Positions 1-64,000 of a stretch of 64,000 nt of DNA are shown here, piece after piece. The stretch lies in NCBI RefSeq assembly GCF_004959855.1, contig NZ_SPNT01000001.1:1-64000 (forward strand). Reading direction: 5' to 3'. A program made the position numbers and the translations under genes. The stretch comes from Nitratireductor sp. XY-223. GTDB lineage: Bacteria > Pseudomonadota > Alphaproteobacteria > Rhizobiales > Rhizobiaceae. Positions within the stretch are counted from its first letter, which is position 1. Each line of letters starts with the position of its first letter. The notes beneath the pieces are model-generated. The model ran no database searches. It was given only the letters and a program-made list of their open reading frames with translations, and was not told where the DNA came from.

Positions 1-1028
1 AAGCGGCCGAAGGCGGCTATCTGCAGCAATGGGCGATGAACCTGATGCTGATGAACGTCTCGACGCGCAAGTTCGGCCGCGCGGTGCGCTTGCCCGAGGC
101 CGGTGTTCCCGCGGCTGCGGGCGCCGGGCTGTCGAAGTCGGCGGTTTCGCGCCGCTTCAAGGCGCTGACCGAGGCGCGCCTTGCCGAATGGATGGCGTCC
201 GACCTGTCCGAGCTTGATCTTCTGGTCATCCAGATCGACGGGCTTCATCTTGACGACAACCTGCTGATGATCGGTGCGGTGGGGATCGACGCGGACGGCG
301 CGAAGCACCCGTTGGGCGTGATCGAGGGCGCGACGGAGAACGCCGCCGTGGTGCAGGCCCTGCTCGACAATCTGATGGACCGGGGTCTGGATCCGACAGT
401 CTGCCGGCTGTTCATCGTCGATGGCGCGAAGGCCCTGACCAAGGCGATCCGCCGGACCTTCGGCGCCACCACCCCGATCCAGCGATGCCAGGTCCACAAG
501 GCCCGCAATATCACCGACCGGATCGACCCGAAGCATCGCGTTGCCGTGCGCCGGGCCTTGCGGCAGGCCTGGGAACTGGACGACGCCGAAAAGGCGGAAC
601 GGCTGTTGCGCAATCTGGCGCGCCGGCTTGAGGACGATGCTCCCGGCGTGTCGCAATCCATCCTCGAGGGGCTTGACGAGATCCTCACCGTCACCCGCCT
701 CGGGCTGCCGCTGGAATTGCGCCGGTCGCTGGCCTCAACCAATATCATCGAGTCGATGAACAGCGTGATCCGCCAGGTCTGTCGCAACGTCAAGCGCTGG
801 CGCAATGCGAAGATGGCGTTGCGCTGGACCGCCGCAGGCATGCTCGAAGCCGCAAAGGGCTTCCGCCGACTCAATGCTCGCAAGCAACTGCCGATCCTCA
901 AAGCCGCTCTCCACAGACATGGCGCAGGATCGGGCGACAGCAACCAGGTTGACGACATGGCGCAGGCCGCCTAATCATGAAACCGCAACGCTGCCCGTTC
1001 CTTTTTCAACAGAGAACGGGACATCCCC
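1..1028 (+). mobile_element. 3' part of an IS256-family insertion sequence
   Basis: The element enters from the left edge of the window and contains the transposase reading frame plus about 55 bases of right end. Its outer border is inferred at about 1020-1035, because GAPDH-like protein similarity resumes soon after that point. Within the right end, CCCGTTC at 994-1000 and GAACGGG at 1014-1020 form an inverted pair. The left end, the left terminal repeat and the target duplication lie outside the window, so the exact border is not established. The element has cut into the gene that follows. Confidence 0.75.
3..974 (+). CDS. IS256-family (mutator-type) transposase, 5' end outside window
   Basis: DDE transposase that would cut and paste the element. 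The frame is open from the first bases of the window, so the N-terminus is missing. Visible landmarks are the first catalytic Asp in IQIDG near 237, the second in IVDGAKAL near 420, the downstream RCQVHK motif near 484-500, and the Glu in NIIES near 742-752, followed by the basic tail. About 323 codons are present, against about 400 for full-length family members, consistent with truncation by the window edge rather than decay. No stop or frameshift is visible, so the copy may be intact. Confidence 0.9.
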   Translation, partial: AAEGGYLQQWAMNLMLMNVSTRKFGRAVRLPEAGVPAAAGAGLSKSAVSRRFKALTEARLAEWMASDLSELDLLVIQIDGLHLDDNLLMIGAVGIDADGAKHPLGVIEGATENAAVVQALLDNLMDRGLDPTVCRLFIVDGAKALTKAIRRTFGATTPIQRCQVHKARNITDRIDPKHRVAVRRALRQAWELDDAEKAERLLRNLARRLEDDAPGVSQSILEGLDEILTVTRLGLPLELRRSLASTNIIESMNSVIRQVCRNVKRWRNAKMALRWTAAGMLEAAKGFRRLNARKQLPILKAALHRHGAGSGDSNQVDDMAQAA

Positions 1029-1039
1029 GCTCCGGGGTG

Positions 1040-1795
1040 AAATCTAATGTCGTTGCCTCGCACGAGCTGGTTGCACGGGATGATGTTCGAAAGGTTGTTG
1101 TCACGCATTCGCCGAAGAACGATATAGACATGCATGTCATCATGGGTATCAACCACAAAGAATACAATCCGAGTGCAGACCATGTGTTGTCGAGTTCAAT
1201 TTGCGACGCCAACGCGATCGCGCATCCTTTGAAAGCGCTGAATGACGCTGTTGGTGTCATTGGCGGTAGCGTGACGACGCTGCATCCGTGGCTGAATTAT
1301 CAGAACCTTCTTGATGCGCCGGTTGCGTCGCAGCGAGATCCTGGACACGTCTGGAAAGACTATTCTTTGGGCAGGACGAGTGTTGGTTCGTTAATCCCGA
1401 AAAACACGACGGCTGTAGAGGCGTTGAAGCCGGTGTTGGGTGATCTTGCAGAGCGCATCGGCAGCTTTTCATATCGAACTCCGAACACTGTAGTCGCAAG
1501 CGCTGATCTCACACTTCTTCTCGACCGGAATTTGTCTCAGGCGGAGCTTGAAGACATATTGAATTCCGCCTTCGACGGTTCGCCTTTCGTGGCGCTGAAT
1601 TGGCAATCGTTGATTTCGCTAGATTACCAGGGTCAGCCGTGGTCTGCCGTGATTGATATGCAATGGGTCAAGGCTATAGGCGGCGGCCTGGTTAAGATTG
1701 TTGCTTGGTATGACAATGAGTGGGGCTACGCCTCGAGGGCGCTAGATGTGGCCGTCCATTCGGTGAGCGCGAACGATTTTGAGTTTAACCGATAG
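1040..1795 (+). pseudogene. GAPDH-like dehydrogenase, N-terminus removed by IS256 insertion
   Basis: The reading frame runs out of the insertion sequence into the catalytic half of a type I glyceraldehyde-3-phosphate dehydrogenase-like protein. An ATG at 977 opens the frame but lies inside the IS. The catalytic Cys (SSICDAN, replacing the usual SxSCTTN) and the active-site His (TTLHPW) are kept, as is the family signature YDNEWGY near the C-terminus. The Rossmann NAD-binding half is almost wholly absent, so the product is probably inactive. The divergent Cys motif suggests a substrate other than glyceraldehyde-3-phosphate; Epd-type erythrose-4-phosphate dehydrogenase is one family alternative. 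It stands 15 bp before the cytidylyltransferase and was probably a member of that operon. Confidence 0.8.
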
Positions 1796-1810
1796 GCTGG
1801 GAAATCGAAG

Positions 1811-2575
1811 ATGATTTGTGGATTGCTGATTGGCAAGGATCGTAGTGAAGGCGTTCCGGGAAAGAATTTTCGCGAGATTGTCGGGCGTCCGATGTGTGAG
1901 TACGGATTTATCGCCGCGCGCGCTATGGGCGTTGACCGGTTATTTACATCCACCGACAGTCCTCGTATTGCGGAGATCGGTGCGAAGTATAAGGCCGAGC
2001 ATATTGAGCGGCCACCTGAACTCGCGACGCCCGACGCGCTAACAGAAGATGCCTTGACACACGCTGCTGACGAAATGGAGCGTCGTATCGGCCGCGCACC
2101 AGAAATTGTCTGTCTTCTCTTTGCTAACAATCCAGCTATTGACGTGAAGCTTTTGAACGAAGGCGTCGAAATTTTGCGGATGGACGAAACCTACGATTCA
2201 GCTTTCTCAGTTTGCCGCTATGACATGTTCAGCCCGACGCGAGCACGCCGCGTCACGGAAAAGGGGGATATCGAGCCTTTCGTGCCGCTCGAGGCTTTTG
2301 ATGGCGAAGTTTCGTCGATCCGGTCGAGTCAAGGAGGCGTTTATTTTTGTGACCTTTCCGTTCAAGTCCTGCGTTGGCGTTGCTTCACTCGCATGTCCGA
2401 AGGGATGCAGCCCTTCCAGTGGATGGGTCGCAAGTCGAAGGCACTGATGAATGATTTCGGCTTTGACGTTGATAGCGAATGGCAGTTCCGCGTTATCGAT
2501 TTCTGGCTGCGCGATCGCGGGTTTACTGAAGACAAGATCCCCTATGACCTTGGTGATCCATCGAACTGGACCTAG
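1811..2575 (+). CDS. Cytidylyltransferase of the NeuA/KdsB-like family
   Basis: Predicted to couple CMP to a sugar acid (or CDP to a sugar phosphate). The N-terminal nucleotide-binding motif is recognisable as KDRSEGVPGKN at residues 9-19, a variant of the RxGSKGxPxKN motif of acylneuraminate cytidylyltransferases. The following TSTDSPRIAEI stretch matches the family's SDD-type region. Length (254 aa) is close to NeuA/KdsB. It follows the truncated GAPDH-like gene by 15 bp and precedes the aldolase by 17 bp, so it is probably co-transcribed. GC content is lower than in the genes beyond 7.1 kb. The substrate cannot be read from the sequence. Confidence 0.8.
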   Translation: MICGLLIGKDRSEGVPGKNFREIVGRPMCEYGFIAARAMGVDRLFTSTDSPRIAEIGAKYKAEHIERPPELATPDALTEDALTHAADEMERRIGRAPEIVCLLFANNPAIDVKLLNEGVEILRMDETYDSAFSVCRYDMFSPTRARRVTEKGDIEPFVPLEAFDGEVSSIRSSQGGVYFCDLSVQVLRWRCFTRMSEGMQPFQWMGRKSKALMNDFGFDVDSEWQFRVIDFWLRDRGFTEDKIPYDLGDPSNWT

Positions 2576-2592
2576 CTATGAGGAACGGTAGC

Positions 2593-3372
2593 ATGCTGAA
2601 GGCGCGCCTTGATGCCGGCGAAACAGTACTTGGAACGTGGAATGTTATTCCCGACCCCACCGTTGTAGAGATTCTAGCGGATGCTGGGTTTGATTTTGTT
2701 GTCATCGACATGGAGCACGGACCGCATCATTTCGTCGGCGCGTGTGATCAGATTCGTGCGGCGGAGGCGCACGGAGCGGCGGCCTTGCTGCGCCCGCCCG
2801 GCGTTGATGAGTCTGCGATCCTTCGCGCGCTCGATAGCGGTGCCCACGGCTTGCTCGTGCCGAATATATCGTCACTTGCGCAAGTCCAGTCACTTGTTCA
2901 ATTTGCGTTTTATCCGCCGCAGGGTGCGCGCGGACATTCTCCATTTACGCGCGCGGGCGGCTTCACCCATGTTGATGCCGGCACGCGTATGAAGGAGATG
3001 AACGAGAAACTATTTCTTGGCATTCTGATCGAAGGTACAGACGGCCTCACAGCATTGCCTGACATTCTCACAGAGTTCGGTGAGTCACTGGGTGTTGTCT
3101 ACGTCGGTCTTTACGACCTTGCGAAATCGCTTGGACAGACCGGTAATGTAAAACATCCTGATGTTACTGACTCGGTGAAGAAGATTGCGGCGATGACCGC
3201 CGAGCACGGCGTTCATTGTGGCACGTTGTGCAATGATCGAGAAATGTTAGAAATTGTCCGTGATGCCGGTGTGCGCCTGATTTGTTATCAGAACGACACG
3301 GGTATTTTTCACGAAGCGGCAACACAAATCTCCAAAACCGTAAATGAGATAACATTGGGGCGGATGTCTTGA
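2593..3372 (+). CDS. HpcH/HpaI-family aldolase
   Basis: Class II (metal-dependent) pyruvate aldolase related to HpcH/HpaI and 2-keto-3-deoxy-L-rhamnonate aldolase, which reversibly join pyruvate with an aldehyde to give 4-hydroxy-2-oxo acids. The N-terminal GTWN...DFVVIDMEHGP block and the YPPQGARG segment are characteristic of the family, and 259 aa is the usual length. I chose the ATG at 2593 over 2578 because GAGGAA at 2579-2584 serves as its ribosome site. The stop overlaps the next gene's ATG as TGATG, which implies translational coupling. In this context the enzyme may build rather than degrade a deoxy-ulosonic acid (inference). Confidence 0.85.
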   Translation: MLKARLDAGETVLGTWNVIPDPTVVEILADAGFDFVVIDMEHGPHHFVGACDQIRAAEAHGAAALLRPPGVDESAILRALDSGAHGLLVPNISSLAQVQSLVQFAFYPPQGARGHSPFTRAGGFTHVDAGTRMKEMNEKLFLGILIEGTDGLTALPDILTEFGESLGVVYVGLYDLAKSLGQTGNVKHPDVTDSVKKIAAMTAEHGVHCGTLCNDREMLEIVRDAGVRLICYQNDTGIFHEAATQISKTVNEITLGRMS

Positions 3373-4388
3373 TGACATACAAAGTAGGCGTTACCGATTA
3401 TGTCGAGGAACCCCATGCGATTGAACGGGAGGCCCTCGGCAATGATTGGGAAATCGTCTGGCTGAACGCTCATGAAGAAACGGACTTCGACGCAGATCGC
3501 CTAGCTGATCTGGACGCTCTTCTCGTCTGGCACGCGCCGATCACTGAGCGCGTTGCAAAAATGCTGAAAAAATGCCGAATCGTCGTGCGTTACGGCGTCG
3601 GATTCGATGAGATTGACGTCGCTGCACTCGAAGCTCAAGGGATAGCGTTTTGCAATACGCCTGATTATGGCACGGAAGAAGTTGCCGATACCACCGTTGC
3701 TATGATCTTGATGCATCTGCGCCGTATCGCCGAATATGATTACCAATGTCGAAACTATACCGAAGGTTGGCAAGAACATACGCTCGCGCCGTTGGAGCGC
3801 TCGCGCGACCGGACGCTCGGCGTGGTTGGCGTTGGCCGTATCGGATCGGCGGTCATGCGGCGGATGCGTCCCTTTGGGGTTTGCCTTGTCGGGTACGATC
3901 CTAACGTCCCGTCCGGCCACGAAAAAGCCCTTGATTATCAGCGCGCCACATCCTTACATTCCCTGTTGTCGCAAGCTGATATTGTTACCGTTCACTGCCC
4001 AGCCGATGCATCGACTACCGGTATGATAGACGAGTCGTTTATTGCGGCGATGAAGCCTGGCTCGATTCTGGTTAACACTGCCCGTGGCGCACTCATCAAT
4101 TCGCTGGACGTGATTGAGGACGGTTTGCGATCCGGTCGCCTTCTCGCAGCAGCGCTTGACGTATTACCGAGCGAGCCGCCCACGGATCATCCGCTTATCG
4201 ATGCTTGGCGCCGAGCAGAACCATGGCTGCGCGGACGCTTCACGATAACACCGCATACGGCTTATTATTCGGAGCGCGCTTGGCGGGAAATGCGGTACAA
4301 GGCGGCGGAGACGGCGAGATTGTTCTTTGATGCCGGGATCGAGCGTAACCGAATTCGAGGAGAGGACAATCGTGACCGAATCCTTTAG
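3372..4388 (+). CDS. D-2-hydroxyacid dehydrogenase (SerA/PdxB superfamily)
   Basis: NAD(P)-dependent oxidoreductase interconverting a D-2-hydroxy acid and its 2-keto acid. The Rossmann motif GVGRIG lies near residues 153-158. The catalytic triad is visible as Arg in NTARGAL, Glu in LPSEPP and His in TPHTAYYS. At 338 aa it has the typical length. The start ATG at 3372 shares bases with the aldolase stop; a TTG one codon upstream is less likely. The next gene begins inside its 3' end (17-bp overlap), consistent with a tight operon. A GAPDH-like enzyme followed by this family recalls the Epd-PdxB pair of vitamin B6 synthesis, but the substrate here is unknown. Confidence 0.85.
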   Translation: MTYKVGVTDYVEEPHAIEREALGNDWEIVWLNAHEETDFDADRLADLDALLVWHAPITERVAKMLKKCRIVVRYGVGFDEIDVAALEAQGIAFCNTPDYGTEEVADTTVAMILMHLRRIAEYDYQCRNYTEGWQEHTLAPLERSRDRTLGVVGVGRIGSAVMRRMRPFGVCLVGYDPNVPSGHEKALDYQRATSLHSLLSQADIVTVHCPADASTTGMIDESFIAAMKPGSILVNTARGALINSLDVIEDGLRSGRLLAAALDVLPSEPPTDHPLIDAWRRAEPWLRGRFTITPHTAYYSERAWREMRYKAAETARLFFDAGIERNRIRGEDNRDRIL

Positions 4389-5067
4389 ATTCCCTTGGCG
4401 GACATGGGTATTTGATTGCGATGGCGTTATTCTCAATTCCAATAGTGTAAAACGCGACGCGATGTTTCGCGCTGCGTTGCCGTATGGTGAACACAACGCG
4501 CGTGCGCTTGTTGATTATCATGTGCACAATTGCGGTATTGGGCGGGAGATCAAGTTTTATCGCTTTTTGAACGAGATTGTTGGTCTTAGGGAAGGAGTGG
4601 ACGACGCCTTCAATGCGTTGATGACTGCCTACAGCCGGGAGTTGTGGAATGGTGTCATCGCCTGCGAAGAGGCGCCTGGGTTGCGTGAGGCGCTGAAGGT
4701 CCTGCGTGACGACGGTGTTTTGCTCTACGTTGTTTCCGGCGCCCAGCAAATTGAGTTGCGTTCTATTCTCTCCGAGCGTGGGCTCATCGGTTTTTTCGAC
4801 GGTGTTTTCGGTTCCCCCGACAGCAAGGACGAGATACTCGCCCGGGAATTTGCGAGTGGCGCGATGACGCGGCCCGGCATATTTATCGGTGACAGCCGAT
4901 ATGACGCTGACGCGGCGGCGCGGGCTGGACTCGATTTCGTGTTCTTACATGGTTGGTCGGATTTTGATGATTGGCGTTCCTACTTCGCATCGCGAGTGCC
5001 GTTGCTGATTCAGGAAACATTCCAGGATTTTATGACGTGTGTTTTTGAACGACGGGCACACCAATAA
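4372..5067 (+). CDS. HAD-superfamily hydrolase, phosphoglycolate-phosphatase-like
   Basis: Predicted small-molecule phosphatase. Motif I is FDCDGVI (nucleophile and acid/base Asp), motif II is the Ser of VVSGAQ, and motif IV is the acidic pair of GDSRYDADAA, so the active site is complete. I chose the GTG at 4372 because AGGAGAGGA lies just upstream at 4357-4366; an in-frame ATG at 4327 lies well inside the preceding gene. Length is 231 aa. In the neighbourhood of a pyruvate aldolase and a cytidylyltransferase its simplest role is to remove a phosphate before nucleotide activation, as KdsC does in Kdo synthesis (inference). Confidence 0.85.
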   Translation: MTESFRFPWRTWVFDCDGVILNSNSVKRDAMFRAALPYGEHNARALVDYHVHNCGIGREIKFYRFLNEIVGLREGVDDAFNALMTAYSRELWNGVIACEEAPGLREALKVLRDDGVLLYVVSGAQQIELRSILSERGLIGFFDGVFGSPDSKDEILAREFASGAMTRPGIFIGDSRYDADAAARAGLDFVFLHGWSDFDDWRSYFASRVPLLIQETFQDFMTCVFERRAHQ

Positions 5068-5074
5068 TCATTCT

Positions 5075-6922
5075 ATGGGCGTGATAAGCGATAGCAACTT
5101 TCATATGAGAAAAAATAGACTGGATAAGATGCTCGACGAGGCGACACGATGCTCGCGCGCTGGGAAGATAGAAGCGGCAGTCGCTCTTTGGCGGGATATC
5201 ATTCCGCATACGAAGGTACCGTCAAGGGAAAACAAGCATGCGCGCGTAACAGCGGGGCGCGATTTAGCAAAACTTGAACGGCTGGATGACTCAAACGCCA
5301 TATATGACGGTGTCATTGCCGACTATGAGGATGATTTTGCGGTGTTTCACCACGCCGCGCAGGTTGCATTCGCGTCAAACCAGCGCGAGCGATCCGAGCG
5401 ACTGTTTCGCGAAATATGTTTGCGCTGGTCGGATAATCCAAAAGGGTACTCCGGTCTTGCTAAAACGCTTGCGCGTCGCGGTGCGTATTCCGAAGCATCC
5501 GTAATATTGATGGTCGCATTGAGCGCTGTTAAGGCAAGAGACGAATTAGCGTCGGAATGTGCCGACATCCTTCATGAACTCAACGAACATGAAACTGCTC
5601 TTAGGTTGTTGGAGAAAACACCGGAGAGGGTGCGTAGCGCGCTTCATTGGCATCAGTATTTTCGTCACCTTTCAGCGGCAGGTCGACATGACGATGAACT
5701 CACGGCCATGAAAAGGTATTTCGAAAATGGTGTTGAGAGTGCGCAGTCACCTGCTTCCACTGATGGCGTTAGATTTGCGTCAATTTTGTACCGCCGTGGG
5801 GAAGTCAAAGCAAAAGGGTTGCGCGCCGAGGATGCCAATTGGGTGAGGGTTAACGAGGCGTATTCAGAATCGATTGCGGGGCAACAACCGTTTCAGCCGG
5901 AGCCTGGTCGCCATCGGGTTGCCGTGTGCATTTCTGGGCAACTCCGCGGTTTTGATCTCGCCTATCCGACAATCAAAAAGTTCATGATTGATGATCTGCA
6001 GGCTGATGTTTTCATTTCAACCTGGCGTCGACGCGGGATAAAGATGTCGGGTTTTCACGCTAATCTTCAAACTTATTTTCATGATCACTTTGTGAATAGC
6101 GTGCCGCTTGAATATTACGGCAACAATTTTTTGAGAAAGTTTCCGTCAATTGAAGACGTCATGGTTGAACTTGGTGAAAGCGACTTGGTTACGGATGACG
6201 CCCTGTCCCGGCTTTATCCGGATGCGGAAATATTTATCGCCGATGAAGATGAGTTCGAGAACCGCATTGCCGAAAGATTTTCCTCCAATGCGAAATTATT
6301 TCGCGCACGCATACCGCGAAACCAGATCAAGATGTATTATCACATCTGGAAATCCAATCAGATGAAATGCAAGGCTGAGCGTCGCCTTGGACGGCGTTAC
6401 GACCTGGTTGTTCGCATCCGTCCTGACAAGGAATTGCGCAGCGATATGGTTTCGCACGCGCCCTTGTATCCATTTGAAATCTTCGCCGATAAGGTGAAGC
6501 ATCGCGACTCAATAGGCGATCGGATCGCGTACGGTACGTCGGCGGCGATGGATATCTATTCTGACATTTGGCAGCGGGCGCTGGACTGGGAAAAAGGTGC
6601 ACTACCCAATGGATTTCGTCGTAACATTGCGCCGCATACGTTCATGTTTGATCATCTTTGGACTGCGGGGCTTGGAATACGAGCCATGCCGCCACAGCTT
6701 CTCGGGCCTGACCGTAGTGCCAAGGTCCCACCACCGCGCCTTGCCGAGGCGGTGATTCACGATCTATCGCAGGAAAAAAATTTAAGCGAACGTGATCGAG
6801 CAATCGGACAGGCGGCGCTTAATGATGCTGTGTTATACATAAAGGCGCGTGAAGGGGATGTTGCGGCAGAGGACTATATTCAAAAATGGAAGACTGTGGC
6901 ACCAGATTTTAAGTTGCAATAG
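5075..6922 (+). CDS. TPR-repeat protein with putative glycosyltransferase-like C-terminal domain
   Basis: About 615 aa. The N-terminal half (to about residue 270) is helical with TPR-like repeats. The C-terminal half starts with VAVCISGQLRGF, a motif I associate with uncharacterised proteins in capsule and LPS gene clusters, and continues with DVFISTW and YDLVVRIRPD, features compatible with a GT-A-like nucleotide-sugar fold. No membrane segment or signal peptide is seen. The start is uncertain: ATG 5075 is given, GTG 5039 overlaps the HAD gene, and ATG 5105 is also possible; none has a strong ribosome site. It is the last gene of the low-GC operon and may transfer the activated sugar made by its neighbours (inference). 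Confidence 0.6.
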   Translation: MGVISDSNFHMRKNRLDKMLDEATRCSRAGKIEAAVALWRDIIPHTKVPSRENKHARVTAGRDLAKLERLDDSNAIYDGVIADYEDDFAVFHHAAQVAFASNQRERSERLFREICLRWSDNPKGYSGLAKTLARRGAYSEASVILMVALSAVKARDELASECADILHELNEHETALRLLEKTPERVRSALHWHQYFRHLSAAGRHDDELTAMKRYFENGVESAQSPASTDGVRFASILYRRGEVKAKGLRAEDANWVRVNEAYSESIAGQQPFQPEPGRHRVAVCISGQLRGFDLAYPTIKKFMIDDLQADVFISTWRRRGIKMSGFHANLQTYFHDHFVNSVPLEYYGNNFLRKFPSIEDVMVELGESDLVTDDALSRLYPDAEIFIADEDEFENRIAERFSSNAKLFRARIPRNQIKMYYHIWKSNQMKCKAERRLGRRYDLVVRIRPDKELRSDMVSHAPLYPFEIFADKVKHRDSIGDRIAYGTSAAMDIYSDIWQRALDWEKGALPNGFRRNIAPHTFMFDHLWTAGLGIRAMPPQLLGPDRSAKVPPPRLAEAVIHDLSQEKNLSERDRAIGQAALNDAVLYIKAREGDVAAEDYIQKWKTVAPDFKLQ

Positions 6923-7088
6923 TTACAACTCAGTCCGGCATTTTACTTTATGAGAATCGGACGCGCTTCAGTGCGCGATGGATCAACGATCACTCAACCC
7001 GCAGGTTGCCGTATGTGTCTTCAAATGCGTTTTGCTATGCTTGACCTAATACTGATTTTATACCTGCAATCCTAAAGTAAATATTCAA

Positions 7089-7113
7089 GAATTTTTCATT
7101 TATTGAAAAATTC
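7089..7113. terminator. AT-rich perfect hairpin between convergent operons
   Basis: GAATTTTTCA at 7089-7098 and TGAAAAATTC at 7104-7113 are perfect complements around a 5-base loop. The hairpin lies 2 bases beyond the stop of the kpsT-like gene and 166 bases after the plus-strand island. A bidirectional terminator is the simplest reading, although the stem is almost free of G and C. The remaining 6923-7088 is AT-rich with no recognisable gene. Confidence 0.5.
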
Positions 7114-7115
7114 AA

Positions 7116-7799
7116 CTAATAGTCATCAAGATGAAGAATTTTATTTGCATATTTTTCGATTAGCGTATTGTTATGACTTGCCAATACCGAGATACCTGCA
7201 TTCTCCGTCATTTCCATCATCCTCCCTCGCGCCTTTTCCTGAAACGCCTCGTCCCCCGCGCCGATCCACTCATCCATCAGCAGTATCTCCGGCTTGAAAC
7301 TGGTTGCAATCGAAAAGGCCAATCTTGCGGCCATGCCCTGGCTGTAGGATTTGAAGGGGAGGTCGATGAAATCGCCGAGCTCGGAGAAGGCGATGATATC
7401 GTCCATGCGTTCCTGGATTTCGTCGCTGGTCCAGCCGTTGATCAGGCCGCGGAGTTCGATGTTGCGGCGGCCGGTGGCTTCGGGGCGGAATCCGAGCCGG
7501 ATGTTGAACAGCGCATCCACGCGGCCTTCTATCTCGACGCTGCCGCTGGTCGGCGGATAGATGCCATAGAGCACCTTGAGCAGTGTCGTTTTTCCCGCGC
7601 CATTGGGACCAACGAGCCCGAGCCGGTCGCCGGCCTTCAGTTCGAAGCTGATGCCGTCAAGTGCCGTGACATAGCGGTTGCGGCCGGTGCCGTGGATGTT
7701 GCCGCCGGCCTTAGCCATTCGATGCTTTCGCGGCGCCAGCGACAATTTCTGGCGGACCCTGTAGATCAGGCGGAGGTCTTTCACGCGGATCGAAACCAT
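7116..7799 (-). CDS. Polysaccharide ABC transporter ATP-binding protein (KpsT/Wzt type)
   Basis: ATPase that powers export of a capsular or O-antigen polysaccharide through the permease encoded just upstream. Walker A is GPNGAGKTT, the signature region is [13 protein letters not shown], Walker B is [13 protein letters not shown], and the H-loop is LASHNN. The 227-aa protein is a bare nucleotide-binding domain without the C-terminal carbohydrate-binding domain of long Wzt proteins, so it resembles KpsT and short Wzt. The ATG overlaps the permease stop (ATGA shared bases at 7797-7801). The last part of the gene is more AT-rich than the rest, close to the border with the low-GC island. Confidence 0.9.
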
Positions 7800-8587
7800 C
7801 AGAGCACGAAGACGATCTGCCTGCGGAACAGGCCCATCAGCAAAAACGCCGTCAGCCACAGCACGGCCCCGATCGCCAGGCAGATGCCGAACGCCGTCAA
7901 TGGGATGCCGCCCGTCATAACCGGATCCCGTACGATGGCGAGATAATAGGAGAACGAATTCCAGTCGGCGAGGATGCGCCGCACGCCGCCGCCGCTTCCG
8001 ACCGTCCAGAAGATCGGTGTGAGAAACAGGCCCAGGCGCATGACGTTCTGGACGACGAACTGAAGATCTGGAAAAAACGCGCCGCCCATGGCGAACACCG
8101 TGATCGCAGCGGGTGTCGTCAGCGCGATGACCAAAAGCCCGAGCACTGCCCAAAGCCAGCCAACGGACAGCGACGTGCCCACAACGGCAAGCAGCGCCAG
8201 GCAGCCGGCAAGCATGTAACCGCCGCGGATGGCCGACTGCATTGTCAACCGCATGACGTAGACAGACAGGGGCAGGGTCGTGCCCTTGATGAAGTTCTCC
8301 TCGCGAACGAAAAGCGACACGCTTTGCGTGATCGCTTCTGACATGTAGAGCCAGACGAACAGCCCGACCGCCACGTAGGTTTCGTAGTGCGGGATGCCTT
8401 CGCCGCGGCGGAAGATCAAGATGAAGGTGCCCGCGAATGCGAGGTAATTGAGCAGCAGCCACATGGGCCCCAGCGTTGTTCGCTTGTGCTGGTCGCCAAT
8501 GTCCTCACTGGCCAGCGCGACCCACACCCGCCAGCGTGACAGACCGTCCCTGAAATCGCCGATCGCGTCGGCAAAGATCGAACCCAA
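7799..8587 (-). CDS. Polysaccharide ABC transporter permease (KpsM/Wzm type)
   Basis: ABC-2 type inner-membrane permease of about 262 aa with roughly six hydrophobic helices after a cytoplasmic amphipathic N-terminus ([25 protein letters not shown] is split by the conserved region leading into the first helix). It pairs with the ATPase downstream for polysaccharide export. The given start is TTG at 8587; no ATG or GTG is available in frame upstream before the stop at about 8657-8659, so a TTG start or an unusual upstream start must be used. It is followed by translational coupling to the ATPase gene. Confidence 0.88.
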
Positions 8588-8686
8588 AGTTGCACCGCCC
8601 AGTTCGTGGAGGCTCGCATAACCCGGAATTGCAAACCGCCTTATCCTGCGGCGCTTCTAGCGTGATCCGGCCCGCTTTGCAAAGGC

Positions 8687-10570
8687 TCAGTCGTTGATTT
8701 CCAGATTCAGCTCTTCAAGCAGGGAACGCGCCAGCTTCTCCGCCGAACCTCCTTGCGTCTCCAGCCGGAACTCCGGCCGCTCCGGTGCCTCGTAGGGGCT
8801 GTCGATGCCGGTAAAATTCGGCAGTTCGCCGCGCCTTGCCTTGCGGTAGAGGCCCTTGGGGTCGCGTTCCTCGGCGACTTCCAGCGGCGTGTCGACGAAG
8901 ATCTCGACGAATTCGCCTTCCTCGAACATCTCGCGGGCCATCTGGCGCTCGGCGCGGAACGGGGAGATGAAGGCGGTCATGACGATCAGGCCGGCATCGA
9001 CCATGAGCTTGGCGACCTCGGCGATGCGGCGGATGTTCTCCACCCGGTCGGCGTCGGTGAAGCCGAGATCGCGGTTGAGGCCGAGGCGGACATTGTCGCC
9101 GTCGAGGATATAGGTGCGGAAGCCCTTGGCATGCAGCTTCCGCTCAAGTGCGTTGGCGACCGTCGACTTGCCCGAGCCGGAAAGGCCGGTGAACCACAGG
9201 ACCCGGCCGGGATGACCGTTGAGCCTGGCGCGCGCCTTCTTGTTCACCGTCACCGCCTGGCGGTGCACGTTGTCGGCGCGGCGCAGGGCGAAATCGATCA
9301 TGCCGGCGCCGACCGTCTGGCGGGTCTGTCGGTCGATGAGGACGAATGCGCCCATCGGCGGGCAGTCCGCATAGGTCTCGAAGGCGACCGGCCGGTCGAG
9401 GGCGAGTTTAACGACCGAGATGTCGTTGAGCTCCAGCGAGCGGCCCATCATCTCCTCGAAGGTGTTGATGTTGAACGTGTGGCGGATTTCCGAGATCGTC
9501 GCGTTCACGGTTGCCGTGCCGGTCTTCATCAGATAGGTGCGGCCGTGAAAGCCGCTGTCCTTCGCCATCCAGACGAGCTTCGCCTCGAACTGGTCGGACG
9601 TCTCGCACGGCTCCCTGGCGGCGACAAGGACGTCGCCGCGGGAGATGTCGACGTCCCGGTCAAGCGTCAGCGTGACCGCCTGGTCCGCCTCGGCGGCGCC
9701 GAGTTCCGTGTCGCCGAGGACGATCGAATTGACGGTCGCGGTCTCGCCCGAGGGCAGGATGCGGATCTCGTCGCCTGGCGCCACCTTACCTGCGACAATC
9801 GTTCCGGCGTAGCCGCGGAAATCGAGATTGGGCCGGTTGACCCACTGGACCGGCATGCGGAATCCGTGATCGACAAGCGCCTTTCGCGTGTCCACCGCGC
9901 CGAGGAAACCGAGCAGCGTCGGGCCGTGATACCAGGGCGTGTTGACGGAACGGGCAACGACGTTGTCGCCCGCCAGCGCCGAGACGGGGATTGGCGTTAC
10001 GGTTGCAAAGGCGAAGCGCTCGCAGAGCTCCGTATAGTCGGTGACGATGTCGTCGAAGACCGCCTGGTCGAAATCCACCAGGTCCATCTTGTTGACGGCC
10101 AGGACGATATGGCGGATGCCGAGGATCGAGGCGATGAAGGAGTGGCGGCGGGTCTGCTCGAGAATGCCCTTTCGCGCATCGACCAGGATCACCGCTGCGT
10201 CGGCGGTCGAGGCGCCGGTCACCATGTTGCGGGTGTACTGTTCGTGCCCCGGGGTGTCGGCGACGATGAACTTTCGCTGATCGGTGGCGAAATAGCGGTA
10301 GGCGACGTCGATGGTGATGCCCTGTTCGCGCTCGGCGCTCAGCCCGTCGACCAGCAGCGCGAAGTCGATCTCCTCGCCCTGCGTTCCGATCTTCGACGAG
10401 GTCCTTTCAAGTTCGGACAACTGGTCGTCGAGGATCATCTGGGCCTCGTACAGCATGCGGCCGATCAGCGTCGACTTGCCGTCGTCGACACTGCCGCAGG
10501 TGATAAAGCGCAGGGTCTCGAGACCGGCCTGGTTTTCGAGATATGCTTCGATCTCTTGTCGCGCGGTCAT
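8687..10570 (-). CDS. cysNC: Bifunctional sulfate adenylyltransferase large subunit / APS kinase (CysNC, NodQ type)
   Basis: Fused enzyme making PAPS: the N-terminal GTPase part drives ATP sulfurylase (with CysD) and the C-terminal part phosphorylates APS. GTPase motifs are GSVDDGKST near residues 26-34, DTPGHEQY and NKMDL. The APS kinase P-loop GLSGSGKST lies near residue 462. At 627 aa it matches NodQ/CysNC. The ATG at 10570 overlaps the cysD stop (ATGA), giving coupled translation of the two subunits. A longer open frame extends upstream inside cysD but is only a shadow. In a polysaccharide cluster the product PAPS may serve a sulfotransferase, although none is encoded in this window. Confidence 0.93.
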
Positions 10571-12054
10571 CAGAAGTACCCTTCCTGCTTCTTCTTCTCC
10601 ATGGAGGCGGCCGCGTCGCTGTCGATGGCGCGGCCCTGGCGCTCGCTGTTTCTGGCCCGAAGCAATTCGAGGATGACGGAATCGAGATCGCAGGCGTCCG
10701 ACTCGATGGCGCCGGTCAGCGGGTAGCAACCGAGGGTGCGAAAACGGATCCTGCCGAATTCGACTTCCTCGCCGTCCATCGGCTGCAGCCGGTCGTCGTC
10801 GAGCATGATCAGCATGCCGTCGCGCCGGACGAAGGGACGCATGGCGGCGAAATAGAGCGGGACGATGGGAATCTCCTCGCGGTGGATATAGTGCCACACG
10901 TCACGCTCGGTCCAGTTGGAGATCGGGAAGACGCGGATGCTTTCGCCCTTGCCGATCGCCGTGTTGTAGAGGTTCCAGAGTTCCGGGCGCTGGTTCTTCG
11001 GGTCCCACCGGTGACTGGCGGTGCGGAAGGAGAATATGCGCTCCTTGGCGCGGCTTTTTTCCTCGTCGCGCCGCGCGCCGCCGAAGGCGACATCGAATGC
11101 GTGCTCGTCCAGTGCCTGCTTGAGACCTTGCGTCTTCATGATGTCGGTGTGCACGGAACTGCCGTGGTCGATCGGATTGATGTTCCTTTCCACCCCTTCC
11201 GGGTTTGTGTGGGTGATCAGCTTCATGCCGGCCTCGGCGGCCATGCGATCGCGGAACTGGTACATTTCCCGGAACTTCCAGCCGGTGTCGACATGCAGAA
11301 GCGGAAACGGGGGAGGCGAGGGATAAAAGGCCTTCTTCGCCAGATGCAGCATGACCGACGAATCCTTGCCGACCGAATAAAGCATGACCGGGTTTTCGGC
11401 AGTCGCGGCGACCTCGCGCAAGATGTGGATACTCTCGGCTTCCAGGCGATCGAGGTGAGACAGGGTCGCCGGACGGGGCGCGGTGCCGCGGCCGCTTCCG
11501 GCGGCGGGGCCGGCACAGGAGGGGGCATAGACAGCGAGCGCGGACTGCAGATTTCCGGCGATCCTGCAATCCGGGTCGGCAAGTTCCCGCAAGCGCCCGC
11601 AAAGCGCGGCATGCGGCCACAGCAGCGTCTTGTCGGCGGCGTCGCCGCACAGCGCGGCAAGCGCTTCGACCAGTTCTTCGTCCTCCGGGTCAGGGCGGCT
11701 CAGAAAGACCCAGCGCCGCGCCTGCCGTCCGTCATTGGCCGCCAGCAGCGGGCGGCCTGAGGGTGTCCGGTGTACCTGCACGAACAGGGACACAGCGCGT
11801 TCGGAACGCGCCCTCTGCAAAAGGGCCTCGGCCGCGTATTTGCGCACCGGGATTTCGTTTTCATCGACAATATCGACAAGCGAAAGCGCCGGCGGAAGCA
11901 AGCCTTTTGACGCGACACTGCGTTCGACGGTCCGTTTCGAGGTTGCCGGCCCTTCCTCCTCGAGCAGCGCATGCAGCAGTTCAATCGTCCAAGGCTCGCG
12001 CCGACCCGCCGGACCAAGGCGGTTCTTCAATGCCTCATCGGGAAACGCTTCCAT
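10570..12054 (-). CDS. cysD: Sulfate adenylyltransferase small subunit CysD with a ~198-aa N-terminal extension
   Basis: The catalytic CysD part begins near 11460 ([16 protein letters not shown]) and runs about 296 residues with the PP-loop [18 protein letters not shown] and the [20 protein letters not shown] region, ending in the usual EKKKQEGYF tail. It catalyses APS formation with CysN. In front of it the frame stays open for about 198 residues back to an ATG at 12054 that has a good ribosome site (GGAG seven bases upstream). The extension includes acidic and helical stretches ([13 protein letters not shown]) and matches no domain I recognise. No ATG is visible at the normal CysD start, so a real fusion is likely, though an internal non-ATG start cannot be excluded. 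Confidence 0.88.
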
Positions 12055-12074
12055 GGCAATCTCCGTCGCAATAT

Positions 12075-12156
12075 GCAAAATATGTCTTATTGATACGAAG
12101 CACGAAATGAATTTGATGTAAATAGGGGAATTTATTTCGCTTCGAATGCATTTTGC
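12075..12156. promoter_or_regulatory. Nested inverted repeat in the cysD-gmd divergent promoter region
   Basis: The AT-rich stretch between the divergent cysD and gmd genes contains nested dyads. The outer pair is GCAAAAT (12075-12081) and ATTTTGC (12150-12156). The inner imperfect pair is 12096-12113 (CGAAGcaCGAAATgAATT) and 12129-12144 (AATTtATTTCGCTTCG). The arrangement suggests an operator or promoter control site for one or both operons; no regulator gene is adjacent. Confidence 0.45.
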
Positions 12157-12289
12157 GACAATCCCGGATTCTTGCCATTGCCGCCGGCGGCGCGCCTCAC
12201 GAAACAAGGATTGGGCTTTCAATTGGCGATGCGGATTGCTAGGAACGGCGGCGGTCGGAACAGGCCAGACAAACGACAGGAACCGGACA

Positions 12290-13375
12290 TTGAGCAAAGT
12301 TGCGTTAATTACAGGAATCACCGGGCAGGACGGCGCCTATCTTGCGGAATTCCTTCTGGGCAAGGGCTACACCGTCCACGGAATCAAACGCCGGTCCTCA
12401 CTGTTCAATACCGACCGGATCGATCATCTCTACCAGGACCCGCATGTGGAAAACCCGAGGCTGATCCTGCACTATGGCGATCTTACGGATTCGTCGAGTC
12501 TGGTGCGGACGATCCAGCAGGTGCAGCCCGACGAGATCTACAATCTGGCCGCCCAGTCGCATGTCGCCGTTTCTTTCGAGGAGCCGGAATACACGGCCAA
12601 TTCGGACGCGCTCGGCGCGCTGCGGCTGCTGGAGGCGATCCGTATTCTCGGGCTGGAGAAAAAGACGCGGTTTTACCAGGCCTCGACGTCCGAACTCTAC
12701 GGCCTTGTCCAACAGGTGCCGCAGACCGAGACGACGCCGTTCTATCCGCGCTCGCCCTATGCGGTCGCCAAGCTCTACGCCTACTGGATCACGATCAACT
12801 ACCGGGAGGCCTACGGCATGTATGCCTGCAACGGCATCCTCTTCAACCACGAGAGTCCGCTGCGCGGCGAGACATTCGTCACCCGGAAGATTACCCGCGC
12901 CCTGTCGCGCATCAAGCTCGGCCTCCAGGACTGTCTTTATCTCGGAAATCTCGATGCCAAGCGCGACTGGGGCCACGCCAGGGATTATGTGGAAATGATG
13001 TGGCTGATGCTGCAACAGGAACAGCCCGAGGATTTTGTCATAGCGACCGGCGTGCAATACAGCGTGCGGGATTTTGTGAATGCGGCGGCCAAGGAGGCCG
13101 GCATCGCCATTAGCTGGCAAGGCGAGGGCGTCGAGGAAAAAGGCATTGACGACAACGGCAAATGCATCGTTTCGGTAGACCCGCGCTATTTCCGGCCGGC
13201 GGAGGTGGAGACTTTGCTCGGCGATTCGGCAAAGGCGCGGGAAAAGCTCGGCTGGACGCCGACGACGCGCTTTGAAGACCTTGTCGCGGAAATGATGCGT
13301 GAGGACCTGCAGTCGGCGGCGCGCGACGAGCTGGTCAAAAGCCACGGATTTTCCGCCTATAATTATCACGAGTAG
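12290..13375 (+). CDS. gmd: GDP-mannose 4,6-dehydratase
   Basis: Extended short-chain dehydrogenase converting GDP-D-mannose to GDP-4-keto-6-deoxy-D-mannose, the first committed step to GDP-L-fucose. The NADP-binding [11 protein letters not shown] motif is at the N-terminus, the catalytic Thr/Ser region is STSELYG, and the YxxxK pair is in SPYAVAK; the NHESPLRG substrate motif is also present (canonical NHESPRRG). I chose TTG at 12290 because the conserved N-terminus begins there and AGGA lies upstream; the frame is open further upstream but that part is arginine-rich and unlike the family. At 361 aa it has normal length. fcl follows after 5 bp. Confidence 0.93.
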
Positions 13376-13380
13376 GACGC

Positions 13381-14313
13381 ATGGACAGGAATGCGAAGAT
13401 CTTCGTCGCCGGCCACCGCGGAATGGTGGGCTCGGCTATCGTGCGGCGCTTGGAATCGGCCGGATACGACAATGTGCTTGTGCGTGACCGGTCGGAACTC
13501 GATCTCGCCGATCAGGCGGCTGTCTTTGCATTCTTGAAGTCCGAACGACCGGACTACATCTTCCTTGCCGCGGCAAAGGTCGGCGGCATCCAGGCAAACA
13601 ACACCGCCCGCGGCGATTTCATCTACCAGAACCTGATCATCGAGGCGAACGTCATACACGGCGCCCACAGGGCCGGGGTCGACCGGCTGCTTTTCCTCGG
13701 ATCGAGCTGTATCTATCCGCGTGACTGCCCGCAGCCGATCAAGGAGGAATACCTGCTGACCGGCCCGCTGGAAGAAACCAACGAGCCCTACGCCATCGCC
13801 AAAATCGCCGGGATAAAGCTCTGCGAAAGCTACAACGCGCAATACGGCACTGGCTATGTCAGCGTGATGCCGACCAATCTCTACGGGGCGAACGACAATT
13901 ACGATCTCGCGAGCAGCCACGTGCTGCCCGCGCTTATCCGCAAGGCGCACGAGGCCAAGGAGCGTGGCGAGCGGGAGCTCGTCGTCTGGGGTTCGGGCGC
14001 GCCGATGCGCGAGTTTCTCTACGTCGACGACATGGCTGATGCGTGCGTTTTCGTCATGGAATCCGGCATGCGCGCCGGCATATTCAATGTCGGGACGGGA
14101 AGGGACATCACCATCCGGGAACTTGCGGAAACCGTCATGGATGTCGTGGGTTTTGCGGGAACCATCGTTTTCGACCGGTCCAAGCCGGACGGAACGCCGC
14201 GCAAGCTGCTTGATGTCGACCGCCTGAAGGAAAACGGCTGGACCGCGCGAACGGGCCTCAAAGAGGGTATTGCGTTGGCCTATGCCGACTACCTGGACCG
14301 GTTCGGCGGCTGA
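13381..14313 (+). CDS. fcl: GDP-L-fucose synthase (epimerase/reductase)
   Basis: Bifunctional 3,5-epimerase and 4-reductase that finishes GDP-L-fucose from the Gmd product. The N-terminal Rossmann motif is [11 protein letters not shown], the catalytic Ser region is LGSSCIYP, and the YxxxK pair is in EPYAIAK. Length (310 aa) is standard. The gene starts 5 bp after gmd, and its stop lies 6 bp from the convergent manC stop, leaving no room for a classical intrinsic terminator between them. Confidence 0.94.
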
Positions 14314-14318
14314 GCCGC

Positions 14319-15734
14319 CTACGAACGTCCGTAGATGTCCTCGTAGCGCACGATATCGTCCTCACCGAGATAGGATCCCGTCTGCACCTCGATCAAAGTC
14401 ATCGGCTCCTCTCCACGATTTTCCATGCGATGAACGTTGCCGCACGCGATGTAGGTCGATTCATTCGGATTGAGCACCAACTGCTCCTCGCCATTGACCA
14501 CATGGGCAACGCCCTGAACCACCGTCCAGTGCTCGGAACGGTGCTTGTGGGATTGCAGGCTCAGGCAGCCACCCGGCTTTACCTCGATGCGCTTGACCTT
14601 GTATCCGGCACCCTCATCCAAAATCGTATAGGAGCCCCATGGGCGATACCCCGTCGGAAAACTCGCATGGGACTCGTGGCCTTTGTCTTTCAGCATCTCG
14701 AACAGGGCCTTGACGTCTTGCGACCTGGCCTTGTTGACGACAAGCGTGGCATCCCGGGTGTCGACCACGGCCAGATCCTCGACGCCAACGAGGCTGACCA
14801 GCCTGCCTTGCGCGCTGACGAAACAGTTCCGCGAGCCGACAAGCGCCGCGTCGCCGATTGTCGTGTTGCCCTCGTTGTCGGGCGTGTAGCTTTCGGAAAG
14901 CGATGACCAGTTGCCGACATCGCTCCAGCCGATATTCGCCCTGACCACCGACAGGTTCGCGATCTTTTCCATCACAGCATAATCGATGGAAATCTTGGGC
15001 GCGCCGGCAAACGCCGCCGCATCGAGGACCGTTTCCGTGGTATGCGGCGCTATCTCCTGTCGCGCGCCCTTTTCCACCGCCGTCCTGGCCGCCTGCAGGA
15101 CTTTTGGACAGTGCGCCTCCATGGCGTCGAGCATGGCGCCGGCCGGGAAGCAGAACATGCCCGAGTTCCAGAGGAAATTGCCGGCTTCCAGATAGTTTTT
15201 CGCTGTTTCGGCGTCGGGCTTTTCCACGAACCGGACAACGTTGTCTCCTTCGACCTCCAAATAACCGTATCCGGTTTCGGGCCTGTCCGGCTCGATGCCG
15301 AAGGTGACGACCCGGCCCCGCCCGGCGAACGCCTCGGCTGCGGCGACCGCCTTGTTGAACCCGGCCGTGTCGCGGATAAGGTGATCGGCGGCCAGGAAGA
15401 GGATAACCGCCTTGCGGCCGAAATTCTTCGCTACATAGACCGTGGCCGCCGCCGTCGCGGCAGCGGTATCGCGGCCCATGGGCTCAAGCAGAAGGTGATC
15501 GGTCACACCGGGCGCGGCATATTTTTCGTATTCCGCGACGGTCTTGAACGAAGAGTCGTGCGCCGTGATGGTCACAATGTCGGTGATGCCGTCCAGCGAT
15601 GCCGCCCTGATATAGGTGTTGAGCAACAGGCTTTTGCCGTTTTCGACGGGTAAAAACGGCTTGGGATGGGATTGGCGCGAGGCGGGCCAAAGGCGGGATC
15701 CGACACCGCCGCTGACAATCACAGGTATGATCAT
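14319..15734 (-). CDS. manC: Mannose-1-phosphate guanylyltransferase / mannose-6-phosphate isomerase
   Basis: Bifunctional type II PMI-GMP of 471 aa that supplies GDP-mannose to gmd. The N-terminal nucleotidyltransferase motif is GGVGSRLWPASR (a variant of GGSGTRLWP) with the downstream KPFL. The C-terminal cupin isomerase domain contains RPWGSY, the QSHKHRSEHW metal site and the TYIACGNVHR segment. It is convergent with gmd-fcl and is preceded by the capD-like gene in the same direction with a 73-bp gap. Together gmd, fcl and manC form a complete route from mannose or fructose-6-phosphate (given a phosphomannomutase) to GDP-fucose. Confidence 0.94.
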   Translation of the reverse strand: MIIPVIVSGGVGSRLWPASRQSHPKPFLPVENGKSLLLNTYIRAASLDGITDIVTITAHDSSFKTVAEYEKYAAPGVTDHLLLEPMGRDTAAATAAATVYVAKNFGRKAVILFLAADHLIRDTAGFNKAVAAAEAFAGRGRVVTFGIEPDRPETGYGYLEVEGDNVVRFVEKPDAETAKNYLEAGNFLWNSGMFCFPAGAMLDAMEAHCPKVLQAARTAVEKGARQEIAPHTTETVLDAAAFAGAPKISIDYAVMEKIANLSVVRANIGWSDVGNWSSLSESYTPDNEGNTTIGDAALVGSRNCFVSAQGRLVSLVGVEDLAVVDTRDATLVVNKARSQDVKALFEMLKDKGHESHASFPTGYRPWGSYTILDEGAGYKVKRIEVKPGGCLSLQSHKHRSEHWTVVQGVAHVVNGEEQLVLNPNESTYIACGNVHRMENRGEEPMTLIEVQTGSYLGEDDIVRYEDIYGRS

Positions 15735-15807
15735 GGTGTTCCCAGACTAGAGCAAAGTATGCAATCCACCGCTTGCGGACGGAAGCAGCAACAGCGAGGC
15801 GCCTGCT

Positions 15808-17817
15808 TCAGTGCCCTTTTTGGCGGAAAGCCCTTTGTTCTTCAAGACTGAGAACCTCGGCGGTCTGCCCGCCCCGATAGGTGATCTCCTCGACGTCCGA
15901 GGTGTAGCCCTCGACGGCGCCCTGGATGGTCAACCGCAGCCGGTTCGGGTCTTCGCTTTCGATGTCGCGTTCAAGGCGGCGCAGCAGATCCGCGATCGCC
16001 GGACCTTCCGCGTCGCTCTTTTCCTCGGCGCGCAGGATTTTCGGGTGGACGGTGCCGACCACCCGGTCGGTGATCAAGAGTTCCTCGTACAGTTTTTCAC
16101 CGGGCCTCAGCCCGATTATCTCGATCGGAATGTCGCCGTCCGGGTTGTCGTCGTCGCGAACCGATTTTCCGCTCAACTGGATCATCAGCCGTGCCAGATC
16201 CTTGATCCGCACCGGCTCACCCATGTCCAGCACGAAGACCTCGCCGCCCTCGGCCAGCGATCCGGCCTGGACGACGAGCTGCGCCGCTTCCTGGGGCGTC
16301 ATGAAATAGCGGGTAACCTCCTCATGGGTGACGGTGACGGGTCCGCCGTTGTGGATCTGTTCGGTAAAGAGATTGATCACCGAACCCGATGAGCCGAGAA
16401 CATTGCCGAAGCGCACGATCGCGAAAACCGTGCCATCGGTGGTTGCCTGGATATTCTGCACCACCTGCTCGGCGATACGCTTCGATGCGCCCATTATGTT
16501 GGAGGGCCTGACGGCCTTGTCCGTCGAAATCAGGATAAACCGCTCAACGCCGCTGCTGACGGCCTCCTGTGCGATCGTGAATGTGCCGAATATGTTGTTC
16601 ATGATGCCTTGGGACGGATTGGCTTCCACGATCGGCACATGTTTGTAGGCGGCGGCGTGATAGACGATGTCGACACCATGGCGAAGAAGAAGCGTGCGTA
16701 CCCGCCGGCGGTCCCGCACGTCACCGAGCGCATAAACGATCTCGATTTCGCTGTCGTCGGGCAAGTGCTTGTTGAGCCGCTTCTCTATGTTGTAGAGAGA
16801 GAGCTCGCTGATCTCCAGCAGGATCAGCTTCCTGGGCCTTGCCTTCAAAATCTGCCTGCACAGTTCCGATCCGATGGATCCGCCGGCTCCGGTCACCAGG
16901 ATGTTCTTGTCCTGGATCGCCTCGTCGAAAAGCCGTGATATCGGGCTGACCGCCGATCGGCCGAGCAGATCGTCAATGCGAATTTCCTTGAGCTGCTGGA
17001 CATCCGCCTTGCCGCGAAGAATGTCGCTCAATGGAGGAATTGTCTGAAGTTCCAGCTTGTAGGGCGCCAGGCGGGCGACAATGCCGCGCCTTTGCGTGGG
17101 GGTCGCATTGGCCATGGCAAACAGCACGCGGGTCACATTGAAGCGCTGCTGCAGCTTAGCCACCCTGTCAGGCGCATAGACACGGCATCCGCGTATCATT
17201 GTTCCCTTGAGCAAAGGATCGTCGTCGAGGAAGCCGACGACACGCTGTTGGTGGCCGCTTTGTATCGCCGCGGCAAGCTGGGTGCCGGCCGAACCTGCGC
17301 CGTAGATGAGGACATTTTCGCGAATGCTCAGGCCGGTGTTGACGTGCTGGTAGTAGGCCCGCGCGATAACCCGCGTCAGCCCCACCGAAAAAAACACGAG
17401 GATCGCGAAAATCGGAGGCACGGCTCTCGGGATATCGAAGCCGCTGTCCATGTGCGAGGCCGCTGCGACGAACAGCATCAGCGTAACCGCGCCGCCGGCG
17501 ACGATGGCAATCATGCGGCTTTCCATCGCCCTGATCAAAACGCTGTAGAGGCCGAGAATCTGATAGGCGACAATTCCGACGATCGGCAGGGCAACCAGCA
17601 GCCAGGTCAGATTGCTTCGATCCGGAAAATCCAGTTCGCCGAAACGGAATGCCATCGCGGCCACCATGCACATGACAATCGCGATGCCGTCGATTGCCAT
17701 GAAAATCGCGCGCTTCTGGTGCCGTCCCATTTCAAGGAAGGTCTGATGGATCGACCGCATCAGTCCTGACGCGAATCCAGCCGGCAATACCCCCCGCCGA
17801 TCATCATCTATCTGCAT
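15808..17817 (-). CDS. Membrane nucleotide-sugar 4,6-dehydratase (CapD/WbpM/FlaA1 family)
   Basis: Inner-membrane UDP-sugar dehydratase of about 669 aa. Four hydrophobic segments occupy roughly residues 35-160, a CoA-binding-like domain with YGAGSAG follows, and the catalytic extended SDR domain starts with TGAGGSIGSE near residue 310. The catalytic stretch STDKAVRPSNIMGASKR has the family's Met-x-x-x-Lys in place of Tyr-x-x-x-Lys, as expected for long WbpM-like 4,6-dehydratases. I prefer ATG 17817 (GAGG eight bases upstream) to ATG 17844. The likely product is a 4-keto-6-deoxy-N-acetylhexosamine nucleotide for glycan synthesis. Confidence 0.9.
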   Translation of the reverse strand: MQIDDDRRGVLPAGFASGLMRSIHQTFLEMGRHQKRAIFMAIDGIAIVMCMVAAMAFRFGELDFPDRSNLTWLLVALPIVGIVAYQILGLYSVLIRAMESRMIAIVAGGAVTLMLFVAAASHMDSGFDIPRAVPPIFAILVFFSVGLTRVIARAYYQHVNTGLSIRENVLIYGAGSAGTQLAAAIQSGHQQRVVGFLDDDPLLKGTMIRGCRVYAPDRVAKLQQRFNVTRVLFAMANATPTQRRGIVARLAPYKLELQTIPPLSDILRGKADVQQLKEIRIDDLLGRSAVSPISRLFDEAIQDKNILVTGAGGSIGSELCRQILKARPRKLILLEISELSLYNIEKRLNKHLPDDSEIEIVYALGDVRDRRRVRTLLLRHGVDIVYHAAAYKHVPIVEANPSQGIMNNIFGTFTIAQEAVSSGVERFILISTDKAVRPSNIMGASKRIAEQVVQNIQATTDGTVFAIVRFGNVLGSSGSVINLFTEQIHNGGPVTVTHEEVTRYFMTPQEAAQLVVQAGSLAEGGEVFVLDMGEPVRIKDLARLMIQLSGKSVRDDDNPDGDIPIEIIGLRPGEKLYEELLITDRVVGTVHPKILRAEEKSDAEGPAIADLLRRLERDIESEDPNRLRLTIQGAVEGYTSDVEEITYRGGQTAEVLSLEEQRAFRQKGH

Positions 17818-18123
17818 GTCCCGCCTCTGCGACCGCCCCCGCAAATCATCAATCGTACAATCTCACGCCAGTCCGGTTTTGGCCAATGCAAATTAGCACA
17901 GATCAAAACAAAATAATCATATGTTTACGTTTGCCGGCTCACCGTAATGGTTGCAGTGGTGAGCGGCCTGCATACAACGGTTGAACAATGCCGGGCGCAA
18001 ATTGTCAATTCGCAAATTGTTACACCGGGTTGGCGGATGTTGTTGGCCGAGCGGATCATGTGACCCCCCACGAAACTCGAAACCACGGACGGGAAGATGC
18101 GCGGTCTCGGGCCTGGTGGTTGG
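17818..18123. other. Intergenic region upstream of the capD-like gene
   Basis: About 306 bases with no coding potential that I recognise. It should contain the minus-strand promoter of the capD-like gene in the AT-rich part at 17895-17930. A direct repeat CGCAAATTGT occurs at 17996-18005 and 18011-18020, spaced by 15 bases, of unknown role. Confidence 0.4.
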
Positions 18124-19305
18124 TCAAACGCCCTTTTGAGCGTGCACCGTATCCAGGCGAATCACGACATAGGCCCCGAAGCTGCTGCCCAGGAAGCCGA
18201 AAACCAACCAGCCCCAGCCGTGCATGCTGCCGGAAATGACGCCGCCAAGATAAGCGCCGATATTGCAGCCATAGGCGAGCCGGGCACCGTAACCCATCAG
18301 CAGGCCGCCGCAGATCGCGATGGCCACATCACGGGCATCGACTTTCCAGTTCGGTGCAAACCTGCCGGCGAGGCTCGCTGCGACGAAGGCTCCGACGATG
18401 ATCCCGAAATTCATGATCGACGTGCTGTCGGCAAACACGGACTGGTTCAACCATGCCATGCGTCCCGACCAGTAAGGCCAGTCCTGCAACTGTGCACCGC
18501 CGCTTTGCGCGATCTTCGCGCCCCAAAGCGTGAAGGCGGATGTGATGCCCCAGGGACGGGAAAGGACAACGAGCGTGGCGATGCCCACAACCGCAAGGGC
18601 GACGCAGCCCCAGGATTTCGGCCAGGGCCCGCGAACAAGACTGACTTTCTGCGGTCCCTTTTCGAGCGCGCCGAACCGGTCGATTTCACGCCGGCGGCTG
18701 ATGTAATAGACGGCTCCGAGTACCAGTGCGGTCATCGCAAAAGCCGACGCTGCGCCATAGGTTTCGACCAGCGAGAACGCCGGCAGCGCGGGGAGCGACC
18801 ACCAAAAGGGCAGGTGGGCGGTTGCGATGACGGATCCGGCGATGAAACCGGAAAGCGTCGCAAGCATGCGGGTGTTGCCGCCGCCCGCCGTAAACAGCGT
18901 TCCGGACGCGCAGCCGCCGCCGAACTGCATGCCGACGCCGAAGAGGAAGGCGCCCAGCGCCGCCGCATAGCCGAACGGTGCGACGGCGCCTGAAATCGGG
19001 CGTCCGAACAGGCCTTGCGAGCCGATCAGCGGAAACGCGATCGCACAGGTCAGCAGGATCAGGAGGATCTGCGCGCGAAGCCCTGCGCCGCGTCCTTCAA
19101 AAACGAAACTGCGCCAGGCGGAGGTGAAGCCGAAGGACGCGTGGTAGAGTGCAATGCCAGCAAACAGGCCGATTGACGCGGCCAGGAACAGCCGCACCGC
19201 CCCCGCCTGGTAGGCGAGCAGCAGCAGGACACAGCCAGCCGCCGCACCGACCAGCAGGCTGCCGGTCTGAAGTGCCGCGGGTCTCGATATGGCGCGATCC
19301 TGCAT
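18124..19305 (-). CDS. YeeE/YedE-family sulfur-compound transporter
   Basis: Polytopic inner-membrane protein (393 aa, about nine or ten helices) of the family that includes thiosulfate transporter TsuA. The conserved cysteine motifs are present in both halves: GGGCASGT near residue 125 and YGCNIGAY near residue 345, which in TsuA relay thiosulfate by transient S-H-S bonding. No TusA/YeeD partner is adjacent. A direct repeat of GTGACA at 19400-19405 and 19409-19414 lies about 95 bases upstream of the start and could be a control site. Thiosulfate uptake would fit the sulfate-activating genes nearby, but this link is only positional. Confidence 0.85.
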   Translation of the reverse strand: MQDRAISRPAALQTGSLLVGAAAGCVLLLLAYQAGAVRLFLAASIGLFAGIALYHASFGFTSAWRSFVFEGRGAGLRAQILLILLTCAIAFPLIGSQGLFGRPISGAVAPFGYAAALGAFLFGVGMQFGGGCASGTLFTAGGGNTRMLATLSGFIAGSVIATAHLPFWWSLPALPAFSLVETYGAASAFAMTALVLGAVYYISRRREIDRFGALEKGPQKVSLVRGPWPKSWGCVALAVVGIATLVVLSRPWGITSAFTLWGAKIAQSGGAQLQDWPYWSGRMAWLNQSVFADSTSIMNFGIIVGAFVAASLAGRFAPNWKVDARDVAIAICGGLLMGYGARLAYGCNIGAYLGGVISGSMHGWGWLVFGFLGSSFGAYVVIRLDTVHAQKGV

Positions 19306-19571
19306 GGGAAAGGGAACCCGTCTTTCTTGAAGGTCGATGTCTGGCAGGTAGCTGTACCACCGCCTTTAATCGGGGCCCAAATCAAGCAAATACACTTTTG
19401 TGACATAGGTGACACCTGCCCGGCATACACCCATCCAGGAACGGTGCGCTGACCGCGCGCACCGGAACCCGCACCGGAAACGTCCATGTATCACGCCGTC
19501 CGACGCCTGTGTGCCGACATGACGTCGATCTCAGGGAAACAGGCACGTCGGGATGAGCGGATCCACCGTTC
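19306..19571. other. Divergent intergenic region between yedE-like gene and glpD
   Basis: No gene is evident. It carries the GTGACA direct repeats (19400-19414, period 9) that overlap the small dyad AGGTGACACCT at 19407-19417, on the side of the yedE-like gene. The glpD control region begins at 19572. Confidence 0.4.
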
Positions 19572-19612
19572 TTTCATTTGACTTTCGAATATTTTCATAT
19601 ATTTTCGAAATG
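19572..19612 (+). promoter_or_regulatory. Tandem TTTCR repeats upstream of glpD, GlpR-like (DeoR-type) operator
   Basis: TTTCA at 19572, TTTCG at 19583, TTTCA at 19593 and TTTCG at 19603 form a direct-repeat series with spacings of 11, 10 and 10 bases, each on one face of the helix. The last three units are followed by an AT pair tract (TTTCGAATAT, TTTCATATAT, TTTCGAAATG). DeoR-family repressors such as GlpR are known to bind tandem TTTCG-like units. A possible -35 TTGACT lies at 19578-19583. No glpR gene is in the window. Confidence 0.6.
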
Positions 19613-19642
19613 GACTGAATACGCAGTTGAAATCCTAAAAAA

Positions 19643-21166
19643 ATGAAGAGTTCCGACATATACGACCTGTTTGTCATTGGCGGCGGTATCAATGGCTGCG
19701 GTATCGCCCGAGATGCCGCCGGGCGCGGGTTCTCGGTCTTCCTGGCCGAGAAGGACGATCTTGCCAGCGGCACGTCCTCCAGCTCGACGAAGCTCATCCA
19801 CGGCGGATTGCGCTACCTGGAACATTACGAGTTCCGGCTGGTGCGCGAAGCGCTGATGGAGAGGGAGGTGCTGTGGCGCATGGCGCCGCACATCATATGG
19901 CCCATGCGCTTCATTCTTCCCCATCAGAAAGGGCTGCGCCCGGCCTGGCTGCTGCGTCTCGGCCTGTTTCTCTATGATCACCTCGGCGGACGCAAACTGC
20001 TGCCGCCGACACGGGTACTGGACCTGAAGTCGGACCCGGCCGGTGCGCCGCTGAAGCCCGGTTTTACAAAGGCTTTCGAATATTCGGATTGCTGGGTGAA
20101 CGACGCGCGGCTGGTCGCGCTTAACGCGCGCGATGCGGCGGACCGCGGCGCCGTTATCCGCACGCGCACGAAAGTGGTCGATACACGGCGCGACGGGGAT
20201 GCCTGGACCGTGTCAATCGAGGACACGCTGACCGGACAGACGCAGACGGTCCGCGCGCGGCTGGTGATCAATGCGGCAGGACCCTGGATCGACAGCGTCC
20301 TGCGCACGGCGGTCGGTGAGAACGACGCCCGCAATGTCCGGCTGGTTCAGGGCAGCCATATCGTGATAGACCGCAAGTTCGAGGATGAGCGGGCGTTCTT
20401 TTTCCAGAACCGCGACGAGCGCATCATCTTCGCGATCCCTTACGAACGCGATTTCACGCTGATCGGAACCACCGACCGGGATTTCGACGAGAACCTCGAT
20501 ACGGCCGAAATCAGCGAAGAGGAAATTGCCTATTTGTGCGAGGCATCGTCCGAGTATTTCGCCGAACCCGTAACGCGGGACGATGTCGTGTGGACCTATA
20601 GCGGTGTGCGGCCGCTATACGACGACGGCGCGTCGGCGGCGCAGGAAGCGACGCGTGACTATGTCCTCGTCGAGGAAGGTGCACCGGATCAGGGCCTGCT
20701 GATCAATATATTCGGCGGCAAGATCACCACATACCGGCGCCTGGCCGAGGCTGTGCTCGAAAAGGTCGAGCGGCGCCTGGGCAAGCGCAAACCCGGCTGG
20801 ACGGCAGAGGCGCGTCTGCCCGGCGGCGATTTCGGCGTACGCGAGTTCGACCGGTTGCTCACCGACCTCAAGGAACGCTTCGGCTTTCTGGCGGACGGGC
20901 ACGCATACAGGCTGGCGCGGCTCTACGGGACAAGGGCGGCGGCGATCCTGGGCGACGCCGGCAGCCTCGAGGATCTCGGAACATGTTTCGGCAGCGATCT
21001 CTACGCCGCGGAAGTCGACTATCTCGTCGAAAACGAGTGGGCCGTGATGGCCGATGACATCGTCTGGCGGCGCACCAAGCGCGGCCTCCAGATGTCGGAG
21101 GAACAGATTTCCGCGCTGTCGGCCTATCTCGACACTTCCAAAAAGCAAAAGTTGAAGGCAGGCTGA
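19643..21166 (+). CDS. glpD: Aerobic glycerol-3-phosphate dehydrogenase
   Basis: FAD-dependent, membrane-associated enzyme oxidising sn-glycerol-3-phosphate to dihydroxyacetone phosphate with electrons passed to quinone. The N-terminal FAD motif is VIGGGINGCGIARDAAGRG, followed by SGTSSSSTKLIHGGLRYLE, a GlpD hallmark. The C-terminal domain contains the FGGKITTYR stretch. At 507 aa it has standard length. It starts 31 bases after the tandem operator repeats and is followed by glpK 69 bp downstream, so the two form a glycerol-catabolism operon; no glpF facilitator is present here. Confidence 0.95.
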   Translation: MKSSDIYDLFVIGGGINGCGIARDAAGRGFSVFLAEKDDLASGTSSSSTKLIHGGLRYLEHYEFRLVREALMEREVLWRMAPHIIWPMRFILPHQKGLRPAWLLRLGLFLYDHLGGRKLLPPTRVLDLKSDPAGAPLKPGFTKAFEYSDCWVNDARLVALNARDAADRGAVIRTRTKVVDTRRDGDAWTVSIEDTLTGQTQTVRARLVINAAGPWIDSVLRTAVGENDARNVRLVQGSHIVIDRKFEDERAFFFQNRDERIIFAIPYERDFTLIGTTDRDFDENLDTAEISEEEIAYLCEASSEYFAEPVTRDDVVWTYSGVRPLYDDGASAAQEATRDYVLVEEGAPDQGLLINIFGGKITTYRRLAEAVLEKVERRLGKRKPGWTAEARLPGGDFGVREFDRLLTDLKERFGFLADGHAYRLARLYGTRAAAILGDAGSLEDLGTCFGSDLYAAEVDYLVENEWAVMADDIVWRRTKRGLQMSEEQISALSAYLDTSKKQKLKAG

Positions 21167-21235
21167 GCGCCGGGCAAATCCGGCCGACTGCCGGCAGTCG
21201 CATTCCGACAAGCGGAAAAGCGGGGAGGATAAAGT

Positions 21236-22726
21236 ATGGCAAATCATGTCCTGGCGATCGATCATGGAACCACCTCGAGCCGAGCCATTGTTTTTCGCGA
21301 TGACCAGAGCGTCGCCGGAGTGGGCCAGAAAGAGTTCACCCAGCATTTCCCGCGGTCGGGCTGGGTCGAGCACGATCCGGAGGAAATCTGGGATACCGTC
21401 AACCGGTCGATCGCCGAAGCGCTCGAAAATGCCAGTTTGAGCGGCGCGGATATCGCCGCGATCGGCATTACCAATCAGCGCGAGACCGTGGTTGTCTGGG
21501 ATCGCGAGACGGGCGAGGCGGTGTTCAATGCCATCGTCTGGCAGGACCGGCGGACCGCGTCGATGTGCAGCCAGATGAAGGATGACGGGCTTGAGCCGAT
21601 GTTTACCGGCAAGACGGGCCTGCTGCTCGATCCGTATTTCTCCGGAACCAAGCTGCGCTGGCTGCTGGACAACGTTCCGGATGCGCGGGCGCGCGCCGAG
21701 CGGGGCGAGCTGTGTTTCGGAACCGTCGACAGTTTCCTGATATGGCGCCTGATCGGTGGTGCGCGCCACGTCACCGACGCGACCAATGCGTCGCGCACGC
21801 TGATGTACAATATCGAACAGAACTGCTGGGACGACGAACTCCTGGGCCACCTGCGGGTACCGTCCGGAATGCTTCCCGACGTGTGCGACAGCGCGGATGA
21901 TTTCGGGACCGTGAAGGCCGACCACCCGCTCGCCGGAACGCCGATCCTCGGCGTCGCCGGCGATCAGCAGGCAGCGACGATCGGCAACGCCTGTTTCGAA
22001 CCGGGCATGATGAAGGTCACCTACGGAACCGGCTGCTTCTCGCTATTGAACACGGGCGACGAACTTGTGCGTTCGAAAAACCGCCTGCTGTCGACCATCG
22101 CCTACCGGCTTAACGGCGTCACAACTTATGCCGTTGAGGGGTCGATCTTCGTCGCCGGCGCCGGCGTGCAATGGCTGCGCGACGGGCTTGGCCTGATCCA
22201 ATCGGCTGAGGAGAGTGGTGTGCTCGCCGCCAGGGCCGACCCGGAGCAGGCAGTCTATCTGGTGCCGGCCTTTGTCGGGCTCGGCGCGCCCTACTGGGAC
22301 GCGGAGGCGCGCGGCGCCCTGTTCGGCCTGACACGCAACACCGGCCCGGCCGAGATAGCCAAGGCGACGCTCGATTCCGTCTGCTACCAGACGCATGACC
22401 TGCTCACCGCCAAGCGCGGGGACTGGCAGGGCGGTGATGCACAGACGGTCCTGCGCGTCGATGGCGGCATGGTCGCGTCCGACTGGACGATGCAGCGCCT
22501 TGCCGACATTCTGGGGGTGCCGGTCGACCGCCCGGTCATCCTGGAAACCACCGCGCTCGGGGCGGCGTGGCTGGCCGGGCAGCGCGCCGGCGTATGGCCG
22601 GACCGGAACGCCTTTGCCGACGGCTGGGCCCGCGACCGCCGCTTCGAACCGCGTATCGACGATGCGTCGCGCAGAGCCGATCTCGCTGGCTGGAAGGATG
22701 CCGTCCAGCGCACCTTGAGCCGGTGA
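21236..22726 (+). CDS. glpK: Glycerol kinase
   Basis: FGGY-family kinase phosphorylating glycerol to the substrate of GlpD. Visible motifs are the N-terminal [14 protein letters not shown] phosphate loop, GITNQRET, the substrate motif IVWQDRRT, and the C-terminal DGGMVASDW and LGAAWLAG regions. Length 496 aa is usual. A strong ribosome site (GGGGAGGA at about 21221-21228) precedes ATG 21236. An intrinsic terminator follows 60 bases after the stop. Confidence 0.95.
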
Positions 22727-22785
22727 AGCAGATTCGGGCACAAGGTTCCGGAAATTAGGAAATAATAATATTTATAGCTGCTTAG

Positions 22786-22808
22786 CCGGTTCTTCGGAGC
22801 CGGTTTTT
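22786..22808 (+). terminator. Rho-independent terminator with TTCG tetraloop after glpK
   Basis: CCGGTTC (22786-22792) pairs with GAGCCGG (22797-22803), with one G-T wobble, around the loop TTCG, and is followed by TTTTT at 22804-22808. The stable UUCG loop and U tract are classic for intrinsic termination. It separates the glp operon from the XRE regulator gene. Confidence 0.85.
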
Positions 22809-22827
22809 GCGCGTGTTTTCTCCGAAA

Positions 22828-22894
22828 TTTTAGTATCACTAAAAAAATCTTGACTCCGGTGAAAATGCGAGTCATCGTTTTAGTAATACTAAAA
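22828..22894 (+). promoter_or_regulatory. Twin palindromic operators flanking a promoter of the XRE-cupin gene
   Basis: Two near-identical 17-base palindromes, TTTTAGT-ATC-ACTAAAA at 22828-22844 and TTTTAGT-AAT-ACTAAAA at 22878-22894, have centres exactly 50 bases apart. A -35-like TTGACT lies between them at 22850-22855 with a weak -10 around 22873-22878. Their position immediately before the regulator gene suggests autoregulation and control of the following transport and catabolic genes. Confidence 0.7.
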
Positions 22895-22908
22895 TTTGGG
22901 AGGCAGGA

Positions 22909-23550
22909 TTGAGCGGGCAGGAGACGGCGAAATCCAAGGACGTGGAGGATCACGGAGCCCTGGCGACGCGCCTGCGGGAGCGGCGCAGGGAACTGGGGCT
23001 CACGCTCAAGGCCGTTGCCGACTCGGCCGGGCTGTCCGTCGGATTCATTTCCCAGATTGAACGCGGCATTGCCGTTCCGTCACTTTCGTCGCTGGTCTCG
23101 GTGTCGCGCGTGCTCGATGTCAATGTCGGCGACTTCTTGACCAGTCAACCGCAGCCGGACGAGAATGAAGCGCGGAGCCGTCAGCCGGGCCGGCCGGTCT
23201 TTGCTGTCAGTGAAAGCTCCGTCACCTATGAACGGGTTTCGTCGTCCTTTCCCGGCCACATCCTTCGCAGTGTCATCATCCGCGAACCTCCCGGCTACCG
23301 CAGCGAACCGATTGCCCACGAGGGCGAAGAGATGATGTTCGTCCTGGACGGGACGATCACCATCGAGATCGACGGCGAGAGGACCATTCTCGGCACCGGT
23401 GACTCCGTGCATTTTCCGTCGACCCGCGTGCACTCGAGCTGGAACCATACCGACAAGCCGGCAACCATTTTGTGGGCCGGCACCATGGATGTCTTTTGCG
23501 AAGAGCCGGCGACCCCGTTCCACAAGGAAAAGAACCAGAAGGCGGAATGA
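22909..23550 (+). CDS. XRE-family transcriptional regulator with C-terminal cupin sensor domain
   Basis: 213-aa regulator. The N-terminal helix-turn-helix (about residues 22-78) contains RLRERRRELGLTLKAVA and the typical GLSVGFISQIERG recognition helix. The C-terminal part (about 110-200) is a cupin with HEGEEMMFVLDG and the FPSTRVHSSWN turn, which usually binds a small ligand. The start is TTG at 22909 with GGGAGGCAGGA just upstream. The gene heads the transport and amidase island, 43 bp before the binding-protein gene, and twin palindromes precede it, so it is probably the local substrate-responsive regulator. Confidence 0.85.
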   Translation: MSGQETAKSKDVEDHGALATRLRERRRELGLTLKAVADSAGLSVGFISQIERGIAVPSLSSLVSVSRVLDVNVGDFLTSQPQPDENEARSRQPGRPVFAVSESSVTYERVSSSFPGHILRSVIIREPPGYRSEPIAHEGEEMMFVLDGTITIEIDGERTILGTGDSVHFPSTRVHSSWNHTDKPATILWAGTMDVFCEEPATPFHKEKNQKAE

Positions 23551-23593
23551 CCGCCCGTACAAACCGCGAACCTAACCGTGCAGGGAGGAACCG

Positions 23594-25198
23594 ATGAACA
23601 GAATTGCGAAAACAGCGGCTGCGGCACTTTTGAGTGTCAGCACGCTCGCGCTCATGCCGGCGGCGCCGGCGCTTGCCGAAACGGTGCTGCGCCTCGACGA
23701 GGTGGCGGTCGGAGAACTCGATCCCGGCAAGGCGACCGACTACGCAGACTCGATCCTGATGTTCAATGTCTACGACACGCTGGTGCTGCCTGCGCAGGGT
23801 GCGCCGGGGCTCGTGCCGCATCTCGCCGAAAGCTGGTCGGCCGACGGCAACAGCCACACGTTCAAACTGCGCCAGGACGTCAAGTTCCAGAGCGGCAATC
23901 CGCTGACGGCGGAGGACGTTGTTTTCTCGCTGGACCGCATGCAGGAACTTGGTCTGGGCTTTTCCTACCTCTTTACCAATGTCGAGAAGGCCGAGGCGGT
24001 TGATGATCACACGGTGACATTCGTGCTGAAAGAGACCTATGCACCATTCGTTGCCTCCATGCTGCGCCTGCCGATCGTCGACAAGAAGCTGGTGATGGAG
24101 AATCTTGGCGAGGGCGACGGCGAGATGAAGGACTGGGGCCAGGCTTTCCTCTCTGCCAACGGCGCGGGAACCGGCGCCTACAAGGTATCGTCTCACAATC
24201 CGCAGCAGGAAACGGTGATGGCCAAGAACGCCGACTATTTCCTCGGCGTACCCGGCGCCGCGCCCGATACGGTACGGCTGCGCTACGGGCTGGAGCCAGC
24301 CACCGTGCGCACGCTTATTTCCCAGGGCGAGCACGATATCTCCTCTCAGTGGCTGCCGCCGGAGGTCCTGAAGGCGCTGGCCCAGGACGGCGCGCAACTG
24401 CTGACGGAATCCGGCAGCGGTGCCTTCTACGTCAAGATGAACACCACCAAGCCGCCGCTCGACGATCCGGAATGCCGCCTGGCGCTTGCCAAGGCGTTCG
24501 ACTACGCGGCGGCGATCAAGATGATCGCGGTCACCGATGACGTGTCGCAGGGAAGCCCGGCAACCGGTGCCATCCCGGTCGGCATGCTCGGCGCCAATCC
24601 GCCATCCGCCGAACTTGTCCGCGACCTGGATGCAGCAAAGCAGCATTTGAACTCCTGCCGTTACGCGCCTGGCGACCAGACCATCGAGATTTCCTGGATC
24701 GCCGAGGTGCCACTGGAAGAGCGTTTCGCGCTGCTGATGCAGGCCAATTTCGCCGAGCTCGGAGTCAAATCCGAGATCAAGAAAATGCCCTGGGCGCTCT
24801 TCGCCGAGCAGGTCTCGAAAGCCGAGAACACACCCCATATCTCGCAGATCTTCAACAATGCGGTGACCGGGGACCCGGACACTCTGCTCTACGGCATGTA
24901 TGATTCCAAGGCACCGGGCACCTGGCAGTCGCCGGAACATCTCAAGGACGCCGATGTCGACCGGCTGCTCGAAGAAGGCCGGGTCAATACGGACGAGTCG
25001 GCCCGCGCCAAGGCCTACCACGAGCTCAACAACCGGCTCATGGCGATCGCGCCGACGATCTACGGCTATGACCGCCAGAACGTCTTCGCCGCCAGCGACC
25101 GGGTCAAGGTTCCGGCTCTGTCGGATCCGGCCAAGGCGTTCGGTCTCGACGGGATGGGCTTTTCCTTCCGCCTGATGGAAATGCAGGATCAGAACTGA
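23594..25198 (+). CDS. ABC transporter substrate-binding protein, peptide/nickel (family 5) type
   Basis: Periplasmic binding protein of 534 aa. A Sec signal peptide ends near residue 28 (APALAE). The body shows the SBP family 5 layout: LAESWSADGNSHTFKLRQDVKFQSG-like block near residue 75 (here split by the variable loop), the FSLDRM segment, and the C-terminal AYHELNNRLMAIAP block. It delivers a peptide-like or opine-like solute to the permeases encoded next. AGGGAGGA precedes ATG 23594. The downstream hydantoinase, racemase and peptidase genes indicate that the ligand is a cyclic amide or short peptide rather than nickel. Confidence 0.9.
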   Translation: MNRIAKTAAAALLSVSTLALMPAAPALAETVLRLDEVAVGELDPGKATDYADSILMFNVYDTLVLPAQGAPGLVPHLAESWSADGNSHTFKLRQDVKFQSGNPLTAEDVVFSLDRMQELGLGFSYLFTNVEKAEAVDDHTVTFVLKETYAPFVASMLRLPIVDKKLVMENLGEGDGEMKDWGQAFLSANGAGTGAYKVSSHNPQQETVMAKNADYFLGVPGAAPDTVRLRYGLEPATVRTLISQGEHDISSQWLPPEVLKALAQDGAQLLTESGSGAFYVKMNTTKPPLDDPECRLALAKAFDYAAAIKMIAVTDDVSQGSPATGAIPVGMLGANPPSAELVRDLDAAKQHLNSCRYAPGDQTIEISWIAEVPLEERFALLMQANFAELGVKSEIKKMPWALFAEQVSKAENTPHISQIFNNAVTGDPDTLLYGMYDSKAPGTWQSPEHLKDADVDRLLEEGRVNTDESARAKAYHELNNRLMAIAPTIYGYDRQNVFAASDRVKVPALSDPAKAFGLDGMGFSFRLMEMQDQN

Positions 25199-25284
25199 CC
25201 CTGTGCGTCGGGCCGGTTGCGCGAATGCGCCGGCCCGCTTTTTAACCCGCGCCCCTGGCGCGTTGAAAGAACCGCTGAACCGCC

Positions 25285-26316
25285 ATGTCGCCTGTCGTCC
25301 GCCTTCTCGTGAAGCGGCTGTCGATCTCGATCATCGTTTTGATCGGCGTATCGATGCTGATCTTCACCATCGCCCGGGTCATACCCGGCGATCCGGCGCG
25401 CATCGCGCTGGGCCCCAACGCGACGACCGAGCAGGTCGAGCAATTGCGCGAGAAACTGCACCTCAACGAGCCCATCTGGATCCAGTACGGGTATTTCGTG
25501 CGCGATTTCTCGCGCGGTGATCTGGGCGTCTCGCTTTACACCAACCGCCCCGTGACTACGGACATCGCGCAGTTCTTGCCGGCGACGCTCGAACTCGTAA
25601 TCGTTGCCGGCATCTTCATGATCGGCTTCGGGATCCCGCTGGGCATCGCCTCGGCGCGTTATCGCGGCAAGGCCGCCGACAACATCATACGCGTCGTGTC
25701 GCTACTCGGCGTTTCGGCGCCCAGCTTCGTCTGGGCGGTGATCCTGATGCTGCTCTTCGCCTTCTTCCTGCCGCTGTTCCCGATCGCCGGCCAGATATCC
25801 GACACGCTGACCGTGCCGCCGAGGATCACCGGCTTCCTTTTGGTCGACTCGCTTCTTGCCGGCGACATCCCGGCCTTTTTGAGCGCCGCCCACCACATCA
25901 TCCTGCCGGCCTTCGCGCTGGCGCTTTCGGGCATCGGGCAGGCGGCCCGGCTGACACGGTCCAACATGGTCGAGACCTATGACAAGCCCTATATCGAGAT
26001 GGCCCAATCCTACGGGTTTCCGGCCCGCCGTATCGCGAACCGCTATGCCTTCCGCCCGTCGTTGATCCCGTCGCTGACGATCATCGGTCTGGATTTCGCG
26101 GCGATGCTCGGCAACGCATTCCTCGTCGAGGCGGTCTATGCGTGGCCGGGCCTGTCCCGCTACGGCGTACAGGTGATCCTGCGCAAGGACCTCAACGCCA
26201 TTGTCGGCACGGTGCTCGTCATTTCCGCGACCTTCCTGATCGTCAACATCATCGTCGACCTGCTGATCGCCTATATCAATCCGCGCATCCGGCTGGCGGA
26301 GAGGGGGCGGCCATGA
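25285..26316 (+). CDS. ABC transporter permease, DppB-like
   Basis: First inner-membrane permease (343 aa, six helices) of the Dpp/Opp-type importer. The first helix (ISIIVLIGVSMLIFTIARVIPGDPAR) is the standard DppB N-terminus shortened here, and the EAA-loop region with the SYGFPARRIANRYAFR stretch contacts the ATPases. Its stop overlaps the next permease gene's ATG (ATGA at 26313-26316), so stoichiometric production by coupling is likely. Confidence 0.93.
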   Translation: MSPVVRLLVKRLSISIIVLIGVSMLIFTIARVIPGDPARIALGPNATTEQVEQLREKLHLNEPIWIQYGYFVRDFSRGDLGVSLYTNRPVTTDIAQFLPATLELVIVAGIFMIGFGIPLGIASARYRGKAADNIIRVVSLLGVSAPSFVWAVILMLLFAFFLPLFPIAGQISDTLTVPPRITGFLLVDSLLAGDIPAFLSAAHHIILPAFALALSGIGQAARLTRSNMVETYDKPYIEMAQSYGFPARRIANRYAFRPSLIPSLTIIGLDFAAMLGNAFLVEAVYAWPGLSRYGVQVILRKDLNAIVGTVLVISATFLIVNIIVDLLIAYINPRIRLAERGRP

Positions 26317-27146
26317 GGCGCACGCTGTCGATCCTGTTGTCCAACCCGCTTTCGGTGATCGGGCTGATCCTCGTCGGCACGGTCGTCTTCTCGGCCGTCT
26401 TCGCCGACCTCATCGCCCCGTTCCCGTCGCATCGCGGCGCCGTGGTGGACTTCACCAATTTCAACCAGCCGCCGCACTGGCCCAACATCTTCGGCACCGA
26501 TCTCGTCGGGCGGGATGTCTTTTCGCGCATCCTCTATGCCTACCGTATTTCGCTGCTTTTAGGGGTCGTCGTGCTGGCGATCGCGGTTCCCATCGGCGTG
26601 ACGGTCGGGCTGGCCGCCGGCTATCTCGGCGGCTGGGCGGAGTTCATCCTGATGCGGCTGACCGATGTTTTCCTGTCGATCCCGCCGCTGGTGCTGGCCA
26701 TGTCCGTCATGGGCGTTCTCGAGCCGACCCTGACCAACGGCATGCTGGCGGTGACGACCATGTGGTGGCCCTGGTATGCGCGGCTCGTCTACAACGTGAC
26801 CCGCTCGGAGGCGCAGGAAGGCTACGTGCTTGCCGCCGAGATCATCGGCGCCTCGCGGCTGCACATCATGTTCCGCGAGATCCTGCCCAACTGCGTGCCG
26901 TCCATCGTCACCAAGATGACGCTCGATCTCGGCTTCGTCATCCTCATCGCCTCGTCGCTGTCGTTCCTCGGCCTCGGGGTCCAGGCACCGACGCCGGACC
27001 TCGGTTCGATGGTCGCGGAAGGCGGCAATTACCTGCCCGATTCCTGGTGGCTGACGGTGTTCCCGTCGCTTGCCATCCTGATCGCGGTGTTCGGCTTCAA
27101 CCTGCTCGGCGATGCGCTGCGCCAGGTCCTGGGGAGCGATCAATGA
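26313..27146 (+). CDS. ABC transporter permease, DppC-like
   Basis: Second permease (277 aa). The periplasmic HWPNIFGTDLVGRDVFSRI motif following the first helix is diagnostic for DppC/OppC, and the coupling helix region is EGYVLAAEIIGAS...REILPN. The ATG at 26313 overlaps the DppB-like stop, and its own stop overlaps the following ATPase start (27143-27146). Longer open frames through this gene in another phase are shadows. Confidence 0.93.
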   Translation: MRRTLSILLSNPLSVIGLILVGTVVFSAVFADLIAPFPSHRGAVVDFTNFNQPPHWPNIFGTDLVGRDVFSRILYAYRISLLLGVVVLAIAVPIGVTVGLAAGYLGGWAEFILMRLTDVFLSIPPLVLAMSVMGVLEPTLTNGMLAVTTMWWPWYARLVYNVTRSEAQEGYVLAAEIIGASRLHIMFREILPNCVPSIVTKMTLDLGFVILIASSLSFLGLGVQAPTPDLGSMVAEGGNYLPDSWWLTVFPSLAILIAVFGFNLLGDALRQVLGSDQ

Positions 27147-28015
27147 ACGATTATCTGCTCGACATCCGGGACCTGAAGCTTGCGTTCAAGAACTATGCCG
27201 GCCTTGTCGAGGTCCTGCACGGCATCTCGCTCAACGTCCGCCGCGGCGAAAAGGTCGCACTGGTCGGCGAATCCGGCTCCGGCAAGTCGGTGACGGCGCG
27301 CATCATCCTCGGCCTGCTGCAGGAGCTGAAATCCGCACGTATTTCCGGGTCGGTGCATTTCGAGGGACAGGATCTCGAGGCATTGGCCTTGCGCACGCGG
27401 CTGGCGCTGCGCGGAACCAAGATCTCGATGATCTTCCAGGACCCCACCTCGTCGCTCAATCCGGTCTATACGATCGGCGTTCAGTTCAACGAGGTGCTGC
27501 GAAGGGGCAATCCCGACATCTCCGAAAGGGATGCCGAGGCCCGCGCCGTCGCGCTGCTCAAGGATGTATCGATCCCCGAACCCGAACGGGTCCTGGTATC
27601 CTATCCGTTCCAGCTTTCCGGCGGCATGAACCAGCGCGTCATGATCGCCATGGCGCTTGCCAACGAGCCGTCGCTGCTGATCGCCGACGAGCCGGGAACG
27701 GCGCTCGACGTGACGGTTCAGGCGCAGACGCTGCACCTGATGCGCGACCTCGTGGAGCGCCGTGGAACGTCCGTCCTTTTCATTTCGCACAATCTCGGCG
27801 TGGTGCGGGAATTCGCCGACCGGGTCTATGTGATCTACAAGGGCCGGCTGGTCGAACACGGCGAGACCGCTGAACTGTTCCACCGTCCGCGTCATCCCTA
27901 CACGCGGGCGCTGATGGCGGCGGTGCCGCGTATCACCGGTGGCGGCATTCCGACGATATCCGAAACCGATGCCGGGTTCACCGATCCGATGATCGACCAT
28001 GGGGTGGCGTCATGA
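27143..28015 (+). CDS. ABC transporter ATP-binding protein, DppD-like
   Basis: First ATPase of the importer, 290 aa. Walker A is GESGSGKSV, signature LSGGMNQR, Walker [13 protein letters not shown], switch His in ISHNLG. The C-terminal [12 protein letters not shown] stretch is the oligopeptide-family tail. ATG 27143 overlaps the permease stop and the gene's stop overlaps the next ATPase start at 28012. The signature reads LSGGMNQR where LSGGMRQR is usual, a conservative change. Confidence 0.93.
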
Positions 28016-28842
28016 ACGATGCGGTCGCCGATCTCCGCCCGGTTGTCGAGGCGCGCAACGTGTCGAAGATCTTCCTCACCGGCACCCATGAGGTGAAAGC
28101 GCTGGATTCCGTGTCGCTGACGGCGGTGCGCGGCGAGTGCCTGGCCATCGTCGGCGAGAGCGGGTCGGGAAAAACGACATTCGCCAACATGCTGCTCGGC
28201 ATCTATCCGCCGAGCACCGGCGAGTTCTTCCTGGACGGTGAACTCCTGCCGGCGCGGCGGACGCTGCCCTTGCGCCGCTCGATCCAGTTCGTGCAGCAGA
28301 ACCCATTGTCGTCGCTCAATCCGCGCCGCATGGTCGGCGCTTCGCTGAGGCTTGCCCTGAATGTCCACGAAATCGGCGACCGGCCGGGGCGCAAGGCGCG
28401 CATCGGCGCGCTGCTCGAGGAGGTCGGGCTGCCGGCCGATTTCGCGCACCGCTATCCGTCGGCGCTCTCGGGCGGGCAACGCCAGCGGGTGGCCATTGCC
28501 CGGGCGCTGGCCTGCGAGCCGGAGGTGCTGGTGCTGGACGAGCCGACCTCGGCGCTCGATGTCCTCGTGCAGGCACGGGTGCTGAAATTGCTCGACGAGC
28601 TGCGGCAGCGGCGCAACCTCACCTATGTGTTCATCACCCACGACCTTGGCGTGGTGCGCAATATCGCCGACCGGGTCGCCGTGTTCGAGCGCGGCAGGCT
28701 GGTCGAGCAGGCACCGACGGAGACAATCTTCGAGCAACCTGCAAACGCCTATACGCGCAGCCTGATCGGCGCGATCCCGGTGATCACGGACGACGAGGAG
28801 GCGCTGCGCCGAAAAGTCATGGAGGAGACAAGTGCTGGCTGA
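28012..28842 (+). CDS. ABC transporter ATP-binding protein, DppF-like
   Basis: Second ATPase, 276 aa, pairing with the DppD-like subunit. Walker A GESGSGKTT, signature LSGGQRQR, Walker B VLVLDEPTSALD, switch His in ITHDLG. The C-terminus carries the family's NAYTRSLIGAIP. It completes a five-gene importer (binding protein, two permeases, two ATPases). The last 11 bases overlap the start of the GAF-domain gene, which suggests that gene belongs to the operon. Confidence 0.93.
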   Translation: MNDAVADLRPVVEARNVSKIFLTGTHEVKALDSVSLTAVRGECLAIVGESGSGKTTFANMLLGIYPPSTGEFFLDGELLPARRTLPLRRSIQFVQQNPLSSLNPRRMVGASLRLALNVHEIGDRPGRKARIGALLEEVGLPADFAHRYPSALSGGQRQRVAIARALACEPEVLVLDEPTSALDVLVQARVLKLLDELRQRRNLTYVFITHDLGVVRNIADRVAVFERGRLVEQAPTETIFEQPANAYTRSLIGAIPVITDDEEALRRKVMEETSAG

Positions 28843-29332
28843 GGACATGATGCTGGATTTCAAGAATGCGACCGAAAGCGCGGCCGATACCCAGGCGGTG
28901 CACCGCGCGCTTGAGGCCCTGACGGCGGAACATATCGGCGTGAAACTGTTCACACTGATGACCTTCGACAGGGAGACGGGACTTGCCAGCCGCTGCTACA
29001 GCAATATGCCGCAGGCCTATCCCTGTTCCAGCACGAAGACGGTCGACAGCGACCGCTGGTCGGATCAGGTCCTTGACGGACAGCAGAACTTTGTCGCCAA
29101 CGATATCGGCAGCATCGCCGAGGTTTTCAACGATCACGCGCTCATCCAGTCACTGGGCTGCGAGTCGGTGCTTAACCTGCCGGTGGTTGTCGGCGGGGCG
29201 GTGCTGGGCACGATCAACCTCCTGCATGAGGCGGGCTTTTACACGCCGGATAAAGTCGCTGCGGCGGAGATTCTGAAATTGCCGGGAAGTGTTTGCTTTC
29301 TCAAGGAAAAACTGAGCATGGGAGGCCAGTGA
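28832..29332 (+). CDS. GAF-domain protein
   Basis: Soluble 166-aa protein, essentially one GAF sensory domain. Recognisable features are the N-terminal TLMTFDRETGLASRCYSN, the conserved ND in FVANDI, and the LGCESVLNLPVVVGGAVLGTINLLH strand-helix pattern in the second half (here given in parts: LGCESVLNLP, VLGTINLLH). No output domain is present, so it may bind a ligand or act as an enzyme subunit or oxidoreductase-like protein. GTG 28832 is preceded by GAGGAGACAA. It overlaps the DppF-like gene at one end and shares TGATG with hyuA at the other, which ties it tightly to this pathway. Confidence 0.75.
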   Translation: MLAEDMMLDFKNATESAADTQAVHRALEALTAEHIGVKLFTLMTFDRETGLASRCYSNMPQAYPCSSTKTVDSDRWSDQVLDGQQNFVANDIGSIAEVFNDHALIQSLGCESVLNLPVVVGGAVLGTINLLHEAGFYTPDKVAAAEILKLPGSVCFLKEKLSMGGQ

Positions 29333-31398
29333 TGGCGAGCTCTACGATACGTGTCGCGACCGATGTGGGTGGTACATTCACCGACCTAGTCTGTTTCGAG
29401 ACGGATGAAAACGGTGTCGCCAGCGTGCGCACGGCAAAGTCCGACACGACGCCGCCGGACTTCGAGAAGGGCGTGTTGAACGTTCTGGAAAAGGGCGGCG
29501 TCGATCCGGGTACGGTCGATTTTCTCGCCCACGGGACGACCGTCGTCATCAACGCGCTGACGGAGCGCAAGGGCGTCAAGGTCGGCCTGATCACCACCGA
29601 AGGCTTCCGCGACATCCTCGAGATCGCGCGCGGCAACCGGCCGGACTTTTTCAACCTTCATTACAAGAAGCCGGCGCCCTTCGTGCCGCGCTACCTGCGC
29701 AGGGAACTGCCCGGCCGCATGAGCTATCGCGGCGAGGAACTGCAACCGCTCGACACGGGCGGGCTGCCGGCGATCCTCGACGGCTTCAAGGAGGAGGGGG
29801 TCCAGGCGGTCGCCATCTGCTTCCTGCATTCCTACGCCAATCCGGCGCATGAACAGGCGGTGCTCGAAGAGGTGCAGCAATCGTGGCCGGGCGTTTCGGT
29901 GGTCTCGTCGCACCAGATCACCCGCGAATGGCGCGAGTATGAGCGCACCAACACGGCGGTGCTTTCGGCCTATGTGCAGCCGATCGCCGAACGCTATCTG
30001 TCGCGCCTCAATGACGGCCTTGCGGGCAAGGGCTTTTCGGGCAGCCCCTATATCATGCAGTCCAATTGCGGCGTCGACTCGCTGGAATCGGTCTCGCGCA
30101 TCCCGATCACCATGGTGGAATCGGGCCCGGCCTCGGGTTTCTGGGGCGCGGCCGAGCTCGGCAAGCTGATCGGCGAGCCAAACGTGCTGGCGCTCGACAT
30201 CGGCGGCACGACGGCCAAGTGCTCGCTGATCGAGAACGGCCAGATCAAGATCATGACCGATTACTGGATCGAGAAGGACCGAACCTCGGCGGGCTATCCG
30301 ATCATGGTGCCGGTCGTCGACCTCGTCGAGATCGGCAATGGCGGCGGCTCGATCGCCTGGGTCGACGATTTCCAGAAGCTGCATGTCGGCCCGCAATCGG
30401 CCGGCGCGCTGCCGGGACCGGCGGCCTATGGCAAGGGCGGCACCGAGGCGACAACAACCGACGCCAATCTTCACCTCGGACGCATCAACAAGGACTATTT
30501 CTGCGGTGGCGAGATCGATGCCGACATGGACGCGGCGAACGCGGCGATCGGGAAGATCGCCGACAAGCTCGGCGTGACACCCCAGGAAGCTGCGCGCGGC
30601 ATCGTGCGCATTGCCAACAACAACATGGTCAACGCGCTCAAGCTCGTCTCGCTCAACCGCGGTTTCGATCCGCGCGACTTCACGCTGGTCGCCTTCGGCG
30701 GCGGCGGTGCCATGCACGCGGTCGCGCTGGCGGCGGAACTCGGCGTCAAGAAGGTCGTCGTGCCGGCCGGCGCCTCGGTGTTCTCGGCCTGGGGCATGAT
30801 GATGTCGGACCTGCGGCGCGACTATTTCGTCACCCGGCTGGTCGACCTGCAGGAAGGCGGCGCCAAGGCCATCGAGGAACTGTTCGCCGAGACGGAAGCG
30901 CAGGCGCGCGGCCAGTTCGAGGCCGAGGGCATCGATCCGTCGCGGGTGACCTTCCACCGCTTCGGTAAGTTCCGCTACCAGAACCAGGAGCACACGACCG
31001 AGGTGCTGCTGCCGGAAGGGGAGGTCAGCGAGGCGCGGCTCGCGGAGATCGAGGCGCTGTTCCATGAGACCTACGAGCGGGAATATACATACCGGCTCGA
31101 CGCCCCGGTCGAGATGGTCGGCATCCATCTGGTTGCCGCAGCCGAGGTCGGCAAGCTGACCATGGCGCCGCAGCCGCTGGGCGACAAGGACGCCGGGCCG
31201 GCGCTGAAAGGCCGGCGGGTCGTCGATTTCGCCCTCGAGGGCGAGCATGAAAGCGACATCTATGATGGCCCGGCCCTAAAACCCGGCATGGAATTCTCCG
31301 GACCGGCGATTGTCGAGGACCCCGGAACCACGGTTGTCGTCAATCCGAACGCCAGTGCCCGTGTGGATGCCTACGGCAATATCCACATCGAACTTTAG
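29332..31398 (+). CDS. hyuA: Hydantoinase/oxoprolinase family protein, subunit A (HyuA)
   Basis: 688-aa ATP-dependent amidohydrolase subunit of the hydantoinase A/5-oxoprolinase/acetone carboxylase family. The N-terminal nucleotide loop VATDVGGTFTD, LAHGTTVVINAL, the ESGPASG stretch and the second phosphate loop LALDIGGTTAKCS are all present, followed by FGGGGAMHA. These enzymes phosphorylate a lactam or imide carbonyl before ring opening. ATG 29332 has GGAGG upstream; an upstream in-frame ATG at 29293 lies within the GAF gene. The partner B subunit follows after 10 bp. The ring substrate cannot be fixed from sequence. Confidence 0.92.
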   Translation: MASSTIRVATDVGGTFTDLVCFETDENGVASVRTAKSDTTPPDFEKGVLNVLEKGGVDPGTVDFLAHGTTVVINALTERKGVKVGLITTEGFRDILEIARGNRPDFFNLHYKKPAPFVPRYLRRELPGRMSYRGEELQPLDTGGLPAILDGFKEEGVQAVAICFLHSYANPAHEQAVLEEVQQSWPGVSVVSSHQITREWREYERTNTAVLSAYVQPIAERYLSRLNDGLAGKGFSGSPYIMQSNCGVDSLESVSRIPITMVESGPASGFWGAAELGKLIGEPNVLALDIGGTTAKCSLIENGQIKIMTDYWIEKDRTSAGYPIMVPVVDLVEIGNGGGSIAWVDDFQKLHVGPQSAGALPGPAAYGKGGTEATTTDANLHLGRINKDYFCGGEIDADMDAANAAIGKIADKLGVTPQEAARGIVRIANNNMVNALKLVSLNRGFDPRDFTLVAFGGGGAMHAVALAAELGVKKVVVPAGASVFSAWGMMMSDLRRDYFVTRLVDLQEGGAKAIEELFAETEAQARGQFEAEGIDPSRVTFHRFGKFRYQNQEHTTEVLLPEGEVSEARLAEIEALFHETYEREYTYRLDAPVEMVGIHLVAAAEVGKLTMAPQPLGDKDAGPALKGRRVVDFALEGEHESDIYDGPALKPGMEFSGPAIVEDPGTTVVVNPNASARVDAYGNIHIEL

Positions 31399-31408
31399 GG
31401 AGGCGAAG

Positions 31409-33070
31409 ATGAGCAGTTCCAACGATCCGATCACCCTGGAAATCATCCAGAACTCCCTGCAGGCGACCGCCGACGAGATGTTCGCGGCGATGCGCAAGAC
31501 GGCGATGAGCTCGATCATCTACGAGGTGCTCGACATGGGCACCGGCATCATGGACGCGAAAGGCATGCTCGCATCGTCCGGGGCCGGGATTCCTGCCTTT
31601 ATCGGCGTGCTCGACAAGGCGGTGCGGGTCTTCATCGACAAGTTCGACCAGCCAGGCGACATCGAGCCGGGCGACGTGTTCGCGACCAACGATCCGTATT
31701 ACGGCGGTGTCACGCATCTCAACGACATCGTCGTCGCGATGCCGGTCTTCGCCGACGGGCGGATCATCGCCTGGACGGCCAATATCGCCCACAATTCCGA
31801 CGTCGGCGGCATGGCGCCGGGTTCGCTGTCCGGCGAGGCGACGGAGATCTTCCAGGAGGGGCTGCGCCTGCCGGCGATCAAGATCATCTCAAAAGGCGAG
31901 CCGATCCAGCCGGTCATGGAGATCATCAAGACCAATTCGCGCATGCCGGACGTGCTGGAGGGCGATGTGTGGGCTGCGATCGCGTCGGTGCGCGTCGGCG
32001 AAAAACGCCTCAAGGAGCTGGCCGCCAAATACGGCACCGAAACCTTCGAGCGGGCGATGTCATCCTTCATGGATTTCGGCGAGAAAGTGTCGCTCTCGGC
32101 GCTGGCCGACCTTCCGCAGGGGACCTTCGAACTCTCGGAAGAGCAGGATGACGGCCGCATCTTCAATGTGAAGATCACCATCGGACCGGAGGAGTTCACG
32201 GTGGACCTGCGGGACAACCCGGACCAGTCGGACAATCCGGTCAACACCAGCCGAGACGGGGTGATGGTCTGTGCGCAGATGATCTTCAAGTCGCTGACCG
32301 ACCCCTATTCGCCGGCCAACGGCGGCTCGTTCCGGCCGATCAACCTCCTGACCCGTGAAGGATCGGTGTTCCATGCCAAGGAGCCGGCGCCGATCGGTTT
32401 CTATTACGAGATCGAGCTTCGGGTCTACGACATCATGTGGCGCTGCCTGGCGCCGCATATGCCTGAGCGGCTGGCCGCCGGACATTTCGCGTCGGTCTGC
32501 GGCACATTCATCGGCGGCATTCACCCGGATACCGGCCGGCAATACACGATCATCGAGCCGCAGCTCGGCGGCTGGGGCGCCAGCCGCGACGGCGACGGCA
32601 ACAGCGCGGTCTTCTGCGGCTTCCACGGGGAAACCTACAATTGCCCGGCGGAAATAAACGAAGCCCGCAACGGACTTTACGTCGATTGCCTGAAGTTGAA
32701 CATGGAACCGGGCGGCGAGGGCAAGTTCACCGGCGGACGGGGCATCGTCATGGACTACCGGGTGCGCGCCGACAACGGCTTCCTCACCGCCGGCTACACG
32801 CGCTCCAGGTTCCCGGCCTGGTCGCTCGACGGCGGCAATGAGGGATCGTCCAACTATGTGGAGTTCCGGCCGAAGGAGGGCGAGACGCAGCGCTTCGCCT
32901 TCGTCTCGGGTCTGACGACCCAGCGGGACGACGTCATCCGGGTGGTGACCGGCAACGGTGCCGGCCTCGGCGATCCGAAGGAGCGCGACCCGGATGCCGT
33001 GCGCAGGGACGTGAAGAACGAACTGATCACGCCGGAGCGGGCCCAAGAGGTCTACGGCGTCAAGATCTGA
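31409..33070 (+). CDS. hyuB: Hydantoinase B/oxoprolinase subunit B (HyuB), first copy
   Basis: 553-aa second subunit. Family landmarks are ITLEIIQNSLQATADEM at the N-terminus, SSIIYEVLDMGTGI, NDPYYGGVTHLND, HNSDVGGMAPGS (metal-binding His and Asp) and the Gly-rich C-terminal GNGAGLGDPKERDP. It works with HyuA in ATP-dependent hydrolysis of a cyclic amide. ATG 31409 follows AGGGAGGCGAAG; an earlier in-frame ATG lies inside hyuA. A second HyuB is encoded 2 kb downstream. Confidence 0.92.
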   Translation: MSSSNDPITLEIIQNSLQATADEMFAAMRKTAMSSIIYEVLDMGTGIMDAKGMLASSGAGIPAFIGVLDKAVRVFIDKFDQPGDIEPGDVFATNDPYYGGVTHLNDIVVAMPVFADGRIIAWTANIAHNSDVGGMAPGSLSGEATEIFQEGLRLPAIKIISKGEPIQPVMEIIKTNSRMPDVLEGDVWAAIASVRVGEKRLKELAAKYGTETFERAMSSFMDFGEKVSLSALADLPQGTFELSEEQDDGRIFNVKITIGPEEFTVDLRDNPDQSDNPVNTSRDGVMVCAQMIFKSLTDPYSPANGGSFRPINLLTREGSVFHAKEPAPIGFYYEIELRVYDIMWRCLAPHMPERLAAGHFASVCGTFIGGIHPDTGRQYTIIEPQLGGWGASRDGDGNSAVFCGFHGETYNCPAEINEARNGLYVDCLKLNMEPGGEGKFTGGRGIVMDYRVRADNGFLTAGYTRSRFPAWSLDGGNEGSSNYVEFRPKEGETQRFAFVSGLTTQRDDVIRVVTGNGAGLGDPKERDPDAVRRDVKNELITPERAQEVYGVKI

Positions 33071-33094
33071 ACGGACAGGATGGGAGGAACGGTC

Positions 33095-33925
33095 ATGCAA
33101 ACCGACAAACCGCTCAAGGTCATGTATCTCAGCCCGACGGGACGGGACGACTACGACCAGGTCTTCGCCGATATGACGGCTGCGCACAAACTGCCGAACA
33201 CGGAAGTCCACGTCACGTCGCTTCCGGCGCAGGACGGCGCGTTCTCGCATATCGAGTTCCGTTCCTACGAGGCGATGGTGACGCGCGGCATCATCCGGGC
33301 GACCCGGGCCGCGGCCCGCGAGGGTTTCGATGCGCTGGCGATCGGCTGCTTCTACGACACGGCGCTGCACGACGCGCGGGAGATTTCCGGCGAGATGATC
33401 GTCACCGCGCCCTGTGTGGCTTCGATCGAGATTGCCACCAGCCTTGCCAACCGCTTCGGCGTCATCGTCGGCCGCCGCAAATGGGTCGACCAGATGGAGG
33501 CGACGGTGCGCTCCAACGGCCAGGGCGACCGGCTGTCGGGATTCTACCATGTCGAACTCGGGGTCAATGACTTCCAGACCGACCATCGGCGGACCAACAA
33601 CCTGCTTCTGGAAGCCGGGCGGAAAGCTGTTGAAGAGGACTACGCGGAAGCGCTGATCCTTGGTTGCACGCTGGAGATCGGCTTCTACAAGCAACTCGAA
33701 AAGGAACTCGGCGTTCCGGTGATCGATCCGTCGATCGCCGCGTTCAAGCGCGCCGAATACGCGGCGCTGCTGAAACGGCAGTGCGGCTGGATTCCGAGCC
33801 GCAAATGGTCGTGCGAGGCGCCGCCCGAGGACGAGATCGCCCGCTTCGGCGGCTTCGACGACGGCGAGTTCTTCGGCAGCCGCATCGTGGTGCCGGCCGA
33901 GACGATCACCGCGAGCGCCGCGTAA
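33095..33925 (+). CDS. Asp/Glu/hydantoin racemase family protein
   Basis: Cofactor-independent racemase-like protein of about 276 aa. The paired catalytic cysteines are in AIGCFYDT and LILGCTLE, arranged as in hydantoin racemase and Asp/Glu racemases. ATG 33095 is preferred over 33080 because the GGGAGG at the earlier ATG is then its ribosome site. Next to HyuA/HyuB it would isomerise the D- and L-forms of the ring or its amino-acid product so that both enantiomers are used. A decarboxylase or maleate-isomerase activity within the same fold cannot be excluded. Confidence 0.85.
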   Translation: MQTDKPLKVMYLSPTGRDDYDQVFADMTAAHKLPNTEVHVTSLPAQDGAFSHIEFRSYEAMVTRGIIRATRAAAREGFDALAIGCFYDTALHDAREISGEMIVTAPCVASIEIATSLANRFGVIVGRRKWVDQMEATVRSNGQGDRLSGFYHVELGVNDFQTDHRRTNNLLLEAGRKAVEEDYAEALILGCTLEIGFYKQLEKELGVPVIDPSIAAFKRAEYAALLKRQCGWIPSRKWSCEAPPEDEIARFGGFDDGEFFGSRIVVPAETITASAA

Positions 33926-33953
33926 GAACGCCGCAAAGACGAGGACGGAACAA

Positions 33954-35057
33954 ATGCGGAAGGCTGATCAAGTGAACCGTTTGACCCAGTTGCGCGAGAA
34001 AATGTCCGAAAACGGCACCGACCTGGTCGCCATCGGGCCCGGCGCGCACATGAAGTGGCTGCTGGGATTTTACCCGCATCCAGACGAGCGACCGAGCATG
34101 CTGTTCGTCGGCCCCACCGCGGAAGCCTTCCTGATGCCGGCGCTCAACGCAGAGGGAAGCCGGCAGGAGACGGATATCGCCTTTCACACCTGGGACGACG
34201 CGGACGGTCCGGGCACCGCACTGGAAGCCGCGCTCGCGGCCGTCGGCGCAGAGCGTGCCGGGACCGTTGTCGTGGACGAGGCGATGCGCGCCGATTTTGC
34301 GCTGCTGGTGCTCGATGCGATACCGGGCGCCAAACACTCTTTCACGGGAACAACGCTCGGCGCGTTGCGCATGCGCAAGAACGAGGAGGAATTTCGCGGG
34401 CTCAAGATGAATGCCGGTCTCGCGGATGAGGCGATGCGTGCCACATTTGCTGCCGCCCGGCCGGGCATGCGCGAAATCGAGCTGGCCGATGTGATCTCGG
34501 ACAGTTTTGCCGCGAATGGCGCAACCCCGCTCTTCCGAATCGTCGGCGCCGGCGGCAATGGCGCTTTTCCGCACCACCAGACCGGCGATACGGTGCTCGC
34601 CGCGGGCGACGCCGTCGTCATCGATACCGGCGCGCGCAAGGGTACTTACTCCTCCGACATCACCCGCATGCTGGTGATCGGCGATCCGCCGGAAGGCTAC
34701 GAGGAGGTGCACGGCATCGTCGAGGCCGCGGTGCAGGCGGCGATGCGCGCCGCGCGTCCCGGCGTGAGGGCCAGCGAAGTGGATGCCGCGGCGCGAAACC
34801 TCATCGCCGAGGCCGGTTATGGCGACTATTTCGTCCACCGCACCGGCCACGGCATGGGTGTCGAGGGCCACGAGCCGCCCTATATCACATCGACTTCGGA
34901 CGTCGTGCTCGACACCGGCATGGTGTTTTCCATCGAACCCGGAATCTACCTGCCCGGCCGTTTCGGCATCCGGCTGGAGGATATCGTCATCCTGCGCGAC
35001 GACGGGCCGGAAATCCTTTCCGAGCTGCCGCGCGACGCGCAATTTGTGAAGGCCTGA
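33954..35057 (+). CDS. M24-family metallopeptidase (Xaa-Pro dipeptidase/creatinase-like)
   Basis: 367-aa protein with an N-terminal creatinase-like domain (residues 1-130) and a C-terminal pita-bread domain. All five metal ligands of the peptidase class appear: Asp in VIDTGARKG, Asp in SSDITRM, His in HRTGHGMG, Glu in SIEPGIY and Glu in RLEDIV. A dinuclear metal site and peptidase activity are therefore plausible, e.g. on Xaa-Pro or N-blocked dipeptides. GAGGA precedes ATG 33954, and the stop is one base before the next ATG. Confidence 0.88.
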   Translation: MRKADQVNRLTQLREKMSENGTDLVAIGPGAHMKWLLGFYPHPDERPSMLFVGPTAEAFLMPALNAEGSRQETDIAFHTWDDADGPGTALEAALAAVGAERAGTVVVDEAMRADFALLVLDAIPGAKHSFTGTTLGALRMRKNEEEFRGLKMNAGLADEAMRATFAAARPGMREIELADVISDSFAANGATPLFRIVGAGGNGAFPHHQTGDTVLAAGDAVVIDTGARKGTYSSDITRMLVIGDPPEGYEEVHGIVEAAVQAAMRAARPGVRASEVDAAARNLIAEAGYGDYFVHRTGHGMGVEGHEPPYITSTSDVVLDTGMVFSIEPGIYLPGRFGIRLEDIVILRDDGPEILSELPRDAQFVKA

Positions 35058-35058
35058 C

Positions 35059-36630
35059 ATGACCGCGCCAAACGAAACGGATCCATTCACCGCGGCCGTT
35101 ATCCAGGCAAGCCTCGTTGCCGCCGCCGACGAGATGTTCGCGGTGTTGCGCAAGACGGCGATGAGCCCGATCATCTACGAGGTTCTCGATGTCGGCACCG
35201 GTATCACCGACGCCGACGGCAACCTGGTCAGTTCCGGTGCCGGTATCCCCACCTTCGTCGGCGTGCTCGACAAGGCGGTGCGTCGCATCCTGGACATCCA
35301 CGGCCGGGACAATATCCGCCCCGGCGACGCCTTCATCACGAACGATCCCTATTTCGGCGGCGTCACCCATCTCAACGATGTGGTGATCGCGCTGCCGGTG
35401 TTTGCGGACGGCGCCCTGCTCGCCTGGACGGCGTCCATCGCCCACTGGAACGATGTCGGCGGGCGCGTCGCCGGCTCGATGTCCACCGAAGCGACCGAGA
35501 TCTTCCAGGAGGGGCTGCGGCTGCCTGCGGTCAAATTGTTCGACGCCGGTGAAAGGGTGCGGCCGGTGTTCGAGATCATTACCGCCAATTCGCGGCTGCC
35601 GGAATTTTCCAACGGCGATCTGTGGGCACAGATCGCGGCCAGCCGTATCGCCGAGCGACGCATTGTCCAACTCGTCGAAACGCACGGCGTTCGCGCATTC
35701 GAGCGCGCGCTCGAAGCGCTGTTCGATGAGGGCGAGCGGCGCGGCCTTGCCGGGCTGAGGAGCCTGCCGGAAGGAACGTTCGAAATCGAGGAGGAACAGG
35801 ATGACGGCGCGCTGTGGCGGGCGGCGATCACCATTTCGCCGGAACGTTTCACCGTCGACCTTCGGGACAATCCGCAGGTGCGCGATGCGCCCTACAATAC
35901 GAGCCGCGACGGCGCGGTCATATCGGCGCAGATGATCTTCAAGGCGCTGACCGACCCGTCGCTGTTCGCCAATGCGGGCTCGTTCCGGGCGCTCGAGGTG
36001 CTGACGGAGCCCGGCACCATCTTCCATGCCACCGGCACGGCACCGCACGGCTATTACTTCGAAACCCGTATCCGGCTCTACGATATGCTGTGGCAGTGCC
36101 TGGCACGGGCGATGCCCGAGCGGCTGCCGGCCGGGCATTTCGCCTCGATCTGCGGCACAGTACTGGCGGGTGTGCATCCGGACACCGGTCGCCGCTACAC
36201 GATGGTCGAGCCGCAGATGGGCGGCTGGGGCGCGACCGCGGAACGGGACGGCCTCGACGCCATGTATTCATGCAGCCATGGCGAGACCTTCAACTGCCCC
36301 ATCGAGATCGCTGAAGCGCGCTACGGGCTTGCGGTCGACTACAAATCGTTGAGCGACGGCACCGAAGGGCAGGGCCGGCACCGGGGCGGCAAGGGTCTCT
36401 CGCTGTGCTACCGCATGCGCGGGAACGCGGTATTTTCCGCCGGCTACAGCCGCAACCGCATCCCTGTTTGGGGGCTTGAGGGCGGCGCGCCGGGCGGCAC
36501 CAACGGTTTCGCGGTGGTGCACCGGAATGGCGAGCGCGACGCACGCGCCTTCGCCAGCGGCGTGTCGCTGCAGGCCGGCGACCGGATCTTCATCGACACG
36601 GCCAATGGCGGCGGATGGGGCAAGGCCTGA
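35059..36630 (+). CDS. Hydantoinase B/oxoprolinase subunit B (HyuB), second copy
   Basis: 523-aa paralogue of the first HyuB, with the same landmarks: VIQASLVAAADEM, SPIIYEVLDVGTGI, NDPYFGGVTHLND and HWNDVGGRVAGS. It differs by a Trp after the metal-site His (HWND for HNSD) and a shorter C-terminus. Only one HyuA is in the operon, so the two B subunits may share it or may have distinct substrates. The gene begins 1 base after the M24 peptidase stop. Confidence 0.9.
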   Translation: MTAPNETDPFTAAVIQASLVAAADEMFAVLRKTAMSPIIYEVLDVGTGITDADGNLVSSGAGIPTFVGVLDKAVRRILDIHGRDNIRPGDAFITNDPYFGGVTHLNDVVIALPVFADGALLAWTASIAHWNDVGGRVAGSMSTEATEIFQEGLRLPAVKLFDAGERVRPVFEIITANSRLPEFSNGDLWAQIAASRIAERRIVQLVETHGVRAFERALEALFDEGERRGLAGLRSLPEGTFEIEEEQDDGALWRAAITISPERFTVDLRDNPQVRDAPYNTSRDGAVISAQMIFKALTDPSLFANAGSFRALEVLTEPGTIFHATGTAPHGYYFETRIRLYDMLWQCLARAMPERLPAGHFASICGTVLAGVHPDTGRRYTMVEPQMGGWGATAERDGLDAMYSCSHGETFNCPIEIAEARYGLAVDYKSLSDGTEGQGRHRGGKGLSLCYRMRGNAVFSAGYSRNRIPVWGLEGGAPGGTNGFAVVHRNGERDARAFASGVSLQAGDRIFIDTANGGGWGKA

Positions 36631-36704
36631 GCGACGGGCGATATTCTCTTTGCGGGACAGTTGCTCTATAAAGCGGGCAACACCATCACCGCAGGGACAG
36701 AAAC

Positions 36705-37043
36705 ATGGAAATCCGCCAGATCAATGATGAGTATTCCGTCGCCGGGCAGATCACCGTCGAGGATCTCGCGACCGTCGCGGGGATGGGGTTCAAGGCGATC
36801 GTCTGCCACCGGCCGGACGCCGAAGTCGAAGGGCAGCCGAGCTTCGCGGAAATCGCCGAAGCCGCCAAGGCTCTGGGCATCGAGACCCGGCACATTCCGG
36901 TCGGCCGCGAGGGCGTCGGCTTCGAGCAAGTCCAGGAATTCGTCGATGCGCTCGACGAGATGGAACGCCCCATGCTCGGCTACTGCCGGTCCGGCGCCCG
37001 CTCGACGGCCATCTACCAGCAGACGCTGCATATCCGCGCCTGA
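36705..37043 (+). CDS. TIGR01244-type (Blh-like) phosphatase/sulfurtransferase domain protein
   Basis: Short 112-aa protein with a dual-specificity-phosphatase-like fold. The active-site loop is CRSGARS near residue 95, and the N-terminal block IRQINDEYSVAGQI plus FKAIVCHRPD fits the family found free or fused to Blh beta-lactamase-like persulfide hydrolases. No such partner is present here. It stands 74 bp after the second hyuB and might be separately transcribed; a link to the amidase pathway is unproven. Confidence 0.75.
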   Translation: MEIRQINDEYSVAGQITVEDLATVAGMGFKAIVCHRPDAEVEGQPSFAEIAEAAKALGIETRHIPVGREGVGFEQVQEFVDALDEMERPMLGYCRSGARSTAIYQQTLHIRA

Positions 37044-37049
37044 TACGTA

Positions 37050-38228
37050 CTACTCTTTCTCAAGCCGGTCGAGTTCGGCTCTCACCTCGTCATTGTGCTC
37101 GCCGAGGCGCGGTGCCGGTCGCTTGTAATTCGGCGGCGTTTGCGACATTTTCATCGGTGATGCAACGCCCGGAAGCGTTCCGCCCCGGATGTCATCCAAC
37201 TCGAGGCGCATGCCGCGCGCTCTGACCTGGGGATCGTCGAACATTTCGCCGATGGAGTTGATCGGACCGGCGGGAACGGCGTTGTCCGCGCAGCGGTCGA
37301 GGAGTTCGTCGCGCTCGAAGAGCTCCGTTTTGGCCGAAATCTGCTCGTGCAGTTCGTCCCGGTTGGCGACGCGGTCCCTGTTGGTGGCGAATTTCGGGTC
37401 GGCGGCCAGGGGTTCCAGGCCAAGAACCTTGCACAGCCGGGCAAACTGCCCGTCATTGCCGACCGCCAGGATCAGATGGCCATCGAGCGTCGGCACGACC
37501 TCGTAGGGCGAGATGTTGGGGTGGAAATTGCCCAGCCGCTGCGGGCTGTTGCCGGTTGCAAGGAAGTTCATGTTCTGGTTGGCGAGCACGGCGACCTGGC
37601 TGTCCATCAGCGCCATGTCGATGTGCTGGCCTTCACCGGTCTTCATCACGTGGATCAGCGCCGCCTCGATGGCGGATACCGCGTAGATGCCGGTGAAAAG
37701 GTCCGCGAATGCGACGCCCGCCTTCATCGGCTGCCCGTCCGGCTCTCCCGTCACCGACATGAAACCGGACATGCCCTGGATGATGAAATCGTAGCCGGCG
37801 TGGCCGGCATAGGGACCGGTCTGGCCGAAGCCGGTGATCGAGCAATAGACAAGTTTCGGATTGATCTTGCGGACGGTCCCGTAGTCGAGGCCGAATTTGG
37901 CGAGCCCACCCGTCTTGAAGTTCTCGATCAGCACGTCGGACCGGGCGACCAGCCGGCGGACGAATTCCAGGTCCTTGTCATTACGCAGGTCGGCCGTGAC
38001 CGACCGCTTGCCGCGGTTGGTGCCGTGGAAATAGGCGGCGCTGAGATTTTCGCCGCCCGCGTCCGTCATGAAGGGCGGGCCCCACTGGCGCGTCTCGTCA
38101 CCGCCATCGGGGTTTTCGACCTTGATGACATCGGCCCCGAGATCGGCGAGCAACTGGCCCGCCCAGGGCCCGGCAAGCACCCGCGCCATTTCCAGGACGC
38201 GAATGCCCTTGAGCGGTGCGTCAGCCAT
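37050..38228 (-). CDS. CaiB/BaiF CoA-transferase family protein
   Basis: 392-aa class III CoA transferase moving CoA between carboxylic acids. The N-terminal GIRVLEMARVLAGPWAGQ, the LGADVIKVENPDGGD block (Asp/Glu region) and the YCSITGFGQTGPYA segment are typical; the catalytic Asp probably lies in the YDFIIQGMSG region. ATG 38228 overlaps the end of the terC-like gene as ATGGCTGA, so translation is coupled despite unrelated functions. The substrate is unknown. It faces the catabolic island with a 6-bp gap to the preceding gene. Confidence 0.9.
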   Translation of the reverse strand: MADAPLKGIRVLEMARVLAGPWAGQLLADLGADVIKVENPDGGDETRQWGPPFMTDAGGENLSAAYFHGTNRGKRSVTADLRNDKDLEFVRRLVARSDVLIENFKTGGLAKFGLDYGTVRKINPKLVYCSITGFGQTGPYAGHAGYDFIIQGMSGFMSVTGEPDGQPMKAGVAFADLFTGIYAVSAIEAALIHVMKTGEGQHIDMALMDSQVAVLANQNMNFLATGNSPQRLGNFHPNISPYEVVPTLDGHLILAVGNDGQFARLCKVLGLEPLAADPKFATNRDRVANRDELHEQISAKTELFERDELLDRCADNAVPAGPINSIGEMFDDPQVRARGMRLELDDIRGGTLPGVASPMKMSQTPPNYKRPAPRLGEHNDEVRAELDRLEKE

Positions 38229-39030
38229 GGTGCGCCTGTGTATGCTTCCGCTTAGCCGCGGCCTCGGCAAGGATGCGCCTTTGGTAGCGGCTCTGCACCA
38301 CCTCGACGGCGACGAGCGTCATCAGCACGAAGTAGAATGTTGATTTCGCCATCGGTTCGATCGGGAAGCCGAAGAAGGCGAGGTGGCCGATGTGGCCGCC
38401 GTCCGACATCAGCATGACGCCGACCAGCAGCAGCACGAACAGGCCGAGCACCTCGTACATGCGGTTGCGCTGCAGGAACGAGGCGACGGCATCGGCCATG
38501 ATGACCATCAGGGCGCCTGAAATGACGATCGCCGCCGTCATGACTATAAAATGGTCGGTCAGCGCGACCGCGGACAGGACCGTGTCGAAGGAGAACACAA
38601 GGTTCATGACAACGATCCAGAAGAGGGCCCGCCGGACCGTTCGCCGCGGTGCCGAATCGGCCTCGTGCTCGAGGTCGTCGACACCGATCATGTGATAGAT
38701 CTCCTTGATCGCCGTATAGATCAGGAACACGCCACCGGCGAGCACGATCAGGGCATGGCCGCTGACGGCGCCCGAGACCCACGGGTGGTCAATCGTGAAC
38801 AGCGGCGCCTGCATGAGGCTGATCAGTTGCAGGATCACAAATAACAATACGATGCGCAGGGCGATGGCGAGAATGATGCCCATGCGCCGCACCCAGGCCT
38901 CGCGCGCCGGGTCAACCTTTTTCGCCTCGATGGAGATATAGAGGAGATTGTCGAAGCCGAGCACGGTCTCCAGCGCCGTGAGCACCAGAAATGTGGTCAG
39001 ATTGTCGATGGTGAAGAGAGTTTCGAGCAT
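38221..39030 (-). CDS. TerC-family integral membrane protein
   Basis: 269-aa inner-membrane protein with seven or eight helices, related to TerC/Alx, which are linked to metal (manganese) export and tellurite resistance. The first helix carries the conserved acidic LETVLGFDN, and a second acidic motif FSFDTVLSAVAL lies midway, both expected to line the metal pathway. The stop overlaps the CaiB start. No yybP-ykoY riboswitch could be recognised in the 146 bases upstream. Confidence 0.88.
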   Translation of the reverse strand: MLETLFTIDNLTTFLVLTALETVLGFDNLLYISIEAKKVDPAREAWVRRMGIILAIALRIVLLFVILQLISLMQAPLFTIDHPWVSGAVSGHALIVLAGGVFLIYTAIKEIYHMIGVDDLEHEADSAPRRTVRRALFWIVVMNLVFSFDTVLSAVALTDHFIVMTAAIVISGALMVIMADAVASFLQRNRMYEVLGLFVLLLVGVMLMSDGGHIGHLAFFGFPIEPMAKSTFYFVLMTLVAVEVVQSRYQRRILAEAAAKRKHTQAHHG

Positions 39031-39176
39031 AGGCTGTCCCCGTCTTGCCTACCTGCATTCGGTCCGTGGTAGCAAAACAGGTCAAAGGGCGCCACGACAA
39101 ATTCGCCGGCGGCGCACGCCCGGCGTGAAACCGCGACTTCATGCTGTGTGGGAGCACGCGTGATTATCGATTCATT

Positions 39177-40145
39177 TCAATCGAATGTGCGCGAACGTTG
39201 AAGCGCGGAAACCGCCCAGGCGGCAAAGTCCTCCATGGCGCCGCGTGCAGCGGGCAGGGCCGATTCGTTCAGCGTTTCGTGGCGCATCTCATCATAGATG
39301 CGGCCCGTCACGTCCTCAAGGTCGCAGGCCCTCATGTGCGTTGCCAACCAGGTGACAGCGCGTCCGTTGTTTGTGGCGGGATCCTGGCCGCCGCCGACGA
39401 GATGGATGGGCATTGATTGCGGAAGGGCCGCAAGAGCCTTGCGATCGGATCCGCGGAAACCCATCGCGAAGATGTCCTGCCACAGGGCAACGGAAGCGTC
39501 CCAGCCGCACAGCGGATCGTCGATGTAGGCGGCGACCTGGTCCGGGTCGTGCGAAAGCCAGTCGAATTCCGTCCGGGCGTCCTTGATCGCCTTGCCCCAT
39601 GCCGCAAAGGTCTGTTTCGGCAGAATGGCGCTTGGCACGTCGGAGCCCTTGAACATGCGCTCGCCCGCAAGAGCCGCCTGGGCAATGCGCCCCTCGAGGC
39701 CCATCTTGAAGTTCGCGTTCCACACGGCAAGCGCGGCCTGCCTGTGCGGGTGCGACAGGGCAAAGTTCAGGGCGATCATTCCGCCCATGGAGTGGCCGAA
39801 GGTGATGAACGGCGCATCCGGATAGGCCGTTCGGGCGCGGTCGTGAACGGCAAGCGTGTCGGCGACGGCCAGTTTCCAGCCCTCGCCGGCCGGTGCCTTT
39901 CCGAACGTTCCGAGCGGTGCATCGGGTGCTTTCGTGTGGCCGTGGCCGCGATGGTCGTGGACAAACGTCGCGAAGCCGACATCGGACAGATAGTCGGCAA
40001 AGCGTGCATAGCGCGCGGCGTGTTCGGCAAGGCCGTGGTTGATCTGCACGACGGCGCGGAGCTTCTCATTCGTCCGCTTGTGCAGGAGGTTGAGCTCGGC
40101 GCCGGTCGGCGATTTAAGGGTGGTCTGCTCGTCGAATCCGCTCAT
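39177..40145 (-). CDS. Alpha/beta hydrolase, lysophospholipase/monoacylglycerol-lipase-like
   Basis: 322-aa serine hydrolase of the Hydrolase_4 type. The oxyanion region HGLAEHAARY and HDHRGHGHT are followed by the nucleophile elbow TFGHSMGGMI. The acid is likely the Asp of the LVGGGQDP segment and the catalytic His lies in YDEMRHETLNE, which is the characteristic lysophospholipase C-terminal motif. No signal peptide, so it acts in the cytoplasm on monoacyl lipids or similar esters. It stands alone on the minus strand. Confidence 0.88.
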   Translation of the reverse strand: MSGFDEQTTLKSPTGAELNLLHKRTNEKLRAVVQINHGLAEHAARYARFADYLSDVGFATFVHDHRGHGHTKAPDAPLGTFGKAPAGEGWKLAVADTLAVHDRARTAYPDAPFITFGHSMGGMIALNFALSHPHRQAALAVWNANFKMGLEGRIAQAALAGERMFKGSDVPSAILPKQTFAAWGKAIKDARTEFDWLSHDPDQVAAYIDDPLCGWDASVALWQDIFAMGFRGSDRKALAALPQSMPIHLVGGGQDPATNNGRAVTWLATHMRACDLEDVTGRIYDEMRHETLNESALPAARGAMEDFAAWAVSALQRSRTFD

Positions 40146-40186
40146 GGGCGGACCATGCCCGCGACCGATGCAAAGTGCAATGGCCG

Positions 40187-40924
40187 TCAGTTCCCGAGCG
40201 CTTCCTCGATGGCGTCGATCTGGGCACCGAGGTCGAAGGGGAATGAGGAAAGCACCTCGACATCCTCATCCTCGGAAAAGCCGTCCGGGTCCTTTTCGCG
40301 CAGTTTTTCGATCACCCGGTCCCGTTCGCGCAGGCTCCATTCGATCTGCGGCCGGAAAACCTTCAGCGCCGCGACGAGCCATTTCGACGTGAGCGCGTAT
40401 TCCTCGTTGTCGAGGTCGAAGAAGTCGAGAAGGCGGATCACCTCCTCGGCCGGATACTGCCATTCCATGGCCACCCAGCGATTGACGGTGAAGATGCGCA
40501 TGGGCGTGCCGGCATTGTCGAAGGAAATGGCGACGAGGTGGCACAAGCCGCCGTTCTCAAAATCCGGCTTCGGCGGCAGGGCGATGGGCTCGATGCCCTC
40601 TTGGACATGCTCGGTCCAGACAAAGAGGTGGAAATGTCCGTGCTCGCTCCAGGGCCGGGATTCGGGATCCTCCGAATGGGCGTGATAGAACCACAGCGCG
40701 CCCTTTTCGCGGTCGTGCACGTCGCCCGGCGGATAGTGCTGCCACTGGGTGAAGGCATCTGGCGCCGTTGAATTGAGGACGTCGATCAGGATGTGCTTCT
40801 GTTCTTCAGCAGCCTGTTCGAGCACCGCGATCATCTCGTCGGCGGCTTTCTGCATCGCCAGGAGATCGGCGCGCGGCAGTGTCTTGAAATCGATTTCGGG
40901 ATTGTCGCTGACCGGAATATTCAT
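40187..40924 (-). CDS. Conserved hypothetical protein, His-rich (DUF6969-like)
   Basis: 245-aa soluble protein of unknown function that I tentatively match to DUF6969. The conserved core is HYPPGDVHD followed by WFYHAHSED and the cluster EHGHFHLFVW, then CHLVAISFDNAGTP and VNRWVAMEW. The five to six closely spaced His and acidic residues look like a metal site, which would make it an enzyme or metal carrier (inference). It lies 100 bp downstream of the Cys-rich exported peptide gene on the same strand, separated by a hairpin, so the two may form an operon. No membrane segment. Confidence 0.6.
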   Translation of the reverse strand: MNIPVSDNPEIDFKTLPRADLLAMQKAADEMIAVLEQAAEEQKHILIDVLNSTAPDAFTQWQHYPPGDVHDREKGALWFYHAHSEDPESRPWSEHGHFHLFVWTEHVQEGIEPIALPPKPDFENGGLCHLVAISFDNAGTPMRIFTVNRWVAMEWQYPAEEVIRLLDFFDLDNEEYALTSKWLVAALKVFRPQIEWSLRERDRVIEKLREKDPDGFSEDEDVEVLSSFPFDLGAQIDAIEEALGN

Positions 40925-40987
40925 CGGTTCCGTCTCTATGAAAACTGTCGCAGAAACTTAGCGAGCGTCTTTCCCGGATACAATGGC

Positions 40988-41012
40988 TGCCGGGAACCAC
41001 AGGCTCCCGGCA
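40988..41012 (-). terminator. Hairpin between the Cys-rich peptide gene and the downstream gene
   Basis: TGCCGGGA (40988-40995) and TCCCGGCA (41005-41012) are perfect complements around a 9-base loop, 12 bases after the stop of the peptide gene on the minus strand. No T-run follows, so it is more likely a partial terminator or an mRNA-stabilising stem that raises peptide message over the downstream gene than a complete terminator. Confidence 0.5.
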
Positions 41013-41024
41013 TCCGGAAGCTGA

Positions 41025-41255
41025 TCAGTTGGTCTTCTTCGCACCACATGCGCCGCAGGCACCGCATGCGCCACAGGCGCCGCAGACCTTCTTCTTGGCA
41101 CCGCAGGCGCCGCAGGCACCGCATGCGCTGCAGGCGCTGACCTTGGACGATCCGCAGGCCGCGCAGCTTGCGACTGCCGGCGTTGCCGCGACCGCTGCCG
41201 CGAGGCCGCCGCCGACAACCATCATGGCCAGTGCTTTCTTTGATTTGCTGTTCAT
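41025..41255 (-). CDS. Small exported Cys-rich repeat protein (CGA repeats)
   Basis: 76-aa protein. Residues 1-30 form a signal peptide (basic MNSKSKKA, then a hydrophobic Ala/Val/Gly core ending TPAVAS). Cleavage may be by signal peptidase I near AVA, or by peptidase II, since VASC fits a lipobox. The mature part of about 46 residues has 11 Cys, mostly in two runs of Cys-Gly-Ala units separated by AKKKV, and ends AKKTN. Such a chain could bind soft metals or be a substrate for thiol modification. I chose ATG 41255 because the signal peptide starts there; a longer frame to 41303 adds an unlikely segment. Confidence 0.7.
   Translation of the reverse strand: MNSKSKKALAMMVVGGGLAAAVAATPAVASCAACGSSKVSACSACGACGACGAKKKVCGACGACGACGACGAKKTN
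41044..41145. repeat. Degenerate 9-bp tandem repeats coding Cys-Gly-Ala units
   Basis: On the plus strand units such as GCCGCAGGC, ACCGCATGC and GCCACAGGC repeat with a 9-base period in two blocks, 41044-41088 and 41101-41145, separated by a Lys-rich spacer. The third-base variation between units shows selection on the protein rather than a fresh DNA expansion. Confidence 0.75.
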
Positions 41256-41569
41256 CGAGTTCTCCTCTGGGTTGCGCCGAAAATCCATTTCGGTCCGCCG
41301 CAAACTAAACGATGGCGGCGCAAAGTGGGGTAACGATGGGATGGCGCAGGATCACGCTTTTGCGAGGCTGATGTGATGGTCGAGGCCGAATTCCTAAATC
41401 CTCACAATATCTTACAAACAGGCACCTTGTGTGAGTGTTCCGGCCGGTTGCGTGAGGACCCGGTCCGGGCGTTGGACGGGGCCAAACATTTGCATTGCCC
41501 TAACGGCATGGTTTGCCTAAAAGCAGGGCAATCCCGAATTCGTCAAATCCATAAGGAAATTTGCGCGCA
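41256..41569. promoter_or_regulatory. Divergent leader region of the Cys-rich peptide gene and ettA
   Basis: About 314 bases without a recognisable gene. AGGAGAACTC-type ribosome site for the peptide gene is at its left end on the minus strand. On the ettA side, ATTGCCCT (41494-41501) and AGGGCAAT (41526-41533) form a perfect 8-base inverted pair with a 24-base loop, 37 bases before the ettA ATG. AAGGAAA before 41570 is the ettA ribosome site. Confidence 0.45.
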
Positions 41570-43219
41570 ATGGCACGCCAGTTCATTTATCACATGGCCG
41601 GGCTGAACAAGACCTACGGCTCGAAGAAGGTCCTCGAGAATATCCACCTCTCATTCTATCCGGACGCAAAGATCGGCATCCTCGGCCCGAACGGCGCCGG
41701 CAAGTCGACGGTGCTGCGCATCATGGCCGGGCTCGATACCGAGTTCACCGGAGAGGCCTGGGTGGCCGAGGGTGCAACGGTCGGGTACCTGCCGCAGGAG
41801 CCGGAGCTCGACGAAACCAAGACCGTGGCCGAGAACGTCATGGAGGGCGTTGCCGAAAAGAAGGCGATCGTCGACCGCTACAACGAGCTGATGATGAACT
41901 ACTCCGACGAAACGGCGGAGGAGGGGGCCGCGCTTCAGGACATCATCGATTCGCAGAACCTGTGGGACCTCGACAGCCAGGTGGAAATGGCGATGGACGC
42001 GCTACGCTGCCCGCCGGGCGACAGCGCCGTCACCAACCTTTCCGGCGGCGAAAAGCGCCGCGTCGCCCTGTGCAAGCTGCTCCTGTCGCAGCCGGACCTG
42101 CTGCTGCTCGACGAGCCGACCAACCATCTCGACGCCGAGACGATCGCCTGGCTGGAAAAGCACCTGCGCGAATATCCGGGCGCCGTCCTGATGATCACCC
42201 ACGACCGGTACTTCCTCGACAATGTCACAGGCTGGATCCTGGAACTCGATCGCGGCCGGGGCATTCCCTACGAGGGCAACTACACGGCCTATCTTGAAAA
42301 GAAGGCCAAGCGCATCGCCCAGGAGGGCCGCGAGGAGGCCAACCGGCAAAAGGCCATGTCGCGCGAGCAGGCATGGATCGCCTCCAGCCCCAAGGCGCGT
42401 CAGGCGAAGTCCAAGGCCCGCTTCAAGGCCTATGATGAACTGGTCAAAGCGGCAGCGGACCGCCGCCCGGGCGACGCGCAGATCGTTATTCCGGTCGGCG
42501 AGCGGCTGGGTCAGACGGTCATCGACGCCGACCATATCTCCAAGGGCTATGGCGACAAGCTGCTGATCGACGACCTGGAATTCAAGCTGCCGCCCGGCGG
42601 CATTGTCGGCGTGATCGGCGCCAACGGCGCTGGCAAGACGACGCTGTTCCGCATGATCACCGGCCAGGAGGATCCGGACGGCGGCTCGATCAATGTGGGC
42701 GAGACCGTCGATCTTGCCTATGTGGACCAGAGCCGCGACGCACTCGCCGCCGACAAGACCGTGTGGGAGGAAATCTCCGGCGGCAACGACCTCATCAAGC
42801 TCGGCAAACACGAGATCAACTCGCGCGCCTATTGCTCGAACTTCAATTTCAAGGGCGGCGATCAGCAGCAGAAGGTGGGAACGCTGTCGGGCGGGCAGCG
42901 CAACCGCGTCCACCTTGCCAAGATGCTGAAATCTGGCGGCAACGTGATCCTGCTTGACGAGCCGACCAACGACCTCGACACGGAAACGCTCGCCGCGCTG
43001 GAGGACGCGCTGGAGAATTTCGCCGGCTGCGCCGTCATCATCAGCCACGACCGCATGTTCCTCGACCGGCTCGCAACGCATATACTGGCCTTCGAGGGCG
43101 ACAGCCACGTGGAATGGTTCGAGGGCAATTTCGAGGACTATGAAAAGGACAAGATCCGCCGCCTCGGCCCCGACAGCGTCAATCCGAAACGGGTGACCTA
43201 CAAGCGGCTGACGCGGTGA
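41570..43219 (+). CDS. ettA: Energy-dependent translational throttle protein EttA (ABC-F)
   Basis: 549-aa ribosome-associated ATPase with two ABC domains joined by a linker. The N-terminus [17 protein letters not shown] is typical of EttA. First domain: Walker [10 protein letters not shown], signature LSGGEKRR, Walker [12 protein letters not shown]. Second: [28 protein letters not shown]. The arm and linker region [17 protein letters not shown] is present. It binds the ribosomal E site and gates elongation by ATP/ADP ratio. ATG 41570 is chosen over 41561 because the conserved start matches. Confidence 0.95.
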
Positions 43220-43243
43220 CATAACGGCACACGGGAGGCAGGC

Positions 43244-43924
43244 ATGACGACGATCCTAATTACCGGCGTCGGGCGCGGTATCGGCCATGAGATGGCCAGG
43301 CAGGCACTCGACAGGGGTTGGACCGTGATCGGGTCGGTGCGACAGCAATCCCATGCCGATCTTCTTCGCGACCTTGCGGCGGAGCGCTTTACCCCGCTTG
43401 TTTTCGACGTGCGCGACGGAGGAGCGGTCGAGGCGGCCGCTGCGACGGTCGCGGGGCCGGTCGACATCCTGGTCAACTGCTCGGGGGTGATCGGACCGGA
43501 ACGGCAGTCGGTGCTCGACATGGATTTCGACGGATTTTCCGACACGCTGGCGATCAACACGGTCGGACCGCTGCGGGTCGTGCACGCCTTCCTGCCGCAC
43601 CTGAAGCGCAGCGACCATGCCCGTATCCTGACACTGTCAAGCTTCATGGGTTCCATGTCACATGCCAAGTCCGACACCATGGCCTACCGGGCCTCGAAGG
43701 CGGCGGTCAACAAGGTGATGCAGGGTCTTGCCAGCGAATTGCGCCCGCAAGGAATCACCGTGGCGACCGCGCATCCGGGCTGGGTGCGCACCGACATGGG
43801 CGGTAAGTTCGCCGATCTCAGCCCGGAGGAAAGCGCCGCCAGCGTTCTCGACCTGTGCGAGCGGCTGGAACTCACCGCGACCGGGCATTTTTGGAACTGG
43901 GACGGCGAGCAACTGGCCTGGTAA
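43244..43924 (+). CDS. SDR-family NAD(P)-dependent oxidoreductase
   Basis: 226-aa classical short-chain dehydrogenase. The cofactor motif is TGVGRGIG near the N-terminus, NCSG replaces the usual NNAG, the catalytic Ser is in TLSSFMGS, and the YxxxK pair is in YRASKAA. Such C-factor-like SDRs reduce small carbonyls of unknown nature. GGGAGG precedes the ATG. It is 24 bp after ettA and 12 bp before the MOSC gene, so it may be part of a three-gene transcription unit. Confidence 0.85.
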   Translation: MTTILITGVGRGIGHEMARQALDRGWTVIGSVRQQSHADLLRDLAAERFTPLVFDVRDGGAVEAAAATVAGPVDILVNCSGVIGPERQSVLDMDFDGFSDTLAINTVGPLRVVHAFLPHLKRSDHARILTLSSFMGSMSHAKSDTMAYRASKAAVNKVMQGLASELRPQGITVATAHPGWVRTDMGGKFADLSPEESAASVLDLCERLELTATGHFWNWDGEQLAW

Positions 43925-43936
43925 CCGGGAGCGTAC

Positions 43937-44533
43937 ATGGAAATCATCGGCCAAAAGCGGGCCATCGGCAAAGTCGGCGGCGTCTATTCAGCGACGAAAG
44001 GCTCCTTCACGACGGAACCGGTCGACAGCCTGGAGCTGACATTCGAGGGTATTGCCGGCGACCACCATGCCGGGTTGACGCGAAGGGCGGGCGGGCGCGA
44101 GCCGTGGTATCCGCGCGGCACCGAGATACGCAACGAGCGGCAGCTCACGCTGCTGAGCCCGGAAGACCTTGCGGGCGTTGCAAGTGACATGGGCATCGCC
44201 GAGATCAAACCGGAATGGATCGGCGGCAATATCACGATCGAAGGCATCCCGAACTTGTCCATGCTGCCGGCCAGTACGCTGTTGTTCTTCGAGGGGGGCG
44301 TGACGCTCAAGGTTGATTTCCTGAACCTGCCATGCCGTGTTTCGGGAACGGCCATCGCGGAACACTATCCCGACCGCGACCCGACGGCACTTTCGCTGGA
44401 CTTCGTGAAGGCGGCCAGACGCCGCCGCGGCCTCATCGCCTGGGTGGAGCTTCCCGGGACGATCCGTGCCGGCGAGGCGGTCAGGGCCCAGATCCCGGAG
44501 CAGTGGATCTATACGGCGGGGACGGGCGCCTAG
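43937..44533 (+). CDS. MOSC-domain protein
   Basis: 198-aa soluble protein with a MOSC (molybdenum cofactor sulfurase C-terminal) beta-barrel. The GIAGDHHAG motif near residue 38, the NERQLTLLSPED segment and the conserved Cys in NLPCRVSG are present. MOSC proteins bind molybdenum cofactor or handle persulfide sulfur. No amidoxime-reductase-type partner domains are present. It stands directly behind the SDR. Confidence 0.82.
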   Translation: MEIIGQKRAIGKVGGVYSATKGSFTTEPVDSLELTFEGIAGDHHAGLTRRAGGREPWYPRGTEIRNERQLTLLSPEDLAGVASDMGIAEIKPEWIGGNITIEGIPNLSMLPASTLLFFEGGVTLKVDFLNLPCRVSGTAIAEHYPDRDPTALSLDFVKAARRRRGLIAWVELPGTIRAGEAVRAQIPEQWIYTAGTGA

Positions 44534-44653
44534 CCGAAGCGCCTCGAAATCAGAAGCTTCCATGCCGTTTCTTCATCTCCGGGTCGCAAATGGCGACCAT
44601 TCTTTCTTGTGCGCGACATTTTGATTTTGTATTGCGTCAAATGACAAAATGAT

Positions 44654-44669
44654 ATAAAGATATCTTTAT
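44654..44669 (+). promoter_or_regulatory. Perfect 16-bp palindrome upstream of arsR-methyltransferase/metF
   Basis: ATAAAGATATCTTTAT is perfectly self-complementary and lies 50 bases before the ATG of the ArsR-family gene. Just upstream is a -35-like TTGCGT (44633-44638), which would place a -10 (TAAAGA) inside the palindrome, so binding there would block transcription. Winged-helix ArsR regulators bind dyads of about this size. Confidence 0.7.
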
Positions 44670-44718
44670 GTGATTTCGTGAGTGGCGTGTTGCCGCGCGC
44701 GGGCTGATCGAGGAAGCC

Positions 44719-45738
44719 ATGCTGGACAACAACAAGCTGAACCTGGACAAGGCAGTGGACGTGCTGAAGGCGGCCGGCGAGCCGACCCGGCTGCGGGTGC
44801 TGGCGCTGTTGTTCGGCGGCGACCTGACGGTCACCGACCTGACGGAAATCCTCGGGCAGTCCCAGCCGCGCATTTCGCGTCACCTGAAACTCCTTACGGA
44901 AGCCGGCCTGGTTGAGCGCTTTCAGGAAGGCGCCTGGGCCTATTTCCGCCTGAGCGGCGACGGCCGCTCGCACGCGCTGGCGCGCCACATCGTCGATGCG
45001 GTGTCGTCCTCGGATCCGCTGCTGTCGCGCGACAGCGAACGGCTGAGAGCCGTCAAGCAGGCACGGGCCGCCCGCGCCCAGGCCTATTTCAGCCGCAACG
45101 CGGCCGAGTGGGACGAGCTGCGTTCGCTGCACATTTCCGACGAGCAGGTGGAAGAGGCGCTGCTTGAGATGATCGGCGATACGCCGTTCGATTCGATGCT
45201 CGATCTCGGCACCGGGACGGGCCGCATCCTGCAGCTCTTCTCATCGCTCTACCGGCGCGGCATCGGCGTCGATGCCAGCCGCGACATGCTGTCGGTCGCG
45301 CGCACGAATATCGACGCGGCGGGCATTACCCATGCGTCCGTGCGCCATGCCGACATCCTGAACCTGCCGCTCGAACGCGGTTCGTTCGACCTGATCACCA
45401 TCCACCAGGTGCTGCACTTCCTGCAGCATCCGGAAGAGGCCATTGCCGAAGCGGTGCGCATGCTGAGCCCTGGCGGGCGCATCATCGTCGTCGACTTCGC
45501 GCCGCACGAGTTCGAGTACCTGCGTGACGAGCACGCCCATCTGCGGCTCGGCTTTCCGGCCGACGCCATCTCGACCTGGCTCGGCGAAGCGGGTCTCGAG
45601 GTCGAGAAGGTCGTCGCACTGACGCCCGAGGACGAAGTTGAGAAGGGACTGACGGTCACGATCTGGCTGGCGCGCGACCCGCGCCTTGTCATCGCCGAAG
45701 GTTCCGATGTTGAATCGCCTGTAAAAGGAGTTGCCTGA
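44719..45738 (+). CDS. ArsR-family regulator fused to a SAM-dependent methyltransferase domain
   Basis: 339 aa. Residues 10-100 form a winged helix (GEPTRLRVLALLFGG, then the LGQSQPRISRHLKLL recognition helix). The C-terminal two thirds are a class I methyltransferase with motif I LDLGTGTGR and the conserved GGRIIVVDFAPHE. No metal-binding CXC of arsenic sensors is seen, so the methyltransferase part may sense SAM or SAH. It sits 2 bp before metF, behind the 16-bp palindrome, which suggests autoregulated control of methionine and one-carbon metabolism. GAGGA precedes ATG 44719. Confidence 0.88.
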   Translation: MLDNNKLNLDKAVDVLKAAGEPTRLRVLALLFGGDLTVTDLTEILGQSQPRISRHLKLLTEAGLVERFQEGAWAYFRLSGDGRSHALARHIVDAVSSSDPLLSRDSERLRAVKQARAARAQAYFSRNAAEWDELRSLHISDEQVEEALLEMIGDTPFDSMLDLGTGTGRILQLFSSLYRRGIGVDASRDMLSVARTNIDAAGITHASVRHADILNLPLERGSFDLITIHQVLHFLQHPEEAIAEAVRMLSPGGRIIVVDFAPHEFEYLRDEHAHLRLGFPADAISTWLGEAGLEVEKVVALTPEDEVEKGLTVTIWLARDPRLVIAEGSDVESPVKGVA

Positions 45739-45740
45739 CC

Positions 45741-46664
45741 ATGTCCGTACTGCGCCGTTCCGGCCCGTCGCCCCTCGGTGATTCAATCAATGTCTCGTTC
45801 GAGTTCTTTCCGCCCAGGAGCGGCGACATGGAGAGTCAGCTCTGGGAGAGCATCATGCGCCTGGCGCCGTTCAACCCGGACTTCGTCTCCGTTACCTACG
45901 GCGCGGGCGGCAGCACGCGCCAGCCGACGCTGGCGACGATCAAGCGGATTTTGGAGGAAACGGAGCTCTCTCCGGCGGCGCACCTGACCTGCGTCAACGC
46001 GAGCCGGGACCAGGTCGACGCGGTGGCGCGCGAGTTCTGGCAGGCCGGCGTGCGTCACTTCGTGGCGCTGCGTGGCGATGCCCAGGAGGGCGTCGGCTCG
46101 ACCTACAAGGCGCATCCCGATGGCTACCGCAACGCCGCCGAGCTGGTGGCCGGCCTCAAGGCCTTCGCCGATTTCGAGATCACCGTCTCGGCCTATCCGG
46201 AAAAGCACCCGGAAAGCCCCGATTTCATGACCGATATCGACATGCTCAAGCGCAAGGTCGACAACGGTGCGACCCGCGCGATCACCCAGTTCTTCTTCGA
46301 CAACGATACCTATGAGCGCTATGTCGAGCGGGTGCGGCGCGCCGGGATCTACATTCCGATCGTCCCGGGCATCCTCCCCGTGCACAATTTCAGCCAGGTC
46401 GCGAAATTCGCCGGACTTTGCGGGGCCTCGATCCCGGACTGGCTAGCAACGCGCTTCGAGGGGCTGGACAAGGATCCGCAGACCCGCGCGCTTGTCGCCG
46501 CGGCGGTTGCCGCCGATCAGGTCATGGATCTCGTCGAGCGCGGCGTGCAGGATTTCCACTTCTACACGATGAACCGGGCACAGCTCGTCTACGCGATCTG
46601 CCATCTGCTCGGCCTGCGCGCGCCGAAGGGCAGCGGCACGGTGACCTCGATCGCCGCCGCTTAA
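45741..46664 (+). CDS. metF: 5,10-methylenetetrahydrofolate reductase
   Basis: 307-aa FAD-dependent TIM-barrel enzyme producing 5-methyltetrahydrofolate for methionine synthesis. Landmarks are VSFEFFPPRSGDME near the N-terminus, YGAGGSTR, the FVALRGDAQ flavin-site stretch and ITQFFFDNDTY. It begins 2 bp after the ArsR-methyltransferase gene and is very probably co-transcribed with it. No SAM riboswitch fits in the gap, so control would be by the protein regulator. Confidence 0.94.
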   Translation: MSVLRRSGPSPLGDSINVSFEFFPPRSGDMESQLWESIMRLAPFNPDFVSVTYGAGGSTRQPTLATIKRILEETELSPAAHLTCVNASRDQVDAVAREFWQAGVRHFVALRGDAQEGVGSTYKAHPDGYRNAAELVAGLKAFADFEITVSAYPEKHPESPDFMTDIDMLKRKVDNGATRAITQFFFDNDTYERYVERVRRAGIYIPIVPGILPVHNFSQVAKFAGLCGASIPDWLATRFEGLDKDPQTRALVAAAVAADQVMDLVERGVQDFHFYTMNRAQLVYAICHLLGLRAPKGSGTVTSIAAA

Positions 46665-46680
46665 CGACAAAAGCGAATTC

Positions 46681-46697
46681 GTTCAATATTGTTGAAC
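46681..46697 (+). promoter_or_regulatory. Palindrome upstream of the azoreductase gene
   Basis: GTTCAA-TATTG-TTGAAC is a perfect 6-base dyad in the 140-base gap between metF and the azoreductase gene. It has the T-N11-A layout of LysR sites and could be the operator of a quinone- or electrophile-responsive regulator; none is encoded nearby. Confidence 0.5.
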
Positions 46698-46804
46698 AGT
46701 ACGTCCTGCATTCAGGGGCTTATGCTGGGCCCGATCGTGACTATCTCTGCGTGGATAACCGGCCCGATACCGGCCGCGAGCATTCCCCTCGGAGAGAAGC
46801 ACTC

Positions 46805-47395
46805 ATGACCCAGATACTGACGATCCACTCCTCGGCGCGGCGCAGTGATTCCGTCAGCCGGAAACTGACCGACGAGCTGGTTTCACGTCTCACACGCAAA
46901 CATGCCGATGCGTCGGTGCAGACGCGGGACGTTGCCGACGGGCTGACATTCCCGAGCGAGAACTGGGTCTCGGACCGCGTGCTCGCGAAGGGCGACCGGA
47001 CGGACCAGCAGCACGCCGCCCTGGCAGAAACCGACGCGCTCGTCGAAGAACTGGTCGGTGCCGACATCGTCGTCGTCGGTGCGCCGACCTATAATTTCGG
47101 CGTTCCGGCGGCCCTGAAAGCCTGGATCGATCACATCGCCCAACCGGGCCGTACGTTCCGCTACACCGAACAGGGGCCCGAGGGCCTCCTTGCGGGCAAG
47201 AAAGTTTACGTGGTGAATGCCTCCGGCGGCGTTCCGGCCGGCAGCCCGGCGGATTTCGTCACGCCGTATCTTAAGCACGTGTTCGCGTTCCTCGGCGTGA
47301 CGGATTTCGAGTTCATTGCCGCCGACCAGTTGGCCATGGCGGCCGATGACAGCGTCAAGCGGGCGCGCGACGCCATCGAGAAGGCGGCGGCCTAG
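46805..47395 (+). CDS. azoR: FMN-dependent NADH:quinone oxidoreductase / azoreductase
   Basis: 196-aa flavodoxin-fold enzyme that reduces quinones and azo bonds with NADH. The N-terminal SSARRSDSVSRKL holds the FMN phosphate, and APTYNFGVPAALKAWIDHI plus NASGG are family signatures. ATG 46805 follows GGAGAGAAGC; the frame is open further upstream but overlaps metF. A strong intrinsic terminator follows 45 bases after the stop. Confidence 0.92.
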   Translation: MTQILTIHSSARRSDSVSRKLTDELVSRLTRKHADASVQTRDVADGLTFPSENWVSDRVLAKGDRTDQQHAALAETDALVEELVGADIVVVGAPTYNFGVPAALKAWIDHIAQPGRTFRYTEQGPEGLLAGKKVYVVNASGGVPAGSPADFVTPYLKHVFAFLGVTDFEFIAADQLAMAADDSVKRARDAIEKAAA

Positions 47396-47440
47396 AGCGT
47401 GTCAGGCTTAGTTTGAATAATTTGACCGCGGAATCAAAGC

Positions 47441-47474
47441 GGGGATGGTGTGAACCATCCCCGTTGTGTTTTTC
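47441..47474 (+). terminator. Rho-independent terminator after azoR
   Basis: GGGGATGG (47441-47448) and CCATCCCC (47455-47462) pair perfectly around TGTGAA and are followed by the T-rich GTTGTGTTTTT. It ends plus-strand transcription from azoR and may also act on the minus-strand micropeptide message. Confidence 0.85.
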
Positions 47475-47513
47475 AGGGCCTGCCGGTCCTGCCGGCGGCG
47501 GGTCGCCCTCAGC

Positions 47514-47591
47514 TTACAAGAAAAGCATCAGGGCGATAAATAGGAACGCTGCACCGATCACCAGGACATTGAGCGAACGCGCCAATCCCAT
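47514..47591 (-). CDS. 25-residue single-pass membrane micropeptide
   Basis: A minus-strand frame of 25 codons (ATG 47591, TAA 47514) encodes MGLARSLN followed by a continuous hydrophobic segment ending in LMLFL. A very strong ribosome site, GGGAGGT, is placed seven bases before the ATG, which is the main reason to call it. The product would be a single membrane helix with its basic end in the cytoplasm. Neighbouring frames offer nothing better. Function unknown; micropeptides of this type often modulate a transporter or respiratory enzyme. Confidence 0.6.
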   Translation of the reverse strand: MGLARSLNVLVIGAAFLFIALMLFL

Positions 47592-47865
47592 AGCGGACCT
47601 CCCTGCGGTTTACCGATAAATGCTATGCCCAACAGAAGCGGAAAGAAAAGCAAAATAGTTGCTGCGCCGCCGAAACGGGCGATGGATATTTCAAATTTTA
47701 GCTTTTTAAGCGCATGAAATTCATTGACTTAGTTTGGTGCCAAAAAAGTGTGAATCATGGGTCAGATTGACCGCGATTGCTGCGGCTGCGAAGGGCGTAT
47801 TCGTGGCGACTTTGTGGCGGGACCTTTAAATTCAAAGGGTTTTTGACGTCAGACCGGTCCGGTTT
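47592..47865. other. Intergenic region between the micropeptide and the EamA transporter gene
   Basis: About 274 bases with no further gene seen. TTTGGTGCCAAA at 47733-47744 is a near-palindrome that could be an operator for the micropeptide gene. The imperfect dyad ACCTTTAAATTCAAAGGGT at 47820-47838 lies downstream of the EamA stop and may end that minus-strand transcript. Confidence 0.4.
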
Positions 47866-48810
47866 CTAGCCTTCACTTTTCCTATAACGCATTAATTTTG
47901 TTTTATTTTTTATGTAGTGCACGAGTCTTCCGTCGATCGTCAGCAGGCCGAGACCGATGAGCAGCAATCCGGCCAGGGCTTCGAATGTCATCTGTTCATT
48001 GAGGAATGCGACGCCGAGCAGGATCGCGCTGGGCGGGACGATGAGGGTCACCAGCGATGTGTTGGTGGCACCCGCCGAGGCGATGATCCGGAAGAAGAGG
48101 ATATAGGCGAGCGAGGTGGACAGGACCGCGAGCAGCAATATCGCGGCCACGATATCGACCGGCGGGAACGGGATCGTCCAGGGGCGGTCGAGGACCAGAA
48201 TAACCGGCAGCATGATCACCGAAGACGCCGTCAGCTGGCCGGTCGCGGTGACCACCGGCGGCAGATCGCTGAAGCGTTTGCCGTAGGTGGCGGCGAAGCC
48301 GTAGGAGACGGCCGCGCCGACGATGGCGAGCTGCGCCCAAACCGGTGCCCCGAGCCCGGTGATGGCCGAAGGACCGATCAGGACCGCGGTTCCGGCCAGT
48401 CCGAGCAGGCAGCCGGCGACCTTGAGGACCGTCATTTTCTCGTCGTTGGTCAGTACATTGGCAACCACCACGGTCCACAGCGGCGTTGTTGCGTTCAATA
48501 TGGCTGCAAGACCGGCGCCGATCTCGGTCTGGCCGAAGAAGATCAGCGTGAAGGGAATGGCGTTGTTGAGAAGGCCAAGCAAGAGGAATGCGCGCCAGCG
48601 GGCGAGGATGCTGCGGTAGAGCCCGTTGCGAGCGAAGAGGTAGAGATGCAGCGCCACCGCCGCCAGGAACACGCGCAGGAACACGAGTGTCAGCGGCGGC
48701 ACATATTCGACGGCCACACGGGCAAAAAAGAACGAACCGCCCCAGATGGCGCCGAGCAGGAACAGCAACAGCCAGGTCAACGGTGTGATGGGATGTGTAT
48801 TGTCGCTCAT
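47866..48810 (-). CDS. DMT-superfamily (EamA) metabolite exporter
   Basis: 314-aa inner-membrane protein with ten helices in two EamA repeats. The first repeat opens with LLFLLGAIWGGSFFFARVAV, split here as the typical GAIWGGSFF helix, and the second ends with LNEQMTFEALAGLLLIGLGLL (in parts: LNEQMTFEA, GLLLIGLG). The family exports amino acids, purines or other metabolites; the solute cannot be told. It is transcribed alone, divergently from the small membrane protein. Confidence 0.88.
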   Translation of the reverse strand: MSDNTHPITPLTWLLLFLLGAIWGGSFFFARVAVEYVPPLTLVFLRVFLAAVALHLYLFARNGLYRSILARWRAFLLLGLLNNAIPFTLIFFGQTEIGAGLAAILNATTPLWTVVVANVLTNDEKMTVLKVAGCLLGLAGTAVLIGPSAITGLGAPVWAQLAIVGAAVSYGFAATYGKRFSDLPPVVTATGQLTASSVIMLPVILVLDRPWTIPFPPVDIVAAILLLAVLSTSLAYILFFRIIASAGATNTSLVTLIVPPSAILLGVAFLNEQMTFEALAGLLLIGLGLLTIDGRLVHYIKNKTKLMRYRKSEG

Positions 48811-48983
48811 TTCCGCTCTGCCGATCGCGTATTGAATGGAATCGTTCTTAAGCCCTGAACGTGCGTCCCGCCATCCGATTCTTGCTTCGCCATCACGGAC
48901 AATCTGTAGCAGTGACCCGGAGGCCGGTCTTGCGGTAGAATGTGACCCTGAACCGCATCTGCCAATTCCTGGGAAACTCGGCC

Positions 48984-49244
48984 ATGACGGCAGCGAAATT
49001 GCCGAAACTCGTGCGTTTTGTCATCGCCAACAGCTTTATCGGCATGTGCATCGGCTGGGCGCTGGCCGCTGCGGTCGTCTATTTCGACATCAACGGCTTC
49101 GGCAGCCTGGTCCTGGAATCGCGGCATGTCGCAACGGCGCTTTTCATCATGTTCTTCTCGTTCGGGATCACTTTCGGCTTCGCTTACCTGACGACCGCCG
49201 TCCTTTTGCTGCCGACCGACAAGGACGATTTCGACAAGGTCTGA
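48984..49244 (+). CDS. Small two- or three-helix membrane protein
   Basis: 86-aa hypothetical protein. Hydrophobic segments occupy about residues 12-34 (IANSFIGMCIGWALAAAVVY, shown in part) and 48-75 (LFIMFFSFGITFGFAYLTT), and the C-terminus is the acidic DKDDFDKV. I do not recognise a family name, but composition and codon use match neighbouring genes, so it is probably real. ATG 48984 is preferred to 48942 because the membrane protein starts there. It is followed 100 bases later by the CPA2 antiporter gene. Confidence 0.6.
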   Translation: MTAAKLPKLVRFVIANSFIGMCIGWALAAAVVYFDINGFGSLVLESRHVATALFIMFFSFGITFGFAYLTTAVLLLPTDKDDFDKV

Positions 49245-49346
49245 TCCGCCGGCGGCCCGCGGGTTGCCGGTCGTCCGGCAGCGTGCAAAAATCGGGCGAT
49301 CGTTCAACAGCGGGGCCGCCGGCCCCGCCGTCGCGGGAGAAGTTAT

Positions 49347-50777
49347 CTGGAAGGAACAGTCCCAGCAGCGGTTGCAGAAACCGCTTCGCACGGCGCAGCC
49401 CTGAGCAGTCTCGCATTCGTCGCCGCCGTCGCCGGCATTATGGGCCTGGGTCTCATCTGGTTGCGGCAGCCGCCGCTCGTCGGATTCATACTCGCAGGCG
49501 TCGCCCTCGGCCCCACGGGATTCGGCGTCATTCCGGATTCGGAAAGCGTCAATCTGCTTGCAGAAATGGGCGTTCTCGTCCTCCTGTTCTTTATCGGCAT
49601 GGAGCTGTCGCTCAAGGCGTTCGTGCTGACACTCAGACAGGCATTGCTGGTTGCCGGCGGGCAAATCACAGCGGCGCTGATCGTCGCCATTCTGATCGGC
49701 CTCGGGCTCGGCATCGGTCTCGCCGAATCCGTTATCCTCGGTTTTATCATCGCCATGTCGAGCACGGTGGTGGCCATGAAGATGCTCGACGACATGGGCG
49801 TCCTGCGCGGCGAGGAAGGGCGCATCGCGGTCGGGGTTCTCATCGCCCAGGATATCGCGGTCGTCCCGATGCTGATCTTCGTCAGCAGCTTCGGTTCGGG
49901 CGACATCGATTTCGCGGCTGTCGCGCTCAAGGTCGTCGTTGCCGTCGCGTTCCTCGGCGGCCTTTTGTGGTGGCTCGGCAGGCGGGGCAAGCTGCGCGTG
50001 CCGTTCACCGAGCAGATCGAGAACAAGGTCGAGATCCTGGCGCTCGGCTCGCTGGCGCTGTGTTTTTCGGCGGCGGCGGCGTCCGGCATTGCCGGCCTTT
50101 CGCCGGTCTACGGCGCATTCGTCGCCGGCATCCTGATCGGCAACTCGACGCTGCGCAGCCGCGTCATCCCGGTGATCGAACCGATCCAGAGCGTTCTTCT
50201 GGTGGTGTTCTTCCTGTCGATCGGCCTGCTCATGGATCTCAGCTTCATCTGGGACAACCTGCTGCTGGTCATTGCCGCCTCCCTGGCGGTGATCGCCGCC
50301 AAATCCATTCTCAACATCGTCCTGTTGCGGTTGACGGGTTCAAGCGAGCAGACGGCGCTGGTCGCCGGCCTGTCGATGGCCCAGATCGGCGAGTTCTCCT
50401 TCGTGCTTGCCGCCGCCGGCCTCAGCGTTGCTGCGCTCAGCGGCGATGCCTACCGCCTGGCGATCGCCGTGATCGCCATCTCGCTGTTAATCTCGCCCTT
50501 GTGGGCGAACCTGATGCGCCGGGTCGAGCGCGTCGCGACGGCCGGGCTGACGTCCTACAGGTCGGCGCTGATGGAGGCCTATGCGACCGAGATCGGCGAG
50601 ATGCAGCGCGGCCGTCAGGCGGTCGACCGGGCCGTGTTCCACGCACGGCTGCGCTACCGGGCGGCACGGCTGGCGCTCTATCACCGGCGCGTCGAGAAGG
50701 CGGCCAAACAGGCCGCGTCCGAAGAGACCGAAGCGGAAGCGCCGAAGAAGGAAGATGCCGGCGAGGCCGCCCAGTAA
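49347..50777 (+). CDS. CPA2-family monovalent cation:proton antiporter (KefB/RosB-like)
   Basis: Inner-membrane antiporter with about 12 helices and a charged C-terminal tail (rich in Glu, Lys and Ala). The ion-path region FIGMELSLKAF and the VLIAQDIAVVPML helix are typical, and there is no TrkA-N domain. The first ATG (49440) would cut into the first helix. The frame is open upstream, and a CTG at 49347 preceded by GGGAGA six bases away adds EGTVPAAVAETAS plus the missing helix start, so I give CTG as the start, with ATG 49440 as alternative. The gene converges with mltB. Confidence 0.85.
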   Translation: MEGTVPAAVAETASHGAALSSLAFVAAVAGIMGLGLIWLRQPPLVGFILAGVALGPTGFGVIPDSESVNLLAEMGVLVLLFFIGMELSLKAFVLTLRQALLVAGGQITAALIVAILIGLGLGIGLAESVILGFIIAMSSTVVAMKMLDDMGVLRGEEGRIAVGVLIAQDIAVVPMLIFVSSFGSGDIDFAAVALKVVVAVAFLGGLLWWLGRRGKLRVPFTEQIENKVEILALGSLALCFSAAAASGIAGLSPVYGAFVAGILIGNSTLRSRVIPVIEPIQSVLLVVFFLSIGLLMDLSFIWDNLLLVIAASLAVIAAKSILNIVLLRLTGSSEQTALVAGLSMAQIGEFSFVLAAAGLSVAALSGDAYRLAIAVIAISLLISPLWANLMRRVERVATAGLTSYRSALMEAYATEIGEMQRGRQAVDRAVFHARLRYRAARLALYHRRVEKAAKQAASEETEAEAPKKEDAGEAAQ

Positions 50778-50780
50778 CAG

Positions 50781-51977
50781 CTACTGAAGGCGTGCCAGCA
50801 GCTGCGGTGTCGGCCAGGCGTCGGCGGGCATCCCGAGGCGAAGCTGTTCCTTCTGGACAGCGGCGCGCGTGCCGGCGCCGAGGATGCCGTCGATCTTGCC
50901 GACATCGTGTCCCTTGCCCGCCAGGATCCGCTGCAGGTTCTTCATCTGTGCATCGGAAAGACCCGGATCCGGATTGCCTGCGTCATAGCGGCTGGCCCCG
51001 GCGAGGCGGGTCGCGAAATAGGCGGCGCTGGTCGTATAGATGAACGACTTGTTCCATTCCAGGTAGATCGAGAAATTCGGATAGGCGAGGAATGCCGGGC
51101 CATTGCGGCCTTGCGGCAGGAGCAGCGCCGCGGACATGTCGTTGGAGGGCAGGGAGCCTTCGCGGGCCTCTACGCCGCGAGCCGACCATTCACCGACCGG
51201 CAGCGCCTTGCCGAGGCCGGTGTTCTGCCAGTCGAGGTCGGACGGGACGACAACCTCCTGGAGCCAGGGCTGGCCGGCCTGCCAGCCGAGATGGCGGATG
51301 AAATTGGCGCCTGTCAGGATGGCGTCGGGCGCGCTCGCCTTCAGGCGCACCTGACCGTCGCCGTCGGCGTCCACACCGAACTGGAGTATGTCGACGGGCA
51401 GCATCTGCACCTGTCCGATCTCGCCGGCCCAGGCTCCGGTCGTGCGCACCGGATCGAGGTCGCCGTTCTCCACCATCCTGATCGCGGCGATGAGTTCCGG
51501 ACGGAAGAGTTCCGGCCGGCGGCAGTCGTGGGAGAGCGTGACCAGCGCATTGATCGTATTGAAATCCCCCTGGACGGCGCCGAAATCGGTCTCAAGTCCC
51601 CAGAAGGCGGTGATCACCGCGCGCGGGACGCCGTATTCGCGTTCAGCCCGATCGAATGTGGCGGCGTATTTCGCCATATTCCTGCGGCCGTGATCCATTC
51701 GGTTCTGGCTGATCACGCGCCGCGAAAACTCGAGGAAAGTCAGCTTGAAGACGCCCTGCGCCCGGTCGCGCCGCAGGACCTTGTTGTCGATCGCGGCATT
51801 TGCCAGCGCCCGGTTGGCGGCGCGCGCCGAGATCCCCTGCGATACGGCCTCCTGCTTCACGCTGTTCAGGAACTGGCCGAGATTGCCGCCGCATTCGGCG
51901 GCAAGGGACGGCGACGCCAGCGCAATGGAGAGGGCACCAAGGATTTTGACTGCGGAGCGCGTGATCGGTGTTTTCAT
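50781..51977 (-). CDS. Lytic murein transglycosylase (MltB type) with peptidoglycan-binding domain
   Basis: 398 aa, exported. Residues 1-27 form a Sec signal peptide ending SLAAE. The catalytic domain (about 30-320) contains the active-site Glu in WGLETDFG and the TTGAWAGEIGQVQMLP stretch (in parts). The C-terminal 60 residues form a PG_binding_1 domain with GKIDGILGAGTRAAV. It cleaves glycan strands to 1,6-anhydromuropeptides. The ATG at 51977 follows ACGGGACAAG; a longer frame upstream is arginine-rich and unlike a signal peptide. Confidence 0.92.
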   Translation of the reverse strand: MKTPITRSAVKILGALSIALASPSLAAECGGNLGQFLNSVKQEAVSQGISARAANRALANAAIDNKVLRRDRAQGVFKLTFLEFSRRVISQNRMDHGRRNMAKYAATFDRAEREYGVPRAVITAFWGLETDFGAVQGDFNTINALVTLSHDCRRPELFRPELIAAIRMVENGDLDPVRTTGAWAGEIGQVQMLPVDILQFGVDADGDGQVRLKASAPDAILTGANFIRHLGWQAGQPWLQEVVVPSDLDWQNTGLGKALPVGEWSARGVEAREGSLPSNDMSAALLLPQGRNGPAFLAYPNFSIYLEWNKSFIYTTSAAYFATRLAGASRYDAGNPDPGLSDAQMKNLQRILAGKGHDVGKIDGILGAGTRAAVQKEQLRLGMPADAWPTPQLLARLQ

Positions 51978-52018
51978 GTCTTGTCCCGTCTGAAGATGTT
52001 TGACTGCCTGTTCTTCGG

Positions 52019-52819
52019 TTACCGTTCGAATTGGGGATTTTGTTGGCCTGTCGCGCCCGTCAGCCATGTTGTCCATTGTTCCTGGTCGCCCGCATAGACG
52101 TTGATGTCCACATCGCCGTCTATGCCCGGCAATCGCCCGGTGCCGGTGTATTGCCAGAAGTGCCACGTGCGCCGGCGATAGACGGCGTCCGGGTGGTCGG
52201 CGACGGACCGGACCCAGAACTGATAATCGCTGAAATGGCCTTCAAGGTTTTCCCGGTGGAAGTCGACCGTCGTATAGATCAGCGGCCGCTTGCCGTAATG
52301 CGCCTCGACCCGCTCGAGGAATATGCGCATCTCGCTGCGCACCGTGTGCGGCGGCGGTCTCTTCTTGCAACTGGGTGAATGGTGGTTCCATTCGATATCC
52401 AGCACGGGCGGCAAAGCGGAGGGATCGGCAGGCGTATTCGCGATAAACCACTCGGCCTGCTCGCCGGCCGGCCGGCAGAAATAGTAGAAGTGATAGGCGC
52501 CGCGTGGGATTCCGGCGCGATTGGCGTTGTGCCAGTATTCGAGGAAACGCTCGTCGCGGTGGTCGCCGCCTTCCGTGGACTTGATATAGGCAAAGGCGAT
52601 GTCGGCCCTGCGGAGCCTTCTCCAATCGATGTCGCCCTGCCATTTCGACACGTCGATCCCGTGTATTTCATGGGTGGCCGGGTGTCTTTCACCGAAATAC
52701 TGGGGATCGGCATCGCCGTAGCGCGAGGGCGAAACCTGCGGTTCAAGGCCCAGATCGTTGGTCGTGCAAGACATAAGCAGCGCGAGCAGCGGGATCAGAG
52801 CAAATCCAAATCGGAGCAT
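52019..52819 (-). CDS. GH25-family lysozyme-like lipoprotein
   Basis: 266-aa protein. The N-terminal lipoprotein signal MLRFGFALIPLLALLMSC has the lipobox LMSC, so the mature enzyme is probably anchored in a membrane facing the periplasm. The GH25 domain shows HGIDVSKWQGDIDW, the FAYIKSTEGGD strand, YHFYYFC and the catalytic DxE in VLDIEWN. It should cut N-acetylmuramic acid linkages in peptidoglycan. The frame is open to a GTG at 52846, but ATG 52819 gives the cleaner signal. It lies next to mltB, forming a small cell-wall pair. Confidence 0.9.
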   Translation of the reverse strand: MLRFGFALIPLLALLMSCTTNDLGLEPQVSPSRYGDADPQYFGERHPATHEIHGIDVSKWQGDIDWRRLRRADIAFAYIKSTEGGDHRDERFLEYWHNANRAGIPRGAYHFYYFCRPAGEQAEWFIANTPADPSALPPVLDIEWNHHSPSCKKRPPPHTVRSEMRIFLERVEAHYGKRPLIYTTVDFHRENLEGHFSDYQFWVRSVADHPDAVYRRRTWHFWQYTGTGRLPGIDGDVDINVYAGDQEQWTTWLTGATGQQNPQFER

Positions 52820-52879
52820 ATCGAAGCGGGCCGAATCACGAATCACTGCATCGTCTTGTAATGGACAATTCCGTGCCGG

Positions 52880-53524
52880 TCACGTCGTTTGAACGACCGC
52901 GTGCCAGGCAAAGCCGCGATAAAGCGGCTCACAGGAACATGCTGCGCCGATATCGGTTGCTTTTTCGCAAACGATTTCAAACAGTTTTTCGCGCGGGCTG
53001 ACATGGAAGCGCCCGAGCCATCCGTGGAGACCCCCACGGAACCATTCGGGCAGCCGCTCCTGCTGCCCGAAATCGACGATATGCAGGGAGCCGTGCGGCG
53101 CGAGAAGTTCCAGCGCGCGGTCGATCGCCAGTTCCCAGGCCGGCATCATCGACAGCGCGTAGGAGATGAAGATCCGGTCGAAGCGGTCGCGGTCAAAGAG
53201 CTCCCGCGCGTCGAAGGCGGTCGCGTCAGCGCGGGCGAGGTCCGGCCGGAATCCGGCCCTGGCCGTCGCCTTCTCGGCGGCATCGAGCATCTCGGCGGAA
53301 ATGTCGAGGCCGTAATAACGCGCCTCTGGATAGTGCCTGTTCGCCAGGATGAGGTTCCTGCCGGTGCCGCAGCCCAGTTCCAGAACGGTACCGCCCGGCG
53401 GGACACTCAACTGCCCGATCATCCGGTCGCGGCCGAGCAGGAAATATTTGCGCGTCGCGTCGTAAATGTGCTTCTGACGCCGGTAGACCCCGTCCATCAG
53501 CGCCGCATGGGTCGTGCTGCTCAT
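52880..53524 (-). CDS. btaB: Betaine-lipid N-methyltransferase BtaB
   Basis: 214-aa class I methyltransferase. The SAM motif is VLELGCGTGRN near residue 47, and FISYALSMMP and HIVDFGQQE follow, as in BtaB. It adds three methyl groups to diacylglycerylhomoserine to give DGTS. The ATG overlaps the btaA stop (ATGA), so the pair is coupled. On its own it could be any small methyltransferase; the linkage to btaA decides the call. Confidence 0.9.
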   Translation of the reverse strand: MSSTTHAALMDGVYRRQKHIYDATRKYFLLGRDRMIGQLSVPPGGTVLELGCGTGRNLILANRHYPEARYYGLDISAEMLDAAEKATARAGFRPDLARADATAFDARELFDRDRFDRIFISYALSMMPAWELAIDRALELLAPHGSLHIVDFGQQERLPEWFRGGLHGWLGRFHVSPREKLFEIVCEKATDIGAACSCEPLYRGFAWHAVVQTT

Positions 53525-54777
53525 GATCCGAGTTTAGCGTAAAGATGAAACCCGCCATAGATCGCCGAGCGGTCGCGGCGACAGTGGCGCTCGGATTCCC
53601 CGGCGCGGTAGTCCCATTTCGAAAGCAGGTCCCCGGACACCTTGCCGTCCAGGATGGACGGCTTGCCGGCGGTGCGGAAGATGACCCGGGCGCAGGGCGC
53701 CGCCGTGCGGGTGATCTCGACCCAGAGCGCATTGAGTTGCTCGGCGTTCATCCAGTCCTGCGCGTCCAAAAGAACATAGCGGTCGACCGAGCGATCCGGC
53801 TTGCGCTTCAGCAGATCGGTGTAGCTGCAGTGGTGCACGGTGACGTTTTCGGCACCGTCGCGGATCGCCTCATAGTGGTCGGCGTCCAGATAGTGCGGCG
53901 CGCAGGCGCCTTCATCGTCGCCATAGCCGCGCGAAAAGGCCTGGCGGGCGAAGTAGTTCTCCCGCAGCGGGAAATGACAGGCCAGTTTCTCGACGCGCTC
54001 TTTCAGCACCGAGGCCATCGTGCCGTCATCGCCGGCGGCCAACAGCTCGTCATATTGCGCCGGGGGTATCCCGAGGCCGAACAGCGAGGCCTTGCGCCCG
54101 GTCGCCCAGCGCACCAGACGGCGCTCGAACAGCGGGCCCAGGCGCTCGTCGAAGAAATGCCGCTGCTCGCGCAAACACCGCGCCTGCATGATCTCGGCGG
54201 GATCGACGCCGTGCAGGCGCGCAACGAGATGGCCTGCCGTTATGCACCAGCCCAGCAGGCCGGTCCTGTAGAAATTGCCGTTGAAGGCGGCGATCCGCCG
54301 TGAGCCCCGCCAGGTGCGCTGCTCCCAGTAGGTGCGCGATTTCGCGTCGAGATGTGGTGCGATGAAGCGGTCATAGGCGGCGCTGTTGTGCGCCTGGTCG
54401 GACTTGCCGAAGAAGCGCACCACATCGCCGTGGCCGGGCAGGTGCCGCATGGCGGTCAGCTTGAGCCGGTTGAGTGCCACATGGGCGGCATTGAGGTCGA
54501 CCGCGTCGATGCGCACGGGGCGGCGGGAGAGATAGGCAAGGACGTTGCAGCCGCCGGAGGCGATGGTGACGATGCGGTGGCTCTCATCAAGCGCCATGGC
54601 CTCCATGTCGACCTGCGGGTCCTCCCAGATCTGCGGATAGACGAGACTGGTGAAGAAATATGCGAAAAGACGTTCCGAAAGGCCCTGCCGGGATAGGAGC
54701 CGGTTCTGGTAGACTGCGTTGCCAAGATTGCGGATCGTGCTGGTCGCAAGATCCGCTTCATTTACCGCATCGGACAT
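53521..54777 (-). CDS. btaA: SAM:diacylglycerol 3-amino-3-carboxypropyltransferase BtaA
   Basis: 418-aa enzyme that transfers the aminocarboxypropyl group of SAM to diacylglycerol, making diacylglycerylhomoserine. The N-terminal half has FFTSLVYPQIWEDP, the SAM-site-like IASGGCNVLAYLS and DAVDLNAAHVALNRLKL; the C-terminal half has a second Rossmann fold with VLLDAQDWMN. Length is usual. Behind a PHO box, this places phosphate-free membrane lipid synthesis under phosphate control, as known for rhizobia. Confidence 0.93.
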   Translation of the reverse strand: MSDAVNEADLATSTIRNLGNAVYQNRLLSRQGLSERLFAYFFTSLVYPQIWEDPQVDMEAMALDESHRIVTIASGGCNVLAYLSRRPVRIDAVDLNAAHVALNRLKLTAMRHLPGHGDVVRFFGKSDQAHNSAAYDRFIAPHLDAKSRTYWEQRTWRGSRRIAAFNGNFYRTGLLGWCITAGHLVARLHGVDPAEIMQARCLREQRHFFDERLGPLFERRLVRWATGRKASLFGLGIPPAQYDELLAAGDDGTMASVLKERVEKLACHFPLRENYFARQAFSRGYGDDEGACAPHYLDADHYEAIRDGAENVTVHHCSYTDLLKRKPDRSVDRYVLLDAQDWMNAEQLNALWVEITRTAAPCARVIFRTAGKPSILDGKVSGDLLSKWDYRAGESERHCRRDRSAIYGGFHLYAKLGS

Positions 54778-54806
54778 GAATCACCTGTGTGTCGCATTTG
54801 CAGGAA

Positions 54807-54824
54807 CGCGGGTACTCCCGCGTC
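54807..54824 (-). promoter_or_regulatory. GC-rich hairpin in the btaA leader
   Basis: ACGCGGG (54807-54813) and CCCGCGT (54818-54824) pair perfectly around TACT, between the PHO box and the btaA ATG. It may fold in the btaA leader RNA or act as the terminator stem of the preceding oplAH transcript; no T tract follows. Confidence 0.4.
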
Positions 54825-54825
54825 G

Positions 54826-54864
54826 TGACACATGGATGACAGGTCGATGACGGTTCGGTGACTC
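54826..54864 (-). promoter_or_regulatory. PHO box array upstream of btaA
   Basis: Read on the minus strand, TGTCAC (54826-54831), TGTCAT (54837-54842), CGTCAT (54848-54853) and AGTCAC (54859-54864) repeat with an exact 11-base period. The two units nearest the gene give CTGTCAT-CCAT-GTGTCAC (54826-54843), which differs from the E. coli consensus only in the linker and one linker-adjacent base. PhoB dimers bind such tandem units and stand in for the -35 element, so btaA-btaB should be induced by low phosphate. Confidence 0.8.
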
Positions 54865-54880
54865 GCCTGGGGACCGTGGT

Positions 54881-57800
54881 TCAGCTCTTGCCGAAGCCGC
54901 CCGCGGTCGGCGTCGTCAGGACCACCGCCTCACCGGCTTCGAGCACCGTCTGGTCGCAGCCTTTCAATTCGTCATAGCTGCCGTCGAGACGGCGGATAAC
55001 GGTCCTGCCGACCTCGCCGCTGCCGCCGCCGTCAATTCCCTCCGGCGGCCGGTTGCGGTGCGACGACAGGATCGCGCATTCCATCTTCTCCAGGAAGCGG
55101 ATGGTGCGGATCGTGCCGTCGCCGGCATTGAACCGGCCGGTTCCGCCGGAACCCTTGCGGATGTGGAAATCTTCGAGCAGCACGGGAAAGCGCATCTCCA
55201 GGATCTCGGGATCGGTCAGGCGGGAGTTCGTCATGTGGACATGCACGCCCGAGGTGCCGTTGAAGCCGCGCCCGTCATTCATGCGGCCGGCGGGCGAGCC
55301 GGAACAGATGGTCTCGTAATACTGGTAGCGGTCGTTGCCGAAGGTCAGGTTGTTCATCGTGCCCTGGCTGTTGGCGAGGGCGCCGAGCGCCCCGAAGATC
55401 GCGTTGGTGACGTGCTGCGAGGTTTCCACGTTTCCGGCGACCACGGCGGCCGGGTAGGCGGGTTTCAGCATGCAATCGTCCGGCAGGACGATGTCAATGG
55501 GGCGCAGGCAGCCAGCATTCATCGGAATGGCGCCCTCGACCATCACCCGGAAACAGTAAAGCACCGCGGCGCGCGTCACCGGTTCCGGCGCATTGAAATT
55601 GTTCTCCATGACAGGCGACGTGCCGGTGAAATCCACCGTCGCGGTGCGCGCCTCGCGATCGACGGAGATCTTCACCCGGATGATCTGCCCGGTGTCGGTC
55701 GCATATTCGTAGGAACTGTCGGACAGCGCGTCGATGACCCGCCGCACGCTTTCGGCGGCATTATCCTGGACATGGCCCATATAGGCTTCGACGACCTCCA
55801 GGCCGAAATGGTCGACCATCTTGCGCAGTTCCGCGACGCCCTTCTCGTTGGCGGCGATCTGGGCCTTCAGGTCGGCGACATTTTGCTGCACGTTGCGGAC
55901 CGGGTAGGGGTGATCGGTCAGCATGTCGATCAGTTCGGCCTCGCGGAAATGGCCGCGGTCGACGACGAGGAAATTGTCGATGAGCACGCCTTCCTCGTCG
56001 ACGGTCGTCGCCAGCGGCGTCATGGAGCCCGGGGCCGTACCGCCGACATCGGCATGGTGGCCGCGCGAGGCGGCATAAAAGAGGATCGACTCCCCGGCAT
56101 CGTCAAAGACCGGCGTGACGACAGTGATGTCCGGCAGATGGGTGCCGCCATTATAGGGCGCGTTCAGCGCGAAGACGTCGCCGGGGCGGATATTGCCCTC
56201 GTTCAGGCGGATGATCGTTTCGACGGAACGGTCCATGGAGCCCAGATGCACCGGCATGTGGGGGGCGTTTGCGACAAGTGCGCCGTTGCGGTCGAACACG
56301 GCGCAGGAGAAATCCAGCCGCTCCTTGATATTGACCGAATAGGCGGTGTTCTGCAGCGTGATACCCATCTGTTCGGCAATCGACATGAAAAGATTGTTGA
56401 ACACTTCGAGCATGACCGGATCGGCGTCGTGGGTGCCGATCGCCTCCTGCCGGGCCATCTGTTCGTGCCGCTGGATCAGCACGTGGTCCTTGGCGTTGAT
56501 TTCGGCGCGCCAGCCGGGTTCGACGACGATGGTCTGGTTGGCCTCGATGATCAGCGCCGGGCCCTTGAGCGTGTGGCCGGGAAGCAGATCGCGGCGCAGG
56601 TAGACCGGCGCGTCGCGCCAGGCGCCGCCGGTGAAGAGCCGGCGCGTCTCGCTGATTTCCGGCGCGCCCGCCACGAGCGGCAGATCCGGCTCGGCGGCGG
56701 CGTTGCTGCGCCCGTCCTCGGCCTCCACGGCGACGGCTTCGACGATGACCGGCTTGTTGTCGTAGATAAAGCCGAATTGCGCCTTGTGCGCCGCCTCGAA
56801 AGCGATGCGGGCGCTGTCCTGCTGCCGGTCGCTGAAATCGACGGTCAGCGGCGTGTCGGTGCCGTCGTAGCGCAGATGCAGGAGCGGGCGCCATGCTATG
56901 GCGTCGCTGGGAACGCCCTGCGCCACGAGTTCGTCGTGCGCTTCCGCCGACAGACGGTCGATGATGCGCGTGATGTCGTCCTGTGTCTGCAGCTCGAGCA
57001 GCTTGACAAGCGCCTGCTGCCGCGATGCGAACAGGCCCGCGAGGCCGATGCCGTAGGCCGAAAGCAGGCCGGAGAAGGGGTGGATGAGGATCGCCTCCAT
57101 GCCCAGCGCGTCGGCAACGAGGCAGGCATGCTGGCCGCCGGCGCCGCCGAAGCAGTTGAGCAGGTAGCGGGTGACGTCATGGCCGCGCTGGACCGATATC
57201 TTCTTGATGGCGTTGGCCATGTTCTCGACCGCGACCTTGACGAAACCCTCGGCGACTTCTTCGGGCGCGCGCCCGTCACCGATTTCATCAGCAAGGTCGG
57301 AAAATTTGCGCCGCACGACATCCGTGTCGAGCGGCTGGTCCTGCTCCGGGCCGAAGATCGCCGGGAAGAAATCAGGCTGCAGCTTGCCGAGCATCACGTT
57401 GGCGTCGGTGACGGCCAGCGGCCCGCCACGGCGATAGCAGGCCGGGCCCGGATCTGCGCCGGCGGAATCCGGTCCGCAGCCGAACCGGCCGGCCTCGTAG
57501 TGGAGGATCGATCCGCCGCCGGCGGCGACCGTGTGGATGCGCATCATCGGCGCGCGGATGCGCACGCCCGCAACCTCGGTGTCGAAGGCGCGCTCATAGT
57601 CGCCGTCGAAATGCGCGACGTCGGTGGATGTGCCGCCCATGTCGAAGCCGATCACATGATCGAAGCCGGCAAGGCCTGCCGTCTCGACCATGCCGACGAC
57701 ACCGCCGGCGGGACCCGACAGGATCGCGTCCTTGCCCTGGAAAAGGCCTGCGGCCGTCAGCCCGCCCGACGACATCATGAATTTCAAGGACGGGGACGAG

Positions 57801-58516
57801 CCCGTCTCTTCGCCTGTTTCGGCACCGAGTTCCTCGGCGACCTCGTCGACGTAACGCCGAAGGATCGGCGACAGGTAGGCATCGACGACCGTCGTGTCGC
57901 CGCGGCCGACGAGCTTGGCGAGCGGCGATACGCGGTGGCTGACGGAGATCTGCTCAAAACCGACATCGCGGGCAAGATCGGCGACCAGCGCCTCGTGCGC
58001 CGGATAGTTCCAGGAATGCATGAAGACGATGGCAACGGCCTCGATGCCGGCGTCATGGGCTTCCGCCAGCTTCCGTCTGATTTCATCCGGCTGCGGCGAG
58101 GCCTCGACGGTGCCGTCGGCGCGGACGCGCTCGCCGACTTCGACCACTTGTTCATAAAGCTGCTCCGGAAGGATGATTTCCTTAGCGAAAATGTCCGGCC
58201 GGGCCTGGTAGGCGATACGCAATGCGTCGCGGAAGCCACGGGTGATGACCAGAAGGGTGCGGTCGCCCTCGCGCTCCAGCAGCGCGTTCGTCGCAACGGT
58301 CGTTCCCATCTTCACTTCGCCGATGAGATGGCTTGGAACGGACGCGCCCTGCGGGATCTCCAGAACGTCGCGAATGCCCTGGATCGCGGCGTCACGATAG
58401 GCTTCCGGATTCTCGGACAGGAGTTTTCTCTGGACAAGGTTGCCCGTTGGCCCGCGGCCGACGACGTCGGTGAACGTTCCGCCCCGGTCGATCCAGAAAT
58501 CCCATTTTGCCGCCAT
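54881..58516 (-). CDS. oplAH: 5-oxoprolinase / hydantoinase A-B fusion
   Basis: 1211-aa single-chain ATP-dependent 5-oxoprolinase that opens 5-oxoproline to glutamate. The A half begins [15 protein letters not shown] and includes [21 protein letters not shown] and the phosphate loop [11 protein letters not shown]. The B half begins near residue 700 with [18 protein letters not shown] and contains [24 protein letters not shown] and a C-terminal PTAGGFG. The fused length matches eukaryotic-type and rhizobial OPLAH. A very long antisense open frame over it is a composition artefact. Confidence 0.93.
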
Positions 58517-58727
58517 GCCTTTGTCCTTTCGTCCGGACGAACAGATGCATGGGTAAGCGGTGTCTGTCTACAGGAAACTAGCTTCTAGAAAGGAACTGGA
58601 CGCATGCGTTCGTAAAAATCAAATTCAATGAGACCGTATGTATATTGACGACAATGGATTTTAACGCTGTTCAGGTTGCAGCTTTCCCGGTAAGTGCTAC
58701 CAAAGCGCGCAGTTTAGGGGTTCAAAC

Positions 58728-59498
58728 GTGTATCGGGATTCCATTGTCCTTTGCAGAAAGGTGATCCGCTATTTCATTTTTGCATTGGTTGTTCAGATAG
58801 CCACTGAGTATTTTGCTGATCTGGATGTAGACGGCTATTCGGTGATTGCGGCGACGATAGTATCGTTTTTGTCCCTGTCATTACTGGCCTATGTGACCTA
58901 CACGAGATCGCTGGACCTGATCAGCCAAGAACGAAAAATTGCATTTCTTCGGGTGGCTGGATTTGCACTGAGAGATCTCGGCATAGGAGTGCTCATCCTT
59001 GTCCCTTTCGTCCTTGCGATCAGCATCGTTTTCGCAATTACCGCGGCGTATGAGACCCTCGATGAATTGTACATGCTTGCGGTGCTTATCGGGACCGTGG
59101 CGGCCGCGATTGCATATGTGATCTGTTATTCGTTGATTGGGACCATCCTTCCTGCCTATGTGGCACAGAGACAGCAGGGTCTGGCAGCGGCATTCAAACG
59201 CGGGAAAACCACGTTCTGGAGCACGGTGCCGCGCATGCTTGCCGGTCCCGCCCTGCTCAGCATGCTCAGTTTCGGTCTGTACTTTGCGGCACTGGCTCTG
59301 TCTGCAAACGGATTCCCGACTCAGGACACCGTTATTATGCTGTTTTCTGCCGACGGACAGCCGAACGTTCCGGTCGTCGTGCTTTTCCTCACGTACAACG
59401 TCGCTACGGTGTTCACCGTCATTATGGCGGTGTGGGTGCTTTCAGAGACTTATCTTTCATCGGTCAGTGAGCGGAACCTCGCAACTGTATTCGAGTGA
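58728..59498 (+). CDS. Polytopic membrane protein of unknown function
   Basis: 256 aa with about six hydrophobic segments, near residues 14-30, 40-58, 82-108, 118-145, 170-192 and 212-240. I recognise no family motif. The soluble loops include RSLDLISQERK and a QRQQGLAAAFKRGK stretch resembling the cytoplasmic loop of DUF-type glycerophosphoryl diester phosphodiesterase membrane domains, only a weak hint. GTG 58728 has AGGGG seven bases upstream. Base composition is clearly more AT-rich than oplAH and the MFS gene on either side, suggesting separate origin. 58517-58727 contains its leader; TTGACG at 58645-58650 could be a -35. Confidence 0.65.
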   Translation: MYRDSIVLCRKVIRYFIFALVVQIATEYFADLDVDGYSVIAATIVSFLSLSLLAYVTYTRSLDLISQERKIAFLRVAGFALRDLGIGVLILVPFVLAISIVFAITAAYETLDELYMLAVLIGTVAAAIAYVICYSLIGTILPAYVAQRQQGLAAAFKRGKTTFWSTVPRMLAGPALLSMLSFGLYFAALALSANGFPTQDTVIMLFSADGQPNVPVVVLFLTYNVATVFTVIMAVWVLSETYLSSVSERNLATVFE

Positions 59499-59543
59499 GC
59501 GCTGGCTTGCCGATAATTCGATCGCCGTGACATAGATAGTGTC

Positions 59544-60884
59544 ATGATCGATGTTCTTTCAAACCGCACCTATGCGCGGCTCTTTTCGGCCCAGGTGGTG
59601 GCGCTGCTGGGAACGGGGCTGCTGACGGTGGCGCTCGGCCTTGCGGCCTACGATATCGCCGGCGCACAGGCGAGCGTGGTGCTCGGTGTCGCACTGACGA
59701 TCAAGATGATCGCCTATGTCGGGCTGTCGCCGGTCGCAAGTGCGGTTGTGAGCCAGTTCAACCGGAAACGGGTGCTGATCGCCGCCGATCTCGTACGGGC
59801 CGCTGCGGCGCTTTTTCTGCCGTTCATCGACACGGCCTGGCAGATCTACGCGCTGATCTTCGTCCTGCAGGCGGCATCCGCGACCTTCACGCCGGCCTTC
59901 CAGGCGACGATACCGGACATCCTGCCGAAGGAGGAGGACTATACAAAGGCGCTGTCGCTGTCGCGCCTTGCCTATGACCTGGAGAACATCGTCAGCCCGG
60001 TGGCGGCCGGGCTTTTGCTCCTGGTGGTCAGTTTCAGCTGGCTCTTCGCCGGCACCGCGATCGGCTTTGTCGGTTCCGCCCTGCTGGTCCTCACGGCAAC
60101 CATCCCGGCAGTCGGGGCAGCAAAGCAGCGGGGCTTTCTCGACCGGCTGACTCGCGGCAGCCGGATCTTCACCGCCACGCCGCGCTTGCGCGGGCTGTTC
60201 TTCCTCAATTTCGCAGCGGCCTCGGTCGGCGCCGTCGTCATCGTCAACACGGTCGTCATCGTGCGTTTCGTCTATGCGGGTTCGGAGGCCGATGTCGCCG
60301 TCGCACTCGCCGCTTTCGGCTGCGGGTCGATGGTGGCAGCGCTCTCATTGCCGCGGCTCCTGGAACATGTGACGGACCGGCGCGTGATGTTCTCGGGTGC
60401 GGTCCTTGCAGCGGTGGCTTTCGTGGCGTTCGGAACCGTCACGGCAATCGGCGACGTACCCCCTTGGACAACATTGCTGTCGGTGTGGCTGTTTGCCGGC
60501 CTCTGCTATTCGGCGATCCTGACCCCGTCCGGGCGGCTTTTGCGCCGGTCGGCCCATGCCGAGGACCGGCCGTCCCTCTTTGCCGCCCAGTTCGCGCTCT
60601 CCCATGCCTGCTGGCTTGTGACCTATCCGCTTTCCGGCTTCCTGTTCAGCGCCGCCGGCATGGGTGTCACGATGGTCTTGCTCGGGATAACTGCCGGCCT
60701 TGCGGTGCTGGCCGGGCTCCTATTGTGGCCGGGCGACGACCGGGACGTGCTCGAGCACAGCCACGACGACCTGCCTGAAGATCATCCGCATCTGCGCGAA
60801 ACGGGCCGGCGGACCGGTGCGCACTCGCACCGGCATGTCTTCGTGATCGATGACGAGCACCGGGTCTGGCCGACACAGGGCTAG
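59544..60884 (+). CDS. MFS-family transporter with His-rich C-terminal tail
   Basis: 446-aa permease with about 12 helices (MFS_3/enterobactin-exporter-like layout). The first helix is FSAQVVALLGTGLLTVALGL (in part) and the cytoplasmic loop has FNRKRVLIAADLVRA, a typical MFS A-motif variant. The cytoplasmic tail after the last helix carries about nine His with acidic residues (EHSHDDLPEDHPH and GAHSHRH), which could bind Zn, Ni or Cu. The substrate is unknown. Its TAG stop at 60882-60884 overlaps the convergent gene's stop. Confidence 0.85.
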   Translation: MIDVLSNRTYARLFSAQVVALLGTGLLTVALGLAAYDIAGAQASVVLGVALTIKMIAYVGLSPVASAVVSQFNRKRVLIAADLVRAAAALFLPFIDTAWQIYALIFVLQAASATFTPAFQATIPDILPKEEDYTKALSLSRLAYDLENIVSPVAAGLLLLVVSFSWLFAGTAIGFVGSALLVLTATIPAVGAAKQRGFLDRLTRGSRIFTATPRLRGLFFLNFAAASVGAVVIVNTVVIVRFVYAGSEADVAVALAAFGCGSMVAALSLPRLLEHVTDRRVMFSGAVLAAVAFVAFGTVTAIGDVPPWTTLLSVWLFAGLCYSAILTPSGRLLRRSAHAEDRPSLFAAQFALSHACWLVTYPLSGFLFSAAGMGVTMVLLGITAGLAVLAGLLLWPGDDRDVLEHSHDDLPEDHPHLRETGRRTGAHSHRHVFVIDDEHRVWPTQG

Positions 60885-61699
60885 CCGGAATTCACCCCTG
60901 CCGGATTCTCCGAACCGATGGCCGCCTCGTAAAGGTGCCATGTCGCGTGGCCGAGGATCGGCAGGATGACGATCAGCCCGATGAAGGCCGGCACCATGCC
61001 GATGAAGGCGAGCACGACGACCATGACGCCCCAGGACAGCATCGGCACCGGGCTCTTGAACACCGTCTTGAAGCTGCAGATCATGGCCGAGACGAAATCG
61101 AGCTCGCGGTCGAGCAGCAGCGGCATCGAGATCACCGTCGCCGAGAACAGGACGAAGGAAAGGATCGCCCCGGAGATCGTGCCGACACCCAGGAACAGCA
61201 GGCCCTCGTGGGTGGTGGTGATGACCTCGACGAATTTCGGGAAGGACGAAAAGCTCTTGAACCCAAGGAACAGAGCCAGCAGCAGGCGCACCTGGTAGAT
61301 CCACATCCAGAAGACGAACAGCACGACAAAGGCCATCCAGCTCAGCTGCCGCTCGCGCTGATGGAACATGACGAGGAGCACCTCGCTCCACACCAGCGGC
61401 TGGCCTGCAGCGATGCGGCGGCTGACTTCATAAAGACCCACGGCGATGAAGGGTCCGATAAGCGGAAAGCCGATCGCCACGGGGATGATCATCCACGGCA
61501 TCTTCAGGTAGATCAGGGAGGCAATGACGATCCACCCGCCGATCGCATAGATGCCGCCGAAAAACAGCCCGAAAAGCGGCGCCTTCAGGAAATCCTCGAT
61601 GCCCGCCTTCAGCGCGCCCCTGAGCGTCGCGAAGGAAACCGCGTTGACTTCCGGCATCTTCGGCGGCTGGTACGTGACGGTCTGCTCGCTGTTTTCCAT
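60881..61699 (-). CDS. DUF2189-family inner-membrane protein
   Basis: 272-aa protein with about six helices. The N-terminal VNAVSFATLRGALKAGIEDFLKAP (in parts: SFATLRGAL, GIEDFLKAP) and the LIGPFIAVGLYEVSRRIAAG stretch are typical of DUF2189, whose role is unknown. GGGAGGA stands before ATG 61699; an in-frame start at 61726 is less good. It converges with the MFS gene and the two share the palindrome CTAG as mutual stop codons. Confidence 0.85.
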   Translation of the reverse strand: MENSEQTVTYQPPKMPEVNAVSFATLRGALKAGIEDFLKAPLFGLFFGGIYAIGGWIVIASLIYLKMPWMIIPVAIGFPLIGPFIAVGLYEVSRRIAAGQPLVWSEVLLVMFHQRERQLSWMAFVVLFVFWMWIYQVRLLLALFLGFKSFSSFPKFVEVITTTHEGLLFLGVGTISGAILSFVLFSATVISMPLLLDRELDFVSAMICSFKTVFKSPVPMLSWGVMVVVLAFIGMVPAFIGLIVILPILGHATWHLYEAAIGSENPAGVNSG

Positions 61700-61812
61700 T
61701 GTCGTCCTCCCGGTCGCGACAAACATAAGTTATTTTATATGTTTCTTGCGCGCCGGCTCAACCCATGATCGTTGTCCGATTGCCGTCGCATCGCGGGATT
61801 GCCAAGCCCGCG

Positions 61813-62235
61813 CTAGGCCGCCTCGCAATCGGGACTGGCAATCACCACAAAATATCCGTCCGGGTCGCGCAGCCACAATTCGCGGTGCCGCGGCGCCGGA
61901 TTGACGAACGGCTCGAGGACGACTCTGGCACCGAGTGCGCGCGCCCGCTTCTCGGCAGCATCGAAATCGTCAACCTCGAACCACAATAGCACACCGTGGC
62001 CGGCGGGCGCCTTGCCGGCGTCTTTCAGGTTCGGGTGGTCCTCGTCGTCCCAGCTGTGGAGCTGAAGCACCAATCTTCCGGCGCGGTGCAGACGGTTATA
62101 GGTGTTGCCGTGAGTCGTCTCGAGCGAATCGCCGAAGCACTGAAGGTCGAGCAGCTTTGCGTACCAGGCACTGCTTGCCAGCACGTCATTGACGGCTATA
62201 AGGGGCTGCGCGCGGGGTGCTTCAACTTCTGTCAT
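61813..62235 (-). CDS. VOC-family (glyoxalase/bleomycin-resistance-like) protein
   Basis: 140-aa vicinal-oxygen-chelate fold protein. The two beta-alpha-beta-beta-beta modules are seen as PLIAVNDVLASSAWYAKLL and VLLWFEVDDFDAAEKRARALG (in parts), with the closing LRDPDGYFVVIAS. The final Glu is replaced around this strand, so a catalytic metal site is not certain. Role unknown: such proteins act in metabolite detoxification or binding. Confidence 0.85.
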   Translation of the reverse strand: MTEVEAPRAQPLIAVNDVLASSAWYAKLLDLQCFGDSLETTHGNTYNRLHRAGRLVLQLHSWDDEDHPNLKDAGKAPAGHGVLLWFEVDDFDAAEKRARALGARVVLEPFVNPAPRHRELWLRDPDGYFVVIASPDCEAA

Positions 62236-62440
62236 GGAGACATCTTATCGCGGAAACGGCGATGAGCCACCGTTGCTTCATTGCGGCGAGGAAACCTTTT
62301 TTGCTGCCAAAACCAGCGCAGCAGAGGCAGTCCGGGCCGCTTCCGAACCAGAGCCGGGCCATAAAGATGTCACGGTCAAAGTGCCTAATGTCATGAATAC
62401 AAACGCAATTGGACCCGCAGTCGAGTTGTGAGGGGTAGTC

Positions 62441-63127
62441 TTGGAAAGCATTATTGAATCCGCCATCGCACCGCAGGCGATAACCGGCCATCTGTCCTAC
62501 GGCCTCCTGGTCCTGTCGATGCTGATGAATTCCATCATGTGGCTTCGGATCATCGCCCTCGTCTCCGGCGTCGCCGGCATGAGCTACAGCGGTTTCGTGC
62601 TGCACGATCCGATCGGGACCGGCTGGGAGGGACTGTTCGTCCTTGCCAACCTGTCACAGCTACTGCTGCTTTTGTGGCGCAGCCGCACGGTAAAGTTCTC
62701 AGACGAGGAATACCTTTTCTGCCAGAACGCGCTGGTGCTGGTGCCGCCGCTGCTGGCGCGCCAGTTCATCGATATCGGAAGCTGGAAGACCATTCCGGCC
62801 GGGACGGTGCTGACACAGCAGGACGAACCCGTCGAGCGCCTGACCTATGTCGCGGAGGGGCATGTCGACGTCTCAGTCAACCAAAAGCCGGTGGCCAATT
62901 GCGGGAACGGCGACTTCATCGGCGAGCTCGGCATCCTGTCGGGAAGCACGGCGACGGCGACCACGGTGGCGACGACCGACCTACGCGCGCTGGTCTTCGA
63001 CCGCGACATATTGCTGAAGCACCTGGCCCGCAAACCCGACATTAAGCTGGCCCTACAGGCGGGGTTCAAGAGCAACCTGCGTCACAAGCTTTCAAAGGCC
63101 AACGAGCGGACATTGGCCGGCCTGTAG
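62441..63127 (+). CDS. Popeye-like membrane protein with cyclic-nucleotide-binding fold
   Basis: 228 aa. The first 80 residues contain three hydrophobic helices; residues about 115-215 form a CNB beta-roll (FIDIGSWKTIPAGTVLTQQDEPVERL in parts, then GDFIGELGIL). In true cAMP/cGMP sites an Arg follows as PRxAT; here the segment reads GSTATATTVAT with no Arg, as in Popeye-domain proteins, so ligand binding may differ. TTG 62441 is the start, with AGGGG upstream. It is probably a membrane-bound sensor or scaffold. The upstream 62236-62440 has no other clear gene. Confidence 0.75.
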   Translation: MESIIESAIAPQAITGHLSYGLLVLSMLMNSIMWLRIIALVSGVAGMSYSGFVLHDPIGTGWEGLFVLANLSQLLLLLWRSRTVKFSDEEYLFCQNALVLVPPLLARQFIDIGSWKTIPAGTVLTQQDEPVERLTYVAEGHVDVSVNQKPVANCGNGDFIGELGILSGSTATATTVATTDLRALVFDRDILLKHLARKPDIKLALQAGFKSNLRHKLSKANERTLAGL

Positions 63128-63200
63128 GAAGGACATCACAGGGATACCGGTTCGGCGCGACTGCGTTGCGCTATGTTCGGTGCACTGCTGTGCACTGCGT

Positions 63201-63794
63201 TTACTTGCCAGGTCGCGAGGCGATGGAATGGGTGAAAATACGGCCGACTTCGCGGATCCTGCGGCGAAAATCCTTGTTCGATGTCGCCGTCTTCTTCTGG
63301 CCGCCGACGGACCACATCAACAGTTCGATGAAGTCCTTCGGCTTCATTTTCACCTGTGAAAGGTCGACCTCAGCTTCGGAAACCGCGTTTTCGACCGCGC
63401 GCGCAAGATGACCGAAGAAGCGCTCCTGACCGTTCCTCATTTCCTCCATGGCGAGGCTCTGGCCGATATCCATAAGCTCCGCGCCGTGGGCGGATTCCGA
63501 CACGGCCTCGTAAATGTGCTTTTCGTAGGCGATCACCGCCTCGACAATGCGGTCCGCAAAGGGCGCGTCCCGCTGGAGGACCTCGACGGCGTCATTGATA
63601 GCCTGTTCCTGGCGCTGCGCGACGAGTTGGCGAAACAGATCTTCCTTGTTCTCGAACATGATGTAGAGCGCGGGCCGGGATATGCCGGCCGCGTTGGCGA
63701 TGTCGTTCATGGATGTGCGACGGAAGCCATAGTTCGAGAATACGCCGGCGGCGGCATCGAATACGAATTCGCGTTTTTCTTCCTGTTTCGTCAT
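63201..63794 (-). CDS. TetR-family transcriptional regulator
   Basis: 197-aa repressor-like protein. The N-terminal helix-turn-helix is FDAAAGVFSNYGFRRTSMNDIANAAGISRPALYIMFENKEDLF (in parts: GFRRTSMNDIA, AGISRPALYIMF). The C-terminal ligand domain is helical and specific to its own subgroup. ATG 63794 is preferred to 63818. A dyad in the adjacent upstream region suggests autoregulation and control of the divergent gene at the window edge. Confidence 0.9.
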   Translation of the reverse strand: MTKQEEKREFVFDAAAGVFSNYGFRRTSMNDIANAAGISRPALYIMFENKEDLFRQLVAQRQEQAINDAVEVLQRDAPFADRIVEAVIAYEKHIYEAVSESAHGAELMDIGQSLAMEEMRNGQERFFGHLARAVENAVSEAEVDLSQVKMKPKDFIELLMWSVGGQKKTATSNKDFRRRIREVGRIFTHSIASRPGK

Positions 63795-63812
63795 GGGCGC
63801 CCCTGGACATAT

Positions 63813-63844
63813 TGACATACTATATCTATTTTGTCAGAATGTCA
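63813..63844. promoter_or_regulatory. TGACA/TGTCA dyad between tetR and the divergent gene
   Basis: TGACA (63813-63817) pairs with TGTCA at 63832-63836, and TGACAT (63813-63818) also pairs with ATGTCA at 63839-63844. On the minus strand TTGATG followed 17 bases later by TAGATA could be the tetR promoter; on the plus strand TTGACA (63812-63817) could serve the divergent gene. The dyads cover both, as expected for a TetR operator. Confidence 0.55.
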
Positions 63845-63948
63845 TCATCAAGCTGACATCGTTTGTCGGGCAGTTCGTTTTCCTGACGCCTGACAACAGA
63901 CTTGGCGGTGGGGGTCGTCGAACGCAGCCGAAGGTGAGGTCCTATCGT

Positions 63949-64000
63949 ATGTCCTCAATATTTGCCAGCGCGCTCGCGGACCGTTGCCGGAAAGCTGATA
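63949..64000 (+). CDS. Start of a divergent gene, cut by the window edge
   Basis: ATG 63949 opens a frame of 17 codons to the window end (MSSIFASALADRCRKAD). AAGGTGAGG is placed nine bases upstream as a ribosome site. It is transcribed away from tetR and is probably its target. Too short for a functional guess. Confidence 0.4.
   Translation, partial: MSSIFASALADRCRKAD

Follow-up and report, generated by a model that had tools for sequence, protein, structure and literature searches.

Closest described systems

To our knowledge, the CMP-activated sugar acids (Kdo, sialic, legionaminic and pseudaminic acids) are all built by PEP-using synthases. The locus described here lies in a window of 64,000 nucleotides, the whole stretch analysed, at the start of contig NZ_SPNT01000001.1 of Nitratireductor sp. 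XY-223 (assembly GCF_004959855.1). It has in common with the Kdo and nonulosonate pathways a CMP transferase of the CTP_transf_3 family, a phosphatase and a position in a surface-glycan locus, but differs from them in carrying an aldolase (in some sister loci an enzyme of the fumarylacetoacetate hydrolase, or FAH, family) and two dehydrogenases, and in a CMP transferase that falls into a separate clade from the Kdo and nonulosonate enzymes in the tree. With PseI as query and an E-value limit of 1e-2, neither the window nor positions 1-20000 of contig C1 gave a match to a NeuB/PseI-type PEP synthase.

Two other systems offer points of comparison. The Epd-PdxB pair, which starts pyridoxal phosphate synthesis, likewise combines a GAPDH-family protein with a D-2-hydroxyacid dehydrogenase. 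This likeness, pointed out in a preliminary description of the locus, stands at the level of the families and goes no further: the scores are far below the cut-offs (for Epd, TIGR01532, 117.3 bits for the partial GAPDH-like protein of the window and 210.3 for its full-length relative in L049, cut-off 530.55; for PdxB, NF001309, 100.7 bits, cut-off 434), the module proteins group in clades that do not include Epd and PdxB of E. coli, and the module GAPDH-like proteins have Cys-Asp instead of Cys-Thr. In 2-keto-3-deoxyrhamnonate catabolism, an HpaI-type aldolase on the one hand, and an SDR with an FAH-type hydrolase on the other, form alternative branches. Some of the loci considered below similarly carry an aldolase, and one (L049) an SDR and an FAH enzyme, but the module sits beside a CMP transferase, and the FAH gene of another locus (L059) has no classical SDR adjacent to it (by eye). 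A conserved set in which the PEP synthase gives way to dehydrogenases with an aldolase or an FAH enzyme predicts both a new CMP-sugar and a new route, and this rare group of five enzymes probably makes an acidic sugar of an unusual kind, in activated form, for use at the bacterial cell surface.

Organization of the locus

The features are as follows (window coordinates unless C1 is named):

3..1028, forward: right part of an IS256-family element (NF033543, 205.5 bits, cut-off 150; PF00872)
1029..1037, no strand: 9-bp direct repeat GCTCCGGGG, the IS target-site duplication, with a second copy on C1
1029..1795, forward: GAPDH-like gene, C-terminal part (PF02800, 71.9 bits; A6 profile, 390.6 bits, positions 93-337)
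G000:C1:115-417, reverse: GAPDH-like gene, N-terminal part (A6 profile positions 1-96)
1811..2575, forward: NeuA-like CMP transferase (PF02348, 38.1 bits)
2578..3372, forward: HpcH/HpaI-type aldolase (PF03328, 95.5 bits)
3372..4388, forward: D-2-hydroxyacid dehydrogenase (PF02826, PF00389)
4372..5067, forward, GTG start: HAD-superfamily phosphatase (PF00702, 49.5 bits; DxDGV and GDSxxD motifs)
5075..6922, forward: TPR protein (TPR_19, 22.6 bits against a Pfam cut-off of 25)
7116..8587, reverse: Wzt/Wzm-like polysaccharide ABC exporter (ABC_tran, 77.8 bits), part of the setting and outside the module

Positions 1029-5067 form a single tight low-GC operon, and Pfam matches to each of the five genes place all five families where the preliminary description had put them. 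The two overlaps reported there are confirmed in the sequence: the aldolase TGA overlaps the dehydrogenase ATG (TGATG), and the dehydrogenase and HAD genes overlap by 17 bp, the latter starting with GTG at 4372. The stop codon of the CMP transferase gene lies 2 bp before the aldolase ATG. That account of five genes had missed a sixth and last co-directional one, encoding the TPR protein, whose C-terminal half had no family match in Pfam and curated-model searches. GC content is 0.52-0.56 in the module genes (GC3 0.55-0.58) and 0.66 in the IS transposase (GC3 0.84), and is at least 0.59 in 50 of the 56 1-kb intervals counted from 8001 on. The adjoining exporter scored 207.7 bits with NF050108 and 112.3 bits with NF050109, both below the models' own cut-offs; together with glycosyltransferase-like and sulfotransferase-like genes noticed by eye on C1, it agrees with the surface-glycan setting initially proposed.

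Interruption of the GAPDH-like gene

The first gene had been described as a GAPDH-like remnant. It does encode a GAPDH-family C-terminus, but the gene is in reality split by an IS256-family element, and the end of contig C1 carries its N-terminal half. ORF 977-1795 joins the end of the element to GAPDH-like sequence, which resumes at 1029. The transposase ORF extends past the contig start, and the right end of the element was placed at 1028 by the 9-bp repeat and by an inverted end sequence on C1 (by eye). Target duplications in the IS256 family are 8-9 bp long; the assignment to this family follows from the transposase score and from the presence of the repeat at both junctions, in the window and on C1. 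Because the duplication is perfect and the flanks are in frame, the sequence suggests that the insertion is recent, and an old decay of the gene was rejected on the same grounds. The element may be present in part of the population only. Since the gene is split in this strain, the pathway may be off here.

Features of the encoded enzymes

None of the module proteins of the window reached the curated cut-off for KdsB, PseF, Epd, PdxB, phosphoglycerate dehydrogenase or HpaI. The assignment of the CMP transferase to CMP-sugar-acid activation, as first proposed, is nevertheless well supported by its Pfam family, P-loop, DxD motif and fold, which place it in the CTP_transf_3 (NeuA/KdsB/PseF) superfamily. 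It scored 74.6 bits with the PseF model TIGR03584 (cut-off 205.7), had no match to KdsB TIGR00466 (cut-off 155.2) at E 1e-3, and its sole KdsB-type match was to a subfamily model (23.3 of 234 bits). Among 60 relatives there was no close homologue, the best match being at 1.3e-19 and 29% identity. Matches on plasmids came from 25 records, every one below 60% identity, of which 11 were annotated as acylneuraminate or pseudaminic acid cytidylyltransferase and 14 had no annotation under the match. A viral scan with the window protein alone as query gave no match, nor did the INPHARED phages with the CMP transferase of L054.

The aldolase belongs to the HpcH/HpaI superfamily by PF03328 and by its alignment with GarL and YfaU, with which it shares the Glu-His, Arg, Glu and Asp columns that we take to be catalytic. 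These features are common to the HpaI, GarL and YfaU/RhmA aldolases, but the protein scores below the cut-offs of the HpaI, GarL and YfaU-type models (140.7 bits for the HpaI equivalog TIGR02311, cut-off 368.8). The Arg, Glu and His residues of the dehydrogenase, presumably the catalytic triad of its family, are invariant in all six module dehydrogenases, which form their own clade (support 100/99); its top curated model is phosphoglycerate dehydrogenase (TIGR01327, 188.3 bits, cut-off 454). Matches of the HAD protein to curated models are weak (AHBA_synth_RP at best, 34.1 bits; no more than 25 bits with phosphoglycolate phosphatase models), and its cap motif is shared, by eye, with the HADs of L059, L042, L044 and L048. 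The module GAPDHs, including the window remnant, also form their own clade (support 100/100). Against the type I GAPDH model TIGR01534 (cut-off 367.2), the partial protein of the window scored 142.5 bits and that of L049 252.7 bits. A structure predicted for the GAPDH-like protein has a pLDDT of 77, with residues 184-222, in the active-site region, below 50, and was set aside for that reason.

Recurrence in other genomes and viral contigs

The GAPDH profile search covered 398 genomes, this one included. The GAPDH, CMP transferase, aldolase and dehydrogenase set also occurs in a Sneathiellales MAG and on two viral contigs, while two further loci (L049 and L059) carry an FAH-family enzyme in place of the aldolase, which is found in four of the six GAPDH-type loci. 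The core gene order is the same in five of the six. The co-occurrence of the families, which the preliminary description had proposed to check by a neighbourhood search, is well supported and above chance, as the set turns up again in unrelated genomes and on viral contigs, and the order is not unique to this genome. As a control, eight viral loci that encode a different GAPDH (L063-L070, or five distinct loci, since L066-L069 are identical in sequence) had no CMP transferase, aldolase, FAH, dehydrogenase or HAD gene of the set beside the GAPDH; in L066, L067 and L069, a KdsB-like gene lies 6.6 kb away on the opposite strand. A non-exhaustive scan of genome contigs with two short patterns matched solely the Sneathiellales contig (G061), and a GAPDH-motif DNA pattern returned 11 stretches, six on contigs already found and five (L075, L078, L079, L080 and L083) with no module gene.

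A second locus type combines CMP transferases of the same clade with an extended SDR and, in most cases, a 2-hydroxyacid dehydrogenase and a HAD protein of the same family; no aldolase was found in its eight loci, and no FAH either. More partial arrangements also occur. A viral contig (L072) has an aldolase, a KdsB-like CMP transferase and a small HAD-like gene but lacks GAPDH and dehydrogenase, and L055 has a CMP transferase without dehydrogenase, with a small HAD gene of the L061 type 3 kb off and only a distant SDR. Within the genus, a distant CMP transferase (28%) stands beside a HAD gene in L051 and L052, without GAPDH, aldolase or dehydrogenase, and alone in L053. L050 (G566) is a CMP transferase fragment at a contig edge, with no partners. 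No description of the module appeared in the titles and opening lines of abstracts retrieved from the open-licence PubMed Central literature, and the accessible parts of PMC12168206 and PMC12409901 contain nothing on such a pathway.

A possible pathway and its alternatives

Our preferred, tentative reading is that the genes form a horizontally spread module, whose product would be an ulosonic acid, or 2-keto sugar acid, activated with CMP and destined for the surface glycan of the locus. Starting from a small aldose phosphate, the GAPDH-like enzyme would oxidise the aldehyde group and so form an aldonate, whose C2 hydroxyl would be oxidised by the D-2-hydroxyacid dehydrogenase, yielding a 2-keto acid without PEP. 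The aldolase, or the FAH-family enzyme in sister loci, would then perform Mg2+-enolate chemistry on a 2-keto acid (pyruvate or hydroxypyruvate extension, C3 epimerisation, or tautomerisation), before removal of the phosphate by the HAD protein and transfer of CMP to the anomeric hydroxyl by the NeuA-like enzyme. The replacement of the aldolase by FAH in two of six loci, and the second type, in which no aldolase was found, suggest that the 2-keto group comes from oxidation; the logic common to both locus types would run from aldose phosphate to aldonate phosphate, to 2-keto acid by oxidation, then through dephosphorylation to the CMP-sugar acid, with pyruvate extension as one option and not the core. 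A bolder version, possible but advanced with more reserve, is a PEP-independent oxidative route to CMP-ulosonates in which an aldose phosphate gains its 2-keto group through two NAD-dependent oxidation steps in a row. The route would have two enzymatic forms, one with the GAPDH-like protein and the other with an SDR, joined in some loci by a lactonase. It would also be encoded on viral contigs, where it might serve phages in altering the surface glycans of their hosts; the occurrence of the set on such contigs makes it a candidate for virus-driven change of these glycans.

The preliminary description had instead made pyruvate extension the defining step: an aldehyde (phosphate), supplied by the GAPDH-like protein and the dehydrogenase, would be joined to pyruvate by the aldolase to give a 3-deoxy-2-ulosonate, then dephosphorylated and activated with CMP. 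The aldolase of four GAPDH-type loci with its intact catalytic columns, the gene pairing in L072, and the inclusion of glyceraldehyde and erythrose among the electrophiles of such aldolases (in the accessible part of the review PMC7610986; aldolase chemistry is also covered in that of PMC8560999) speak for it. We consider it unlikely, as the same FAH replacement and the eight second-type loci, in which no aldolase was found, do not fit such a defining step. Moreover, as these enzyme families are generally understood, GAPDH chemistry would consume the acceptor aldehyde and a 2-hydroxyacid dehydrogenase would make none.

Module shuffling is common knowledge for polysaccharide loci, and the genes could also be sugar-metabolism genes gathered in such an island with no shared pathway, in which case the CMP transferase would activate a precursor of Kdo or of a nonulosonate that is supplied from elsewhere in the cell. 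Nonulosonate genes do adjoin the module in G061, but with an SpsF-like CMP transferase of their own (by eye); the conserved set and order across unrelated bacteria and viral contigs, the separate GAPDH and dehydrogenase clades, and the PseF and KdsB results given above make this loose association improbable. Least probable is a route in which the dehydrogenase converts 3-phosphoglycerate to 3-phosphohydroxypyruvate and the HAD protein releases hydroxypyruvate, which the aldolase would take as its nucleophile, so that the ulosonate to be activated with CMP is 3-hydroxylated (non-deoxy): the best model of the dehydrogenase, the phosphoglycolate phosphatase matches of the HAD protein, and the acceptance of hydroxypyruvate by 19 of 571 screened class II aldolases, all of the HpcH/HpaI family (PMC7610986, accessible part), are consistent with it, but it leaves no role for the GAPDH-like protein or for the FAH of L049 and L059, nor does it fit the second type, in which no aldolase was found. 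In the aldolases, the residue before the metal-ligand Asp is Tyr in all five compared (the window, L039, L054, L061 and L072), where GarL has Ser and YfaU has Ala.

Organization of the operon and its interruption

All five genes of the preliminary description, with the spacing that it gave, were found at 1029-5067 of the window: the C-terminal part of a GAPDH-like gene, a NeuA-like CMP transferase (CMPT), an HpcH/HpaI aldolase, a D-2-hydroxyacid dehydrogenase (DH) and a HAD gene. The GAPDH-like piece, described there as a free-standing remnant, belongs to a gene that is split in this strain: contig C11, of which the window forms the first part, begins within an IS256-family element (transposase at 205.5 bits, cut-off 150), and a profile search of the strain's own genome places the N-terminal half of the gene, covering profile positions 1-96, at the C1 end on the other side of the element, which is flanked on both contigs by GCTCCGGGG. 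Three matches to the GAPDH profile occur in this genome, the two halves of the split gene and a canonical GAPDH on contig C59 (206.8 bits, versus 390.6 for the C-terminal half). The assembly breaks at the IS256-family copy, the ends of C1 (G000:C1:1-20000, locus L088) and C11 (window 1-1037) bordering one insertion.

Two types of related loci

Loci combining a GAPDH-like gene, a CMPT, an aldolase or fumarylacetoacetate-hydrolase-family enzyme (FAH) and a DH (GAPDH-type loci) were found in genomes (G numbers) and in contigs taken as viral by IMG/VR membership.

GAPDH-type loci other than the window, with gene order
L039 (G061, Sneathiellales MAG contig): GAPDH-CMPT-aldolase-DH; GAPDH-like gene intact, 344 residues
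L054 (viral contig, 83 kb): GAPDH-small HAD-like-CMPT-aldolase-DH; CMPT 52% identical
L061 (viral contig, 175 kb): GAPDH-CMPT-aldolase-DH-small HAD-like
L059 (viral contig, 71 kb): HAD-GAPDH-CMPT-FAH-DH; L058 and L060, 94-95% identical, not counted separately
L049 (G966): GAPDH-HAD-like-SDR-FAH-CMPT-DH
L062: GAPDH-CMPT, then contig end

The aldolase/FAH slot is occupied in 6/6 GAPDH-type loci (the window counted, the truncated L062 not), the FAH of L049 being nearest to 2-keto-3-deoxy-D-arabinonate dehydratase and that of L059 to HpaG and other FAH enzymes. Genes of L049, L054 and L061 are called HAD-like from a motif seen by eye, and the HAD-like proteins of L049 and L054 have no Pfam or NCBIfam match. 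Next to the module, L061 and L062 have phage-type genes, recognised by eye only. Just downstream of the L039 module (15215-19070, to G061:C37 21156) are two NeuB-like synthases and SpsF-like cytidylyltransferase, NAD-epimerase-like and NeuC-like genes. Another viral contig (L072, 65 kb) carries consecutively, at 6783-8665, a small HAD-like gene, an HpaI-type aldolase and a KdsB-like CMP transferase (labelled by eye and tree), with neither GAPDH nor dehydrogenase in this row.

The second type comprises eight loci with a related CMPT (L041, L042, L043, L044, L048, L050, L055, L056). An extended SDR (at least 38% identity) is present in six (not L050 or L055), which make up a second conserved set, a DH in five (L041, L042, L044, L048, L056), a HAD in five (L041, L042, L043, L044, L048) and a Pgl-like gene in three (L041, L042, L043); absences in L043, which ends just past the CMPT, and in L050, where there is a CMPT fragment on a contig of 9.8 kb, mean little. 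Aldolase or FAH queries gave no match in the eight loci at E 1e-4. In L048 a cyclase-family hydrolase separates the DH from the HAD, and a radical-SAM-like protein occurs in several of L041, L042, L043, L044, L048 and L056.

Eight viral loci whose GAPDHs are not of the module served as a control (L063-L070; five distinct, L066-L069 being >99.9% identical), and no module partner adjoined the GAPDH at E 1e-4, L063 and L065 being among those short on one side. A KdsB-like gene lies 6.6 kb from the canonical-type GAPDH, on the opposite strand, in L066 (15572-16273), L067 and L069.

Proposed chemistry

Both types share a CMPT, a HAD, a 2-hydroxyacid dehydrogenase and a candidate for aldehyde or lactol oxidation, which is GAPDH-like in one type and an SDR in the other, where some loci add a lactonase candidate. 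Their gene content would fit a proposed route from an aldose phosphate to an aldonate, then to a 2-ketoaldonate that, in GAPDH-type loci, would undergo a further step by the aldolase or FAH, before dephosphorylation and finally CMP transfer. Aldolase and FAH families bind 2-oxo acids via Mg2+ and use enolate chemistry, and for this reason the enzyme in this slot is proposed to carry out a second step, with a 2-keto acid as its substrate. Extension by the aldolase with pyruvate, as in the preliminary description, or with hydroxypyruvate may also take place: according to PMC7610986, some aldolase members take hydroxypyruvate and some use ketones as electrophiles. The general idea of that description, a new CMP-sugar-acid operon, stands, the order of the chemical steps being tentative; in this strain the GAPDH-like gene is split.

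Distinctness of the module proteins

The seven module GAPDHs form a single clade (100/100), separate from E. coli GapA and Epd, from the canonical GAPDH of the strain and from four further GAPDHs of viral contigs. All seven keep, in the alignment, the catalytic Cys and His, and all carry HPWLxYQN at the His and Ile-Cys-Asp, in contrast to Ser-Cys-Thr in GapA, Epd and the strain's GAPDH. Leu at the next phosphate-site position was not a telling marker, Epd having Met there. Six module DHs likewise group together (100/99), apart from SerA, PdxB, GhrB and the DHs of the second type, several of these being long-branched. Eleven CMPTs from both locus types form one clade (98/98), to which the long-branched CMPTs of L059 and L061 do not belong; in a fold comparison, the CMPT model was nearest to CMP-NeuAc, CMP-Pse, CMP-Kdn and CMP-Kdo synthetases, GlmU following closely. 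A cap motif seen by eye is common to the HADs of the window, L059, L042, L044 and L048, and a Tyr precedes the metal-ligand Asp in the aldolases of the window, L039, L054, L061 and L072.

Distribution

In overlapping genome sets, whose counts are not additive, the CMPT was matched in 20 of 61 relatives (own genome included; E 1e-3; identity at most 38% outside the window), 20 of 385 genomes of the class (E 1e-12) and five of 398 in the phylum (E 1e-30: own genome, G783, G535, G588, G566), and the GAPDH-clade profile (E 1e-80) matched the own genome only among 398. In the class search, CMPT identity exceeded 40% only in G061 (68%) and G387 (44%), apart from the window itself. A six-CMPT profile (E 1e-40) matched 3/321 genomes in the class of G783 (G783, G910, G966), 3/48 in that of G535 (G535, G588, G566) and 1/3 in the order of G966 (G966 itself). 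The module is rare and scattered among the genomes searched; taken with the low GC, this distribution suggests that it spread horizontally.

Polysaccharide-island surroundings

Low GC extends for about 14 kb along C1, into which the polysaccharide island carries on; translations read by eye indicate glycosyltransferase-like and sulfotransferase-like genes in this stretch and dTDP-rhamnose-type genes farther out (GC 0.57-0.64). On the other side of the module, a TPR gene is followed by Wzm/Wzt-like exporter genes, adjoined by CysN/CysC- and CysD-like genes (sulfate activation; window 8687-12321, by eye). Their place by the exporter, and the sulfotransferase-like genes of C1, suggest possible sulfation of the glycan. 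The C-terminal half of the TPR protein (5075-6922) has no Pfam or NCBIfam match at E 1e-3, and the position of its gene suggests a role in glycan assembly.
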